DNA from: Lampris incognitus
Taxonomy: Eukaryota; Chordata; Actinopteri; Lampriformes; Lampridae
DNA length: 64,000 nucleotides
Assembly (NCBI RefSeq): GCF_029633865.1
Contig: NC_079216.1
Span: forward strand, 60,713,232 to 60,777,231
Direction of reading: 5' to 3'
The notes below the pieces were generated by a model. It worked only from the letters and a program-made list of their open reading frames with translations. It was not told where the DNA came from and did not search any database. This document shows positions 1-64,000 of this stretch, piece by piece. Positions within the stretch are counted from its first letter, which is position 1, and each line of letters starts with the position of its first letter. The translations under genes were made by a program, and so were the position numbers.

Positions 1-172
1 GCCACTGGCCAGTTTACAATCCCACCATGAAGCACTGGCCGAGTCTTGTTTTTTGTTTGCTTTTTTTTTTCATTTCACTGACCCAATCTCAGAAATGTTC
101 TCTACCATTCACTATTTGAATTACACATTTGGAGATGAGTTTGCACAGCACCTTGTTTACCGTTTCATTTTA

Positions 173-573
173 TTTTTTATTTTTTTTAAATTTATTTCTG
201 ATTTTTCCCTTTTCTCTCCCAATTTAGTGGCCAATTGATCCCTATTTTAATTCAAACACCCACCCTCGTATTGCATGCGTTCGCCAACTGCATCTCTCGG
301 GCCGGCAGTCTCGAAGGAAAGCGCCTCCCCACTTTCGTGACAAGGCGAATCCAAGCCGAACCACTGTTTTTCCGACACACACAGAGACGCATTCACGTGA
401 CGAACACAAGCCGAATCCCCCCCCCTCCCGAAGACAGCGTTGCCAATGATTGCTGCTTCACCGAGTCCGGCCATAGTCGGATCTGACGAGACCGGGGCGC
501 GAACCCCAGTCCCCAGTGGGCAACTGCATCGACACCAAGCCGATGCTTAGACCGCTACGCCACCGCGGACCAC
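173..573 (-). repeat. tRNA-derived SINE, family A, full length
   Basis: A SINE of about 400 bp lies in the STRA6 intron. Its tRNA-like head is at the right end and its A-rich tail at the left. A near-identical copy sits on the + strand at about 32,476-32,865. The insertion is bounded by a perfect 16-bp target duplication, TTACCGTTTCATTTTA, at 157-172 and 574-589. The head has an A box within GGTGTAGCGGTCTAAGC and a degenerate B box. It is not a functional tRNA gene, because no cloverleaf is maintained. Confidence 0.8.
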
Positions 574-1059
574 TTACCGTTTCATTTTAGACATGATGTT
601 GTCCTTTTATTATGTTAATGAGTGGTAATGGCACGTAAAGGTGAAACCCTTTTAGTTGACAACCCCCACCACCACCACCACCCACCGACTTTCCCACACT
701 TTCACAGCATAATACAAATAGAGGCCATTTGCTATGAATAAATTGACTGGTGATTGTGCGTGTGTGCTCACGTGCAAGAAATGGGAAACCCTGTCCACCT
801 CGCCGTGGCTGCGTACTGTATCTCAAAGCTCTCTGTATTCTGAACAATACCGGGGACTCTAAATGCACCGTGATCTCACATATTGCTGCAGATCTGAGAC
901 GTATGTGGTGCAAGGAACAAAAAAAAAACACAGCTAAAAAGAAAAAATTGATTGCGCGGCCATCATTTGTGATTGCCTTGGAGCCAACCCCGAGTGCAGT
1001 GCTATGTGTTTATTGCTTTTGCCCAGTCAAGTCACACCCCTCCCTCTGTCTCCCTGCAG

Positions 1060-3096
1060 CCTACCGCTGTTATGCTCATTATCTGAAGATTGAGGTGAGC
1101 CAGTCTCACCCTGTGATGAAAGCCTTCTGCGGGATGCTGCTGCAGAGTGCCGGCCAGGAGGGCAACGCCGCACAGAGGGCTCGGGATGCCGAGGAAGGTC
1201 TGTAGTGCCAAAAAAAAACCAAACTTTATACCCACGGCATACTTTGTGTACTACTCTGTTTTATCTATTGCGTGATTAAAAATACTTACGACACAAATCA
1301 ACACCATGGAATTTGCATAAGGCAGTCATTCCCAAACCACAAACTGGCCTCTGTGTGCCTTTCGCATTTTTAGATTTAAAGCGAAAGAGTCAATGCAGAA
1401 AATGGAGTTTGGCATCTTTAATTTCTCCTGAGTTATTAAGAATTCAGGTGTTGGCTTTGGCGGGCCACTACGAACATAATTAGATCATAACTCTATCTTG
1501 CACGCGCAGGCTGAATGAAAGCTTAGCGGCTCTGATTTAATTTGTCCCAGCAAATTGAGTCTCAATATGGAACAATTTACAGCGCTGGTGCCGGCCTCAG
1601 TCGGCTCTGTCGTAAAGGAATCAGCCGTCCTCGTGGCACGCCCACGCTGGCTTCAGCTCTCAGCCATAGCCACGGAGGCATAACGCAGTTCACCAAGATG
1701 TAGATTATTTAATTTTCTTTACGAGAACAACAACAGTTGCAGTTTTACGATTGAGTGGTAGTAGTGCTGAGGCGTATTCAAATAGAAGTCGTTTTGTTGT
1801 ACAAATGGAGGATCCACTGTTGCTGGAATCTACCTCGGTCTGACATCTGGGTGTGACTGGCTAGAATAACAAGTAAATTGTTGTTGCTTATTTGCATCTG
1901 GAGGACAATGTATTATATGGAGTAATCTGTTTTGTTACAGAGATTAGTTGCAGAGAAGCTGATTACGGAGATGAGCTGCACTAATTGACTGTTTAATATT
2001 CATGTGGCCCAAAGGGTTTACGCTTTCGGCATTTTAATGGCAAGCTCAATATGCTCCAGCCATGCTCAGAGGATTAGAATATGATTGCTTTCTATTATTA
2101 CTCCTTCTGTAGTAACTTGCTAGTCCCGGATGACCCTCTTCCAAACACTTGCCTCTCAAAAGATTATTTCACCATTTCAGTTGAGGTTATAGCTACTAAT
2201 GGAAGCAGGGCTGTGTGTGTGTGTGTGTGTGTGGGGGGGGGGGCTACAGCAGCCAGTATCAGTACCCTGCCACCCCTGTTTCACCCCACCGACTAGAGTA
2301 AAGAAAAAAAGATGCTGTTTTTGTTTCAGTGGTCAGGTCACATGTCAATAAGCACTTCATGAAAACTGTATTGGTCTCAAATCAGCATTCCTAAAACCCT
2401 CACAAGAGACCTTACAATTATAGGCCCGCGGCTTTTTTCCAGATATTGCGTTACTCCACCGTAGCGCTGACTGCAAATAACATAAATACCTTAAATACAG
2501 TAACACGGGAGACTGCAAAGATGCCTTGAGCACCATTTTTTGAATTCTTTATGACTTTGAACGGGTTTCTTATTTTGCTGTAACCAAATAGATTCGTTTA
2601 CCAAATGACATCTCTCCATCCTCTCAGCTGCACGGCGACATAAATTGAAATTGTATCGGAAAGAATATACTCCAAATCTGAAGACCAATGAGCGCCACCC
2701 GCCAAAAAAAAAAAAAAAAAGAGAGAGAGAGAAAAAACCTCACCGGCCTGTCTTTGGCAGCCCCGTGCAAAGCTTTCCGCTTGCGGGTGTGTGTGGAAAT
2801 GTGTGCCGGCGGGGCTGGCGGGCCCTGAGTGCTAACACGGTGTCTGGATGTTCTCAGGGATGCAGCTGGTGAAGCAGGAGAAGAAACAGCTCCAGGTGTC
2901 CAGCGCCAAGAGGGCTCGCGGGCACTGGCTGCTCCTCTACACCCTGGTCAACAACCCTTCCCTGGTGGGCACCAGGAAACACTTCCAGCTCCAAGCCACA
3001 GACAGCTTTCTGAACGGAGGCCTCGACCGCTCCACCAAGGAAGGGAGCAAAAAGGAGGCGGGGCCAAAGGAAGCGGTGTCCGCCGCCAGTAACTGA
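1060..3096 (+). CDS. stra6: STRA6, last two coding exons (partial gene)
   Basis: STRA6 is the multipass plasma-membrane receptor that takes retinol from plasma retinol-binding protein into cells. Only its cytosolic C-terminal tail is in the window. Coding exons are 1060-1197 (after a CCCTGCAG acceptor, donor GTCTGT) and 2858-3096 (stop TGA 3094-3096). The phases agree: one base before the intron and two after it make Gly. The first exon reads [17 protein letters not shown], close to human [20 protein letters not shown]. The second begins [10 protein letters not shown] and includes [13 protein letters not shown], where human has WGLAYTLLHNPTL. The human comparison is from memory of the protein. 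Earlier exons lie left of the window; I found none in 1-1059. The gene is convergent with ISLR2. Confidence 0.9.
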
Positions 3097-3815
3097 AAAT
3101 TCGGGTTACCCCTGTTAAGGATTGGCTTTCTTTGCAAAAGGGTGTCTTGGTTTATGGTTGTTTTTGTTTTTTTCGGGGAGGGGAGGGGAGGGGGGGGCAT
3201 ATGTGATAAACGACTTTTGTCCGTGCATAGATGCGTCTGTATCTGTTGAAATAAGTGCACTTATAGCTCGGTGCCTCAGGTAGTGCTATTTACCCAGCAT
3301 TCCCTGGTTGTGTGTATTCACGTTGTGCGCTCCCACTGTGCAACAACGTGTGATGGTTTGGGCTCGCAGTCCAGCAGAGAAGCTCATGTGGCAGCGTACC
3401 AAAAGGATGTGTTACTCTCACCATATTTGCATTCGTAGTTCGGGGCGACACCTTTTGTTTCTCTTTTCAACAAACTATTACTGTATGTTAATAACGTGCC
3501 TCGACGCGTGCCGTTAATAACATATCGTATTAAAAAGGCAACACGGTTTTGTGATTTCCCCTTAAGCGGACGCACAAGGACAGGCGACTCGTCCTTTCAG
3601 CGGGTGTGTTGAAGAGGGTTGCGTAACTATTTATACATTTACATAATGTTCTGCTTTGGAGGACAGAGCGAATACGCGTCGGTCTGTCCAGTATTACACC
3701 TCTTGAACGACTTGCGAGACGGAAACAACCCGCCACACCAAGGTGTGTGTGTGCATCTTTGTCTGTTTTAACCCTTTACTGATACACAAATAAATAATAA
3801 CTGCAAAAAAAAATT
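3097..3815 (+). other. STRA6 3' UTR with poly(A) signal
   Basis: Non-coding sequence follows the STRA6 stop. An AATAAA hexamer lies at 3789-3794, followed by an A-rich stretch, so the transcript probably ends near 3,805-3,815. The poly(A) site itself is inferred. Confidence 0.5.
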
Positions 3816-4424
3816 AAAATAACCCCCTTACTGTGTGTGGTGAGTTTCTTCTGGTCTCAAAACTCTTATTTTATCGTCACATCGCTCGTGTATAAAGAGC
3901 ATTTCAAAACACCCCCCCCCGCATCTGAGGGAGCATGTGATTTAGTTTTTACTTCTTCTTTCTTCTCTTTTGATGACTGCGAGAGCCCAGCTGTATTTCA
4001 TTTTTGATGACCCGGGTTCATAATTTATGACCCGGGCCCGTCGTGTTCAGCTGGACAAGAGACGTCTGGCACCAAAGACGTGCGTCCTTCTTTTTTCTTT
4101 TGTGTGTACTCGCCCTTTAATTCTCGAACCCCCCTCGCCGGAAATTCCTTTGAAAGGTGTCAATATTTCGCTCCTTTTATCACACCGATGAATAAATCAA
4201 CAGCGGCCACGAGGACGGGGAATGTTTCCATTCTGGAGCGGCGCCGTTGTGACGAACAATAAAAAAAACACACCTCTCGCGGGAATATTGTCATAATTAG
4301 CCCGTACACGTGAGCTGTTTTAGAGGTTAAAATTTTTTTTTTTTAAATTTCCCCCCCTCTGTGTGATATTCGTTGCAGAAATGAGAGATGCTGAATAGCC
4401 AACGCCCCGGCGGTCAGTAAGAAG
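3816..4424. other. Spacer between the convergent STRA6 and ISLR2 3' ends
   Basis: About 600 bp of AT-rich sequence with short C and A runs. I see no ORF, repeat family or conserved motif in it. Confidence 0.4.
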
Positions 4425-4756
4425 CCCACAAAATAGTTTAAAACGTCTTTATTAACTCCACGTACAGAAAATCATATCAAAAAATCTTAAAAGATCACGA
4501 GGATTGTGTGTGTTTTTTTTTCTTTCTTTTTTTTTTTTTTTTTTTTTGTAACAACAACTCACGAGAAACGTCACTAAAATTACAGGACAGTTTAATCTCT
4601 ATAAGCGCTCGAGCCCGCGTCCTTTTGTCGACGGCTCACAAAACGAATTATTTCACTTTGGTAAAAAAAATAAAAAATAAAAGACTTAAAAGTCACATGG
4701 CTTACACATCACGGCTCGACACTGATATCTACAGCCCTAGACTACACTAATGACCC

Positions 4757-4805
<49 letters not shown>

Positions 4806-5469
4806 CGGTACCACGCGCGACATGCCTCGGACGACTCTCCCGGAAGAGGAGAAGAAGAAGAAGAAGAAGAAGAACGCGCGGGAGGGAAGCCACAGAGGGC
4901 GTTGAGCAAGCACCTGTCGGGTATATCTATATATACATATAGAGAGAGAGAGAGAATAAGAAGGGAAAGCCGCACATCTGAAAAGCCCACATTACATTTA
5001 CAACATCTGTCCGTACACAAGCGAGGGGGGGGGGCGGGGCGGGGCGGGGGGGTCACCCGATGCAGAAACAAAACACGCGGCGGCGCCCGACGCCGGTCAT
5101 CCGCCGTCTAAACCCGTACGCGACGTTGTCCAGCGCCGCCCCGGGGAGAGCGCCGCGGAGGCTGAGTTCACCCGCAACAGGAGGCGTTGTTGACCCCCCA
5201 CCCCCCACCCCCACCGGACCGCTCTAAGGTCTGACGAACTGTAGAAAACTGCTGTTTTATACCCGAAGAATGTCATAAACTCCGTCACTTGTTTGGTTTT
5301 TTTTTTGTCTGTTGTTGTTTTGGATCTGAAAATGAGCTATGATGTTTATGAGGTAAAAAATAAACTACACCCCATCGACCCCCCCCACCCCCTCCCTCGT
5401 GGCTAGTACCCGCTATAAGGGACTATTTTACAACGGCTGCGCCCGCCTGACGTCTCCGCCTCGGCGGCC
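4425..5469 (-). other. ISLR2 3' UTR with microsatellites and poly(A) signal
   Basis: Sequence downstream of the ISLR2 stop on the minus strand. An AATAAA on that strand is at 4448-4453, which would end the transcript near 4,425-4,435. The UTR holds a (CA)n tract at 4756-4803, a (GAA)n tract at about 4848-4874, a (GA)n tract near 4941-4956 and G-rich runs at 5024-5052. The end point is inferred from the hexamer only. Confidence 0.5.
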
Positions 5470-7602
5470 TCAGCGGCTCGGCTGCTTGTAGTTTCCGTTG
5501 ATCTCCTCGGAGATGTTCACCGCCTCGGCCCCCAGCGGCAACCTGTCGCTGTACTCCGACCCCGCCTCAAACTCCTCCTGGTTGGTTTTGGACGAGGACC
5601 CGGGGATGGAGTCGGTGATCACGCTTCCCTCCGCCTCCCCCTCGCCGTCGGCCTCCCCCTCCCCCTCCCCCTCGCCCAGCTCGCTGGGGTTGAAGTTCTT
5701 GTCGGACTCCGCGAAAGACGCGCGAGCATCAAAGCCTCCCGCCATTTGTTTCTCCGCCTGATCCGGATTCTGAGCCTTCATGATCAGCTTGTACGTCTTT
5801 CCCTGATACTTGTACAGCAAATGGCAGCAGGTGGCCCCCAGCAAGGGGACGGTAGCCAAAACCAGAAGGAACGTGCTGACCACCACGATTATCAGCAAAG
5901 AGGGGATTTTCTTTCTCGTGGTAAAGACAACTTGAACTTGGCAGTCCTGACCCCCGTAGGTAAGACAGAGAGTGTAGTTGGTACCGGGCTGCAGACCGTG
6001 GAAGCGATACGCATTGACCCCTTCCTCTATCTTGGACCACTGGACCACCGAGTGTCCGTTGCTGGTGTGCACACAGAGGTATAGCATGTCCAGAGGAGCC
6101 TTTCTGCTTTCGGGTTGGTGCACTTTGAAAAGCTCTTTCACCACCGTGTCTAGGTTTGGCGTTTGGCTCAGGTGGAGGTTGGTCTTGCTGTTGGGGAGCT
6201 GCCTGGGATTGAGCTGTACCCTGGCCTCCGTCTCCGACACTTCCAACGCAATGACACCAAAATCAGAGGTGTATTGCTTGAAATCACTCAGGCTCAGGTT
6301 GAAGGCGTGATTGGAGATGTACTCGCTGCCATCGCTCACCCCACACTTCCCCGTAAATGGCAGCTCTTGTGAAGTGCCCCCAGGCGTATGTTTGTCGGTT
6401 GTACCTGATGAATTGCTCTTGGGCTTTTCTTCCGACTTGGGCCAGTTAATCACATTGTTCGTTGAGGTCTTGGGACCTACGGGTTTGGTAACAGATGGTA
6501 GAGTCTTGCCCACCGTAAAATCAAGCACCGAGTTGGTGGCATGTTTTTGGGTGCCAGCCAATGCCACACGAACACTGCCCTCTGCTCTACCCAACTCATT
6601 GACTGCAGAGCAACTATAGTTTCCATCTTCTTTTTTACTCATCCGGGGAATAATCAGGGTGCCATTTTGAAAGATGAGAAACTGAGGGTTGGTTGTTTTA
6701 TCACTGATGGGTGAATCATTTTTCTCACCAATGAGAGGTAAGCTAAACTGCAACTCTTGGTTTCCTGCCCTCACCTCCCAGCTGACTTCTGGTTTGGGGC
6801 TTCCTTTGGCCTCACAGTTTAAGATGACCATGAAGCCCTCATAAAGCTCCGTGTTTTCAATGTTGGGCTGGTATGTTATAGAGACACTTGGGGCTTTACA
6901 GTCCAGTTTGGGCATCTTTGTGACCAACGTACCCGCCAGGTGTTGAGGGGTCTCACACAAAATGGAATTCTGCTCAGGGACCGAGATCTTGGTTGTTGCG
7001 ATCCATTCCCGGAGCCATTCCAGGCCACAAGAGCAGGTGAATGGGTTTTTAAAGATCTGAAGGTGGGACATGGAAACGAGGGCACTGAAGGTACCCTCTG
7101 CGATGGTGGTGAACCGGTTGTTGTTAATGCGTAGTGACCTCAGGTCTTTGAGAGTTGAAAAGGCATCCTTGGGGAGGTTAACCATTTCATTGTTGTTCAT
7201 TTTCAGAAGCTGCAAGGCTGTAAGGTTGTGCAAATCCTCCCATGGAAAATTTACAATTTTGTTGTAGCTGATATCCAGGTTGCGCAGCTGGATCAGCGGG
7301 GCCAAGGTGTTGGTCTCGATGGTGACTATCTCATTGCTGGCCAACCAGAGAGAGGTAAGCTGGGTGACATTGACGAAGCTTTTAACTTTCAGTAATTTGA
7401 TCTTATTGGCAGAGAGACTTAGGGTGGTCACGTTCGAGGGTAGACCCACGGGCACCAGTTGCAGGTTTTTGTAAGTACATTCAGCAAACTGTTGGTCAAA
7501 TTTGTCCAGGCAGCTGCAGGACTCAGGGCAACACTGCACAATGCCAATTACAGCTGTCCACAGGGCTAGGAGCTGCAGGAGCCTTGTCGCCATTTTCAGC
7601 AT
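5470..7602 (-). CDS. islr2: ISLR2 (LINX), leucine-rich-repeat and Ig transmembrane protein
   Basis: ISLR2 is a single-pass neuronal surface protein that acts in axon extension and guidance, partly with Trk and Ret receptors (known from mammals). The coding region is one uninterrupted exon of 710 aa. It begins right after a TTGCAG acceptor at ATG 7600-7602 (MLKMATRLL); ATG 7591-7593 is an alternative start. In order, it has a signal peptide (about 1-25), a cysteine LRR N-cap (CCPESCSCL), five LRRs, an LRR C-cap (NPFTCSCGLEWL), a C2-type Ig domain ending near YSCSAVNELG, a spacer with N-glycosylation sites, a membrane segment (about 566-597, starting SLLIIVVVSTFLL) and a tail ending NQEEFEAGSEYSDRLPLGAE, as in human ISLR2. 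The tail has an acidic Gly-Glu tract (GEGEGEGEADGEGE). The length is close to the human protein (about 745). Confidence 0.95.
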   Translation of the reverse strand: MLKMATRLLQLLALWTAVIGIVQCCPESCSCLDKFDQQFAECTYKNLQLVPVGLPSNVTTLSLSANKIKLLKVKSFVNVTQLTSLWLASNEIVTIETNTLAPLIQLRNLDISYNKIVNFPWEDLHNLTALQLLKMNNNEMVNLPKDAFSTLKDLRSLRINNNRFTTIAEGTFSALVSMSHLQIFKNPFTCSCGLEWLREWIATTKISVPEQNSILCETPQHLAGTLVTKMPKLDCKAPSVSITYQPNIENTELYEGFMVILNCEAKGSPKPEVSWEVRAGNQELQFSLPLIGEKNDSPISDKTTNPQFLIFQNGTLIIPRMSKKEDGNYSCSAVNELGRAEGSVRVALAGTQKHATNSVLDFTVGKTLPSVTKPVGPKTSTNNVINWPKSEEKPKSNSSGTTDKHTPGGTSQELPFTGKCGVSDGSEYISNHAFNLSLSDFKQYTSDFGVIALEVSETEARVQLNPRQLPNSKTNLHLSQTPNLDTVVKELFKVHQPESRKAPLDMLYLCVHTSNGHSVVQWSKIEEGVNAYRFHGLQPGTNYTLCLTYGGQDCQVQVVFTTRKKIPSLLIIVVVSTFLLVLATVPLLGATCCHLLYKYQGKTYKLIMKAQNPDQAEKQMAGGFDARASFAESDKNFNPSELGEGEGEGEADGEGEAEGSVITDSIPGSSSKTNQEEFEAGSEYSDRLPLGAEAVNISEEINGNYKQPSR

Positions 7603-8345
7603 CTGCAAGCATAGGTGATGAGACGTTAGCGTGGACGTTTGGCATATTATGTTTGAATGCACTATTATTTAATATGCGGTGCTTAATATAAGCAAGTACA
7701 CGAATTCATTGCAACTTAATGCAAGCCAGATTATGTGTTGTGCAAAGGTTATGTAGCCCCACGCCGGGACACCACAGTTCAGCAATGCGGGGCAACTTGG
7801 AAATTATAAGGAGAAGGGAAAAGCAACAATGACGGGCCATTACACTTGCAGGATGCTCTATTCATTACACGAATGGAGGCATCCGAGTCTAAATTCCAAT
7901 GAATTTAATTTTTTCGAAAAGTTTTGCTGTTTTCACAGGCTGTTTGCCCTCTGCCCCAATAAATGGATAATTATTTTTTTTAAAAACTGAATATTTAAGG
8001 AGTTTGACCATCATTGCACACCCCATACATCAAGATATAGTTAATTGAGCCAGCTCCCTACTCGCGCGCTTCGAGGAAGTGCTCAGAGCCACCGAGTGCA
8101 CCCGTTATTTAAAACGTATCCCTGCAGTGGTTGTGTGACACCCCTACAACAATTTTCAATCCAACAGGCCTGCAGCTTTAGTCACAGATGCGCTTCCCCC
8201 CCCCTTTTTTTTCTTTTTTTTTTCTTGCGTATTGGCCAAAGTTGCAATAGACCTGATTTAGTTTCAACAACGGTTTTCTCCGAAATGTCACTGAGAGCTT
8301 TCAAAGTAACTGCTTTATCAGTCACTACTCATCGAATCGTCTTAC

Positions 8346-8833
8346 CTGTCCAGTGAGAACTTCCACTCCCGGTTGGTTTGGGTCTATAAAATCACTCCGT
8401 TTAAAGTTCGGATCTTCTACACAGGTTTAACGGCCGAACACAATGCCGTCCTCGCGTTTTGGGGATCCTTTTGCATGACTTTGGAAGACCATGACAGCAC
8501 GGATGATGGGCGGCGGCGGAGGAAACATTGTCCTCCTGGTGAGATGCTTGTGCGGTCCGACGTCCCTTCCCCTCTCTCCGCCAAATGGGAGCTCCGCTGC
8601 GCGCTCCCGCAACCGCAGAGCGAGGGCAGCGCTTTGTGAACGCGCAGCCTCTCCCCATCTCCTGTCCTCAGCATTAAAGATACAGGAGCTACGGGTTCTC
8701 CACCCTCGATGGAAATCCATAACGTAGAGTCTGATGCTTCATTTAGCAGCCCGTCGACCCGAGTCTAATCTTTGACCTCGTTCATTTTGCTGCAGCCTAT
8801 TGTCTCTTAAAGCAACCAACAATGGCTTTTATA
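8346..8833 (-). promoter_or_regulatory. Candidate ISLR2 5' non-coding exon and TATA promoter
   Basis: The ISLR2 coding exon starts at a splice acceptor, so a 5' non-coding exon is expected upstream. On the minus strand a strong donor, CAG|GTAAG, lies at about 8,346. A TATA box, TATAAAAG, is at 8826-8833. A first exon of roughly 450 nt starting near 8,800 fits both signals. This is inference from motifs; no transcript evidence is available here. Confidence 0.35.
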
Positions 8834-10250
8834 TTTAACCTATGTTGACAAGAGGAGGAGGGGGGGGATCACTTAAGGGGGGATTATCACCTTGCTCAGA
8901 CAGACACAATTTCCACATTATTTGCATGTTTACACGTTTGCATGTGCACATTTTAAGGTTAAATGTTGCCTAACTTTTGAGGGGGAACAAAAAAAAAAAA
9001 AAGCTCCAAGATCCTGTAGCCATTGCTTGAGCACTTTGGATATGGTTTTTAATGCACTGCAGCCACTGTCCAGTCTACAGCCCCATATTTCACTTTACTG
9101 CAACAACAGATGTCACGTAACATACTAGTTTAATTCAATTCAATTTAAATGAATTTGTTAATTTTTGAATAATGTATGTGGTCGGTTTGGCCATTTCTTT
9201 TATCATGGGCATTTTTTCCCCCTCAAATCATAATTTCTGGTTGTCTTTGTAGTATATCCGTGTGGCAGTATATAGATAGCTGCGTGTAATATGGGATCCT
9301 TGGCGCTTCCAGCAGTGTTTTAAAACTGTTCCAATACTGCCATCTATGCCCGCCTGCGTTTATTACTGGACAGCGAGTTTTAAGTCCGCCTTTCTCAAAA
9401 TTCATCTCTGCTGTAGTCGAATTTGTTTGTATTGTAGTGGTTATAGGGATACACAATTCCCCTTATCGAGCTAGTAGGAACGTTGGTTTACAGCCGCTGT
9501 TTCCTCGGTTCGGGTTTACAGTGACACACTTCCGCTGCGCTGGTTTTTGTGTTCTTGTAACGACCAAGGCAGTTATTCTGACGGTTTTGGATTTTCAAAG
9601 TTTAATAATTTTATGAGGGGGAAAAAAGATACAGACCTGCCGCTCCCTTGGCGCTCTTAAAATGGCACATGTTTGCATCAAAATGAGTTTTAGATCAATT
9701 GCACAAAAAAAGTTATAAGATCTACCTAAAAAGACTGCGCGTCATCGTGCGCGTCATGTCACTACTTGTGACGTGTCTTGGTCACGTCATTTCCTTCGCC
9801 AAGTTCAGTGCTCTGTCCTAGAAACACCACTGGCGTTCTTCAGTGCAGAGAGAGAAACATGATTTCTGATTATGTCCAACATGTCTGGGTACAGCCGCCG
9901 TTTCGGACGCACCATGGCTACCACCGACGCGTTGCAGTATTTACAGGCGTTGGACAGCGGCCATTTTACATTGCTTGAAAAATAGTATTAAAGTTGTTAA
10001 AATGTTAATTTTGGTATCAGTCGTTTCCTAACAGACATGCTAACATATGAAATGCATTGATATCGCAATTGGGTATTTATCTTGACTGAATATAGAGTTT
10101 AAAAACCGGTCGTTCTAGTACTAGTTACTAAGTTCCGGTCGTTGTTTGGGACCGTTTCAATGGTTACTGTAATGGAGGACTGGTAGCTCGGACCGTAACT
10201 AGCTGGTTGGGAGTGTGTCACCACTGTGGTGCATTGGCAGGAAGGCAAAG
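8834..10250. other. Intergenic stretch upstream of ISLR2
   Basis: Mostly unique AT-rich DNA with no convincing gene. A short open segment at 9889-9993 starts at an ATG but matches nothing I know. From about 9,984 a segment of roughly 130 bp recurs in direct orientation at 16,142-16,275, on the far side of the BEL/Pao element. Confidence 0.4.
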
Positions 10251-10257
10251 ATGCTAT

Positions 10258-10392
10258 TGTAAACTACTAATAAGACACATTAGCCCCTAACCAACGGGTC
10301 TGGCCCTTTAGTCGAGCGGTTAGTGATGTCGCCTTGTGGTGCAGTACACTCCGTATCGAATCCCGCACCGGGCAAGAAAATAACCGGTTACA
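10258..10392 (+). mobile_element. Solo LTR of a miniature LTR element, tRNA-like
   Basis: A 135-bp unit starts TGTAAAC and ends GGTTACA, flanked by the perfect 4-bp duplication CTAT (10254-10257 and 10393-10396). It has the same length and sequence as the LTRs at 32,870-33,242 and 33,505-33,639. It contains GCCGAGCGGTTAG-like and ATCGAATCC-like boxes similar to tRNA A and B boxes. A fossil LTR with no coding capacity. Confidence 0.85.
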
Positions 10393-10420
10393 CTATCCTC
10401 AAAGATGTTTACTGACAAGT

Positions 10421-10425
<5 letters not shown>

Positions 10426-10470
<45 letters not shown>
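10426..10470. repeat. (GT)n microsatellite
   Basis: About 22 uninterrupted GT dinucleotides, directly to the right of the solo LTR. Confidence 0.95.
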
Positions 10471-10471
<1 letters not shown>

Positions 10472-10799
10472 TGAAAATGAAACAATACCAAGTAATCATT
10501 GGCAACATTACACATAAATTACAACCGGAAAGAACAGGCGGAAGAATAAAGCAGCATAAACGTGTTAGCTGCTAACCGTTAGCTCGGTGCCTTTCTACTA
10601 CTCATTAATTACAGAAACCTAACAAAGCTGCGAAGTTATATCCGGTACATAAACAGCACAACTTACATTTCTCTGGACGCACACACGAACAGGTCTTTCG
10701 GGGGCAGGAGAAAAAAATATAATCAGACTCTCCCTTAACTTCTACGGTACTCCCAAGGTCGCCGGCTTCCGGTCCGTCACTTAAACAGGTCCGACGCGC

Positions 10800-13700
10800 T
10801 CGAAGAAGGAAAGTTTCGCCCCACAACGGGAGGCGGGCGGTACCAGTGGTGATCTACGCGCACACACCCATTTGCAACCTTTCTAACAGCCGCCTCCAAA
10901 TGTACACAATCAAATTTGCTGTCACTGAGAAGGAGAGGTGGTCTCTGGTGCTGTCTCAGGTACGGCAGGAAGTAGGACGAGACGGGCAATTGGCCAGGTG
11001 TAGTTCCTGGTATTCACCTGAATCTCCGCTGCCCTGATCCTCCCATCTGCGCATTGGATGGCCTAGGCGACGCGGCCGATAGGCCAAATCGCTCTCGGGA
11101 GTTGTGGGTCCACGATCATGGCGACAACGCCAGGCTGTCGGGCAGCCGTCTCTTTCTGCCACTTGGTGCGTGTCTGGAGAGACACAAGGTAGTGCCTGAT
11201 AAACGTCCTCCAGAATTGTTCAGCCAGGACCTGTGTGTGTCTCCAGCGACGACGGCTTAACAGATCGGACTCCGGGTACACCACCTGAGGCAGCGAGGGG
11301 TCAGGCCGCCCCATCAAGAGCATGTTCAGTGTTACTGGGTCCGGGTCTGCGACGTCACTGGATACATACCCCAGGGGCTTTGAGTTCAGGATGCCTTCTA
11401 CCTCGATCACTACCGTGCGCAGAACTTCTTCTGTTACAGTCTGCATCTGGATCATAGCATACAGGGCAGCTTTGATCGATTTAATTTCCCTCTGTCATAC
11501 ACCACCGAAGTGAGGCGCACTTGGAGGGCTGAACACAAACTTGGCCTGATGTTTGGCCAGCTCTGACTTTAGAGTGGGATGCAAAGCCTTAAACGAGTCA
11601 TGGAGCTCCCTCTCACCTCCTTTGAAGTTTTTACCCTGGTTCAATAGAAGCTCCGCTGGTTTTCTTCTGCATGAGATGAAATGGCAGAGGGCCGTCAGGA
11701 ATGAATCCTGGTCCAGACTACTCAGAACATCTATGTGGACAGCGCGGGTGGTGAGGCACTTAAATAGTATGCCCCAACGCTTCTCATTATGCCGTCCAAC
11801 TCTAACCATGAAGGGCCCAGAACAAGCCATGCCTGTAGAGACGAAAGGTGGTTTCAACAGCCACAGACAGGCAGGGCAGGGGGTAGGTCTGCCATCTGTG
11901 GTAATGCAGGATTTGCCCTCCGTCTCTGACAATCAGGGCAGGTGTGCTGGTGCTGTTTTACAGCCTCTCTTTCGTTGAGGATCCAATACTTCCGACGGAG
12001 TTCTGCAAAGACCTGCTCTGAGCCTGGATGACGGCGATCTCGGTCAGCATCCTGAATGATGAGTTTAGTCACCTGGTGGACCGGGTCCAGGACTATGGGG
12101 TGAATGGTCTCTGGGTCCAGCAGGTCACAACGACGCAGTCTACCTCCAACCCGGACCAGCTTCAGTACGTTGTCATATTCAGGAGCTAGAGTGATCAAAC
12201 AACTGGTGGAGGGTACAGGTTTGTTGTCTGACAGGTGCTGGAGATCCTCAGTAAAGCAGTCTGTCTGGGCTTGTCTCAGCAGGTCTCTTTCAGCTTCTTG
12301 ATAATCTTTTGCAACTGGAGTGGACTGGTTACCAGCCACCCCGTGACGTGACTGCACAACAGTATCTACCATGTCTCTGAAACAAGCGAACTGGCTGGCG
12401 TTGATTAGGTGAGGAAGAGGAGCAGTGGTGATGGAGCCGCAGAAGGCAGCCTTACGCAGCTCAGTGCAATCCAAAGGCTCAGCCTCTGGCTGGGTAGACC
12501 AGTGCTGAGGCGACAGGCACAAGAATGCTGGGCCGCGGCTCCACCGGTTCTTCTCAGCCAGCTCCCTTAGGGTCTTCCCATGGGTGATGTCGTCTGTGAG
12601 ATTGTTTGCAGAGTCCACGTACCTCCAGGCTTGGGCTTTAGTCAGCTCCTGGGTCTCAGCGACTCTGGTGCCCACAAACACATTAAATCGGCAAGAGTCT
12701 GACTGGAGCCACGTGAGAACCGTAGTGGAGTCTGTCCAGAGCACCACATTGTGAAGCAACAGGGTGAGTTCACACTGCAACAGCGCTGCCAGCTGGGCGT
12801 CAGTCAGTGCCGCACATAACTCCAACCATGGCATTAACTGTTGGCGCTTGGGGGCCACTCTCGGCTGTGCTGTCAGGAAAGCTACCTCCACCTTCCCGCC
12901 TGGGCCCTCGGTGCACAGGTATGCAACTGAGCCGTAGGCCTTCTCAGAGGCGTCACAGAATATGTGGAGGCTTCTGGCAGAGCTGAGGTGATCCAGAGGG
13001 GGGCTTGTGTAGCACTGTGGCAGGATGATCTCTGGAAGGTGTTGCAGCTCATCTTCCCAGATAAGCCACGCCTTAAGGGTGTCGTCTGGCAGAGACGGGT
13101 CATCCCACACTGCACAATGACTTTGGACCGGGTGGTGAAGGGGACGAGGAAGCCCAGTGGATCATAAAGCTTTGCCAGTGTGTGGTAGATGGTCCTCATA
13201 GTCAGTGTGGGGCAGTCAGTGAGGTGACACTTGTAGCCAAGAGTGTCTGAGGTACAAAGCCATCAGAGTCTAAGTGCGAGCTCCTGTGGATCTGCCACTG
13301 ACTCTGTGAACCATAACTCACTACTCTTGAGATCTCGCCTCCTTTGGCAGGTGACTGGTGACTTCTGGGACATTGCTAGTCCACAGGTGCAGCTCAAACC
13401 TAACAGTGTCTTCAATTTGTCAACCAGCTGCCTGGCTGCTGTGGGAGAGGAGAGGCTTTGTAAGTGGTTATCCACATAGAAGTACCGCTCGATGGTCACC
13501 CAGACATCCTCCTCTGGCTAGCTGTGATCAGCCACATGCTTCTGTAGTGCAAATGTTGCACAGCATGGGCTACATGTGGTTCCAAAAGGGACGACCTGCC
13601 ACTCGTAGATGTTGGGTGGTGCCTCTCTGTTCAGGTCTCTCCACAAGAAACGGAGGAGGGGCCTACCTATCTTCTGGCAGCAACCTGACCTGGTGGAACA

Positions 13701-15960
13701 TGCCATTAATATTGCTACTTATGGCGATGAAATGCTCCCTGAATCTCAACAGGACACCTAGCAGGCCGAAGGTCAGAGTGGGGCCTGGTAGTAGCAGCTC
13801 ATTCAAGTTATGGCCCTTGTGTGTAAAGGAACAGTTGAATACAATCCTGTTTTTTCCATTGTCACTCACAATGTGGTGAGGGATAAACCAGGACTCTGTT
13901 GTCTCGCTCAGCTCCTCCTCTGCTATCTTCTTTACATACCCAGCCTGTTCCAGTTTCGAGATCTCTTCCCCACAGGCTGATGCCCATGCTGGGTCCTTCA
14001 TCAGGCATCTTTCAGTGCTCCACAGATTTACCAATACAGCGTCCTTGGGGGTACAGAGACAGGGCGTATTCTTCACACACAGCAAGGGGTTAGCATAACG
14101 ATGCACTCCGTCTTCATCCGCCCTCACTGTTCTAGTTTCCAGCAGATGCACGGCTTCTTGGTCTTGCCGTGATCGTGTCACCATCCTTTCACTCCTGTAT
14201 GGCAATACGTCCATTTGCCATAACTTCTCCACATGATGAAGGAGCTCCTTATAGGGTGACTGTATGGCTATATGCAGACATTGCTGTGGCTGGAGCTGCT
14301 GGCGGATGACTCTGGCAGGCTCCTGGATGGTCCACCTCAACCTGGTCTTAACAGCAGCTGGGCTTCCAGGGGGTCCCAGACAGACCGGCTCTACTGGGAT
14401 AATTAGATGGGTGTAGTCAGACCCAATGAGGACCATTGGACGGATGCGATCCGGCGTTTGCAGGGGGAGGCCTTTCAGGTGTTTATATTTGCGCTGGAGC
14501 ATCTTGACGGGTTGTGAGTGTTCCGCCAGTCCCAGCTGATAGGCAGTGAAGGCCCTCTGGATTTTGAAAGTCTTTTGGGGGTGACTGGAAGGAGAAATGG
14601 AATAGGAGACGGACATACCATGCAGAACTCTGAGATCCTGGCACACAGTACTGCAACCGGACTTCCTATCCAGGTAAAGCACTTCATTGGCGTGTTCTCT
14701 GGGTTTGGCTTAGCGTTCAGGTCATGGAGAGCCTCCAGATGTCTGCCGTCACATCTCTTACACCGGGCCTTCAGTCTGCACTGTGCGGCCACAACGCCAG
14801 CACCGTCTGTTACTCTAGACCTATGCATGCCGCTATTCACTGGTAAGCTGGCTAAAATTAGTGCACTGGTCCAGGTACTGCTGGTCATTGGCGCAGTAAG
14901 GGCACAACAGGATGACTTTCCTTTGTGGACTGGCCCTGGTGAATGAGGACTCCGGGATGGCAGGGCCGTCTGAAGTCTGTTCAGCCCCATGGAGGACTGT
15001 GGTTGGCCTACCAGCCTTTGAGTCCTTCTGCCTCTCCTTCTTCGCTTCTGTGCTCTCTTCGCCCCCTCTGTGCTGAGCTTCGTAACCATATTCTTGAATC
15101 CTCAGCTTGAACTCCAGCCAGTCAGCGAAGTCTAGCAGAGTAGGGATATGGACGCGGGGGGGGATACAAATACCTCATAAACTCAGCCCGCATGTCTTGT
15201 GGGAGCTTGGACATCAGCCTAGTGATGTGGGAACCACACTGAAGCTCAATATGGCCTTTCTCTCCCAGCTGGTCGAGCATGCCCACCAAGGCTCTCACTC
15301 TGAGAGCAAATCTTTTAAAGGCAGCTGTGTCGTGGCTACGGATGTTAGGTGCCTCCATTAAGTCTGCGATGCGCCTTAAGGCCTGCTGGTGGGGTTACCC
15401 ATAATGCTCTGCTAAAGAGGCCATGGTGTCTATATAGGGCTGGGTAGAGTTTGTATATGAGTCTGCAATGAGCAGCGCGTCTTCAAATTTCAGGTGGTCT
15501 ACCAGGATCTGATATTTAAACCTCTCCCTCGTGTCCCTAGGGAGAAGGTTCTCCAGGGAGATCTTTAGCCTGGCAAACTCACACGGGTCCCCCCCTACTG
15601 AAGTCTGGGATGGTGGGTTGAGGGCCCCGATATACACTCTCAGTCTGCAGGCTGGAGTGGAAGTCCTCATGTCTCTGGTCATCCAGGGGGCCTAGCAGTA
15701 GGGTTAATGGAGAAGGTGATTTATGCGTGCGGACTGGTGGCTCTGTCAGATGGTGTGACCTCTCCACAAGACCTGACACAACTGACTCGGCATAAGGCTC
15801 GCAGTATTAAGACGTCAGGTGGCTGAGCGGCTGCTCCGGAGTCGTCCCCATCCTCCTGAGGCATGCAGTCAGCTCTGCCACTAGATCCGTGGGCAGTGTA
15901 CTTGTAACAATAACAAATAAAGTTCTATTCTATTCTAGTGTGATAGTGGAGGGCTGAGGT
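10800..15960 (-). mobile_element. BEL/Pao LTR retrotransposon, broken fossil
   Basis: From right to left on the minus strand I read, in order: a DUF1759-type gag region (about 15,120-15,780), a CCHC knuckle (CKRCDGRH) and aspartic-protease region (about 14,480-15,090), reverse transcriptase (about 13,500-14,300, with VFNCSFTHKGHNLNELL), the Pao peptidase A17 segment (LAKLYDPLGFLVPFTT) with an RNase H-like region (about 12,400-13,200), and integrase (CPDCQRRR zinc module and core, about 11,060-12,100). Pol ends near 10,930. This domain order is diagnostic of BEL/Pao. The element is broken, with at least six interruptions. I could not define its LTRs with confidence. It is old enough to have decayed, but each domain is still easily recognised. 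Confidence 0.85.
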
Positions 15961-16409
15961 TTCGTGTCCTCCTTTCTAACAGTTCTTTTCAGGTCTTTTT
16001 TTTACCACATTTCACGTTTTATGGACCTTGTTAAATTTGTTAGATTAGCAATATGTGTTTTCCGTTTTGTTTTTCAGGTAATATTTTCACTTTTTCAATT
16101 TTGCTATTCAAGTTCGACCATGTCTCTCTTGTTTAAATTGTTTAAAAATAGTATTGTAGTTGTTAAAATGTTGGTGCCGGTCGTTTCCTAAAAGAAATAC
16201 TAACATATGCAATGCATTAATATCTCAATTGGGAATTCATCTTGAAAGAATATAGAGTTTAAAAACCGGCGGTCGTTTCGATCGCCCATGGTCGTTTTAG
16301 GTAGGCGTGAAGTCCCGGTCCGTTCTAGGCCACTAGCGTCGAAAAAAGTCCTCCTGGCCGACAGTGACCCCTGCTGTAGAAAGACTGTAATTACAACTGG
16401 CATCTGTCC

Positions 16410-18210
16410 AGGGCTGTTTTATAAGCAAGCAAAGTTTTATTTATACAGCACTTTTAAAAACACAGTTACAAAGTGCTTTACACTCCATACACAAAAATAC
16501 AAATAAATACATAAATACGTTCATTTCCTGTGTTGTATTGTCTGTTTAGTAACAACCCCCCCCCCCCCCCAAGGGAACTGTTACTGGAGCAAAAAAATCA
16601 ATGTGTTTTTTTTTTTTATATCCTCCAATGACCTTCCTTTTCACAAAAACACAATGGAAAAGAAATTCTTAAGCAGCCACTACACATCCGGAGGCCAAAC
16701 CTTTGGGGCCCCAGGTTTATACACCGCTCATATACACCGTTAGAACTCGTCTCTGAAGGCTGTAGATGGGAAGAAGGCAGAGTTGAACAAACCTCAGAAA
16801 AAAAAAGGGCTGCTTCTTAAGTTCAAGAAATTGATGTTGTACAGCACATGAAAATGACCAGTGAACATCTTTTTGTGCTTCATGCTAAATCCACTCTTCC
16901 CTTAGGGGCCATCAGGGTGCAGCCCGAATGAACTTTCATGCTCAAGACGGACGTCAAATGAGCTCTTATAAGTTTTATCAGGGCACATTTTCAAGGGTTA
17001 AAAGCCCCTTCAAGTGAAAAACACAATTTTGCTGTATGTATAATAAACAATAAGGGTGTTTAGTAGTGTTATTCAACAAGTGAACTTGAAGTTTCCGCTT
17101 TTTGGTGTATTTGATGTTGATCAGGGTGCACTACCGTTGACGGCATGCTTCTTTTCTGAACTTTTTCCTACCACAGCTCCTCCCCCCGCAGGTTTTACAC
17201 CACATGCGCGTTGCCTATAGAAATCATCCCCTTTTTTCAGTTCAAGTTGCTCATATTTCTCTTAGCGATACTCGTTACGCTTTCTAAGATATGCAGGTTT
17301 AACTGAATGGCGTAACGATCGGCCGTTGTGACCCTTGATATTGTCACCCTGGCGTCAGCTGTTGAGCACTTGAATTGCCCCTGTGGGTTAACGAGTTAAA
17401 ACTCCAATACTACGTAGACTCGTGCAAGCCTGCAGCGCCCCTGGTTTGAATGCTGCTTCAGGGGTTTTGCTCTATGTCCCTCCCCTTCTCATTAACCAAG
17501 TCTATCTCTTCTGTAGTGTCTCATAAAGGTTAAAATGCACAACAACAAAAAAAGACACAAAAATCTTGAAACGGTCAGTAAGCACACATTTTACCCCCTG
17601 GTTGTAAAATGTTGTACAGTCAAACTCTCTGTCAGACAGAAGAAGAGTAGTGTTGTCAAACGTGTGACGCGGAGTAAACAACTTTAAACACACCACGGTC
17701 AACACAACACTTGGTGACTGAACTTTGTTTGCGTTTTTGTTTTGGTCTGATTTCGAGCACGTGCTTGAGCTGAGTGGGAAGACGGGGCATTTTGTTTGGG
17801 TGTGGGTGTACCAGAGACCGGAAAGGTCCTGCCACACCGTCAACAACCCTCCCCTCTTCCCACTCGCCTCAGACATAACACACACGCAAGCCAAAACAGG
17901 ACATTGTAAACAAAGCATTAACCGGGGCTCAATTGCCCAGAGACCGCCGTTCGACACTATTACAGGTACTACCTAATGCATTTCCCCCATGTGGTCCTAA
18001 TCCTCTTCCCTACACTCACACGTCTTGAATTCGTTAAATTGTCAGTGTGAAATGTATTAATTGAGAGGAAACACCTGTAAAAGCATTTCTTATTGACTTA
18101 TTACACACTGAAGGTGTTTTCCCAGTGACTTTTCTTTGAATGAAGGTAATTGGAATAGATCTTTGAATTATATGGGGTCACCCATATAATTCATTATCAT
18201 TAACTGAATA
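16410..18210. other. Intergenic, no gene seen
   Basis: At about 16,425-16,505 there is a repeat tail of the kind TTTATTTATACAGCACTTTT...AAAGTGCTTTACA, typical of fish retroposon 3' ends. The rest is AT-rich, with a C run at 16,557-16,570. I recognise no exon or other element in it. Confidence 0.4.
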
Positions 18211-18219
18211 TGACATATT

Positions 18220-18568
18220 CTCTGGGCGGCACAGTGGTGCAGTGGTTAGCGCGGTCGCCTCACAGCAAGAAGGTCTTGGGTTCGAGCCCCGGGGTAGGCC
18301 AGCTTTGGGGGTCGTCCTCTGTGTGGAGTTTGCATGTTCTCTGCGTGGGTTTTCCCTGGGTGCACCGGTTTCCTCCCACAGTCCAAAGACATGTAGGTCA
18401 GGTGAATGGGCCGTACTAAATTGTGTGTGTGTGTGTGTGTGTCGGCCCTGTGTGATGGCCTGGCGGCCTGTCCAGGGTGTCTCCCCACCTGTTGCCCAAT
18501 GACTGCTGGGATAGGCTCCAGCATCCCCGCCACCCTGAGAGCAGGATAAGCGGTTCAGAAAATGGATG
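18220..18568 (+). repeat. tRNA-derived SINE, family C, full length
   Basis: The head reads GGCGGCACAGTGGTGCAGTG with a B box GGTTCGAGCCCC, and the body ends in GGATAAGCGGTTCAGAAAAT. The probable target duplication is GACATATT (18212-18219 and 18569-18576). Other copies of this family lie at 25,316-25,483, 51,760-52,246 and 62,719-63,095. An internal (GT)n of about 10 units is present. Confidence 0.8.
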
Positions 18569-18699
18569 GACATATTATTTTACTGATTGTGTTTTTGGAC
18601 CAGGCCCCAGCAGTTGGCCCAAACTGAATACCGATTTCAACACTGATATGAATACAGATATTGCATAATTTTCTAGCCCGGCTTGAAGCCGGGTCAGTG

Positions 18700-19130
18700 A
18701 TCACATTTTTTTGTTGGCTGACCGAGCAGATATTCCCCCCCCCCTCCCAGTATACCCAGCATCTCTCCTCCACACATGTGGAGGAGAGATGCTGGGTATA
18801 CTGGACCAGACACACCATCTCAGTCTTGCCTCTCTTGCTTTGTCTCCAAACCGTCCAACCTGAGCTGTCCCTCTAATATACTCGTTCCTAATCCTGTCCT
18901 CCTTTGTCACTCCCAAAAAAATCTTAGCATCTTCAACTCTGCCACCTCCAGCTCCTCCTGCTGTCTTTTCGTCAGTGCCTGTCTCCAAACCATATAACAT
19001 AGCTGGTCTCACAACCATCTGTAAACCTTCCCTTGAACTCTTGCTGGTACCCTTCTGTCGCAAATCACTCCTGACACTCTTCTCCACCCACTCCACCCTG
19101 CCTGCACTCATCATCAGTTTCTCCACTAGG
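18700..19130 (-). mobile_element. RTE-like LINE fragment (C-terminal region)
   Basis: The minus strand encodes LRPAMLYGLET-like and DRIRNEYIRGTAQVGRFGDK segments, which are typical of the C-terminal end of RTE/BovB-type LINE proteins in fish. The piece is 5'-truncated. Its left part holds a perfect inverted duplication, listed separately. A related 3' end lies at 50,082-50,290. Confidence 0.6.
18747..18804. repeat. Perfect palindrome, 28-bp arms
   Basis: Arms 18747-18774 and 18777-18804 are exact reverse complements, separated by 2 bp. The arm matches the WRRDAGYTG-coding piece of the adjacent LINE, so this is an inverted duplication of LINE sequence. Confidence 0.95.
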
Positions 19131-19399
19131 TGAAAAGTAGGCTACGCCTAACTTTGACCACACCACAGAATCAGACTAATCAAACACTTATGATAGCAGG
19201 ATAGCATCAGGAACTGAGTTGTCCAGCACTGCGTCAGCATTGGCTTAAGGCTGACGCCCATGATCCTCTTCACAGTTACCTCTGACCTCAGTGATCTCAG
19301 TTGGCTCTCGGAACGGGAACAGGGAGTTTCAGTTTGCCATAGACAACTCTGTGTCCTCAACTGCCCCTATGTTCTGTGGAGTTCATAGGGTTCCATCCT

Positions 19400-19995
19400 T
19401 TTCTCAGTCCACATGTTTCCTCTAGGTCACCTGGTCAGTCAGTTTAATTGCATCTCTCATCACTGCTTCCCTGATGACATGCAGCTGTATCTATCAGTTA
19501 AGCCAGATGACATGGGTAATGACTGCCTGGCTACTATTAAGGAATGGGTGTCATTCACTTTCCTTCAGCTCAATTCAGACAATACTGTGGTTCTCCTTAT
19601 TGATCCTAATAAGTTTGTCTCAGAAGTCTGGCCACCAATGTTATACCCTCCTCAAGAAATCTGGGTGTACTCCTACACCAAAACCTGAATTTCAACCTAC
19701 ATATGAACAAGCTTGTTCAAACCTGTTTTTTTCCCCCAACTCTGGAACACCGCAAAAATCAAATCAATGCTGTCAATCGGAGATCTTGAATCACTAATCT
19801 ATACCCTAACTTTTTCACACCTTGACTACTGCAATGCTCTTTTCTCCTGTCTCAACCAAGCAGCCCTGTGCCACCTGCAACTTCTGCAAAACAAGGCAGC
19901 CAGGCCGCTAACCAATACCAATCTTAGATCCCCAGATCACACCAATCCTCATGTCACTTCGTTGGCTCCCATTAAATTATCACTGATTACTGATT
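19400..19995 (+). mobile_element. Non-LTR retrotransposon fragment
   Basis: The translation includes CFPDDMQLYLSVKPDD, a degenerate reverse-transcriptase motif (usually YADDTQLYLS), then FLQLNSDNT and LDYCNALFSCLNQAALCHLQ, then QNKAARPLTNTN. These are the usual C-terminal blocks of an L2/Rex-type LINE. The copy is short and disrupted, with both ends missing. Confidence 0.65.
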
Positions 19996-19999
19996 ATTC

Positions 20000-21950
20000 G
20001 TATGTTCATAATCATGAGAATAATCAGTAACAGTTGCTTTTTTTAAGAACTATGCAGGGACCCCACTCTGAGGCGAGTAGGGGACTTACAACAGAGAAAG
20101 TCAAAAGAAATATAAAATAATGTGTTTTGTATGTATTTGGACTGACCGGTGTAGGAATATAATCAAATGAAATGATTGTTTGATGATTATATAATGATTG
20201 TAATGTCACTTTTCCATGCCACGGAGACGGTAACTTACGGTTATATTGTGCAACATGTTCCATATAAGTTCATGAGTACAGCTGCTAGCCAGTGCATTGT
20301 AAAGATATGGGACCATGTAAGGTCATGTTACACAGACCAAGAGAAGAAAAAGGGTGAAACAGAATGAGAAAGGGGAACTCACGGGACACTTCAGAGGTTA
20401 CCCCAGAACAGGGAAGCTTTCTGTGTACGGCCATCGATCCCACTGGACACTGGTAATTATTCTAAGGATGAAGATGTTTTCTCCTGGGCCAGCGGGGCCT
20501 CGGTGGGCGTTACCATGACTCTCCTCCACCGATGCAAAAAGGTGAAAGAAAAATTCTGCGTAGTAAAGCCGGGTATAAAGGCTTTCTTAGTGGCTGCACT
20601 GGACTCTTGAAAGTAACATTCCCTTAGCAGCAAGAATATATTCACCGCTTAAATTAAATCGAGCTTTCCCATACCAAGCTCAGGTTAAGAGAATTAGCTG
20701 TAGTTACCTAATGGGGTATTATTGTGTCTTATACATCAGGCCAGTGAGGCGCATTAATGCGGAAGCAGGGAAGACCGTAGGATGTGTAGAATAGATAGGC
20801 AAGCTAAGAGGCATCCACCTTAGCGCGGATGCCTCTTAGCACAGGGGTCTCCGGCCAACAGGTGTCAAGGTGATGATATTTTGGCTGAAGGTAAAATTCC
20901 AAAAAAAAGGAAACGTACCGAGGAGGTGCCCCAAAATCACATCCAGTTTGCCTAAAAGGAAAAACTGTTCTACCATCCAACTGTTACGGCAATTACAGCA
21001 AACAGGTTGGCTATTTAGGCTCGTCTGTAAACAGGATTTCCCCCCCCCGTGGCGAAAAGGAAGGCCACGAAGTCAGGCTGCGAATCCAAAAATAAACCAG
21101 ATTAGGCTCAAGATCTTAACAGTGCCGTCAAGACCCAACCACTTTCATTAGGCTGCACTTGAGCCACAGACATGAAACGATCTACCAGGAAGATAAACGA
21201 AAGAACTGGATAGAAATGACAGAGGTAAATCTAATTAATAAGATTGTGTCGCTAGAGCAGTATAATTAAAGCCAGTAACACATTTTTTTTGGCTTTTTTT
21301 TTTTGTGAATCGCTTGCCAGTATTGAATTCCAGTAAATACTACAGTATTGTTGTTAATACGACAGTTTGTTGGCTCCCTTGTAAATTCTGAGATGAGTCC
21401 TAACTTTAGCAATACACAATAACGGAAATATAGGAACATACAACGGATAAACATACAGCACTTACTAAAAAGGTAATTTCCAGTGTGGAACAATAAAGAC
21501 TTTCAATTAAAACAGAATCAGCATAATACTAAGTGAGAACATTTCAGACAAGTTGATTTCATAAAATAAGATCATACTCACGTAATACAATAAATATCTT
21601 AAATTAGGCAGACTTAAAACTATATCCATAATGAATTTTCTATACAATCACCAGAGGCAAGGTTTTGGCTATCTGCTTAAGGACTATTAGAGGAAGTATT
21701 AGTGGAAAAAGTCTTTGGTTATTCAAAGCTTGCAGTGCAAAAACTTGTGTGAAAAAAATCACATGAAACAACCACTTCAAACGGACCCCTTTACAAGCGC
21801 CGTTCATGGCTACAACAGCCATGTACGAACCTATTGCCTTTAGCCTCATGTGACATACCGGCATCATAGATGCGGAGCGTCGATTTAAATTTGCTCCTTC
21901 CTACGAAACAAAGTGATAACACATGTTGGGGCTCATTTATAAAAAACGTT
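20000..21950. other. Intergenic, mostly unique
   Basis: No gene recognised. There is one short hairpin with 14-bp arms, GCTAAGAGGCATCC at 20803-20816 and its complement at 20827-20840. I found no homology to explain the stretch 20,376-20,660 or the 93-residue open frame at 20,870-21,148. Confidence 0.35.
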
Positions 21951-21952
21951 TC

Positions 21953-22338
21953 TTTTTTTGGACTTCTCCCTCTTTTTCTCCCCAGTTGTACCCGGCCAAT
22001 TACCCCACTCATCCAGGGAGGGCTGCAGACTACCACATGTGTCGCCAGCCGCTTCTATTCACCTGACAGTGAGGAGTTTCACCAGGGGGATGTCGCGCGT
22101 GGGAGGATCACGCTTCTCCTCCAGTTCCCCCTTCCCCCCTGAACAGGTGCCCCAACCGACCAGAGGAGGCGCTAGTGCAGCAACCAGGATACATACCCAC
22201 ATCCGGCTTCCCACCCGCAGACACGGCCAATTGTGTCTGTAGGGATGCCCGACCAAGCCGGAGGTAACACGGGGATTCGAACCGGCGATCCCCGTGTTGG
22301 TAGGCAATGGGATAGACCACTACGCTACCCGGACACCC
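21953..22338 (-). repeat. tRNA-derived SINE, family B, full length
   Basis: The tRNA-like head is at the right end, with a B box in GGTTCGAATCCCCGTGTT (minus strand). The body includes TGTAGTCTGC-like and AATTGGCCGGGTACAA-like blocks. Related copies are at 24,233-24,475, 34,532-34,896 and 35,643-35,955. Confidence 0.75.
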
Positions 22339-22339
22339 C

Positions 22340-22909
22340 TTACCACAATTTCTTAATGTACAAATAATCAAAAGGCATCGAGTCCCTGCAGCCATTGGTT
22401 AGGCTCCATATCACACAGTCCCTCTTCTGGACATGTTTGTGATGGCAGCAAGCCAGTCTTTAAATGTTCTCTTTTTGTTCCACCCTCACCTTGGAAAACC
22501 ATGCGAGCTTCCCCGGTGGAAGCTGAGAAAAGGTGCAGCAGGCTGCGGAACAGTCACGCTACCTTGTTTATTTAAAAATAAAATGTGCTCAGCCTGAAAA
22601 CCCCTGGCCGAAATGATGTTTACAAAATGTTCCGAGTGCTTGCGCTTTCTATTTCTGCCAGTTTCCTGTTTAACTTAAAAGGTTAGCGAAACAAATTTAA
22701 GGTCTTGAACATTACAAAGTGAGAAAAGTAGAAGCTATATAATCAGATAGATTTGAAAATCCATGACACAATAACACCAGCATTTATTCTCATAACTGTA
22801 TGTCTATGTTATGTTTATCTGTTGTCTTGTTTCGCCCTGTTTATTGTAAAGTGACTCTGAGTGTTAGAAAAGCGCTATATAAGTTTATCTTATTATTATT
22901 ATATTATTA
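22340..22909 (-). other. SEMA7A 3' flank and probable 3' UTR
   Basis: Sequence following the SEMA7A stop on the minus strand. Minus-strand AATAAA hexamers occur at 22840-22845 and 22783-22788. The end of a (TTA)n tract overlaps the stop region (22,893-22,925). The true poly(A) site cannot be chosen from sequence alone. Confidence 0.4.
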
Positions 22910-25900
22910 TTATATTAATATTATCATTATTACTATAACCCCTACCATTTGTGGTGCAAGCACTGCTGCATCATTAGTTTTGTTGACAATAACCTCTCTA
23001 CTACTATTTCTGATTGGTTCGCCGATCGGTTGCCGAGTAAGCTGGTATTCTTTTACCACTTTGGTGTAGTCTCTCTCTGTGGATACACACCGGTAGGTCC
23101 CGTAGCTCTCCTGTGCCATGGCCGGGATAAGGTGCAGGCAGCTGGACTGCATTTGCAAGCAGGGGCTGCTCCGGCCGTTGTGCTCCCATGTATAGGCAGC
23201 GTGGTAAGAGTCTATGGGGCAAGACAAGTAGAAAGGGATGTCCAGGGGTACGGAGTGAACTGCCCTTGAAGACAATGGCGAAGGTGAGGGGGTCTCCCGT
23301 TTGGTCCTGTTAAGACTTTTGGGGCCTTGAAGGGGGGGGGGAGCAGACGAAATACACATGTGAGCAACATGGGCTGATCCCCATCAACTCCACAATTGTT
23401 GATATGATGATGCAGTAGTCGGTTATCGTAATTTACCTTCTACCGTTTGACGGCACACATTTGTTTCTCCCCCGCTGATATTCTGGATGCCCCCCCTGTT
23501 GATAAAAACAACAGTGTCTAAAACGTGTTGCTCCTACATACAGGCTGTCATTTTTCCAGTGTCATACTCCAATGCTCAGCCTTGGACGAGTCAGAAAGAC
23601 ATAGGGGACAGTGGAGGTAACAGAAAAAGACAGGAGAGAGAACTCTGCCGATATGGAAAAAGGTCACCGAAGCTTCGGTTTGCGTGAAGATTTTAATTTG
23701 CATATTTTGCGAAAAACCCATGATTGCCGTCTTTGAGATATAGGTATCGTTCTTTGAGAACACGGGAACCAAAGAGACGACGTCCCAACTTACGACGTGT
23801 TGGAGGTGCATCCACTCTCGGTCCATGCGCAGTATGGGTCGCGGGCCAGGACGCACTCTTCACAGGAGCTGTTGTACTCCTGACACTTCTGAAGGTCCAA
23901 GCTGACGATTTGCTCCGAAAAGCCCACTATCAACTTTTTCTGACCACAAAAAAAGGACAAAAAACAAGATCTAATTGAAACAGTTTCGATGACACCGGAC
24001 AGCAAACGTTTTGCTTCCCGAAAAAAAAAACAACGAGAGATTATGATAGACGACGTCAAGCTGAATACAAAGATAATTTCAGATTTGCTGTGTCGCGTAG
24101 GAATTTGGAGAAATATGAAAAGAACTTTTATTGAATTTCACATATTTAATGGCATAATTGATGCTATTAAACTTGTTAAATTCAATAAAAGTTTTATTGA
24201 ATTTAACATGTTTAAATTCAATAAAACAGGGGGGAGGGGGAAACCGGGTGGAATAGTGTGATCCTCCCACGCGCTCCGTCCCCCTGGTGAAACTCCTCAC
24301 TGTCAGGTGAAAAGAAGCGGCCGGCGACTCCACATGTATCGGAGGAGGTATGTGGTAGTCTGCGGCCCTCCCTGGATCGGCAGAGGGGGTGGAGCAGCGA
24401 CCGGGACGGCTCGAAGAGTGGGGTAATTGGCTGGGTACAATTGGGGAGAAAAGGGGAGGGGAGGGGGGGGGGAGAAATATCTTTGCTGGGTCGACAAGTG
24501 GTTTATGCGGCACACTTTTCTGCCCTGGAACGGCATGCTTACGGAGCGGCCAGTTGTTTTAATGTAATGTGACTCTTTAGCACGGTTATCCCATTCACAA
24601 AGGACACAACTGTACTTTGTATATCCGAGCTGTATTTCTAATAACAGTACCAATACTTTTACATCACCACAAATATCCCAGTCCTAATTGTTGTACTGTA
24701 CGTGTTTCAACAGCAGTTCCATGTTATTGTAGGTTTCTTTCATGTGGACTGCATGGCCAATGGGTACTGAAGGGTGGACATTGCCATTGTGTAATAGGAC
24801 AGCTTTCAGGCTTCACTTTGACCAATCTATAAAGACGCCATTGTTGTGGGTCGTGCACACAACCCAAAGCCATGAACAATCCATCAGTGTCAGTGCAGAA
24901 ACAGAGGTTGTCAACCTGTGTAAAGAAGCTTGTCAAATGTTCTTGACGGTTCTGAAAGATAGACATTTTTGTACCTGGTGACAGCAAACCCCATCCTTGC
25001 AATCTTGAACCAAGTAGTTCTGCTTTAGCTTTGGACAAACCTAAGTCCCCTGACCAGGTCATTTAATTCTGGCTGTGTTATCAGATAAGGATAACCAGGC
25101 ATAAAGGATTCAACATCTGGATCAGTGTTGTTTTCCACATCTGGTGCATGCCCTGTGGCATCTTCATATGCCTCATCTAGGCTCCATGTCTCTGGTGGCT
25201 TCAGTACTGGCAAACTGTCATCACGTGGCACTGGTCTCACGGCTGAAGGCAGATCGGGGTCTTCAATAGATTTCTTATTTTTAGTAGAGAAGTCAGATAC
25301 ATTGGTCAGACAGAAGTAACAGCCCCCGGAGGAAACCCACACAGACACGGGGAGAACATGCAAACTCCACACAGAGGACGACCCGGGACGACCCACCAAG
25401 GTTGGACTACCCCGGGGCTCGAACCCAGGACCTTTTTGCTGTGAGGCGACCGTGCTAACCACTGCGCCACTGTGCCGCCTGTTGACGAGACATTTCTGCT
25501 GTATTAAATCTTCCTGAAGTAGACTCACTATGCTATTGCCTGAAGAACATACGCATCAACATGCGTCCAAACAGCATCTGTAAATGTGAGCAGCTTTTAT
25601 ATAGCCTGTCTGCCAGCATCTAATCTGACTAAAGGCATCCCTGGGCATGCCCAAGAAACATCTGTGTAGCACCTACACCGAGTGCATGCTCAGACTGACC
25701 AAAACAGCTCACTTTGTGGGCATTATACTAGCAGACTTAAAATATGATGGAAATCACAAAATGAGGTTATATCAACAAAATGGTACGTGACAGGAACATT
25801 TTAAGGTGATTTTCAGGAAGTGTTCAGGAAGCAAAATCTTCATTGACCAGTGTTAAACCTGTGTGTTTACTATAATGTCACATCATATACATCAACATTT

Positions 25901-28900
25901 CTAAAAAATAATCAAATATGTTGATGCATTGCTCACAGAACACCACTTAACGCTCGAGTGTATAACCTTTATGAATGGCACCTGAAATGAACTGTACCTT
26001 TTTCGTGTCAAGTCTCATTGAATGGATGGCCGAGTGGTTGGAGAGATGAGTCTCAGAGATGATGAAAGCTTCGGAGTCAGACTCTAAGACTTTATGGATC
26101 TTGCCAGAGTCTTAACATAAGATAGAGGGAGAGAGAGAGCAATTTTCAGATGTGAATGTAGTTTTTTTTTTTGGTCCAATAGGAAGGATATGATAAAATA
26201 TCACTCGCCCCAAACAACAAAGGGCATTGGATGCAGACAATACAGGTTATTTGTCGATGTAAAATTAGCATGCGTCAAAGGCATCAACAGGAAGCCCTTT
26301 AAAATAGAGAGAGAGGACAAGTTTCAGTGGTCAAGGCTTTCCTAATCATGGCATACCAGTGGCAAGGAACAAGATGTTGTATATCCGCTGGTCTGCAGCT
26401 TGGACTCTGTCCACGGCTATCTTGGTATAGTTGTTGTTGCTTATGTAGAATGGATTAAGATGGTGCACTGAGTGAATCCAATCCTTCATTTCTGGATGAT
26501 CCTTTATGACGAGGACAGTGGCCAGCGGAAGGCTCCTGCTGTTTTTAACACACTGTGAGACATGGAGACACAAAATGTATTCCATTAGAAATATAAATCA
26601 CCAGTCTGTTTGCAATGAAGTGTGCAGCAATGTGTACGTTACTGTGCAACTCTAAAGGGGCAATGTAAACTGTGCAACTCTAAAGAGGCAATGTAAACTG
26701 TGTAACTGTTGGCTATGCAGGGTCAGCAGCTGTGGTGTATACAACTCAAGGTTTCTGAGGTTATATACAAAAAAAGCCACGAATAACCACTTCCTCGTTT
26801 CACAAAACGCTGAACATGTAAAATCCAGTCTTTCCTTCTTTTTTTAAAAAAAATCAAAGATGGTCCCTCGACGATAGCTTACGCTCGAATATGTATTCCG
26901 TAGCCTTCCACAAGCCGTAAGGGAAGAAAGAGAAAAAAACCATGAGCTCAGCTCAGGTAAATATTTTACAGTTTTTACCGCCTATATTTAAGGTCCTTTT
27001 CTACGTGAAACTGCCGTTTGAGGCACATACAGCCTGCAAGGAAAAAAAACAAAAAACTGGCAGAACCGAAATAAAGGCTTACAAAAATAAAGCAAAACCC
27101 CAAAAGAGGAAGTTCTCAGTCAGACAATGAGTCCGCACACGATTAGAAAATGGGGTTTTTAAAAAAAAAGACTGCTTACGGTTCCGGGCCTAGGGTTTGG
27201 GATGTCTTTTTGGTAGCCCTTGAAGGTGGAGCTCTCAAAGATCTCATCGATCTTTGCCATAGAATAGATGCAAACGGCCGTGGAATTCCTGAAAAAAGAA
27301 GAGCGAGGTCATTCGAGGTACCACAGATACCATCGTATTCACAGTTTTTGTCTCCGTCTGTACATTTTTAGCCCCGTACGCGCTCAGCACTGAATAGAGG
27401 AAATCCATGGTTGGATTATGAAAAAAGGAAAACTGAACACATGAATGAGGGGCACAAAAACTTTTTTTTTTGTTGGTTTGTTTGCTTTCCTCATGACCGT
27501 GACACCCATGGTAGATGTTGTTACTGTTGTGTTGTAGTGGTTATCCTCTACAGTGTCTTAGAATAGAATAGAACATTAGTTGTCATTGTACAAGCACAAT
27601 GAAATTTGACAGTGCAGTTCTTATCAGTGCAAAGATCAATATAAAAAGAATTAAAAACATAAAACACACACATTCATTTCTACATGCAACTGGACACCAA
27701 CATACTGCAGAAAATGTCACGAGTCAAGACTTAGCAGCATTTAATGCGGTTATGGCGTCGTTTTCTTTTTGTTTGCTTTATTGTTTTTATTTTTTATTAT
27801 ATTTCTATTGAGTCATTGTGAGATAGTTATTGAGAACGACATACTCTGATGTGTAAAAAAACTATAATTATTATTTAGGTTTATTAATTGAGCGGCTAGA
27901 AAAGCGCTATATAAATGCAATCCATCCATCCATCCGTCCATTAGCGAGGGGGGCAGCAAATTATAAGTAGTAACTTCCTCCTGCTCCTTTTCAAACATAT
28001 AATTTTTGTTGGATTCTCTACTGAGAATGCTTGTTGAATTCTTCTGGTTTGATCTTTATCATTTGTCATTTGGTTTTTTTTTTTACGCTTGGTCATTTTT
28101 TCTTTTATTTTGCATATTCGAAATAAAGACATTCGAATTTCAATTTACATTTCCTTGCTTTTCTTCCAAGGAGACGGACCAGGTTGCCAATTGCCTTCCC
28201 TTTACTTATTTGTTTAAAAAAATGTGGAGAATAAATTTACATGCAGGACCTAACTGTATGCTAGGGATACGCGTATTCCTAGAGGGTCACTGAAAATACT
28301 GTTTCTATTTTTTTTTTAAAAAAAAGGCTTTTATTTATGAAAGAATTGCTGCTCTTGTAAATATCCATTCCATTCACCAGACCACGTGAACTGTGATGTG
28401 TATCTCTGTAAGTGTGTGTGACTCCTCCGGGTGTAGTTGCTGATGATAGTCAAAAGGAAAATGTCTAACCAGCTACTTGTGAAAAGGGCGTAGACGCTTG
28501 TGTTGTGCCAGTCCTCGGCTTGCACCACGTAGACGTCCTGAAGGTGGTTAAAATAGAGTGACTCCTTCGGAAACCCACACACAAGCCGGGCCTTTAGGAA
28601 AGTAGTCCATATGTTCTGGAAGAATCTTTTTGACCCACCCTCATCAACCTGCAAAGTCACATTTTCAGAGTTAAAATATAGCCGCAAGCAGCGATTCCAT
28701 GACTCAAGCCAACACAGACCGTTAGAAGTTGAAAGCTTCAACAGCTTAATTAAAAATATCCACCAAGTTTGGTGATGTTTGGACTAACTGTCATTGATTT
28801 ATGGCCAAATTTGCGCCAGGCCCATTCCACATGTTTGGAACTGGTGGCACTCCCTATTGAGGAATTTCAAAATAGTTTTGAAATTGTTATGAAACACGCC

Positions 28901-31900
28901 CTGTGAGTTTTGTAATGATTAGACAAACAATTTCTAATTTATAGTCTGATTTGTGTTATGCGGCACTTTTTTTTTTTTTGCATTTGGAGCGGCCCCCTAG
29001 TGGTCGATTTGAATGAAACTTTCAGGGTTCCAGGTACTTAATATGGACATATCCTACAAGCTTTGTGACCCAGCTGTTGTTGACTTTGGTCTATTTATGT
29101 GCTGAGCCACGCCCTTTTAAAGTTCACTGGTCAAGATCTTGAAAACTAAATAAGATTCCGGTGTGGGAAGATGACGGCGCGAATTCACGTTTGCAGCGGC
29201 CTCACCCAGTACCGTCCATGCAGTGTCTTCGTCCACATCTGCATCCAAGTCTGTGTCTTCATTTGGTGGCTGGGGGAGCTGGCGCTGGATCGGCTGGGAG
29301 AGCTTGGTCTGCTGCGTCCTGTGGGCCCAGGGACCATGGTCCTGCTTGGAGCTGCACCCGAAGAGGTAACACTGAGGGCTGCCTGACAGGATGCGGAAGC
29401 GTGACAGGCTAAGCTAACCACTAGCCCACGCAGACCAGCAGTTCCAATGGTGCCGAGGGATGGCGCGGATTTCCTGTGCGCCTATGGGCTGCTGCTGGAT
29501 GTGATGAACCGCCACTTGATCAATGCCGTTTCTTTCTGTTCGTACATGTGTATGCTGGGAGGAGCGGGTACGACCGGGCAGTCCAACATGCTTGCCACCA
29601 CAGATGAATATCAATCCCTTTTCGCTGAGCTTCCAGACCTCACTGCACCTGTTTTCTTGTCAGCAGTGGCCAAGCACTTGGTAGAGCAGTACCCCCAGTC
29701 TACGCACGCGCCTAGACCCGGCCAAGCTTGCCATCACCAGAGAGGAGTTCGCTGCTATAGACAGCCTTCCCCCCTGCACATGTTAACGAAGGCTGACGGC
29801 GGTTGGCGCCCATGCGGTGATTACCGCCGCCTCAACAGTGCCACAACCCCCGACCGCTACCCTGTCCCGCATATTCAAGATTTCTCCACCCACCTGGCGG
29901 GGAATACCATTTTCTCCAAGGTGGACTTGATGCAGGGCTACCACCAGGTGCCAGTCCACCCTCAGGATGTGCCGAAGACAGCAGTCATCACGCCATTTGG
30001 ACTCTTCGAGTTCCTGCAGATGCCCTTCGGCCTCAAGGGAGCAGTGCAGACGTTCCAGTGGCTGTGGACTCTGTGCTGCAGGACATGCCATTCTTGTTCA
30101 TGTACTTGGACAACATCTTCATAGCCAGCACATCCGCGGAGCAGTACCTGGCATACCTCCAGCGGCTGTTCAAGCGGTTCAGTGAACACGGGCTCATCAC
30201 CAACCCAGCCAAGTGCCAATTCGCCCGGTCAGCCATAGACTTCCTCGGACACCGAATCACCAAGGAAGGAGTGGTTCCACTCCACGCCAAGGTGGACGCC
30301 GTGGCCAACTTTCTGCGCCCCAGGACCATGAAGTCCCTGCACGAATTCCTGGGTGGATCACATTATGCAGCCTCTATATGAGACCCTGCAGGGTAGAAAC
30401 CCCAACGGTGTGGTAGACTGGTCCCCAGAGACGGACAAGGTCTTCGAGGATGCTAAGGCTGTGCTGGCTAATGCCGCCTTGTTGGCGCACCCATCGCCCA
30501 CTGCCCCAGTTGCCTTCACAACCGATGCATCTGACTCTGCTGTAGGAGCGGTATATGAGCAATGGGTGGGTGGGGCCTGGCAGCCACTTGCCTTCTTCAG
30601 TCGCAAGCTACGCGACAATGAAAGTACAGTACTTTCGGCTGGGAGCTCATGGGGCTGTTTCTCGCCATCCAGCACTTCAGGTTCTTGCTGGAGGGCCGCT
30701 GTTTCACCGTGTATTTGGACCACAAGCCGCTAGCGTCAGCCATGGCCAAGGCTGAACTGCCGAAGACTGGGCACCAGCAGCGCCAGTTCTCGGAGATCTC
30801 CAAGTTCACCACAGACATCCAGCATGTGGCTGGGAAACACAACTTCGTTGCTGACTGTCTCTGTTACCGTACACCTGGGTCTCGACTACGCTGACATGGC
30901 TGACCTGCAGGCCTACCGGTCAGTGGACACTGGACTATAGCTGCAGGATGTGGTGTTCGGCGCCACACTCCTCTGCGACGTCTCCACGGGTCAGACTAGA
31001 CCCATGGTTCCCACTGGGTGGCACCAACTCATCTTTGACATGGTCAACAGTCTCTCGCACCCGGGAGTGAAGCCATGTACGAAGTTGGTGGCTGCCAAGT
31101 TCATCTGGCCTGGGCTGAAGATGGACGTGAGGGACTGCGTGAGGTCCTGAGTGGCATGCCAGTGCGCCAAAGTCCACTGTTACACCAGAACCCCATTGGC
31201 CCCTTTTCTGGTTCTGGAGAGATGCTTTGACCCATGTCAACGTGGACCTGGTGGGGCCCTTTCCCCTCTCCCGGGGGTTCTCCCACCTCCTCACTATGGT
31301 GGACAGAACCAGAAGGTGGCCTGAGGCAGTCCCACTGTTGTCGACCTCGTTGGCGAAGGTGGCCTGGGCGTTCATTGGATCCTGGGCAGCCTGGTTTGGC
31401 ACTCCATCCGACCTCTGCTCAGACCGGGGTCTCTCAATTCATATCTGAGCTCTGGACAGCCGTCGCAGAGGGCCTGGGAATACAACTCCATGAGTGTTTC
31501 CATCGCTCCATGAAAAACGCTTTGCGGGCCATCCTCACCGATGGCAGGGGACTTCATTCCCATCACCACAACTCCCTGGTCCACCTCCCACCAGTGGACC
31601 GCGCTCCTGAGGGATGCTGGCGCCTTTGCTCCTGTCCCCACGTCAAGACACAGCCTACCTTATGTCCATGTTCCTATGGACATACTGTTGGCTGGGTATA
31701 CCCGGCATGATGCACATCGGCCATCCCTGCAGCCCACTTATGACGGGCCCTTCTGCATCCTGGAGATGGGGACCAAATACTTCACAGTGGACTTCGGGGC
31801 GAAGTCGGCGCACATCTCGGTGGATCGCCTGAAGCCGGCCCATCTTGGACTTGGACAGGCCGGTGGAGCTGGCATTTCCCGCCATGGTGTGGATGCCCCC

Positions 31901-34900
31901 TCCCCGGCTCCTGACTTGGCTGCTTATCGCCCTGCTGTCCCTGTTTCCACCCCTGCTCCTGTTAGGCGGAGCCACTATGGGTGCCCTTTTTGCCCCCTGC
32001 ATCGTTGAATGTTGTCTCATTTTTATTTTATTTTTTTAGAATTCGGGTGGGAAGGGGGGTGGCGGCCTCACATAAGAACTTGAGACATTCACCGGGTGGG
32101 GGTGTGGTTTTTGGGGCAATCGGCTAGCTGGTTAACGCGCTACATGCTTGTGTGTCCTGTGTTTAGGTGGAAGGGATAAAATGACCCGGCAAGGGTCTTA
32201 AAAGAGAAACCGTCTCGTTGTCTCTTAATTCCTGTGCTGCCACAACAGCACAAATAATGTTCAAAGCAAGAAACAATCTACTACCGAGTAAGATACCAAA
32301 GATATTCTCAGACAGAGAAGGGGAATATAATTTAAGAGGGAAGTTAAACTTCAAGAAATCACGTGTTCGTACAACTTTGCACGGGCATTTAAATCTGTGG
32401 GGTAGAATTGTGGAACAGTCTGAGCATGGAAACAAAGTACAAACCATACGCAGTTCAAGAAGACGCACAAAGGACGGGTCCGCGGTGGTGTAGCGGTCTA
32501 AGCATCGGCTTTGTGTCGACGCAGTTGCCCACTGGGGACGGGGGTTCGCGCCTCGGTCTCGTCAGGTCCGACTACGGCCGGACTCGATGAAACAGCAATA
32601 ATTGGCAACGCTGTCTGCGGGAGGGGGGCGGAGTCGGCTTGTGTTCGTCACATGAGTGCGTCTCTGGGTGTGTCGGAAAAAGCAGTAGTTCGGCCTGGAG
32701 TCGCCCTGACACGGAAGTGGCGAGGCGTCTCCTTCGAGACCTCCGGCCGGAGAGACGCAGTTAGCGAAAGCATGCAGTACGAGGGTGGGTGTCTGAACTA
32801 AATTAGGGCTCGACTGGCCACTAAATTGGGAGAAAATCAGAAATAAAATTGATTTAAAAAAAAAAGAAGTGTAACCGGTTATTTTCTTGCCCGGTGCGGG
32901 ATTCGATACGGGTTGTACTGCACCACAAGGCGACATCACTAACCGCTCGGCTAAAGGGTCAGACTCGTTAGCTAGGGGCTAACGTGTCTTATTGATGGTT
33001 TACAGTCGTCACCCTCCCCGGAAGCGCGACCTCGCGCTTTGTTATTCCCGCGCTCCGAAGAGACTTCTGAGGATCTGCGCACTTCCGGATCCCACCGCTG
33101 CCACCAATGTAACCGGTTATTTTCTTGCCCGGTGCGGGATTCGATACGGGGTGTACTGCACCACAAGGCGACATCACTAACCGCTCGGCTGAAGGGTCAG
33201 ACCCGTTAGTTAGGGACTAACGTGTCTTATTAGTAGTTTACAGAAGTACAAAGGACTGATTATCAAGAGATATAGGGACGTTGAAGAGTTGTGTTAACTA
33301 AGTTTTATTTATCTCTAAACATTTCTTCTTACATTTTTTCCACTTTCTGTGGCACCGAGTGGATATTTGGGTAGCACTGAGGTCTGTTTCTTCTTGGTAC
33401 TTTTTCCCCGTATTGTTCACAGTAGTTGAGAGTTTGTATTGTGCAGCACAACTTGCATTGGATTTGAACTATAAAGTACAGTGGGAGTTGAGTTTGAAAT
33501 GTATTGTAACCAGTTATTTTCTTGCCCGGTGCGGGATTCGATACGGGGTGAACTGCACCACAAGGCGACATCACTAACCGCTCGGCTGAAGGGTCAGACC
33601 CGTTAGTTAGGGACTAACGTGTCTTATTAGTAGTTTACAGTATTAACTTAAGAGTAGTTGAGAAGGGGTAGGAAAAAAAATAAGTGTATACTTCCTCCTC
33701 CTGCTTTTCGAACATGTAACAAATAATCTGATGGATACGGAGATTTGTTGATCAATTCAGATTATTGGCAACGGCTTATCTGTATATTATTTCGAAATAA
33801 ATCATCATAATAATAAACCAGCACAAAAAAAAAAAACAAAAGGGTTCAATGAGCCCTAAAAAAATGAAAGAGAGACGTCACAGAGGTCAGTCGACCACTG
33901 TATTGTAACGTGCATGGATAAGTAGACACGCTGGTCCTTGGCTAATGGGTCGGACCCTTTAGTCGACTGGTTAACGTAGTCGCTTGCGGAGTCAGAGATA
34001 GGGGCTCGCGTCCCGGCTGTGGCGGTTCCCGGACTGCCCCCCCCCCCCTAATTGGCTGCAGTATATGATTCAGATGTGTTGGCTGTTCATGACACAGGGG
34101 GTCGTGGTCTGTTTTGATACACGTGGTGAGAATGGGAACTCCGGCAGCTAGGACTGCACCACCACGTGGAATTTGATCCAGGTGAATTCCTGGGCCGCAA
34201 GCACCTCCTGGCAAGAGCTTGGCGTCGTCAGGCCGCTGACGCCCAGGAAACTGAAGGTATCGGTGTCGGCGGTGCATCTGATATGCCTTCCCAGAACAGT
34301 GCTGGCAAATCAAGGCACGTCACCTTCGCAACGCTATAACCCGTCCTGAGGAAAGTGGAACAGTATCGGCTTTTCAATGCCACATCTGGTCCAATACGAA
34401 CAAAGAGAGATAAATGGCAGGGCGACCTTACAGATGGGTTCAGGGTGTAATCAGCACCAGGCCGGCAGCTACCTTTCCATTTGGCCTCACGCAGACCCGA
34501 GACGAGACCAGGAATGAAAACGAATGTGAGATGGGCGTCCAGGCAGCGTGGCGGTCTGTTCCGTTGCCTACCAACACAGGGATCGCCGGTTCGAACCCCC
34601 GCGTCACCTCCGGCTTGGCCGGGCATCCCTCCAGACACAAGGGGGGATAGCGTGATCCTCCCACGCGCTACGTCAACTCCTCCAGGTGAAAAGAAGCGGC
34701 TGGCGACTCCACGTGTATGGGATGGGATGGGATGGGATGGGATGGGGATGGGGATGGGGGTGGGGGTGGGCATGTGGTAGTCTGCGGCCCTCCCCGGATC
34801 GGCAGAGGGGGTGGAGCAGTGGACGGCTCGGAAGAGTGGGGTAATTGGCCAGATACAATTGAGGAGGGGGGGTAAAAATCCACAAAAAAAGCAAATGAAT

Positions 34901-35868
34901 GTGAGAAGACGTCACGCCAAGCTGCAATGTCAGATGACACTTAGCTGAAGCTTATCTATCAAGCCCAGGTGCCAGGCGTCAGGACCAGCCGGACACGCCT
35001 GATTGAACGTATGCGTTTCAAAATCCTGAATTCATCCCCTGTGCTTGATTTTCTTTCTAAAACAGTTTTAAATTTAAAAAAGACATACATTTAGAAATGC
35101 CACCTCAACAAGTTGCTTCATTTATAACCTAACTGAAATTCAGTAACAATAAAGAAAACCCCTATCATGAGTCGGTGTGACCAGTACGGTTATATCAAAA
35201 GTCTAAAGTAAACTATACAACAACAAAATAAAAAGTTACTGCTATCAATCTTACTCTGTATTCTGCAACAATCTCAGCATACATTTTTGTTAATTAGCTT
35301 GATGAGAGAAGGCCAAAATGGTGTGCACCTTGCAGACTCTGGCCACACTGGAAACCCAAGGGTCTGCTTCGGGACTGCTGTCAGAGTTTTTTTCTCGGAA
35401 AAAGACATAGATCTTGTCATTTTCGGGATCTTCTTTTCGCTCCACCCAGGATGCAGCGACGAAGGTGGGCTCTGTCAGACAAAGGGAAAGGGTGACGAAT
35501 CAAGCTTTCGCAGTGCCGTGTAGTATTTACACTGCAGCATGGCACCTGCAGACTTGATAAGAGACATCCTGCACTGATGACCTTGGCACGAGAAAGATAA
35601 CCAGTTAGGAGGGGCAAGTCAAGTCAGGATAATGGGAAAGATGTAGAGGGCATCCGGGTAGCGTAGTGGCCTATTCCGCTGCCTACCAACACAGGGATCT
35701 TCGGTTCGAATCCCCGTGTTACCTCCGGCTTGGTTGGGTGTCCCTACGGACACAATTGGCCGTGTCTGCGGCACGGAAGCCGGATGTGGTAGTCTGCAGC
35801 CCTCCCTGGGGGTGCAGCAGCGACCGGGACAGCTCGAAAGAGTGGGGTAATTGGCCAGGTACAATTGG

Positions 35869-35945
<77 letters not shown>

Positions 35946-38900
35946 AGAGAGGGTCATGGGAAAGATAAACCAAATAGGGAAGATCCGCCAAGTCAAGTTT
36001 ATTTGCATAGCATATAATCACAGTCTCACAGGGCCATTATCCAAAATAATCACACTGACATAGAGTAACACACACCACACACACAATTGTTACACTTTAG
36101 ACTGCAATAAGGAAGAATTCCACAGTAAATCATCCCTCCGGAAATTCGCCACTGTGAGAAAGAGATCCCTAGTCTGGGAAAAGGATGAGTCAAGAGTCAA
36201 AACAAGATGTCTGCTGACCTGACACCCAGTTGTCATACATCCATAAATTGGCTCTACCGCCGGCTTTCCTTCGAAATTGTAGAGATCTTCCATCGCTGCC
36301 TAAAGGTGCCGCTGTGTACAGGTCCCCATCTAAAAATGGCAGAACAGGGTCACGCCAGAACAAGCAGACAGATTCGATTATTCAGCCTATTTCTCGAAGT
36401 ATGCACGGGTTTTCTGGCTTTTTCTACACGGCTCGATGCGGTCATGTAAGTCCGCCAGGGCCGTGAACACGGAATCATACTTTCGACGGCAAGTAACCCG
36501 GCCTATAGCGATACACGTACACTGTATTTCACATACCTGCTGTGAGGGACAGTGAGTTCTGGGTGTAAGCAAATGGAGATATGCCAGTGCCTTCATAACT
36601 CTCCACTATCTCACGCGACTGGTTGTGCACCCGGGAATACTGTTGAATGAACACACGACAATAGTTGCAGGGAAAACCATATGGAATCCCACAGAAATGC
36701 TGCAGCATATTTTCATAATTGGCTTTGGAAATATTTTTTTTAAAAAAAGTTGAGGATACAGAACAGGATCAGGATCGGAATACTTTCTGCCTCCCCCGCG
36801 GGGGAGGAAGAAAAACAGTTACACCCCGACAACCCAAATAAAACCGTGACGCCCAAACACTATAAATCAAAGCCCGGACCGGTTTAAATAAAGTGGGGGT
36901 TTTTTTTTTTGATTTCTATTACCCAACCAAACAACCACAAACTGTAATAGGCTCTTAGCCCTTTTATTGCCAGTAAGCCAAATGGGCCGCCATAAGCCAC
37001 CGGGGGATGAAATTTGAAGACAGGTGGCAGACAGATGACACATTAAACGGGACACATAGTCGTAACACATATTCTTTAGTCCACGCTACAGAGAGGGGAA
37101 ACAAAAAGGGGGGCATACGCACCAGTTTCCAACACTTTGGCTTGTATCCGTTGGTTCCACAGACAAACAAGCTATCCTGGAACTCCTGAATCACAGTGAC
37201 GACGTTGTAACAAAGGCCCTGACAACACAGAGTTGGTCGCAGTCACATCACAACACGACATCACTCCACACCTGTGGACGTTTCAAAACGACCTGAACGG
37301 CAACACAGCCGTGCACCGGTCTTATCACATCTCCCAATACTGTCGCGACACTTACCTCCGAGCACTCCTGCTGGGCTGTCGTTCTAAGTGGGAATTCCTG
37401 CAACCAAGCAGTGAAAAGATCAACTACATGTCACATTGTTAAAAACACTCAACCGTAGGGAAAGTGCACAGCAGATGAGGAGCAAAATAATCCAGTGAGT
37501 CGAGTAAATTCTCTACGACAGTGTTTCTCAACCGGGGGTCCGTGGTGGAATTGAAAATAAAATATCTTTAAAAAAAAGATCCTATGACATTTATAGAAAT
37601 AGGATTATTTTACTCAAATGCAACTGAGACCTTCATCTACCTAAACTATAAAGGGTAACAGGACTTTTTTCTCTAATTACATCTGTTTCACAAGTGTCAT
37701 TTATTGTATTTTAATAAGAGATCTCGCTCCCGTTTGCATTGTTAAAAGTTACTGCATAAAAATTCTGTTGTTCCATATATCTGAAAGTTACTGAATACAT
37801 ATTCTGTTTTGTTACATATATCTGAAAGTTACTGAATACATATTCTGTTTTGTTACATATATCTGAAAGTTACTGCATAAGAATTCTGTTTTGTTACATA
37901 TATCTGAAAGTTACTGAATACATATTCTGTTTTGTTACATATATCTGAAAGTTACTGAATACATATTCTGTTTTGTTACATATATCTGAAAGTTACTGAA
38001 TACATATTCTGTTTTGTTACATATATCTGAAAGTTACTGAATACATATTCTGTTTTGTTACATATATCTGAAAGTTACTGCATAAGAATTCTGTTTTGTT
38101 AACTATATCTAAGTTACAACTGAAAGCTCTTATTTTTGCCCCAAAGAGTGAATAAATGCTATAATGCAATTTAAAATGCAGTTTCTACTGTTTCTATCAA
38201 ATTCCACCCCCCTCCCCCAAGATCAGGTGGAGGGGTCCTCAGGGTAGATCAAAAATACGCAGGGGGGTCCAGGACCCCAAAAAGGTTGAGAACCACTGCT
38301 CTACGAGACAGTACAAGCCTGTTTCACGCCATAAGCAACCGTCAGCTGTCCAATAATAATGCCAATAATAATTTTTAATCAACAAATTTATATATATTCA
38401 ACAGGTGAATTAAAACAAACATTCATTCAGTTAAGTTTTCACTGATCAGCTGGTACGTTAAAACGTGATTCACCGCCGCCCCCAAAAGCTTCTGTTATAT
38501 CTGCAGCTGGTCAACTGAGCGGAAAAACGCCAACCCAACTGGCCCTGAGTAACGACAGTGGAGTCGAGGTCAAAACAAGTCTCTCCATCAGACAGCTGGT
38601 GGGGTTTCGTGCCCCCAGGAGGGCCGTATCGTCACGGGGAAAGAACACACTCAATATTCATCAGCACCAGGTGATGGTGCAGAGTCAAACATGACCAACG
38701 TTTTTAAGCAACAAATGTCATCTCTGGACACACAGCTGGCATAAATACCGCCTTTCACATATTTGTTATGCACGATACGTTTGTTTCTGCTATTGTGTAA
38801 CTCTTGTTCGTGATAATAATGTGGCGTGTCTGCTGTGGTCCACGGGTGCATTGTGCTGCAGAGTTCAACGTGTACCAAAAACAAACTCCACCGGCCTTGG

Positions 38901-39869
38901 TCGAGCGGCTAACAAAACAATCTAGTAATTCCTCCCGGGGCGTATCCATCTGACCCTGAGTGGGCACCCGGGGTCTGACGCAGAACAGGAGAAAAAAAAA
39001 CTAAAAAGCTAATCTGTAATGTGTTAGCAAACGATAAAAGAGGCAAGCTCTGAATTGGCCCTTCAAGCCCTTCGTGCGTTGCAGTTGGATAAAACTTGGG
39101 GTTTCATTTTAGGTGAAGACGACCGCCTCGGTTGCACTTGTCTCAACAATTAAACCGTGTGTTCCCACGGTCTATTCATGTCTTCCGCCCAACTGTTGTT
39201 CCTCAGCAGTTGCTGACGGGCAAGTCATACGCCTTTGTGTTACACACAATACAGCGATGCCATCTGTCACAGTGGGGCGACGCGCTCGATAGACCCCACT
39301 GCCACAAAAATGAAGCACAAATAAATAAGTTAAAAAGTCAAAAGCAACATTACAACACTGACGAGGGCACTGAGGGCATGAAAAGGCAGCACAGCTGATA
39401 ACATAAGCAAGGTTCTAGTGTGATCACCGGAGAACACCTACCTCAATAACCTGGTTGTCGTCCACGTTAATTTTCAACACATAGTCAGTCCCTCCAACAT
39501 AGAGCTCGTCAGAACCGTCTCGATGGAAGAACACCGTATGGTTTTGATAGACTGGGTATTCTAGTCGACCACAGATTCTGTCTGGATAGAAGATGGGTCA
39601 GTCTAATTGCTGCATGAAATAGTTTATAACTATCCAAAGGAAGTTGATATAACTATCCAAAGGAAGTTGAATCAAGGGCAACTACCAAGTCCAGTTGCCC
39701 TTGATTCAACTTCAAGTGTGTAATGGGGGCAGTCCGCAACTGGACTTGATTCAACTTCAAGTGCAACTGGACTTGATTCAACTTCAAGTGCAACTGGACT
39801 TGATTCAACTTCAAGTGCAACTGGACTTGGTAGTTGCACTTGAAGTTGAATCAAGTGCAACTGGACTTG

Positions 39870-39920
<51 letters not shown>

Positions 39921-40516
39921 AAGTCCAGTTGCCCTTGATTCAGCCTCCTTTGGATGACCACGATCCGGATGAATGAGAACATTCACAGACAGTACAGAAC
40001 TACTCATGAATAACTTTTAACTTATTGTCTCTATGACACCGAGACCCCTGGGAACGTGTCTGCGAAGAACAAACGAGTTCACGTCACACAAAGAAGCAGC
40101 GCAGATCTGCTCACTGTGGTCACAGCACGTCCCGGGGGGGGGGGGGGGGATGCCGGCTCGAGGCTCGGACCGTTTGAAACGGGACCACACAGATCTGAGA
40201 GGATTTAGGAGAATGACACGAACGCGGTATTATAACCCGTAAACATCCTCCCAGCTTGGTTTTCTTCACTTTTGGGTTAACACTGAGAGGATGTTAATTT
40301 GGTATTTAAAAAAAAACAACTTTTTAAAAAAAAATATAACCTAGAACTCTATAACGCCACATAGATGAAACGGGGGATTCCAGATTCCCTACCTGGGCTC
40401 AGGACGCGTCTGGGTGTGTTTGTCAGTCCAAGACTCGGCGCGTCACTCGCTCCAGAACTTAGCGCGAACTGGAAATCCCAAGCGAGGCAGATGGAAACGC
40501 CGACTAACCAGCTCAT
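22910..40516 (-). CDS. sema7a: SEMA7A, GPI-anchored semaphorin (14 exons)
   Basis: Semaphorin-7A is a GPI-linked guidance and immune ligand that binds plexin-C1 and beta1 integrins (known family role). Coding exons on the minus strand are 40516-40393, 39581-39442, 37397-37356, 37218-37123, 36639-36537, 36329-36219, 35471-35329, 28648-28470, 27288-27180, 26552-26357, 26110-25998, 23939-23794, 23495-23437 and 23325-22910. All junctions are GT-AG with matching phases and give 658 aa (human 666). Exon 1 gives a signal peptide (MSWLVGVSICLAWDFQFAL). Exons 2-12 form the sema domain (VCGTNGYKPKCW, NDKIYVFFRE, IHKVLESDSEAF). Exon 12 also holds the PSI domain (CEECVLARDPYCAW). Exon 14 holds a single Ig domain (FYLSCPID to YGTYRCVS) and a hydrophobic GPI-signal tail. 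The human RGD site is not conserved (see findings). The gene starts head-to-head with COMMD4. Confidence 0.95.
24117..24225. repeat. AT-rich inverted repeat
   Basis: Several copies of TTGAATTT / AAATTCAATAAAA in both orientations make an imperfect hairpin in SEMA7A intron 12-11. It lies directly next to a family B SINE piece. No family assigned. Confidence 0.5.
24233..24475 (+). repeat. SINE family B, headless copy
   Basis: It carries the family B body and tail (TGGTAGTCTGCGGCCCTCCC, GTGGGGTAATTGGC) but not the tRNA head. It interrupts the minus-strand protein fragment that resumes at about 24,480. Confidence 0.7.
24470..25300 (-). pseudogene. Fragment of a multicopy mobile-element-like protein gene
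   Basis: The minus strand shows, in order, LITQPELNDLVRGLRF, then LGLSKAKAELLGSRLQGWGL, then VDNLCFCTDTDGLFMALG, then QLGYTKYSCVLCEWDNRA, then HKPLVDPAKIFLPP. I recognise this as the uncharacterised multicopy protein with an LLGLQxGYTKYxCFLCxWDSRA motif that recurs in fish and invertebrate genomes and behaves like a transposon-borne gene. The superfamily is not certain. The copy is disrupted: it is cut at its downstream side by a SINE and bounded upstream by another SINE. It lies in the SEMA7A intron between 23,940 and 25,997. Confidence 0.55.
25316..25483 (-). repeat. SINE family C, truncated copy
   Basis: The head (GGCGGCACAGTGGCGCAGTG read on minus) and B box are present, but the body stops at the GGAGAACATGCAAACTCCAC block. 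It is inserted upstream of the mobile-element-like protein fragment. Confidence 0.75.
26645..26705. repeat. Short tandem duplication
   Basis: GTGCAACTCTAAAGGGGCAA and the following bases occur twice in tandem (unit about 31 bp), with a third partial copy, in a SEMA7A intron. Confidence 0.7.
28750..29158. repeat. Unclassified dispersed fish repeat
   Basis: It contains GCGGCCCCCTAGTGGTCGAT, GGACATATCCTACAAGCTTT and GCCACGCCCTTTTAAAGTTC, a set of blocks common in teleost introns. I cannot assign a class, and the ends are not defined. Confidence 0.4.
29159..32246 (+). mobile_element. Ty3/Gypsy LTR retrotransposon, broken fossil
   Basis: Within SEMA7A intron 7. Parts in order: end of protease/linker (about 29,610-29,760), reverse transcriptase (29,780-30,350; GGWRPCGDYRRLNSATTPDR, MPFGLKGAVQTFQ), RNase H (30,350-30,890; ALLAHPSPTAPVAFTTDASD, FLLEGRCFTVYLDHKPL), integrase (31,000-31,650; HVNVDLVGPFPLSRGF) and the C-terminal tail (SVDRLKPAHL, to about 32,000). 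A purine tract, GGGTGGGAAGGGGGG, at about 32,044-32,058 may precede a 3' LTR remnant of about 190 bp. No 5' LTR or gag is recognised. The segment 29,159-29,610 looks like a different repeat joined to the Gypsy part. The element is broken in several places, at least five. Confidence 0.8.
32476..32865 (+). repeat. tRNA-derived SINE, family A, second copy
   Basis: The head GGTCCGCGGTGGTGTAGCGG and the body match the copy at 173-573 in reverse orientation. It ends in an A run that abuts the TRIM insertion at 32,866. Confidence 0.8.
32870..33242 (-). mobile_element. Miniature LTR element (TRIM) with tRNA-like LTRs, structurally complete
   Basis: Two 135-bp LTRs (32870-33004 and 33108-33242) flank 103 bp of internal DNA. 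The insertion has a perfect 4-bp duplication, GAAG (32866-32869 and 33243-33246). Read on the minus strand, each LTR runs TG...CA. One base after the 5' LTR comes a primer site, TGGTGGCAGCGGTGGGATCC (33106-33087), complementary to the 3' end of tRNA-Leu. A purine-rich GGGGAGGG lies before the 3' LTR. There is no coding capacity. All expected non-coding parts are present, so it would depend on proteins from another element. The LTRs carry a tRNA-like A/B-box pair. Confidence 0.85.
33505..33639 (-). mobile_element. Solo LTR of the same miniature LTR family
   Basis: A 135-bp unit, TGTAACC...TTTACA as read on +, with the 4-bp duplication GTAT at 33501-33504 and 33640-33643. Nearly identical to the TRIM LTRs about 260 bp away, but with its own duplication, so it is a separate insertion. 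Confidence 0.85.
33904..34040 (+). mobile_element. Diverged relative of the tRNA-like LTR family
   Basis: Starts TGTAACGTGCATGG and aligns with the 135-bp LTR over ATAAG, ACACG, GGGTCGGACCCTT, GTTAACG and GTCGC.TTG blocks. A tRNA-like module is clear (TAGTCGACTGGTTAACG). The right boundary is unclear. Confidence 0.5.
34532..34896 (+). repeat. tRNA-derived SINE, family B, full length
   Basis: Flanked by a perfect 10-bp duplication, GAATGTGAGA (34522-34531 and 34897-34906). It includes an internal GGGAT/GGGGAT tract at about 34,718-34,765. Confidence 0.85.
35643..35955 (+). repeat. tRNA-derived SINE, family B, with (GA)n tail
   Basis: Flanked by an 11-bp duplication, ATGGGAAAGAT (35632-35642 and 35956-35966). 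The body is shortened, and the 3' end has grown into a (GA)n array of about 60 bp. Confidence 0.85.
37519..38298. mobile_element. hAT-type MITE with internal 41-bp array
   Basis: Terminal inverted repeats CAGTGTTTCTCAACC / GGTTGAGAACCACTG and a perfect 8-bp duplication, CTCTACGA (37511-37518 and 38299-38306), place it in the hAT superfamily. It has no coding sequence. About nine copies of a 41-bp unit (TCTGAAAGTTACTGAATACA start) fill 37,739-38,107. It lies in SEMA7A intron 2. Confidence 0.85.
39666..39920. repeat. Inverted minisatellite and (TA)n tract
   Basis: Copies of a 27-28 bp unit (CAACTGGACTTGATTCAACT start) occur in both orientations. Perfect 18-bp hairpin arms lie at 39666-39683 and 39692-39709. 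A (TA)n tract fills about 39,872-39,917. The cluster begins about 85 bp upstream of SEMA7A exon 2. Confidence 0.85.
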
Positions 40517-40752
40517 GTTGGGTCTCCGCCGCGGAGCATGCCGCGCTACAGCATTGCCATGGCTGCAACTACGCGTCGACGGCTCTGCGTCGTCGAGGTA
40601 TTTCAGCGAGGGGGGGGAGAACAGCGCCCCTAGAGGCCACCAAAGGCATCGTCGTCTTTATTTTTTTATTTTTTTATTGTCCAATCGGAACACAGACTAG
40701 GTTGCCTTCCTCTCCTCCGCGAGACTCTCAGCTGACCGTACCGTCCACAGCC
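40517..40752. promoter_or_regulatory. Divergent SEMA7A/COMMD4 promoter
   Basis: The two start codons are 236 bp apart in opposite directions, so the region must hold both 5' UTRs and promoters. It is GC-rich near SEMA7A, with a GCCATGGC motif at about 40,556. A CCAAT box is at 40681-40685. No TATA box is seen. The shared-promoter call is inferred from spacing. Confidence 0.55.
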
Positions 40753-43700
40753 ATGGTAAACATACTCTCCGTTGAAATGTTTTAAGTTTTATTTTATTTT
40801 TTATATTTTTTTACACCGTCTATATTTCAGCTGACCAACGTAGAGCTCTGAAGCATGTCATCGCTCCCCTTTGTTGACTCTCTCTACCCATGCCTGCGTG
40901 TAGCGTTAAGCTAGCCTGAGCTACATTAGTTTAAGGCTAGATGATTATGCTAGCGTTAAGCTACATTAGTTTAAGGCTAGATGATTATGCTAGCGTTAAA
41001 CTACCCTGAGCTACATTAGCTTAAGGCTAGATGATAATGCTAGCGTTAAGCTAGCCTGAGCTACGTTAGCTCAAGGCTAGATGATTATGCTAGCGAGACA
41101 CCGAGCCAAGTTGTGCTTTTTAACGGGTCTGTACAGCAATGTAAACTCTTCAGTTTGGTGCCTGTCTTGTCTTTCTTCAGCGGTTTCGTTTTTGTGGAGA
41201 TTTGGATTGCCCAGACTGGGTACTCGCCGAAATTAGCACTTTGGCGAAAATTGTAAGTAGCAGTCTGAATGTAGCTTAGCTTATCCTGCAGGAAAGGTTT
41301 CCCCCATTACCCGCTGCACGTTGTTATTAACGCTCTACAATCTGCCCCACTAATGTCATAGTCGAGTGTCAAGATGAAACTCCTCTGTGCTCAAGTGCTA
41401 AAAGATTTGCTGGGAGATGACATCGAGGTAAGTGTCTACCGCAGTTGCAAATGGTTAAATGTTTTTAAAGGCACGCATTTATTGAATTGATGAGTTCTTT
41501 TCTCAATTTCAGTATGACAAAGTTGCAAAACTTACATCAGATGCAAAGTTTGGTAAGTCTCCTTTCTCATACTGTGTCTCCACTGACACAGCCTGGTTTA
41601 ATTGTATTGTCGCACAACAGTTTACGCATCCTTTCGGTCCATGTCTTGCACTGATCATTGCCAATCTTTTTTTCTTCAGAAAGTGGGGACATTAAAGCTA
41701 GTATTGCAGTACTAAGCTTTATTCTGTCCAGTGCAGCCAAGCATGATGTTGACAGCGAAAGCCTATCTAGTGAGCTGCAGCAGCTTGGTCTGCCCAAGGG
41801 TAAGCCTTAGACTTAGACTGCTTTTATTGTCATTGCCTTTCATGCATATCTCATACATACAAGGTAACAAAATTACATTGCACATGAACCACAGTGCCAC
41901 ATAAAAACAAATAACATGCAATGAATATTAGAAACAAAAAAATGCATTAAAAACAAAAAATACTTCACAGACCTAGACATCACAAGCACACCTGACACAG
42001 ACAGTGAGTGAGAAGGTCAAAAAGTCATTTCGTGGAAGGTCTAGGTGTTCAGGCTCTTGAGCAACCTCAGCCTGAGGAATGAAACTGTTGCATAGTCTGG
42101 TGGAGGCAGCAGAGATGCTCCAGTACCTCCTGTCAGAGGGTAGGAGGGTGAAGTGGATGTGGGAAGGGCGGGTGGTCCTTCATGATGCTGAGAGCCTTCC
42201 AGGTGCACCGTGTGTCACAGATGGCCTGGATGGATGGGAGAGCAGTTCCTATGATCTTTCCATCTGTCTTCACTATCTGCTGTAGGGATTTGTGGTCAGA
42301 GGCTTTGCAGTTCCTATGCCACACAGTGATACAGCTGGTCAGAATGCTCTCTGTGATGCCTCTGTAGAATGTGATGAGGGTGGGTGGGGGGAGGCTAGCC
42401 TTCTTCAGACACTTCAGGTAGTGGAGACACTGCTGGGCCTTGTTGGAGAGCGCAGTGACATGTGAGGACCAGGAGAGGTCCTCTGTGATGTGAACTCCCA
42501 GGAACTTAACATTGCTGGCTCTGTCCATACCATTGATGGTCAGAGGGGTGTGGTGGGTGCTGGTCTTTCTAAAGTCAATAATAATCTCTTAGTTTTTTCT
42601 ATGTTTAGGGAGAGGTTGTTTTTGCACCTCACCGCCAGTTTATCCACCTCTGCGCTGTATGATGATTCATCGTTGTTGCTGATGAGAACTAACACTATCA
42701 TCAGCAAACTTAACAATGAGGTTGGAGGTGGATGATGCTGTGCAGTCATGAGTCAGCAGGGTGAACAAGAGTGGACTGAGCACACAAGCCTGCTGATTTA
42801 AAAAGAGGAAAATGACCATATGCACGTCCCATAAATTTTCAGCAAGTACTGAAATGTTGTAGAACTTGTACTAAAAAGAGACAATGTTGACCACTGCTTC
42901 CAAAGCTTCCATATTAATTATTTAATAATAATAATACATTTTATTTGTGGGCACCTTTCAGAGCACTCAAGGACACCTTACAGAACAGAGTTAAAAAAAA
43001 AACAAGCAGCACTGTATCAGACAGCATAAAATCAAAACAAAGCAGGGTAGACAGTAAAAAGTTAATACAACAGACAAGTATAAAATCATCATCTGCACAA
43101 AACTCAATGAAGCGTGGATCAGACTGAATATGCCAGTTTGAAAAGGTGCAATAATTTGTAACTGTTTGCCTTATTCATCAATCATTTGTATGTACAAATT
43201 TGTTCTGACACACCCATAGAATTTTTTTTAGCTCTTAAGATTTCTGACAGTCAGAAGCAAAGCCTGATGGTTGATGGTTATTTGCAGTTCCTACCCCCTT
43301 ACATCTATTGTCTACCTCTTGCACCGAGCAATCACCCAGGCTTGCAAGGACATCAGTATAAGCCAATTGGTGTCTAAATTCAGGGGTTACCCTGGTTCTA
43401 CACTAGTCTCTGAGACAAACTTCAGTTCTAAAAAAATTCAGTGGGTGTGTAAGAACAAATTTGTACATATGAACAGTTGATGAATGAGGCCCAATGTTTC
43501 TACTGATAAGTAAACACGAGAACATTGGAAGCAGTTTGCGGCATTCTCTCTTTTCACTACTGGCTCTCTTTTTAGTGAGTTACTTTCGCCATCATATAAA
43601 TAACAAGGCTTTTTGGTCATTGTATTGCACTTTCTCTATCATGCGCTCTCGTTCCACACTTCACTTTGTGACTGTTAGTGCCTGGAGAACAGTCAGGCTG

Positions 43701-44561
43701 GGTCATTTGTCAAGATGAAAAGAATGTGGAAAAACAACACGGGAGATTATTTAGGAATTTTGCAAAGTTCCAAGGAGGCTAGCACGCTGGCTAATGTCTG
43801 TTATGGTAATGTTTAGTTTGGACAAGGAGACATCAGATGTGGCTGTATTCAAAGGAAAGGATGTAGTAATTAACTAATGTAACACAGTCACAACTGACTG
43901 CCTAAAAGCCCCAGACTGCGTATTTACACAGAAGGTGCCATATCAATGAGTTTGGATCACTTGTTAATACTACTTATTACATATTATTACTAACTACATT
44001 CACCTTTTGTTAGAACACACAACAGGGCTGTGTAAATCATATGAGGACAAGCACACTGCGCTGCAGGACAAACTGAGAGAGACAAGCCTTCGATGTAAGT
44101 ATTCACATTTACCAATTGATTCCGTGTTGGTAGACAAAAACAATGACTGAAATAATGAGTAGAGTGCGCACTGGAAGCACTGTCATACTGTTAGACTTAA
44201 GCTCTCAATTATGCTTTCTAATGTGTTTCAGTGGGACGACTGGAAGCGGTGTCCTGGCGGGTAGACTACACACTGAGCTCAAGTCAGTTGAGGGAAGTGA
44301 ATGAACCGATAATCCATCTGAAATTGCTGGCACAGGGAGCAGAGTCAGGCTCCACAGAGACCACTGTTGTCTCAATTTCTGCTGACAAATTCCGAGTCTT
44401 GCTTACAGGTTGGTTCATTATCTTGCCAAGTAAAAGTCCTTATATCTTAGTTCTTTTGCCAATTTTACATTGTTGTCTGATGTCTTTTTGGGGGATTTTT
44501 TTTTTGTGTGATCATTACAGAACTCAAACAAGCCCAGGCTATGATGGACGCCCTACAATGA
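40753..44561 (+). CDS. commd4: COMMD4, COMM-domain protein (8 exons)
   Basis: COMMD4 is a subunit of the COMMD ring of the Commander endosomal recycling complex and modulates NF-kB (known family role). Coding exons are 40753-40755, 41181-41252, 41362-41427, 41513-41552, 41680-41799, 44014-44094, 44232-44408 and 44521-44561. The phases agree and give 199 aa, the human length. The first coding exon supplies only the ATG, immediately followed by a GT donor. The N-terminus [20 protein letters not shown] and the segment [20 protein letters not shown] are nearly the human sequence. The C-terminal COMM domain (about 120-199) contains [12 protein letters not shown] and ends [12 protein letters not shown]. 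Intron 5 (2.2 kb) holds an L2-like LINE piece and a MITE. An AATAAA lies at 44988-44993. Confidence 0.95.
40900..41095. repeat. Tandem repeat in COMMD4 intron 1
   Basis: About 3.5 imperfect copies of a roughly 50-60 bp unit built on GCTAGCGTTAAGCTA and TTAAGGCTAGATGATTATGC. Confidence 0.8.
41803..42790 (-). mobile_element. L2/CR1-like LINE, 5'-truncated
   Basis: The minus strand encodes the C-terminal end of a fish L2-type protein: [51 protein letters not shown] and [19 protein letters not shown]. Upstream pieces of reverse transcriptase lie at 42,540-42,750. The 3' end near 41,803-41,890 has the TTTTATTGTCATTG... AAATTACATTG signature. It lies in COMMD4 intron 5. Confidence 0.75.
43164..43493. 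mobile_element. MITE, ATTCATCAA-type, copy 1
   Basis: The left end (CTTATTCATCAATCATTTGT) and the right end (CAGTTGATGAATGAGGCCCA) are inverted repeats of about 50 bp. A second copy is at 58,839-59,153. It has no coding capacity and its superfamily is not assigned. Confidence 0.7.
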
Positions 44562-45000
44562 ACCATAAGGAGCAGCTGCTTTGGACACATTCATCCTTTG
44601 CTAATAGATGGTCAATAAGTGGTGTTAAATGGAAATGACCAGTGAGTCTGCCAGACTGCCTCATGTCCTTTATTGACATCCTGAATGAAATAGCGGAATT
44701 GGTTTGTACAGCATCTTAAAAGTTCACCTTGATGGCCATGCGGTTAATGGCAGTAACCAACTCTCTGTAAGGCTGAGTTTCCTCCAGATGAGCTGCCAAA
44801 CGTATGTCCGCTGGTTGCTGTTTGTTACTTCAGGACGATCCTTAATGCGCACCAGCGTTTAAAATGGTTGAATGGACCGTTTTTGTAAATTATTGCACAC
44901 AACTGCACTGATATTAAGTCTTGATTATACTGTTATACTTTCATTTTCATAAACGTTATATATGCTTAATCTTGAATATGTGTTTGAAATAAATGACATC

Positions 45001-46040
45001 GGTAACACTTTAGTATGAGGAACATAGTTACCATTAATTAGGTGCTTATTAGCATGCAAATTAGCAACATATTGGCTCTTAATTGGTCATTACGTACTCA
45101 TTAATGCCTTATTCTGCATGGCCTTATTGTACAACCAGTAAGCCATTAACTATGAGTTTTCCCTCTATAACCTCAGAAGTATTGCTTATTAGTAGTACCA
45201 TCTCAATATGCTTCGCTTAGTATGGACTTTATAAGGTGGTGGTACCACAAGAAGAGTTATTCTCCCTTACTAGCACTTAATGAATATGATCTGTTCTTAC
45301 ATAACAAAACACAAAACTACAAGTGTTCATAGTGTTAAATTACTCTAAATTAAGTTTTTGTTACTTAGAATATGTTCCCCATACTAAAGTGACATCTTGA
45401 TCATTACTAATTCACTAGTAATTAAGTTTTTGTTACTTAGAATATGTTCCCCATACTAAAGTGACATCTTGATCATTACTAATTCACTAGTAATTGTTTT
45501 TGTTACTTAGAATATGTTCCCCATACTAAAGTGACATCTTGATCATTACTAATTCATTAGTAATTAAGTTTTTGTTACTTAGAATATGTTCCTCATACTA
45601 AAGTGACATCTTGATCATTACTAATTCACTAGTAATTAAGTTTTTGTTACTTAGAATATGTTCCCCATACTAAAGTGACATCTTGATCATTACTAATTCA
45701 CTAGTAATTGTTTTTGTTACTTAGAATATGTTCCCCATACTAAAGTGACATCTTGATCATTACTAATTCATTAGTAATTAAGTTTTTGTTACTTAGAATA
45801 TGTTCCCCATACTAAAGTGACATCTTGATCATTACTAATTCACTAGTAATTAAGTTTTTGTTACTTAGAATATGTTCCCCATACTAAAGTGACATCTTGA
45901 TCATTACTAATTCACTAGTAATTAAGTTTTTGTTACTTAGAATATGTTCCCCATACTAAAGTGACATCTTGATCATTACTAATTCACTAGTAATTAAGTT
46001 TTTGTTACTTAGAATATGTTCCCCATACTAAAGTGTTACC
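45001..46040. mobile_element. hAT-type MITE with internal satellite
   Basis: The ends GGTAACACTTTAGTATG and CATACTAAAGTGTTACC are inverted repeats. A perfect 8-bp duplication, ATGACATC, lies at 44993-45000 and 46041-46048, which indicates hAT. About ten copies of a 68-72 bp unit (start AAGTTTTTGTTACTTAGAAT) fill 45,345-46,036. Each unit includes a copy of the sub-terminal sequence ATGTTCCCCATACTAAAGTG. Some units lack the first 4 bp. The element starts 7 bp after the COMMD4 AATAAA. Confidence 0.9.
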
Positions 46041-46048
46041 ATGACATC

Positions 46049-46786
46049 CTCATATCGTTGTCCTGTTGCAATTCCTACATATCCCATAATCCATTGCGGC
46101 AGTTGGCTCCGCTGTCCCAACAATGTCCCTTACCTTTTAATGCAGCCGGGAACGTACGAGTGGAATAATACCCCGGCTTTTACGATTCGTTGCACGGCGT
46201 GACAACATTTAAACGGAGCAAAAGATGGAGCAACGACCGAAATCCGTGTCTTAGGTCGGCCATTGCCGAACGAGTTACGTTACACAACGAGCTCGTTACG
46301 CAAGCTGTTTAGTAACAATCCCACGTGCGGGGGGGTTTTTAAACCGGGCACCGTCGCAGACGCGCACGTTCCATCTTCCGCGCGCAGGTTGGCCAGGTGA
46401 GTTCTGCACGTTTGCGTGGGCGCGTTGCCTCTGCAAATACACGTGTGACTCAACACAACATACAAGCATGAGAGTTTTAGCCCAATGGTCACTTAACGCG
46501 ACTTTTACTTTGCTTTGGAGCTAAAACCTTTTGTTTTTTTAAGTGCATGTGACGTAATCAAACCTACCACTGTAGCTGCACGTCTGCCCGGCGCGGGTTC
46601 TGCGTATTGCGTGAGATTTGCGGCGAGCTGCTACACATTATGACGTGCGTTTCACAGCTTTGCACGACGCGAAAGTGTGCCTGGTCATTTCTGACTCGGC
46701 TGTTCTCCCAGTGCAAATATATCCCGTCTGTTCGTTTCTTGCAGCTTTGCTTTGTTTTGCAAGAGCGGGTCAGCGGTTAGAGCACA
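46049..46786 (+). other. NEIL1 upstream region and 5' UTR
   Basis: A CpG-containing stretch between the MITE and the NEIL1 ATG. No TATA box or ORF is convincing. The promoter of NEIL1 should lie here, by position only. Confidence 0.4.
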
Positions 46787-49700
46787 ATGCCGGAGGGACC
46801 GGAGCTCCACCTGGCCAGCCTGTTCGTCAACAGGGTGTGTAGCGGAGTGGTGTTCACGGGACCGGTCCGAAAGTCCGAGGTCAGCAAGAGCCCCGACGTG
46901 CCCTTCACCTGTGACGCATACCGCGTCACGGCCTCGTCCAGGGGGAAGGAAGTGAAGCTCACGCTGACGCCCGTCAAGACTGACGGCAGCACGCCGGGAG
47001 TCGAGGCGAGGCCGGCGGACCGGCCCATGGACATTGTGTTCCGCTTTGGCATGTCGGGCTACTTCCGGTTCACCGCCGAGGACGAGCTTCCCAAGCACGC
47101 GCACCTGCGTTTCCGTTCCAGCGAGAAGCCCTGCCGAGTGCTGAGTTTCGTGGACGCGCGCAGGTTCGGCAGCTGGGTACCGAATGGCACCTGGCAGACC
47201 GACCGAGGGCCCTGCATCATGTTTGAGTACAAGAGCTTCAGGTTGTTATTTTTTTTAACTCTTAAGTATTTGATTAAAAATGTTTACTTGTGGGACTATT
47301 GTACTACGCAGAGCTGCACATGGACACATGTACACATTGTTAATTTGCACACCCATGTAGCAAGTTATGTCATACCCATCCCAGATAGCATCCGGATGTG
47401 GGCCACTTCAGGCAGTGATGCGGCACTGGTGGCCTTCTTCTGGCCCTGGCAAAATGGACGTGAGCCTGAAGTGGCCCACATGTATAATAGCAAATATGGC
47501 CCAACTATGCCAAATCAAATGTGGGCCTTTTTTTGGCGAAGATGCGTTGCTCTCGGCAACATGTAATTGGATGTGACCCCGAAGTGGCCCGTGTGGTAAA
47601 TGGTGAATATGGCCCAAATATCACAAAACAAATATGGGCCACCTTTGGCAAATATGTGGCACATGAGGCATTGCTATGGCTTGGTTCTGGCCCAGATCTG
47701 GCAGACAGGACCGGACCACCTAAGTGCCATCATTCCACACAGTATGTGGGCCGGATGAAAGAAAGATGAGTCGGGTGTGGGTCGGGTCCAGGACACAGCA
47801 GTTTTGCTGTCTGGGAATTTGCACACCCATGTAGTAAATTATGTCATACCCATCCATTCACAGTTTATTAAGGAGGGCTGTACATATTTGCACGCTTTCC
47901 TTATGACACATCGTATAGTTGTTTTTTTACTTACTTTTTGCTTCATATAATCTCTACATTTTGCGATACATTATTTGCATTAAGATTTTATTCTTTTCAG
48001 TTTTGGGAGTTTTTCCCACTCGGCATTTCACTGCACTTACCATATGTGACAAATAAAAACCCCGAATCTTTACATTTGCAGAGAGAACGTCTTGTCACAC
48101 CTGTCAGACCGTGCCTTTGATAGGCCCATTTGTGAAGTTCTACTGAATCAGAAATACTTCAACGGTATCGGGAACTACTTGAGAGCCGAAATTCTTTTCA
48201 GGTGATTTTGTTCAACTTACTGCACCACCAAACTGCCATTTTCCGTATTTGGCATTGTCATGACCCAAACAAAAGGACACTTCCTGGTATGACTGAAACC
48301 ATTTATTCAGAAGTGGAATAAATGGCTCTTTCGCCTCAACCCTGACTTGCGAACATCCTGTGGGAAGCAGATGAATCAGGAGGCCTTTCTTGAGAAAGAA
48401 CAAACCTTTAATTGAGTCTTTCACCACACCACAGATTGAACATCCCACCCTTTGTGCAGGCAAGGACCGTGTTGGAAGGCCTCGAGTCAGAAGATCCGTT
48501 TGTAAAAGGGGAGCCTATGAAAGAGGAGTCTGCAGACACAAAGGTGAAAGTACAAAGCAGGTTCTCTGATCGTCACAATACTCCGGACATTGATCCTGTT
48601 GATTTTTTTTTTTTAACACCAACACACTGTTCTGCCCCATAAGACCTCTCACAGGAACTCAAAGAAAAAACTGGAAGTGGAGACTGCTGACCTGCTAAGA
48701 TTGTGTCATACTGTTCCTCTGGAGGTAGTGAACTTAGGTAGGCCACAGTGTCTACTCGTTGTTACTACACTTTGTTTTTTGGACATGGAGGAATATGCTA
48801 AATGGGTTGCTTCTGCAGAATTTATAGCTGATTCAGTCTGACCCCAAGATATGTTTCACTGTGATGCAGAACTAGTTTCTCCTTAAATTGATGATTTTGA
48901 CTTTTTTTTGTGTTCTTTTAAAACTTTTAAGGTGGGAAGGGCTATGATCCAGAGAAATCCGACTACTCCGACTTTCAGGCGTGGCTTCGATGTTATTATG
49001 TGGATGGGATGAAATCTATCCGGGACCACAACGGGAGAACTATGTGGTTCAAAGTAAGTTGTGGGCATGACATAATGTGTTCTCTGTCGGGGGGAATTTC
49101 AGGTATCGTGGAAAAACTGAAAAAAATCTGTCTTAATTTCAGGGGGATCCTGGCCCCATGGCACCAAAAGGTATGGAATATGTTGACTGAATTGAAAATG
49201 AGTATCAGTTTACATGTAAAGTAGTGGGGGGGGGCAGTCTCGTCATTATCCAGATCAGATTTCTTGCATCCCATTAACCTCCATAGATTCCAAATCACCC
49301 AAGGCCAAGAAGAGGATAAAGAAAGAGGATGACCACGATTACGTCGGGAAGAAAAAGGTACAAATCAGCACTCGTTTCCATTCGACTAAAGCGTTGGAAC
49401 ACTACAGACAGTAACCGCCAGTTTGAACTTTTTAGGTGCCCAGACGTCGCTCTAAAAGCACCACAAAGGAAAATGCTGTCAAATCACAGATGGGGACAAA
49501 CAAGGAAAAAGTTGAGCCTCTGAGGGGAACGAGATCTAAGAGACGGATGTCTGCACCAAAGAAGCAGGAAGACGATGTGCATGAAAATAAACATCGCACA
49601 CCACGCAAGAGAAAATGCAACAGTGCCGAGAAGGCCGATGGAACGAGGTCGACAGCAGGTCACTCCCACTTAGAAATGAAACAGCAACTAAAACATGCAG

Positions 49701-49887
49701 AATTATTCCCCCCCCCCAAAATCTAACAAATTCTGACGCTCTGTGTGTAGAATATTATATATTTTAGAAAATCTGATGTGATTTAGAAGTAGATCTTTGA
49801 TTTACTGACCCCCCCCCCCTTCATTTGCTTTCCCTTGCAGGCCCACAGAGGCGCAGTGCAAGACTGACCAGACACAACAACAAATAA
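46787..49887 (+). CDS. neil1: NEIL1, endonuclease VIII-like DNA glycosylase (9 exons)
   Basis: NEIL1 is a nuclear bifunctional glycosylase/AP lyase that removes oxidised pyrimidines and ring-opened purines in base excision repair. Coding exons are 46787-47241, 48082-48201, 48435-48560, 48655-48737, 48932-49053, 49143-49170, 49287-49357, 49436-49658 and 49841-49887, 424 aa (human 390). The start MPEGPELHLAS gives the catalytic Pro2 and Glu3. Lys54 sits in SRGKEVKL. The H2TH domain includes FDRPICEVLLNQKYFNGIGN (exon 2). The zincless finger ends in IRDHNGRTMWFKGDPGP, whose Arg matches human Arg277. The lesion loop has LGGKGY (Lys264 here, Lys242 in human). The C-terminus is basic and disordered (PRRRSKSTTK, KRRMSAPKK). 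An AATAAA is at 49958-49963. Convergent with MAN2C1. Confidence 0.95.
47342..47855. mobile_element. MITE-like unit flanked by 40-bp direct repeats, NEIL1 intron 1
   Basis: A core of about 430 bp runs from CCAGATAGCA (47,381) to TGCTGTCTGG (47,814), a short inverted end pair. Inside are repeated GTGGGCCACTT / AAGTGGCCCAC blocks in both orientations. A 40-bp segment starting AATTTGCACACCCATGTAG occurs on both sides (47342-47381 and 47816-47855) with two mismatches. Confidence 0.6.
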
Positions 49888-50081
49888 ACAGACTTTTCTC
49901 CGCTGGGACAGATCACATGAAACCATTTTAACTTTTTTTTACTAAGAGATTTTTTTTAATAAAAAGATTTTGCAAAACAACTGTAAATTGAGCGTACTTG
50001 TTGACACAAGCCTTGTATTAACTTTTTTTTTAGATTTAAAAAAAAAATTTTGTAGCTTAATTAGAGAAAGCTAATGTCGCA

Positions 50082-50295
50082 GCAGGAGAGATGTTGGGAA
50101 TATTGGGAGAAGGATGCTGAAGATGGAGCTCCCAGGCAAGAGGAAGGCCAAAGAGGAAGTTTATGGACGTGATGAGGGAGGATGTGTAGGTGGCTGGCAT
50201 GGCAGAGGAAGATGCAGAGGACAGGAAGAGATGGAAACAGATGATCCACTGTGGCATCCCTTGACGGGGGCAGCCGAAAGTAGTAGTAGTAGTAG
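50082..50295 (+). mobile_element. 5'-truncated RTE-like LINE tail
   Basis: It encodes RMLKMELPGKRKAKEE and the MADDPLWHP-type end of an RTE/BovB-like protein, followed by a (TAG)n tail. Probable target duplications AGAGAAAGCTAATGTCG (left, about 50,065-50,081) and AGAGAAATAGCTAATGTCG (right, about 50,295-50,312) bound it. It sits between the convergent NEIL1 and MAN2C1 poly(A) signals. Confidence 0.65.
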
Positions 50296-50485
50296 AGAAA
50301 TAGCTAATGTCGGTAGTTTATTCGAGGGGGAGGAAAAAAAAAAGATTTGGAACTTGACTGGTGGAATGACTGATTTTAGCTGTACATTTTTCACCTGTGT
50401 GGTATTCAACTTAATTCCCCTCCTGATTTTTTTTTATACATTATATTTTTCTTTCGACGGCAGGCTTAATGAACTGTAACACTGG

Positions 50486-53400
50486 TTACAGGAAAAGGAG
50501 GAGTGACACAATTTGAAAGGGACTGAAGTTCAGAGTAATCCCAGCTGAGGTAACTGCTGCTGGCCGCAGTGAGTCTGGTCGTTCCAGTAGATCACAGCTA
50601 GAAGGAAAGGGTACATAGTTTTATCAGTACATTTCTGTGGCAAAGATGTCAATCTACTATTACGGGCTACTTACTGCCATGCTTCTCGAAGAGGAAGGGT
50701 GGTGTAGAGGGTTGTGGTCACGCTGCTCCCATATGACTCATAGAGGCGGACGACGAGTGCGTTTTTTTCCTCAGACTGTGAATGGCAATGAAGTCATAAG
50801 TGCAAAGAGTCTTGTGCGTGCTAGGCTGCGCGGACAAAAGTCAAGAAGGTTCAAACTTAGAACAGCGAGTATACCCGTTTAATTGTCTCAAGGATGACAG
50901 CAGGGGAGCCGACAGAAAAGGCACTCCACGGCATAGTGTCGGCGCAGCACTGGGTTGATCTCAAAGGGAAGTTAAGGTTGTATGCATGCTGGATGACAGA
51001 TGCATCCTGAAAGGAGCCTGCGTTTACAGCACACACAAGTATTACATGATGCATGCCCCTTTCACAATTAATGAAGTGACTGCATTTCAAGAGCCCTTTT
51101 CAGCCTGAGGACACAAAGCGCTATACAGTGACATGATGATGTCACATTACTGTACGGGTTGCCCCAGTGGGGAATCAAACCCCTAACTTTTTGGTAGTAT
51201 CAGTACCAAGCACAAGGTATATGCTGCCATCTACTGACATATATGCCTATGCTAATCACATGCAAAGATCCACAAATGCCATTTCAATTATTTACAATAG
51301 AAAAAAAAATGTTGATCAATAGATAGATACCAACCCGTGTGTGGCATGATTGCATAGGTGAAATGATGAGTCCCCATATCTGCATTGGCATCTGGAGCCT
51401 TAGGTGCTCTGAGACTGAGGAGACAGGGACAACTACTGTTATCTAACGAGATGTGTGAGCATGAAGTGTTGTTACTTTGAATTGTTATTTGCTGTAGTAT
51501 TGTATACAAACAGAGAACTCACAGCGATAACGTCATTGTGTTCTTGTAAACTGAGTGACCGTATTTGCAGTCGTTCAAAAGAGCAACTCCAAAGCCGTGC
51601 TCAGACAAGTCTGCCCATTTGTGACCCCAAACCTAAACATCAAAAGATATAACATCCATCCATCCATTATCCAAACCGCTTGGACATCAATATATTTTCT
51701 CATGTGCTGACAGTATGCTTGATGCTGTCATTGCTCATCAATATGTATGCTCAAAGTATCCATCCATCCATTTTCCAAGCCGCTTACCCTAATTAGGATT
51801 GCGGGATGCTGGAGCCTATCCCAGCAGTCACTGGGCGGAAGGCAGGGAAACACCCAGGACAGGCCGCCAGTCCATCGCAGGGCAAACACATTCACACCTA
51901 GGGGCAATTTAGTAAGTCCGATTCACCTGAATTTAGCAAGTCCAATTTAGTAAGTCCGATTCACTTACAATTTAGTAAGTCTGATTCACCTGAATTTAAT
52001 AAGTCCAATTTAGTAAGTCCGATTCACTTACAATTTAGTAAGTCTGATTCACCTACATGTCTTTGGACTGCGGGAGGAAACCAGAGCACCCGGAGGAAAT
52101 CCACGCAGACACGGGGAGAACATGCAAACTCCACACAGAGGACGACCTGGGATTACCCCCAAGGTTGGACAACCCCGGGGTTCGAACCCAGGACCTTCTC
52201 GCTGTGAGGCGACAGCGCTAACCACTGCACCACTGTGCTGCCCAGTTCAAAGTATGACACGGCCAAACATAAAAAAAAGCATTGCGACTCGGCATTGAGC
52301 ATATCTTGATATTACAGTCAGCATTAGCTAACCATAATGAAATCAACAAATTTGATTACAAAGTGCCATGCCTCAAATTTGGCCCAGTCCCAGGAGGTGT
52401 TCCTGTGTGTGGGTCTCTGAACGTGGCCAAACTGGATCTCATAGGTGGCGTTGGGGCTGCGTACTTGCACTGGGAATTCGACCTTGAGGAACTTGTGTGA
52501 CTCTGCCCAATTCACCTGGAAATGACAAATTTGCAATGCATTTAAAAAAAAATGTTACGATAAAACTGTTAAAAAGCACTTGACAGCTAAATTCAACTTG
52601 ACAGCATTTCCTGTTATATCGGGATTCTAGTGGGCTTTGTAAATACACAGTATGACAAGAGAAGACGACCACAATATGGAGTACCTGTGTGTTGAACTTG
52701 ATGTAAGGGCAAAGGGCATCTAAAACAATCTCTTGTGTGATAGTGCTTCTGTCACTGATCCTCAGTGTGAAGCTGATGCTGCCCCGGAGGCCACCTGAGG
52801 ACACCACCTGAGCAGGTTGTACCACCTCCAACACCGGCTTCCTACGGAGTCAATACTACAGCTGAGTTTATGATACCAATATACTAACTAGTGGAAAAAA
52901 AGAGACTTTTTGACTCCAGAAGATGAAGTAATAATAACCAACACCTTGTCTGAAGATGGTAGTCCATAACATCCCAAGCATCCCAGTACAGAGGGATGTC
53001 ATCAAACATGACAAACTGGTTTCCACAGCAGTCATCTGAAATGGCTTCTCTGAAACCACCAGAGTTGAGAAAGGCGTTAAGTTTGCACTGATATTGCTGG
53101 CGTGCATATTGCACAGGTGTTTATTTATCCAGAGCTTACCTGCTCGCACTGACCAGATACAGTGATGCCAAGCTCCCATCCTTGTTCACAATAGTTCGCA
53201 AAATACCATTCTCCATGAGGACAGTCCCATCAGCCTGTAATGTTACAGAGGGCTGCGGTCAGCCTACTTAAATATTATCAGGGCAGCTTCTATAAAATCC
53301 CCTCTTACATAAAGTACATTGTACCTGAACAGTGACGGAGACTGGAGCTACGGGTTGCGTGACTTTGACAGCAGCCAATCCACAACTTGGAACTCTTACC

Positions 53401-56400
53401 AGAGCTGCAACACCCCAGAATAAGAGCATCAGACACTGGAGATATATAAACCATTATGCAACAACTTAAAACTATTGTAAATGTCCAATTTACCTAGACC
53501 CGATTGACCGGCACCATCTTGGAGCTCGATGACTTCATTGCGCTCCCACGGCAGCGAGTTAAAGACAGCGGCAGAGACAACTTCTTGCTCTTTTGACCCC
53601 AGAGCTCTAAGCGCATCACGCAGCAGCCGGCCACCAATACTACGGATATCTTCAGACACAATTTGACACAGGGATTTTGGTTGATAAACAATAACTATGC
53701 CTTCTATTTGAATTCAAATAATGGACTGTATTGTGTTCCATATCTTCTTTCCTAACATACCTTTATAATACCCGAGTGCATCCTCCACAACCATCTCTAT
53801 ACAGCTACCAGGAATGACATCGTGGAACTGGTTTAGAAGAAGCAGCCTGTGAAGGAAAACAAAAAAGTCCCCTTTTCCAACGTCAATCCAATTTAACGAT
53901 TGTCTTTCACATACAACCGTGTGTTAATACCTCCAAAGCTCCCGTATCTGATCCGAGGGGTACCGAAAGGCTTTGTCCCGCCATAGCGCCAAGCTGCTGA
54001 CTACCTCAATGTCATGGAGGAGCGCCTCACATTGACGGTTACCACGCTTTATCTGCAATTACCAGACATGGCATGAACTTGGGCCAAACTACATTTCAGC
54101 AAAATTGTATACAGTGGCTTTCAATCATTTTAACATTTATTAAGTTTGTCATATTTTTTTTTATTGCAATCATTGAGTTAAGAGATTGGTGCTGCAGGAA
54201 TGAGGATGTTAAGTAGAAGTTACCATGGATAGTCAATGCCTACCTCTGCCTGTGTGGTATAGGTACCATTGTGTAACTCTAGGAAGAGCTCCCCAGTCCA
54301 CGTGCACAGCAGGGCTGACTCCGCACGCAGCTGTGAGAACAGCTTGTCGGGACTGGACATCTGGACCCTATGGGGAACGAGTACAAAAGAAGGGACGTGA
54401 CTAATGAATTGTCTCTGGTCCCCTTTTCTTTCATTGAAACTAAATTATGGCTAATAACTGGTATGCTTAAACGAACAATGGCATGCGTAAACATCAGCCA
54501 TATCCAGGCATGTGAGAGGATGTGCAAAGTAGGGGGGGGTTCACTCTGCGGTGAGCCGGCGTGGAAGAATGAGTCAAGAAGCAGAGATTTCTGTTTGATC
54601 ACAACTCCCATTCCCCACACGCCACAAAACCGCAGGAGTGCTGTTTTATTCACGCCAGCCAGAACGGACGGGAACTGACAACAACGTAACGCCCCCCCCT
54701 CCTCCCCCCTCCCTATGTCCCAAGTGGCGACATCAGTCCCAGTCCTACAGTCAGTTAGTCAGTAAACAGTCTCCTTACTTAGTCTGAGTCGAACCCCCAA
54801 AACAACAACACAAGAACAGCCACCACATGAACACCACATCATTAAAACACAATTTTAAATCTGAACTGTAACAGGCCATTTATTTATTTGTGTGTTTATT
54901 TTGAGTCAGTTCACCTTTTGGCCGGTAGGTGGCAGTTTCTCATGGTTGGAAGTGCATTTATACGAGTGGGTTAATGAGGTCAGGTGTGGATGCTAGGGGG
55001 CGCACAGTTTTTTGAACGCATCTGAGGCGTCGAGGATAGAGTAGCAGTATAAAGTTACCACAGGCTCCCTAACCGTGCAAAAGAAGTTTGATGTAATAAA
55101 CGAAGAAGCAAATCAACGGTAACGTCTGGACGTCGTTTGTGTGTGCAACAGCTGATGCCGGCGCGCGTCAATCACGTTCACTGGCACGCGCCAGTGACTT
55201 ATTGCAACGCCACTTACACTAACATTAACAGTGGTAGAGACCAGTTCCCGTCGATGCAGAGAACGGTCAACTGAGCATGCGCAAGTACTCGTTGCCTCCG
55301 TTGTTTGGGTAGGTTAAGGCTAGGGTTAGGGCGGGGTTAGGGTTAAAGTTAGCTAATCAGACGCAGAGTAGGGGCGGGTCTTCCTAGAATCCTAGCGCCT
55401 GGGTGCTACGCGGGGCGTGTGGAGGCGTGGTAGAGGCATTTCGCGCATGCTCAGTTGACCGTTCTCTACATCGATGGGAACTAGCCTCTACCCCAGTGTT
55501 TCTCAACCCAGTCCTCAAGGAACCCCCTATCCTGCAGATTTTCATTGTAACCCTGCTTGTACTCACTCGACCAATCATCTCGCAGCACTTAATTATGCAA
55601 GGTGTGCAACATCTGACAAAATCCATTGCTAATTGGTTGAATAACTACAAACAGGTACCTATTCAGGGTTGCAAAGAAAATCTGCAGGATAGGGGGTCCT
55701 TGAGGACTGGGTTGAGAAACACTGCTCTACCCATTAACAGTCCCATCAGCCACTGTGCTGACGTCACTGTTTTGTTTGTAAGGCGCGTGTAGCAGATTTG
55801 GAACGGAGTGTTTATTCAGTTTATTATTTAAAATGTACATTCCACGCAGCCCTAGCCCATTGTTTAAAATAAAGGTACGTTTTATTTGTATTTTGCATTT
55901 GTACGTTAGGAAAAGTTAGGCATACTGTTCGGTCTAAGATGTTACACAGCCACCTGCCACTGGGGGTGTGGGGTGGGGGGGGTATCCACCACTAGGGAGA
56001 GCTGCAGCCCTTCCCGCACTAATGGTTATATCCTCTTGGGTTTTCCAAACATGAGCATGATAGTATGTTTGCTTTAGAGCCTGTCATGAGAAATCCCACA
56101 ATGAAGGAAAAGCAAATAATTCAATTTTGGGAGGTCCTTCCTGAATAGCTTCACGTCTCTGTTTGGGCAAGGTCAGTGTTGCCGATGGTTGCTATGTCAG
56201 GCTGTGGGGCGGCAACTCACTTGGGAAGGCCATCTGTGTCCTGGACCCTCTTGAGTCTGTCTAGCATCAGCTGTGTGGGACCACCACCTCCATCACCAAA
56301 ACCAAACAAAGCTGCACTGTGATTGGCTCTGCCTTTGTCCTTGTTGTTCCTCACCGTGTTAACCAACTGGGGACAGAGGAAAAAGACAGACCACTGTGAA

Positions 56401-59400
56401 TACTGGGAGTGTTATATTGACACTCTGTACATTTATACTACCATGTTTGGAGTAAAGCCAACTCACATCTTCAACCTTGCCCTTCATCTCATATGAATTT
56501 CCTGGCGGGAAATGAGTTAGCACATGGGAACCATCCAGACCTTCCCAAAAAAATGTGCTGTGCTTTGGGAGACAGAAAAACAAAAAAAGTCAAATTTAAA
56601 CAAGTTTATTGTAACTGGTGATGGGGCAATTAGTTACTTACAGGGAATACGTTGACCAAATTCCAGCTAAGCTTCTGCGTCAGAAAATTTGAAATTCCGC
56701 TGCCTTGCATAATCTGAGGAAGTTGGGCAGAGTACCCAAAAGTATCCGGAAGCCAGAACTAAAGGGTGCAGGAAAAAAAAAAAGTAATTTCAATGTTGCC
56801 ACAGATTCAAGAAACACTTCGTAATGAGACTGACTAATGCAATAAAGGCAATTTAATGCTTTGTGAAATGCTACCTCTTTACAGTAGATCCCAAACTCTT
56901 GGTGAAAAAAACGCTGGCCTTCCAGAAACTGCCTGACCATGGACTCACCCGAAGGCAGATTCCCATCCTGATGGGCAAATATTAAGTCAGCTAGTCTTGA
57001 ATGCCAACAAAAACTGCACATTGTGGAATAGCAACAGTTCAATGCAAGGAATTACAATGGGACACTTACATAATTTATAAGCAGTAAGAGGTATTTCACA
57101 GGTCATGCTTACCATTTCCACCCATGTGCCTCCAACTGGAATGAACCGTCCATTTTTGACGTAATGCTGAATTTGGGAAAAGAGTCCAGGGTAGCAGCTC
57201 TTTACCCAGTGGAACTGCTGAGCCTGGACCAAGGGGCGAGAGTGGTCAAATCATAACTGGACTCTTTCAAGCTACACCAACTGTATGAAATAATCTCACC
57301 TATAATCACCGATTACAACATGTGTGATAAATTACCTGAGAGCAAGTGAACACAAACTCTGGATTTGATTCCATCAGACGGATTACTGTCACCCAACTTC
57401 GACCACACTTACGAATGGTCTCATCATAAGGCCACAGCCAGGCTGGGGATACAGGATCATTATCAACCACTCATTTATCATATTGGAGAACATTACAAGA
57501 TTGTGTGTGAACCCCTGGGGCAATTTCTGATGTCAAAGAAACTGAAACCTGAATCTATGTGGCAGTGGCCCATTGCATGGACAGTGTGCTGGCTTTGTCC
57601 ATTCCGCTGGGTGAAGAACTTGTGGGCCAGACTGTGTGCTTTGGAGAAGGTGTTGGGATCAGCTGGGTCACAGAGGTTGACCATCTCATTTACTGTGAAA
57701 AGAGCCTGGTAGCCTCGTTGCTCTCCTTCACCCAATTGCTGTAACGAAAAAGGAAATAAATTGACATACGGTGGTGTTTGTCTTTAGAAACTCTAAACAT
57801 GCAGAGCAAAACAATGTATTAATACGCTGAATCCCCTAAAAGTGCACCTTTACAATGTCAACCAGCATCTCAAAATCAGTCAGTAGCTCCCTTGTGTCAC
57901 GATTAAATACCACCAGCTCAGCCTTCTGCACCGAATACTTCTTGTTAGGGTCTGGGGCTGCAATCATAGACCCGTGACCAGCTCCAAACAGTCCATTACA
58001 GGCCAGCTCCACATAGAGGGTAACACTAAAGGCAAAGACACACCATGCACAAAGCAAATATATCAGTTGAGAGCTGGCACAAGAGTTTGGCATGGAAAAG
58101 ATAATTACAGCAAAATCAAAGTACTGTTCTAAAATGACAAACCTGTGTGAATCCTCCTCCTTCAGACACTCGGTCAGAATGTAACTGGTCTTTTCACCCT
58201 CTTTGGTTAGCCCCTTGAAGTGAATATTTATAGATTGCATTGAAATCACAGAAAGTTGAATCAGTTCATCTGGACACATTTCATCACTCATTTATGTGAC
58301 CTCAAAGAAAGCTTTGAACAGGGGAGAGTGGCGTGCAGCTGCCCGAAATGGTGCAAACACATATGAGGCTGCCAGGATTGCTGCAGCAAGAGCAGGCCAG
58401 GGAAGACCGTGACCCAAGTCTCCAGCTACTCCCACTATCCCATGCCCACACTGCCAAAGAACATTCAGGGCGCTGATTGGACTAACCAACCATCTTCGCA
58501 CCCACAGAATTCGGCCCCTACAGGATGACTAGATGGTCCTCGTCGCTGCGACGGACGAACAACAACATGTGACCTCTGGGGGGGGGGGGGGGGGGGGGGG
58601 CTAAGAGTCCATCTGTCACCATCTTACAACGCTATGATTGCAACTATTCCCCAGTCCTCTGTGAATAGTACACATGGCCATTGTAACTCTGGTTAATGGC
58701 CATGCCTATTTGCATATGAAACTGATCGTTGTTTTTGGTCGTTATGCCACAGTACGCCACAGTTATGCCACAGTGTAAGCGTGGGGGTACCTGCAGTCAG
58801 AGTGATGAAACGTTTCTCTCAAGAAACGTTGTTACCAGGGGCCTCATTCATCAATCGGTTGTACGTACAAATATGTCCTTACAAACCCATGGAAGTGTTT
58901 AGCCCTGAAGAATGCCCCAGGGACCGGCGTAGAACCTGGGTAAGCCCTGAATAATAGGCTAACACTGATGTCTTTGCAAGCCCAGGTGACTGCTCATTAC
59001 AAGAGATAGACAATAGATGTCAGGGGGGAGGAATTACAAATAACCATCATGCTTTTGTACTGACTGTCAGGCAATGTTGAGGGCTAAAAAAAAATGACAT
59101 GGGTGTGTAAGAACAAGTTTGTACGTAGGAACGAATGATGAATGGGCCCCCCCCAGATGAACTGATTCAACTTGCTGTGATTTCCTCACCCGGATCATTA
59201 AAGAAAGACACTACGTTGAAATGGAGATGCTCTGTAACAGTTTGGCTTTGAGTGGCATCAGGGTTAGCCTGCAGGGGGAGTGACGTGGTGCACATGGAGA
59301 CGAGACGAGGGTACCTGCACTGGTTGCCCGTCTCTCCAAACCATTGCTTCCCCGTCGCTCTCCCAAAGAAGGTGAACCTCCTTCCCCCTCCAGGACTCGG

Positions 59401-59895
59401 GGATCGTCAAAGTCACTCTGAACCAGCAGGTCCACCATCTGATGAAAGAAACCGTTCTCTGTAAACACCGTCGGGCCCGACCCGGTTAAAGAGGGCGAGC
59501 AAATGGACGCCACTTTATTACTCACGTCGGTCCAAAGGTGTCGCCGGGCGAGTAGGGTGAGAAGTCTTGTTCGACGGCCTCCGCGAACGGGATCCGCTCG
59601 GCGGACAGGTGCGAGGCGATGGACTCCAGCGGACACGAGTCTCCGTAGAGTCTGCAAAGAACAGCCAACCGCAGGCGTCATCGTCGCTTAGCAACAGCGT
59701 GTCAGCCAACCCTATTTAACCGTGCACATAAACATATGTAAAACGTTAAAAGGCTACGAAAAATGAATGGAGGGGAGGGGGAGGGGGGTCATACCGTCCT
59801 CTGAGATTACAGTCTGTGAAATAAATGTCGGATATAAATTTCTCTGCTCTCTCCAGCAGAGTTCTTCTATTCTTCAGTACAGGTTGGCGATACAT
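50486..59895 (-). CDS. man2c1: MAN2C1, cytosolic alpha-mannosidase, GH38 (26 exons)
   Basis: MAN2C1 trims free oligomannosides in the cytosol. Coding exons on the minus strand: 59895-59795, 59651-59526, 59438-59315, 58213-58143, 58025-57848, 57738-57549, 57442-57336, 57223-57113, 56967-56875, 56758-56642, 56562-56467, 56366-56221, 54367-54244, 54052-53931, 53846-53761, 53649-53494, 53404-53325, 53234-53140, 53049-52945, 52841-52685, 52515-52372, 51632-51523, 51414-51335, 51017-50875, 50775-50675, 50597-50486. The phases agree throughout: 1024 aa (human 1040), start [22 protein letters not shown]38 catalytic blocks: [16 protein letters not shown] (metal ligands His260/Asp262), [16 protein letters not shown] (likely nucleophile Asp372) and [11 protein letters not shown] (about 574). 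[18 protein letters not shown] follows. The donor after 52372 is GC, not GT. Minus-strand AATAAA at 50317-50322. Confidence 0.95.
51760..52246 (-). repeat. SINE family C with internal tandem expansion
   Basis: Inserted between MAN2C1 exons 21 and 22, flanked by TCAAAGTAT (51751-51759 and 52247-52255). The head is at the right end. An inner unit (AATTTAGTAAGTCCGATTCA) is repeated about four to five times at 51,905-52,055, which makes this copy longer than its relatives. Confidence 0.85.
55232..55732. mobile_element. hAT-type MITE with long inverted repeats, host of a second MITE
   Basis: Inverted repeats of about 53 bp (left block CAGAGAACGGTCAACTGAGC, with its complement at about 55,453-55,472). 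The 8-bp duplication ATTAACAG lies at 55224-55231 and 55733-55740. The middle has short TTAGGG-like runs. Its last 8 bp, CTCTACCC, became the target of the inserted MITE at 55,494-55,724. It lies in MAN2C1 intron 12. Confidence 0.8.
55494..55724. mobile_element. hAT-type MITE nested in the preceding MITE
   Basis: 231 bp with inverted ends CAGTGTTTCTCAACCCAGTC / GACTGGGTTGAGAAACACTG and the 8-bp duplication CTCTACCC (55486-55493 and 55725-55732). The ends resemble those of the hAT MITE at 37,519-38,298. Confidence 0.9.
58576..58601. repeat. Long G homopolymer
   Basis: An uninterrupted run of more than 20 G in a MAN2C1 intron. It is a likely assembly or replication slippage site. Confidence 0.85.
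58839..59153. mobile_element. MITE, ATTCATCAA-type, copy 2
   Basis: The left end GGCCTCATTCATCAATCGGT and the right end GAATGATGAATGGGCC are inverted repeats that share TACGTACAAA and ACACCCATG-like blocks. Same family as 43,164-43,493. It lies in MAN2C1 intron 3. Confidence 0.7.
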
Positions 59896-60110
59896 GGCAG
59901 TAAACAGCGTCAGTCACAGCATCCGCGTACAGTGAGCTGCTGACGCGCCGCCGGTGAAAAGACCCGGAAGTATTAACGCACCGCGCAATGTCCCTTCCGG
60001 GATGTGGCCGCTAGATGTCAGCGCCGTCACGCAGCGAGGCGCTGGCCGCGGAGGCTGAGAGACGACGCTCCGTTGCGAGCCGCGCCTCGCAGTTTGCATT
60101 CCGGCATTCC
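59896..60110 (-). promoter_or_regulatory. MAN2C1 5' flank
   Basis: GC-rich, CpG-containing DNA directly upstream of the MAN2C1 start codon, with CGCGCCGCCGGTG and GCCGCGGAGG blocks. A TATA-less promoter is expected here by position. Confidence 0.4.
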
Positions 60111-61200
60111 GACAGGAAAGCGTTCCAAATTCTACAATTCCAACAGAAAGGAATTCCAAATTCTACAATTCCAAAAAAGAAAAGAAAAAGACAACGGCAT
60201 TCTTATTTCTACGAGGCCAACAGAAAAGCATTCCAATAAAAAAGAAAAAAGGACGTCATTCTAATTTCTAAACTTCCATCAGAAAAGCGTGCCAAATTCT
60301 ACAATTCCAACAGAAAGGAATTCCGAATTCTACAATTCCAAAAAAAGAACGGCATTCTTATTTCTACGAGGCCAACAGAAAAGCATTCCAATAAAAAATA
60401 AAAAAGGACGTCATTCTAATTTCTAAACTTCCGTCAGGAAAGCGCTCCAAATTGTAAAATTCCAACAGAAAGGAATTCCAAATTCTAAAATTCCAAAAAA
60501 AAAGAACGGCATTCTTATTTCTACGAGGCCAACAGAAAAGCATTCCAATAAAAAAGAAAAAAGGACGTCATTCTAATTTCTAAACTTCCGTCAGGAAAGC
60601 GTTCCAAATTCTACAATTCCAACAGAAAGGAATTCCAAATTCTACAATTCCAAAAAAGAAAAGAAAAAGACAACGGCATTCTTATTTCTACGAGGCCAAC
60701 AGAAAAGCATTCCAATAAAAAAGAAAAAAGGACGTCATTCTAATTTCTAAACTTCCATCAGAAAAGCGTGCCAAATTCTACAATTCCAACAGAAAGGAAT
60801 TCCGAATTCTAAAATTCCAAAAAAAGAACGGCATTCTTATTTCTACGAGGCCAACAGAAAAGCATTCCAATAAAAAATAAAAAAGGACGTCATTCTAATT
60901 TCTAAACTTCCGTCAGGAAAGCGCTCCAAATTGTAACATTCCAACAGAAAGGAATTCCAAATTCTAAAATTCCAAAAAAAAAGAACAGCATTCTTATTTC
61001 TACGAGGCCAACAGAAAAGCATTCCAATAAAAAAGAAAAAAGGACGTCATTCTAATTTCTAAACTTCCGTCAGGAAAGCGTTCCAAATTCTACAATTCCA
61101 ACAGAAAGGAATTCCAAAATTCCAAAAAAAGAAAGAATGGCATGCTAGTTTCTAAGATGCCAACAGAAAATAATTCCAAATTCTAAAATTTCTACAGAGA
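60110..61200. repeat. Higher-order minisatellite
   Basis: Units of 177, 145 and 157 bp, marked by the variants AAGCGTTCC, AAGCGTGCC and AAGCGCTCC, occur in that order twice. The marker G falls at 60120, 60297, 60442, 60599, 60776, 60921 and 61078. The higher-order period is exactly 479 bp. Sub-units of about 20 bp share GAATTCCAAATTCTA and AACAGAAAAGCATTCC. Confidence 0.9.
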
Positions 61201-61688
61201 AGTGTCCTAAATTCTGTTGTGTCCCAGTTCACTCCATTGAAGGCCACAGGATTAGGGGGGGGGTCCCTTTATGGCAAAAGAATATGCATGTTATGGCACC
61301 AAGTGTTATCAATGATTAGGAAAGATGCCATTTTGTTGACCCTTCCCAGAATGTCGGTTGCTACATCAGGTGGCCAAAATTCAATGTCAGAATGTCTAAT
61401 GCCAACGCCAATTTGATGTAGAATACTGTCGATAGCTGACGTTTATATATCTTTTAGTTTTAAGCTGTGATGTCATGTAACCAAAATCCAACGTCTTCCA
61501 AACATCTCATGCCACCGCCATGTTGATGTAGAATTAGTCGTGAGATACGGTGACCAAAACAACGTGAACTTCTGACATCATCAGACGCTGATTTTGCTGG
61601 CTTTAAGTTGTCGTGTTAAGTAACCAAAATCAAATGTCTTACACCAATACTTTTATGTCTTACATCCATTTCTTAGAAACTGTGTGCA
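61200..61688. repeat. Unclassified repeat-like stretch
   Basis: Two to three imperfect copies of a segment of about 110-120 bp containing ATGCCAACGCCAATTTGATG / ATGCCACCGCCATGTTGATG and AACCAAAAT blocks. No class assigned. Confidence 0.4.
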
Positions 61689-61689
61689 A

Positions 61690-63830
61690 TTCCATCCAAG
61701 ACAGCGACTGTGTTTAGTAACAACAAGCCTTGGTTCAGCAGAGAGGTTAAAAGGATTTGTAGGAAGAAAAACAATGCATTCAAAAGGGGCGAGGGCGAAA
61801 GAGAACTCTGCAAAGCCACACAATATGAATTTGAGTGGGCAGTGAGGAAGGCTAAGGCCAATTACAAATGCAAGTGGGGGAACAAGCTCCAGGACAAGGA
61901 CAGCAGAGGTGTGTGGCAGGGACTGTAGCAAATTACCAACTATAAGGCCAAACACTCAGCCTGTAATGATGACCCCAAGCTCCCTGATGAACTTAATGAA
62001 TTCTGCCATCATTTTGTTAAAAGTTCAAACTGCCAACAGAGTCTGTCTACAGTGGAAGCCCCCCTGAGTGCATCTCTTGTGATTGGGGAGCATGAGGTCA
62101 GGTGTCTGCTGTGCAGTCAGAACAGCATGAAGCTGCAGGCCCTGATCTTGTGTCCTCAGCCACTTTAAAATGGTTTGCTGCTGAACTTGCTCCTGTTCTG
62201 ACTTGTATTTTTAATTGGTCTATCAAACAGTGTAAAGTACCAGCATGCTTTAAATCTGCAGTAGCGATTCCCGTGCCTAAGAAGGCCAGTGTTAGCTGTT
62301 TAAATGACTACAGGCCTGTTGCATTAATATCTGTTGTAATGAAAGTGTTTGAGCATATAATGTGTAAACATATATCCGGGGGTGTGCAAGATCTCAATCA
62401 GTTTGCGTACAGGGCCAGTAGGCCAGTGGATGATGCTGTATATCTCTGTCTGCACTCCATTTTGCAGCATCTAGAGGTTCCTGCCACCTGTACTTGGGTA
62501 CTGTTCATTGACTATTGCTCAGCTTTTAACACAATAATACCCACAAGGCTATATAAAAAACTTGTGCAGCTAAGTTTCCATCATTCTCTATGTCGCTGGG
62601 TCTTGGACTTCTTACCGGGCAGAACACAGGTTGTCAAATTCAACAACAGAATTTCCAACTTATTGAGCATTAGCACAGGTGCCCCTCAGCGGTGTGTCCT
62701 CTCGCCTCTGCTCCACTCTTCTTCTTCTTTTTTTTTTACTATTTGATTGATCCCAGTGGGGAAATTCTTTCTCTGCATTTAACCCATCCTAGCTGTGCAG
62801 CTAGGAGCAGTGGGCAGCCGCCGTGCAGCGCCCGGGGGCCAACTCCAGTTGGTCTTGCCATGTCTCAGTCAGGGGTACAGACAAGAGTATTAACCCTAAC
62901 ATGCATGTCTTTTTGATGGTGGGGGAAACCGGAGCACCCGGAGAAAACCCACCGCAGACACGGGGAGAACATGCAAACTCCACACAGAGGACGCCCTGGG
63001 ATGACTCCTAAGGTTGGACAACCCCGGGGTTCGAACTCAGGACCTTCTAGCTGTGGGCAACAGCGCTAACCACTGGGCCACCATGCCGCTCATTATACAC
63101 AAATGACTGTATCTCACACCCTGACATTGTAAAAATGACTAAATTTGCTGATGATACAACACTGGTGGGACTGATTTCCTGTAATGATGAGACAGTTTAT
63201 AGAAAGGAGGCCTCCCTTCTTTTCGACTGGTGTAGCAATAACAGTCTGAACTCAGCATCAAGGGAGAGCTACTACTAGCGCTAGCCTTTAACAACCAGGT
63301 GGTAGAGAGAGTGGATCATTTCAAATTCGTTGGGACTACAATCTCTTCATCCGTGAAATGGAAAGACAACTTCACCAACATCCGGACGAAAACTCACCAA
63401 AGACTATTCTTTCTAAGGCGGCGTAGGAAATGCGGAGTGTCGAGGGTTGCAGTTGTTGCAGTTTTACAGAGCTGTAATGGAAAGTGTGCTCATTTTCTCT
63501 GTAACTGTATGGTATGGAAATTCTATAGCCCATGAGGGGGAAAAAAAACTGTTGGACAGAGTCGTGCGCACAGCCTCAAAAATAATTGGATGTGAACTCC
63601 TCACCAATTTCCGAATTATATACCATAGCCACATTCAGTGGAACGGTTTTCAAATTTTAAAGGACTCCTCACACCCAGCCAACCCCCTATTCAATCATCT
63701 CCCTTTGGGTGAAAGACTCTGCAGTATTAAGACCAGAACATCCCGTTTCCACAACAGCACTTACCCTGCAGCAATCCGCATCCCAAATGCTTCGCTGATT
63801 GTACAAGTATAGTCTCCTTAAGCACATGCA
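61690..63830 (+). mobile_element. L2/CR1-like LINE interrupted by a SINE
   Basis: The + strand encodes, in order, KPWFSREVKRICRKKNNAF, then reverse-transcriptase blocks IPVPKKASVSCLNDYRPVAL, YRASRPVDDAVYLCLHSI, FIDYCSAFNTIIPTRL and STGAPQRCVLSPLL. After the SINE come LYTNDC, FADDTTLVGLI, then FLRRRRKCGV, YRAVMESVLIFSVTVWYGNS and ASKIIGCELL. The endonuclease half is missing. Several frame changes break the copy. The RT palm motif reads FADD. Confidence 0.8.
62719..63095 (-). repeat. SINE family C inserted in the LINE
   Basis: The tRNA-like head is at the right end (complement of GGCATGGTGGCCCAGTGGTT). The left end has TTTGATTGATCCCAGTGGGG, a different tail from the other family C copies, so this may be a subfamily. 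It splits the LINE reverse transcriptase just before the FADD block. Confidence 0.75.
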
Positions 63831-64000
63831 CATTAATTGGTCCCTTTAAAGGCATGGGCCATACGGTTGCATTAACCGAATTATTGTAATATGATTGTTA
63901 CAGTACGTTTTTGTGGACACTCTTTGTATGTATTGTGTCTACTGTTGTTAACTTCGAACACACCGACACCAATTCCAAATCAACTCTAAAGTTGATATGG

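Follow-up and report, generated by a model that had tools for sequence, protein, structure and literature searches.

The 373-bp element at positions 32870..33242 (minus strand) of the window, by which we mean the whole 64,000-nucleotide stretch analysed here, is very probably a Helenus-type TRIM, a non-coding element with Pol III-type boxes in its LTRs that was copied in trans by a young Ty3/Gypsy element of about 6 kb residing in the same genome. Copies of the TRIM carry 4-bp duplications and a primer site for the host tRNA-Leu-AAG, share their LTR tips and that primer site with the helper, and are joined to it in integrated hybrids. TRIMs with tRNA-like LTRs, vertebrate ones included, were already published as a class in 2024, and the window element is a member; what the host genome adds is a set of helper-TRIM hybrids that point to the helper and to the step at which the two were mixed. 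The identity of a TRIM helper is usually inferred from short sequence likeness, and hybrids with target duplications of their own, together with copies carrying the primer tRNA, point more directly to helper, primer and reverse-transcription step. Such a TRIM-helper pair is also a countable genomic record of co-packaging, and it offers a natural way to ask if RNA made by Pol III can be taken up by an LTR-retrotransposon particle.

In the orientation of the element, on the minus strand throughout, the 5' LTR (33108..33242, TGTAAAC...GGTTACA) is followed by a non-coding interior of 103 bp (33005..33107) and the 3' LTR (32870..33004), the two 135-bp LTRs being 5.9% diverged. The interior carries the primer binding site TGGTGGCAGCGGTGGGAT (33089..33106), which is a perfect complement, 18 of 18 nucleotides, of the 3' end plus CCA of a host tRNA-Leu-AAG gene identified by ARAGORN (L108); a sense match of the interior to tRNA-Leu, considered separately, was within chance. 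By eye, a polypurine-tract-like stretch GGGGAGGGTGACGAC adjoins the 3' LTR (33005..33019), and GGGGAGGG, seven bases off that LTR, is a polypurine tract candidate. The whole is bounded by the duplication GAAG (32866..32869 and 33243-33246). Two solo LTRs of the same family lie at 33505..33639 (minus strand, duplication GTAT) and 10258..10392 (plus strand, CTAT), and the three other LTRs of the family in the window are 94-99% identical to the copy at 33108. The initial annotation, which had recognised three insertions of one 135-bp LTR with perfect 4-bp duplications, one of them complete and primed by tRNA-Leu, was thus correct in its coordinates, its duplications and its primer. The GAAG site looks to lie within the apparent 3' duplication of a SINE-like repeat with an A-run at 32477-32869, so the TRIM would have been inserted after that repeat; by eye the left flank of the repeat is GAAGACGCACAAAGGAC and the bases after the TRIM are GAAGTACAAAGGAC. 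Parts of the SINE-like repeat recur inverted at 367-571 (92%) and 212-318 (87%).

The assembly containing the window comprises 1.48 Gb in 537 contigs, and all copies compared come from this host genome. Copy numbers are rough, being counts of first-look candidates with the best 40 scored per search: the 135-bp LTR gave 1963 with one query (the best 40 all at least 96% alike) and 2435 with another, and the interior gave 244 (best 40 scored). Exact patterns of 28 bases of LTR and 26 of interior had no match in viral contigs, nor did an exact pattern of 24 interior bases in genome contigs. From 68 loci and the window, some loci overlapping and repeats being removed by sequence, we obtained 80 chains from TRIM copies selected because they resemble the window copy closely, namely 34 full LTR-interior-LTR elements, 18 solo LTRs, four three-LTR arrays and one five-LTR array, the remainder being truncated or split. 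Both ends were available for 63 chains, the other 17 being left out of the duplication count; 40 of the 63 have a perfect 4-bp duplication and 15 more match at three of four bases. By class, duplications are perfect in 28 of 38 pairs, 9 of 18 solos and 3 of 7 members of the script's array class, two of which are pairs whose LTR aligned in two pieces; among the five true arrays, three are perfect and two match at three of four bases. A 5-bp duplication occurs in none of 73 elements, and slid controls matched in 10 of 1460 cases. In the 40 perfect duplications T predominates at base 2 (32 cases) and A at base 3 (30 cases), and LTR-LTR differences within the 34 full elements range from 1.5 to 9.8%.

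The helper emerged from the primer site. Preceded by [CGT]CA, the site occurs 57 times in the genome, and 17 of 20 such sites fetched have a TRIM LTR upstream (truncated in L128), the other three having a related inverted LTR (L119), a helper-LTR remnant (L120) or neither (L125). A pattern aimed at different LTRs upstream of the site yielded one TRIM with a deletion. With a different next base the site occurs 225 times, the first 100 of which were listed; 10 of the 20 fetched, 16 of which have G as the next base, carry another LTR (L135, L140, L141, L143-L149), mostly ending CCTCGGTTACA, that belongs to the helper. This LTR is 254 bp long and has 512 first-look candidates in the genome; among the best 40 scored, 16, counting the locus of the query itself, show no difference across 150 bp, and in two cases the LTRs of a pair are separated by 6.0 kb. 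Reverse transcriptase (RVT_1, 6.7e-39), RNase H and an integrase zinc-binding domain are encoded in a 2.2-kb stretch of one copy, in the order of Ty3/Gypsy, and the helper is a young element of about 6 kb of this type. In the helper copy that was read, a stop codon separates the two pol frames; downstream in L147 lies the beginning of an open frame, visible for 70 residues.

At their LTR tips the two elements have TGTAA and CGGTTACA in common, and also the 19 bases that come next; about 26 identical bases around the primer site are common to both. The initial annotation had suggested looking for an autonomous element with the same LTR and primer site; the helper has the same LTR tips, primer site and 4-bp duplication (TCAT, by eye, in the one copy checked), but outside tips and primer site the two elements give no blastn match at 1e-4. 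A Gypsy-like open reading frame at 29447-30124 of the window was dropped as a candidate helper, there being no LTR pair in 26000-33500 and no second such primer site in the window.

The link between the two elements comes from hybrids, which we counted across the whole genome as exact 34-base patterns spanning the primer site, so that the count covers breakpoints at that site. The helper LTR is joined to the TRIM interior at 87 exact junctions and to its own interior at 38, and the TRIM LTR is joined to the helper interior at six. Of the 87 hybrids 35 were fetched (20 at every fourth place of the list and 15 more from between); the helper LTR is complete to its first base in 32, and none of the 35 fetched stretches contains a second helper LTR in the same direction. 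Duplications could be scored in the 23 that have both the helper 5' end and the TRIM 3' end, the 12 others being left out: 13 are perfect, four match at three of four bases and six at only one or two, one of these (L195) continuing as an array, against a slid control of 5 in 460. Because 13 of the 23 two-ended hybrids have a perfect 4-bp duplication, we conclude that units with two different LTRs were integrated whole. Flanks differ between hybrids, except among L168, L194 and L203 and between L170 and L204 (one shared 11-mer). The first three have in common a composite in which a helper LTR is combined with a portion of the TRIM interior and with a helper LTR in inverted orientation, and they are not independent of one another; this composite may itself be multiplying. 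Hybrids form no cluster of their own by TRIM sequence: the nearest neighbour of a hybrid was another hybrid in 1 of 27 cases (shuffle mean 9.2), in a test biased towards TRIM copies as neighbours since these were selected by their similarity to one query. Five copies have three parts, helper LTR - TRIM interior - TRIM LTR - helper interior (L139, L188, L189, L192 and L205, the helper LTR of L205 being truncated). Four of the six TRIM LTR-helper interior junctions lie within such three-part copies, and the other two (L190, L191) are TRIM LTR - helper interior. Among open-licence papers, judged by title and abstract opening, we found no account plainly on helper-TRIM hybrids of this kind.

Whether the TRIM is made by Pol III turns on the LTR itself. 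In the 5' LTR an A-box-like motif CAGCCGAGCGG occupies LTR positions 52-62 (33181..33191, minus strand) and a B-box-like motif GTATCGAATCC positions 96-106 (33137..33147, minus strand, 9 of 11 matching), and the pair noticed earlier in each LTR is indeed present in all four window LTRs, with 2-3 mismatches over 22 positions. The pair is confined to the sense strand, its spacing of 33 bases in the window copies is tRNA-like, and dinucleotide shuffles of the four LTRs were as good in 0, 0, 1 and 2 of 2000 cases. Such figures speak against the view that TRIM and helper alike are Pol II products, with the box pair a decayed remnant or a coincidence lacking promoter function, as does the helper LTR, which has nothing similar (1472 of 2000 shuffles as good). 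The consensus TRGYNNAGYGG is matched in full by the A box in 97 of 116 distinct copies, T stands at LTR position 52 in 97% of aligned copies, and the window copy of a second, related family has the pair as well (8 of 2000 shuffles as good). The Pol II reading gains, in turn, from the B box, which in 99 of the 116 distinct copies has two mismatches to GGTTCGANTCC, both of them core bases, from AATAAG near the LTR start, by eye a possible poly(A) signal, and from the tRNA finders: ARAGORN recognised no tRNA in the window, and cmscan, which was run with no positive control, had no tRNA match in 32400-34100 at E values up to 5. The tRNA-like module proposed in the initial annotation stands as A and B boxes at tRNA-like spacing, with no wider likeness to a tRNA detected: copy 10258, aligned to a whole tRNA-Val and to the host tRNA-Leu, scored within the range of chance (92 and 127 of 1000 shuffles did as well). 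Since no tRNA is recognised and the whole-tRNA alignment is within chance, the Pol III reading comes down to the two boxes. TTTT is absent from the window LTR and interior read in the sense direction, as it is from 766 of 1000 shuffles, and present in 4 of 116 LTR copies; its absence, not being unusual, would permit full-length transcription by Pol III but says nothing by itself. On the boxes, we put transcription of the TRIM by Pol III at about even odds, and regard production by Pol II as a serious possibility that falls a little short of an even chance.

The boxes and the high copy number are also what a plain SINE would display, its duplications arising by chance, but that identity for the 135-bp unit is next to impossible: SINEs have an A-tail or LINE tail and duplications of variable length, whereas the analysed genomic copies already contradict the SINE reading with duplications fixed at 4 bp, paired copies around one interior, a primer site and TG...CA ends. 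The initial annotation had favoured an LTR element over a SINE, and the fetched copies, with their paired LTRs and duplications, leave the TRIM reading unrefuted. For the hybrids, the alternative is DNA recombination between genomic copies in place of reverse transcription, for which the stretch of identity around the primer site would offer a substrate and to which the six two-ended hybrids with poorly matching duplications could be owed. Joining two separate insertions in this way is not expected to leave a perfect 4-bp duplication around the product, which 13 of the 23 have at a frequency far from the slid control, and we consider DNA recombination quite unlikely as the source of the hybrids.

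That the hybrids arose in reverse transcription agrees with traces of the primer itself. The tRNA-Leu query also hits dispersed 3' halves elsewhere in the genome, and nine such loci were read (L153-L161), six of them, L153 and L155-L159, being assigned. In L155 a TRIM LTR leads through the primer site into the reverse complement of tRNA-Leu for 48 bases and then into TRIM interior, GGAG at the switch point being common to both sides; L156 likewise runs from TRIM LTR into tRNA-Leu for up to 43 bases, the exact end being blurred by a dozen bases that the tRNA has in common with the inverted TRIM interior after it. Behind helper LTRs the same read-through reaches base 47 in L153 and base 44 in L159. 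In L155, L153 and L159 it ends 1-5 bases before the anticodon, which occupies positions 35-37 in L108, and the base adjoining the anticodon is the canonical G37. In tRNA-Leu this base is methylated and hinders reverse transcriptase. These four copies resemble plus-strand strong-stop products whose synthesis went beyond its normal end and on into the primer tRNA, and among open-licence papers, by title and abstract opening, no account plainly on primer-tRNA read-through in genomic copies was found. In L157 and L158 tRNA-Leu stands behind other LTRs of related kind (by eye), running past the anticodon in L157. Several of the nine loci are 3' halves of tRNA-Leu directly behind LTRs and ending near the anticodon, and the dispersed halves could possibly be fossils of primer tRNA copying.

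Ordinary reverse transcription gives a copy two LTRs of the same sequence, and a unit whose LTRs differ but which is flanked by a single target duplication therefore implies an intermolecular switch before integration. Helper RNA and TRIM RNA would enter one particle, where tRNA-Leu would prime both. The simplest switch would be at the second strand transfer: helper plus-strand strong-stop DNA, ending in the copied primer site, would anneal to a finished TRIM minus strand and give helper LTR - TRIM interior - TRIM LTR, so that transfer at the primer site predicts the order seen in the hybrids. A short TRIM minus strand would be finished early and be the likelier acceptor, which would explain the asymmetry of 87 against six junctions. 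A plus strand that copied the whole TRIM and again read into the attached tRNA could transfer once more, and such repeated transfer may have produced the five copies in which helper LTR, TRIM unit and helper body follow one another, and perhaps the tandem arrays; pure TRIM arrays could also come from unequal recombination between LTRs. The data fit a scheme in which the two RNAs are packaged together and plus strands pass from one molecule to another at the primer site. A fuller account, which we hold to be as likely right as wrong, is that a parasite RNA probably made by Pol III shares particles with its Ty3/Gypsy helper, itself made by Pol II, with such frequency that exact junctions now link the helper LTR more often to the parasite body (87) than to its own (38); hetero-LTR insertions would come from plus-strand transfer between molecules at the shared primer site, and the TRIM arrays and the five three-part copies from serial transfer. 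Recombination within an LTR retrotransposon family is reportedly the subject of an earlier study.

The window TRIM has two direct LTRs, is short and non-coding, and carries A and B boxes, a tRNA primer site and 4-bp duplications, all of them Helenus criteria. The sections of Kojima (2024, PMC10886601) on which we draw describe Helenus as TRIMs whose LTRs resemble tRNAs, occurring in fungi, animals and a plant; the animal members have 4-bp duplications, and those of vertebrates use tRNA-His, -Leu or -Lys as primers. Helenus is also mentioned in a 2026 meeting report (PMC12859917). The likeness to the present element extends to small size, lack of coding capacity, Pol III-type LTR boxes, high copy number and tandem arrays, to tRNA-Leu among the vertebrate primers, and to Gypsy, suggested in the same sections as the likely animal helper from primer-site likeness (PMC10886601). 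One member, LTR-11_DR of zebrafish, has 5575 LTRs and tandem arrays; we liken it to the TRIM by its description in those sections and not by sequence. A difference lies in the B box, whose core is GTATC in the main family here as against GGTTC, a core that the sections call conserved, not defining; they likewise leave Pol III transcription open and do not mention hybrid insertions (PMC10886601).

A vertebrate TRIM combining Pol III-type LTR motifs with LTR-style integration, as the initial annotation had proposed, is supported by the duplications, the tRNA-Leu primer site and the Ty3/Gypsy hybrids; as a counterpart to plant Cassandra it is not new, Helenus having already been described (PMC10886601). 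Cassandra shares a Pol III-type promoter in a TRIM LTR (PMC10886601) but carries 5S rRNA sequence, whereas the LTR here has no Rfam match, and Rfam gave none in the window nor in 32400-34100. For the hybrids the nearest likeness is to the template-switch complexes of grasses (Sabot and Schulman 2007, PMC1950507), in which two elements were fused in reverse transcription with duplications around the product. In those four cases, two from Triticeae, one from rice and one from maize, the switch was proposed between R regions and the outer LTRs match each other (PMC1950507). In the present hybrids the two elements meet at the primer site and each contributes one of the outer LTRs, and the exact junctions number 87.

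The second, related and diverged family is represented in the window by a solo LTR at 33904..34060 (plus strand, duplication GTAT, ends by eye), which starts TGTAACGTGCATGG and contains a C-run. It has 3041 first-look candidates in the genome (best 40 scored), and in most aligned copies its B box is the better GGTTCGCGTCC. A paired copy (L078) has the primer site TGGTGTCAGAAATGGGAT and seems, as we read it, to be inserted in the first bases of an 18S rRNA gene. Other retroelement fragments in the window include RVT_1 at 29447-30124 and 62102-62746, and Peptidase_A17 (Pao type) with an integrase zinc domain at 11854-13110. Tandem arrays lie at 45348-46133 (period about 70-72 bp), 37686-38177 (about 41 bp) and 60107-61197 (about 155-167 bp), and two host genes are present, one at 5470-7662 for a protein with LRR and Ig domains, presumably ISLR2-like, and one at 46787-47566 for a Fapy-type DNA glycosylase that we take to be NEIL1-like.
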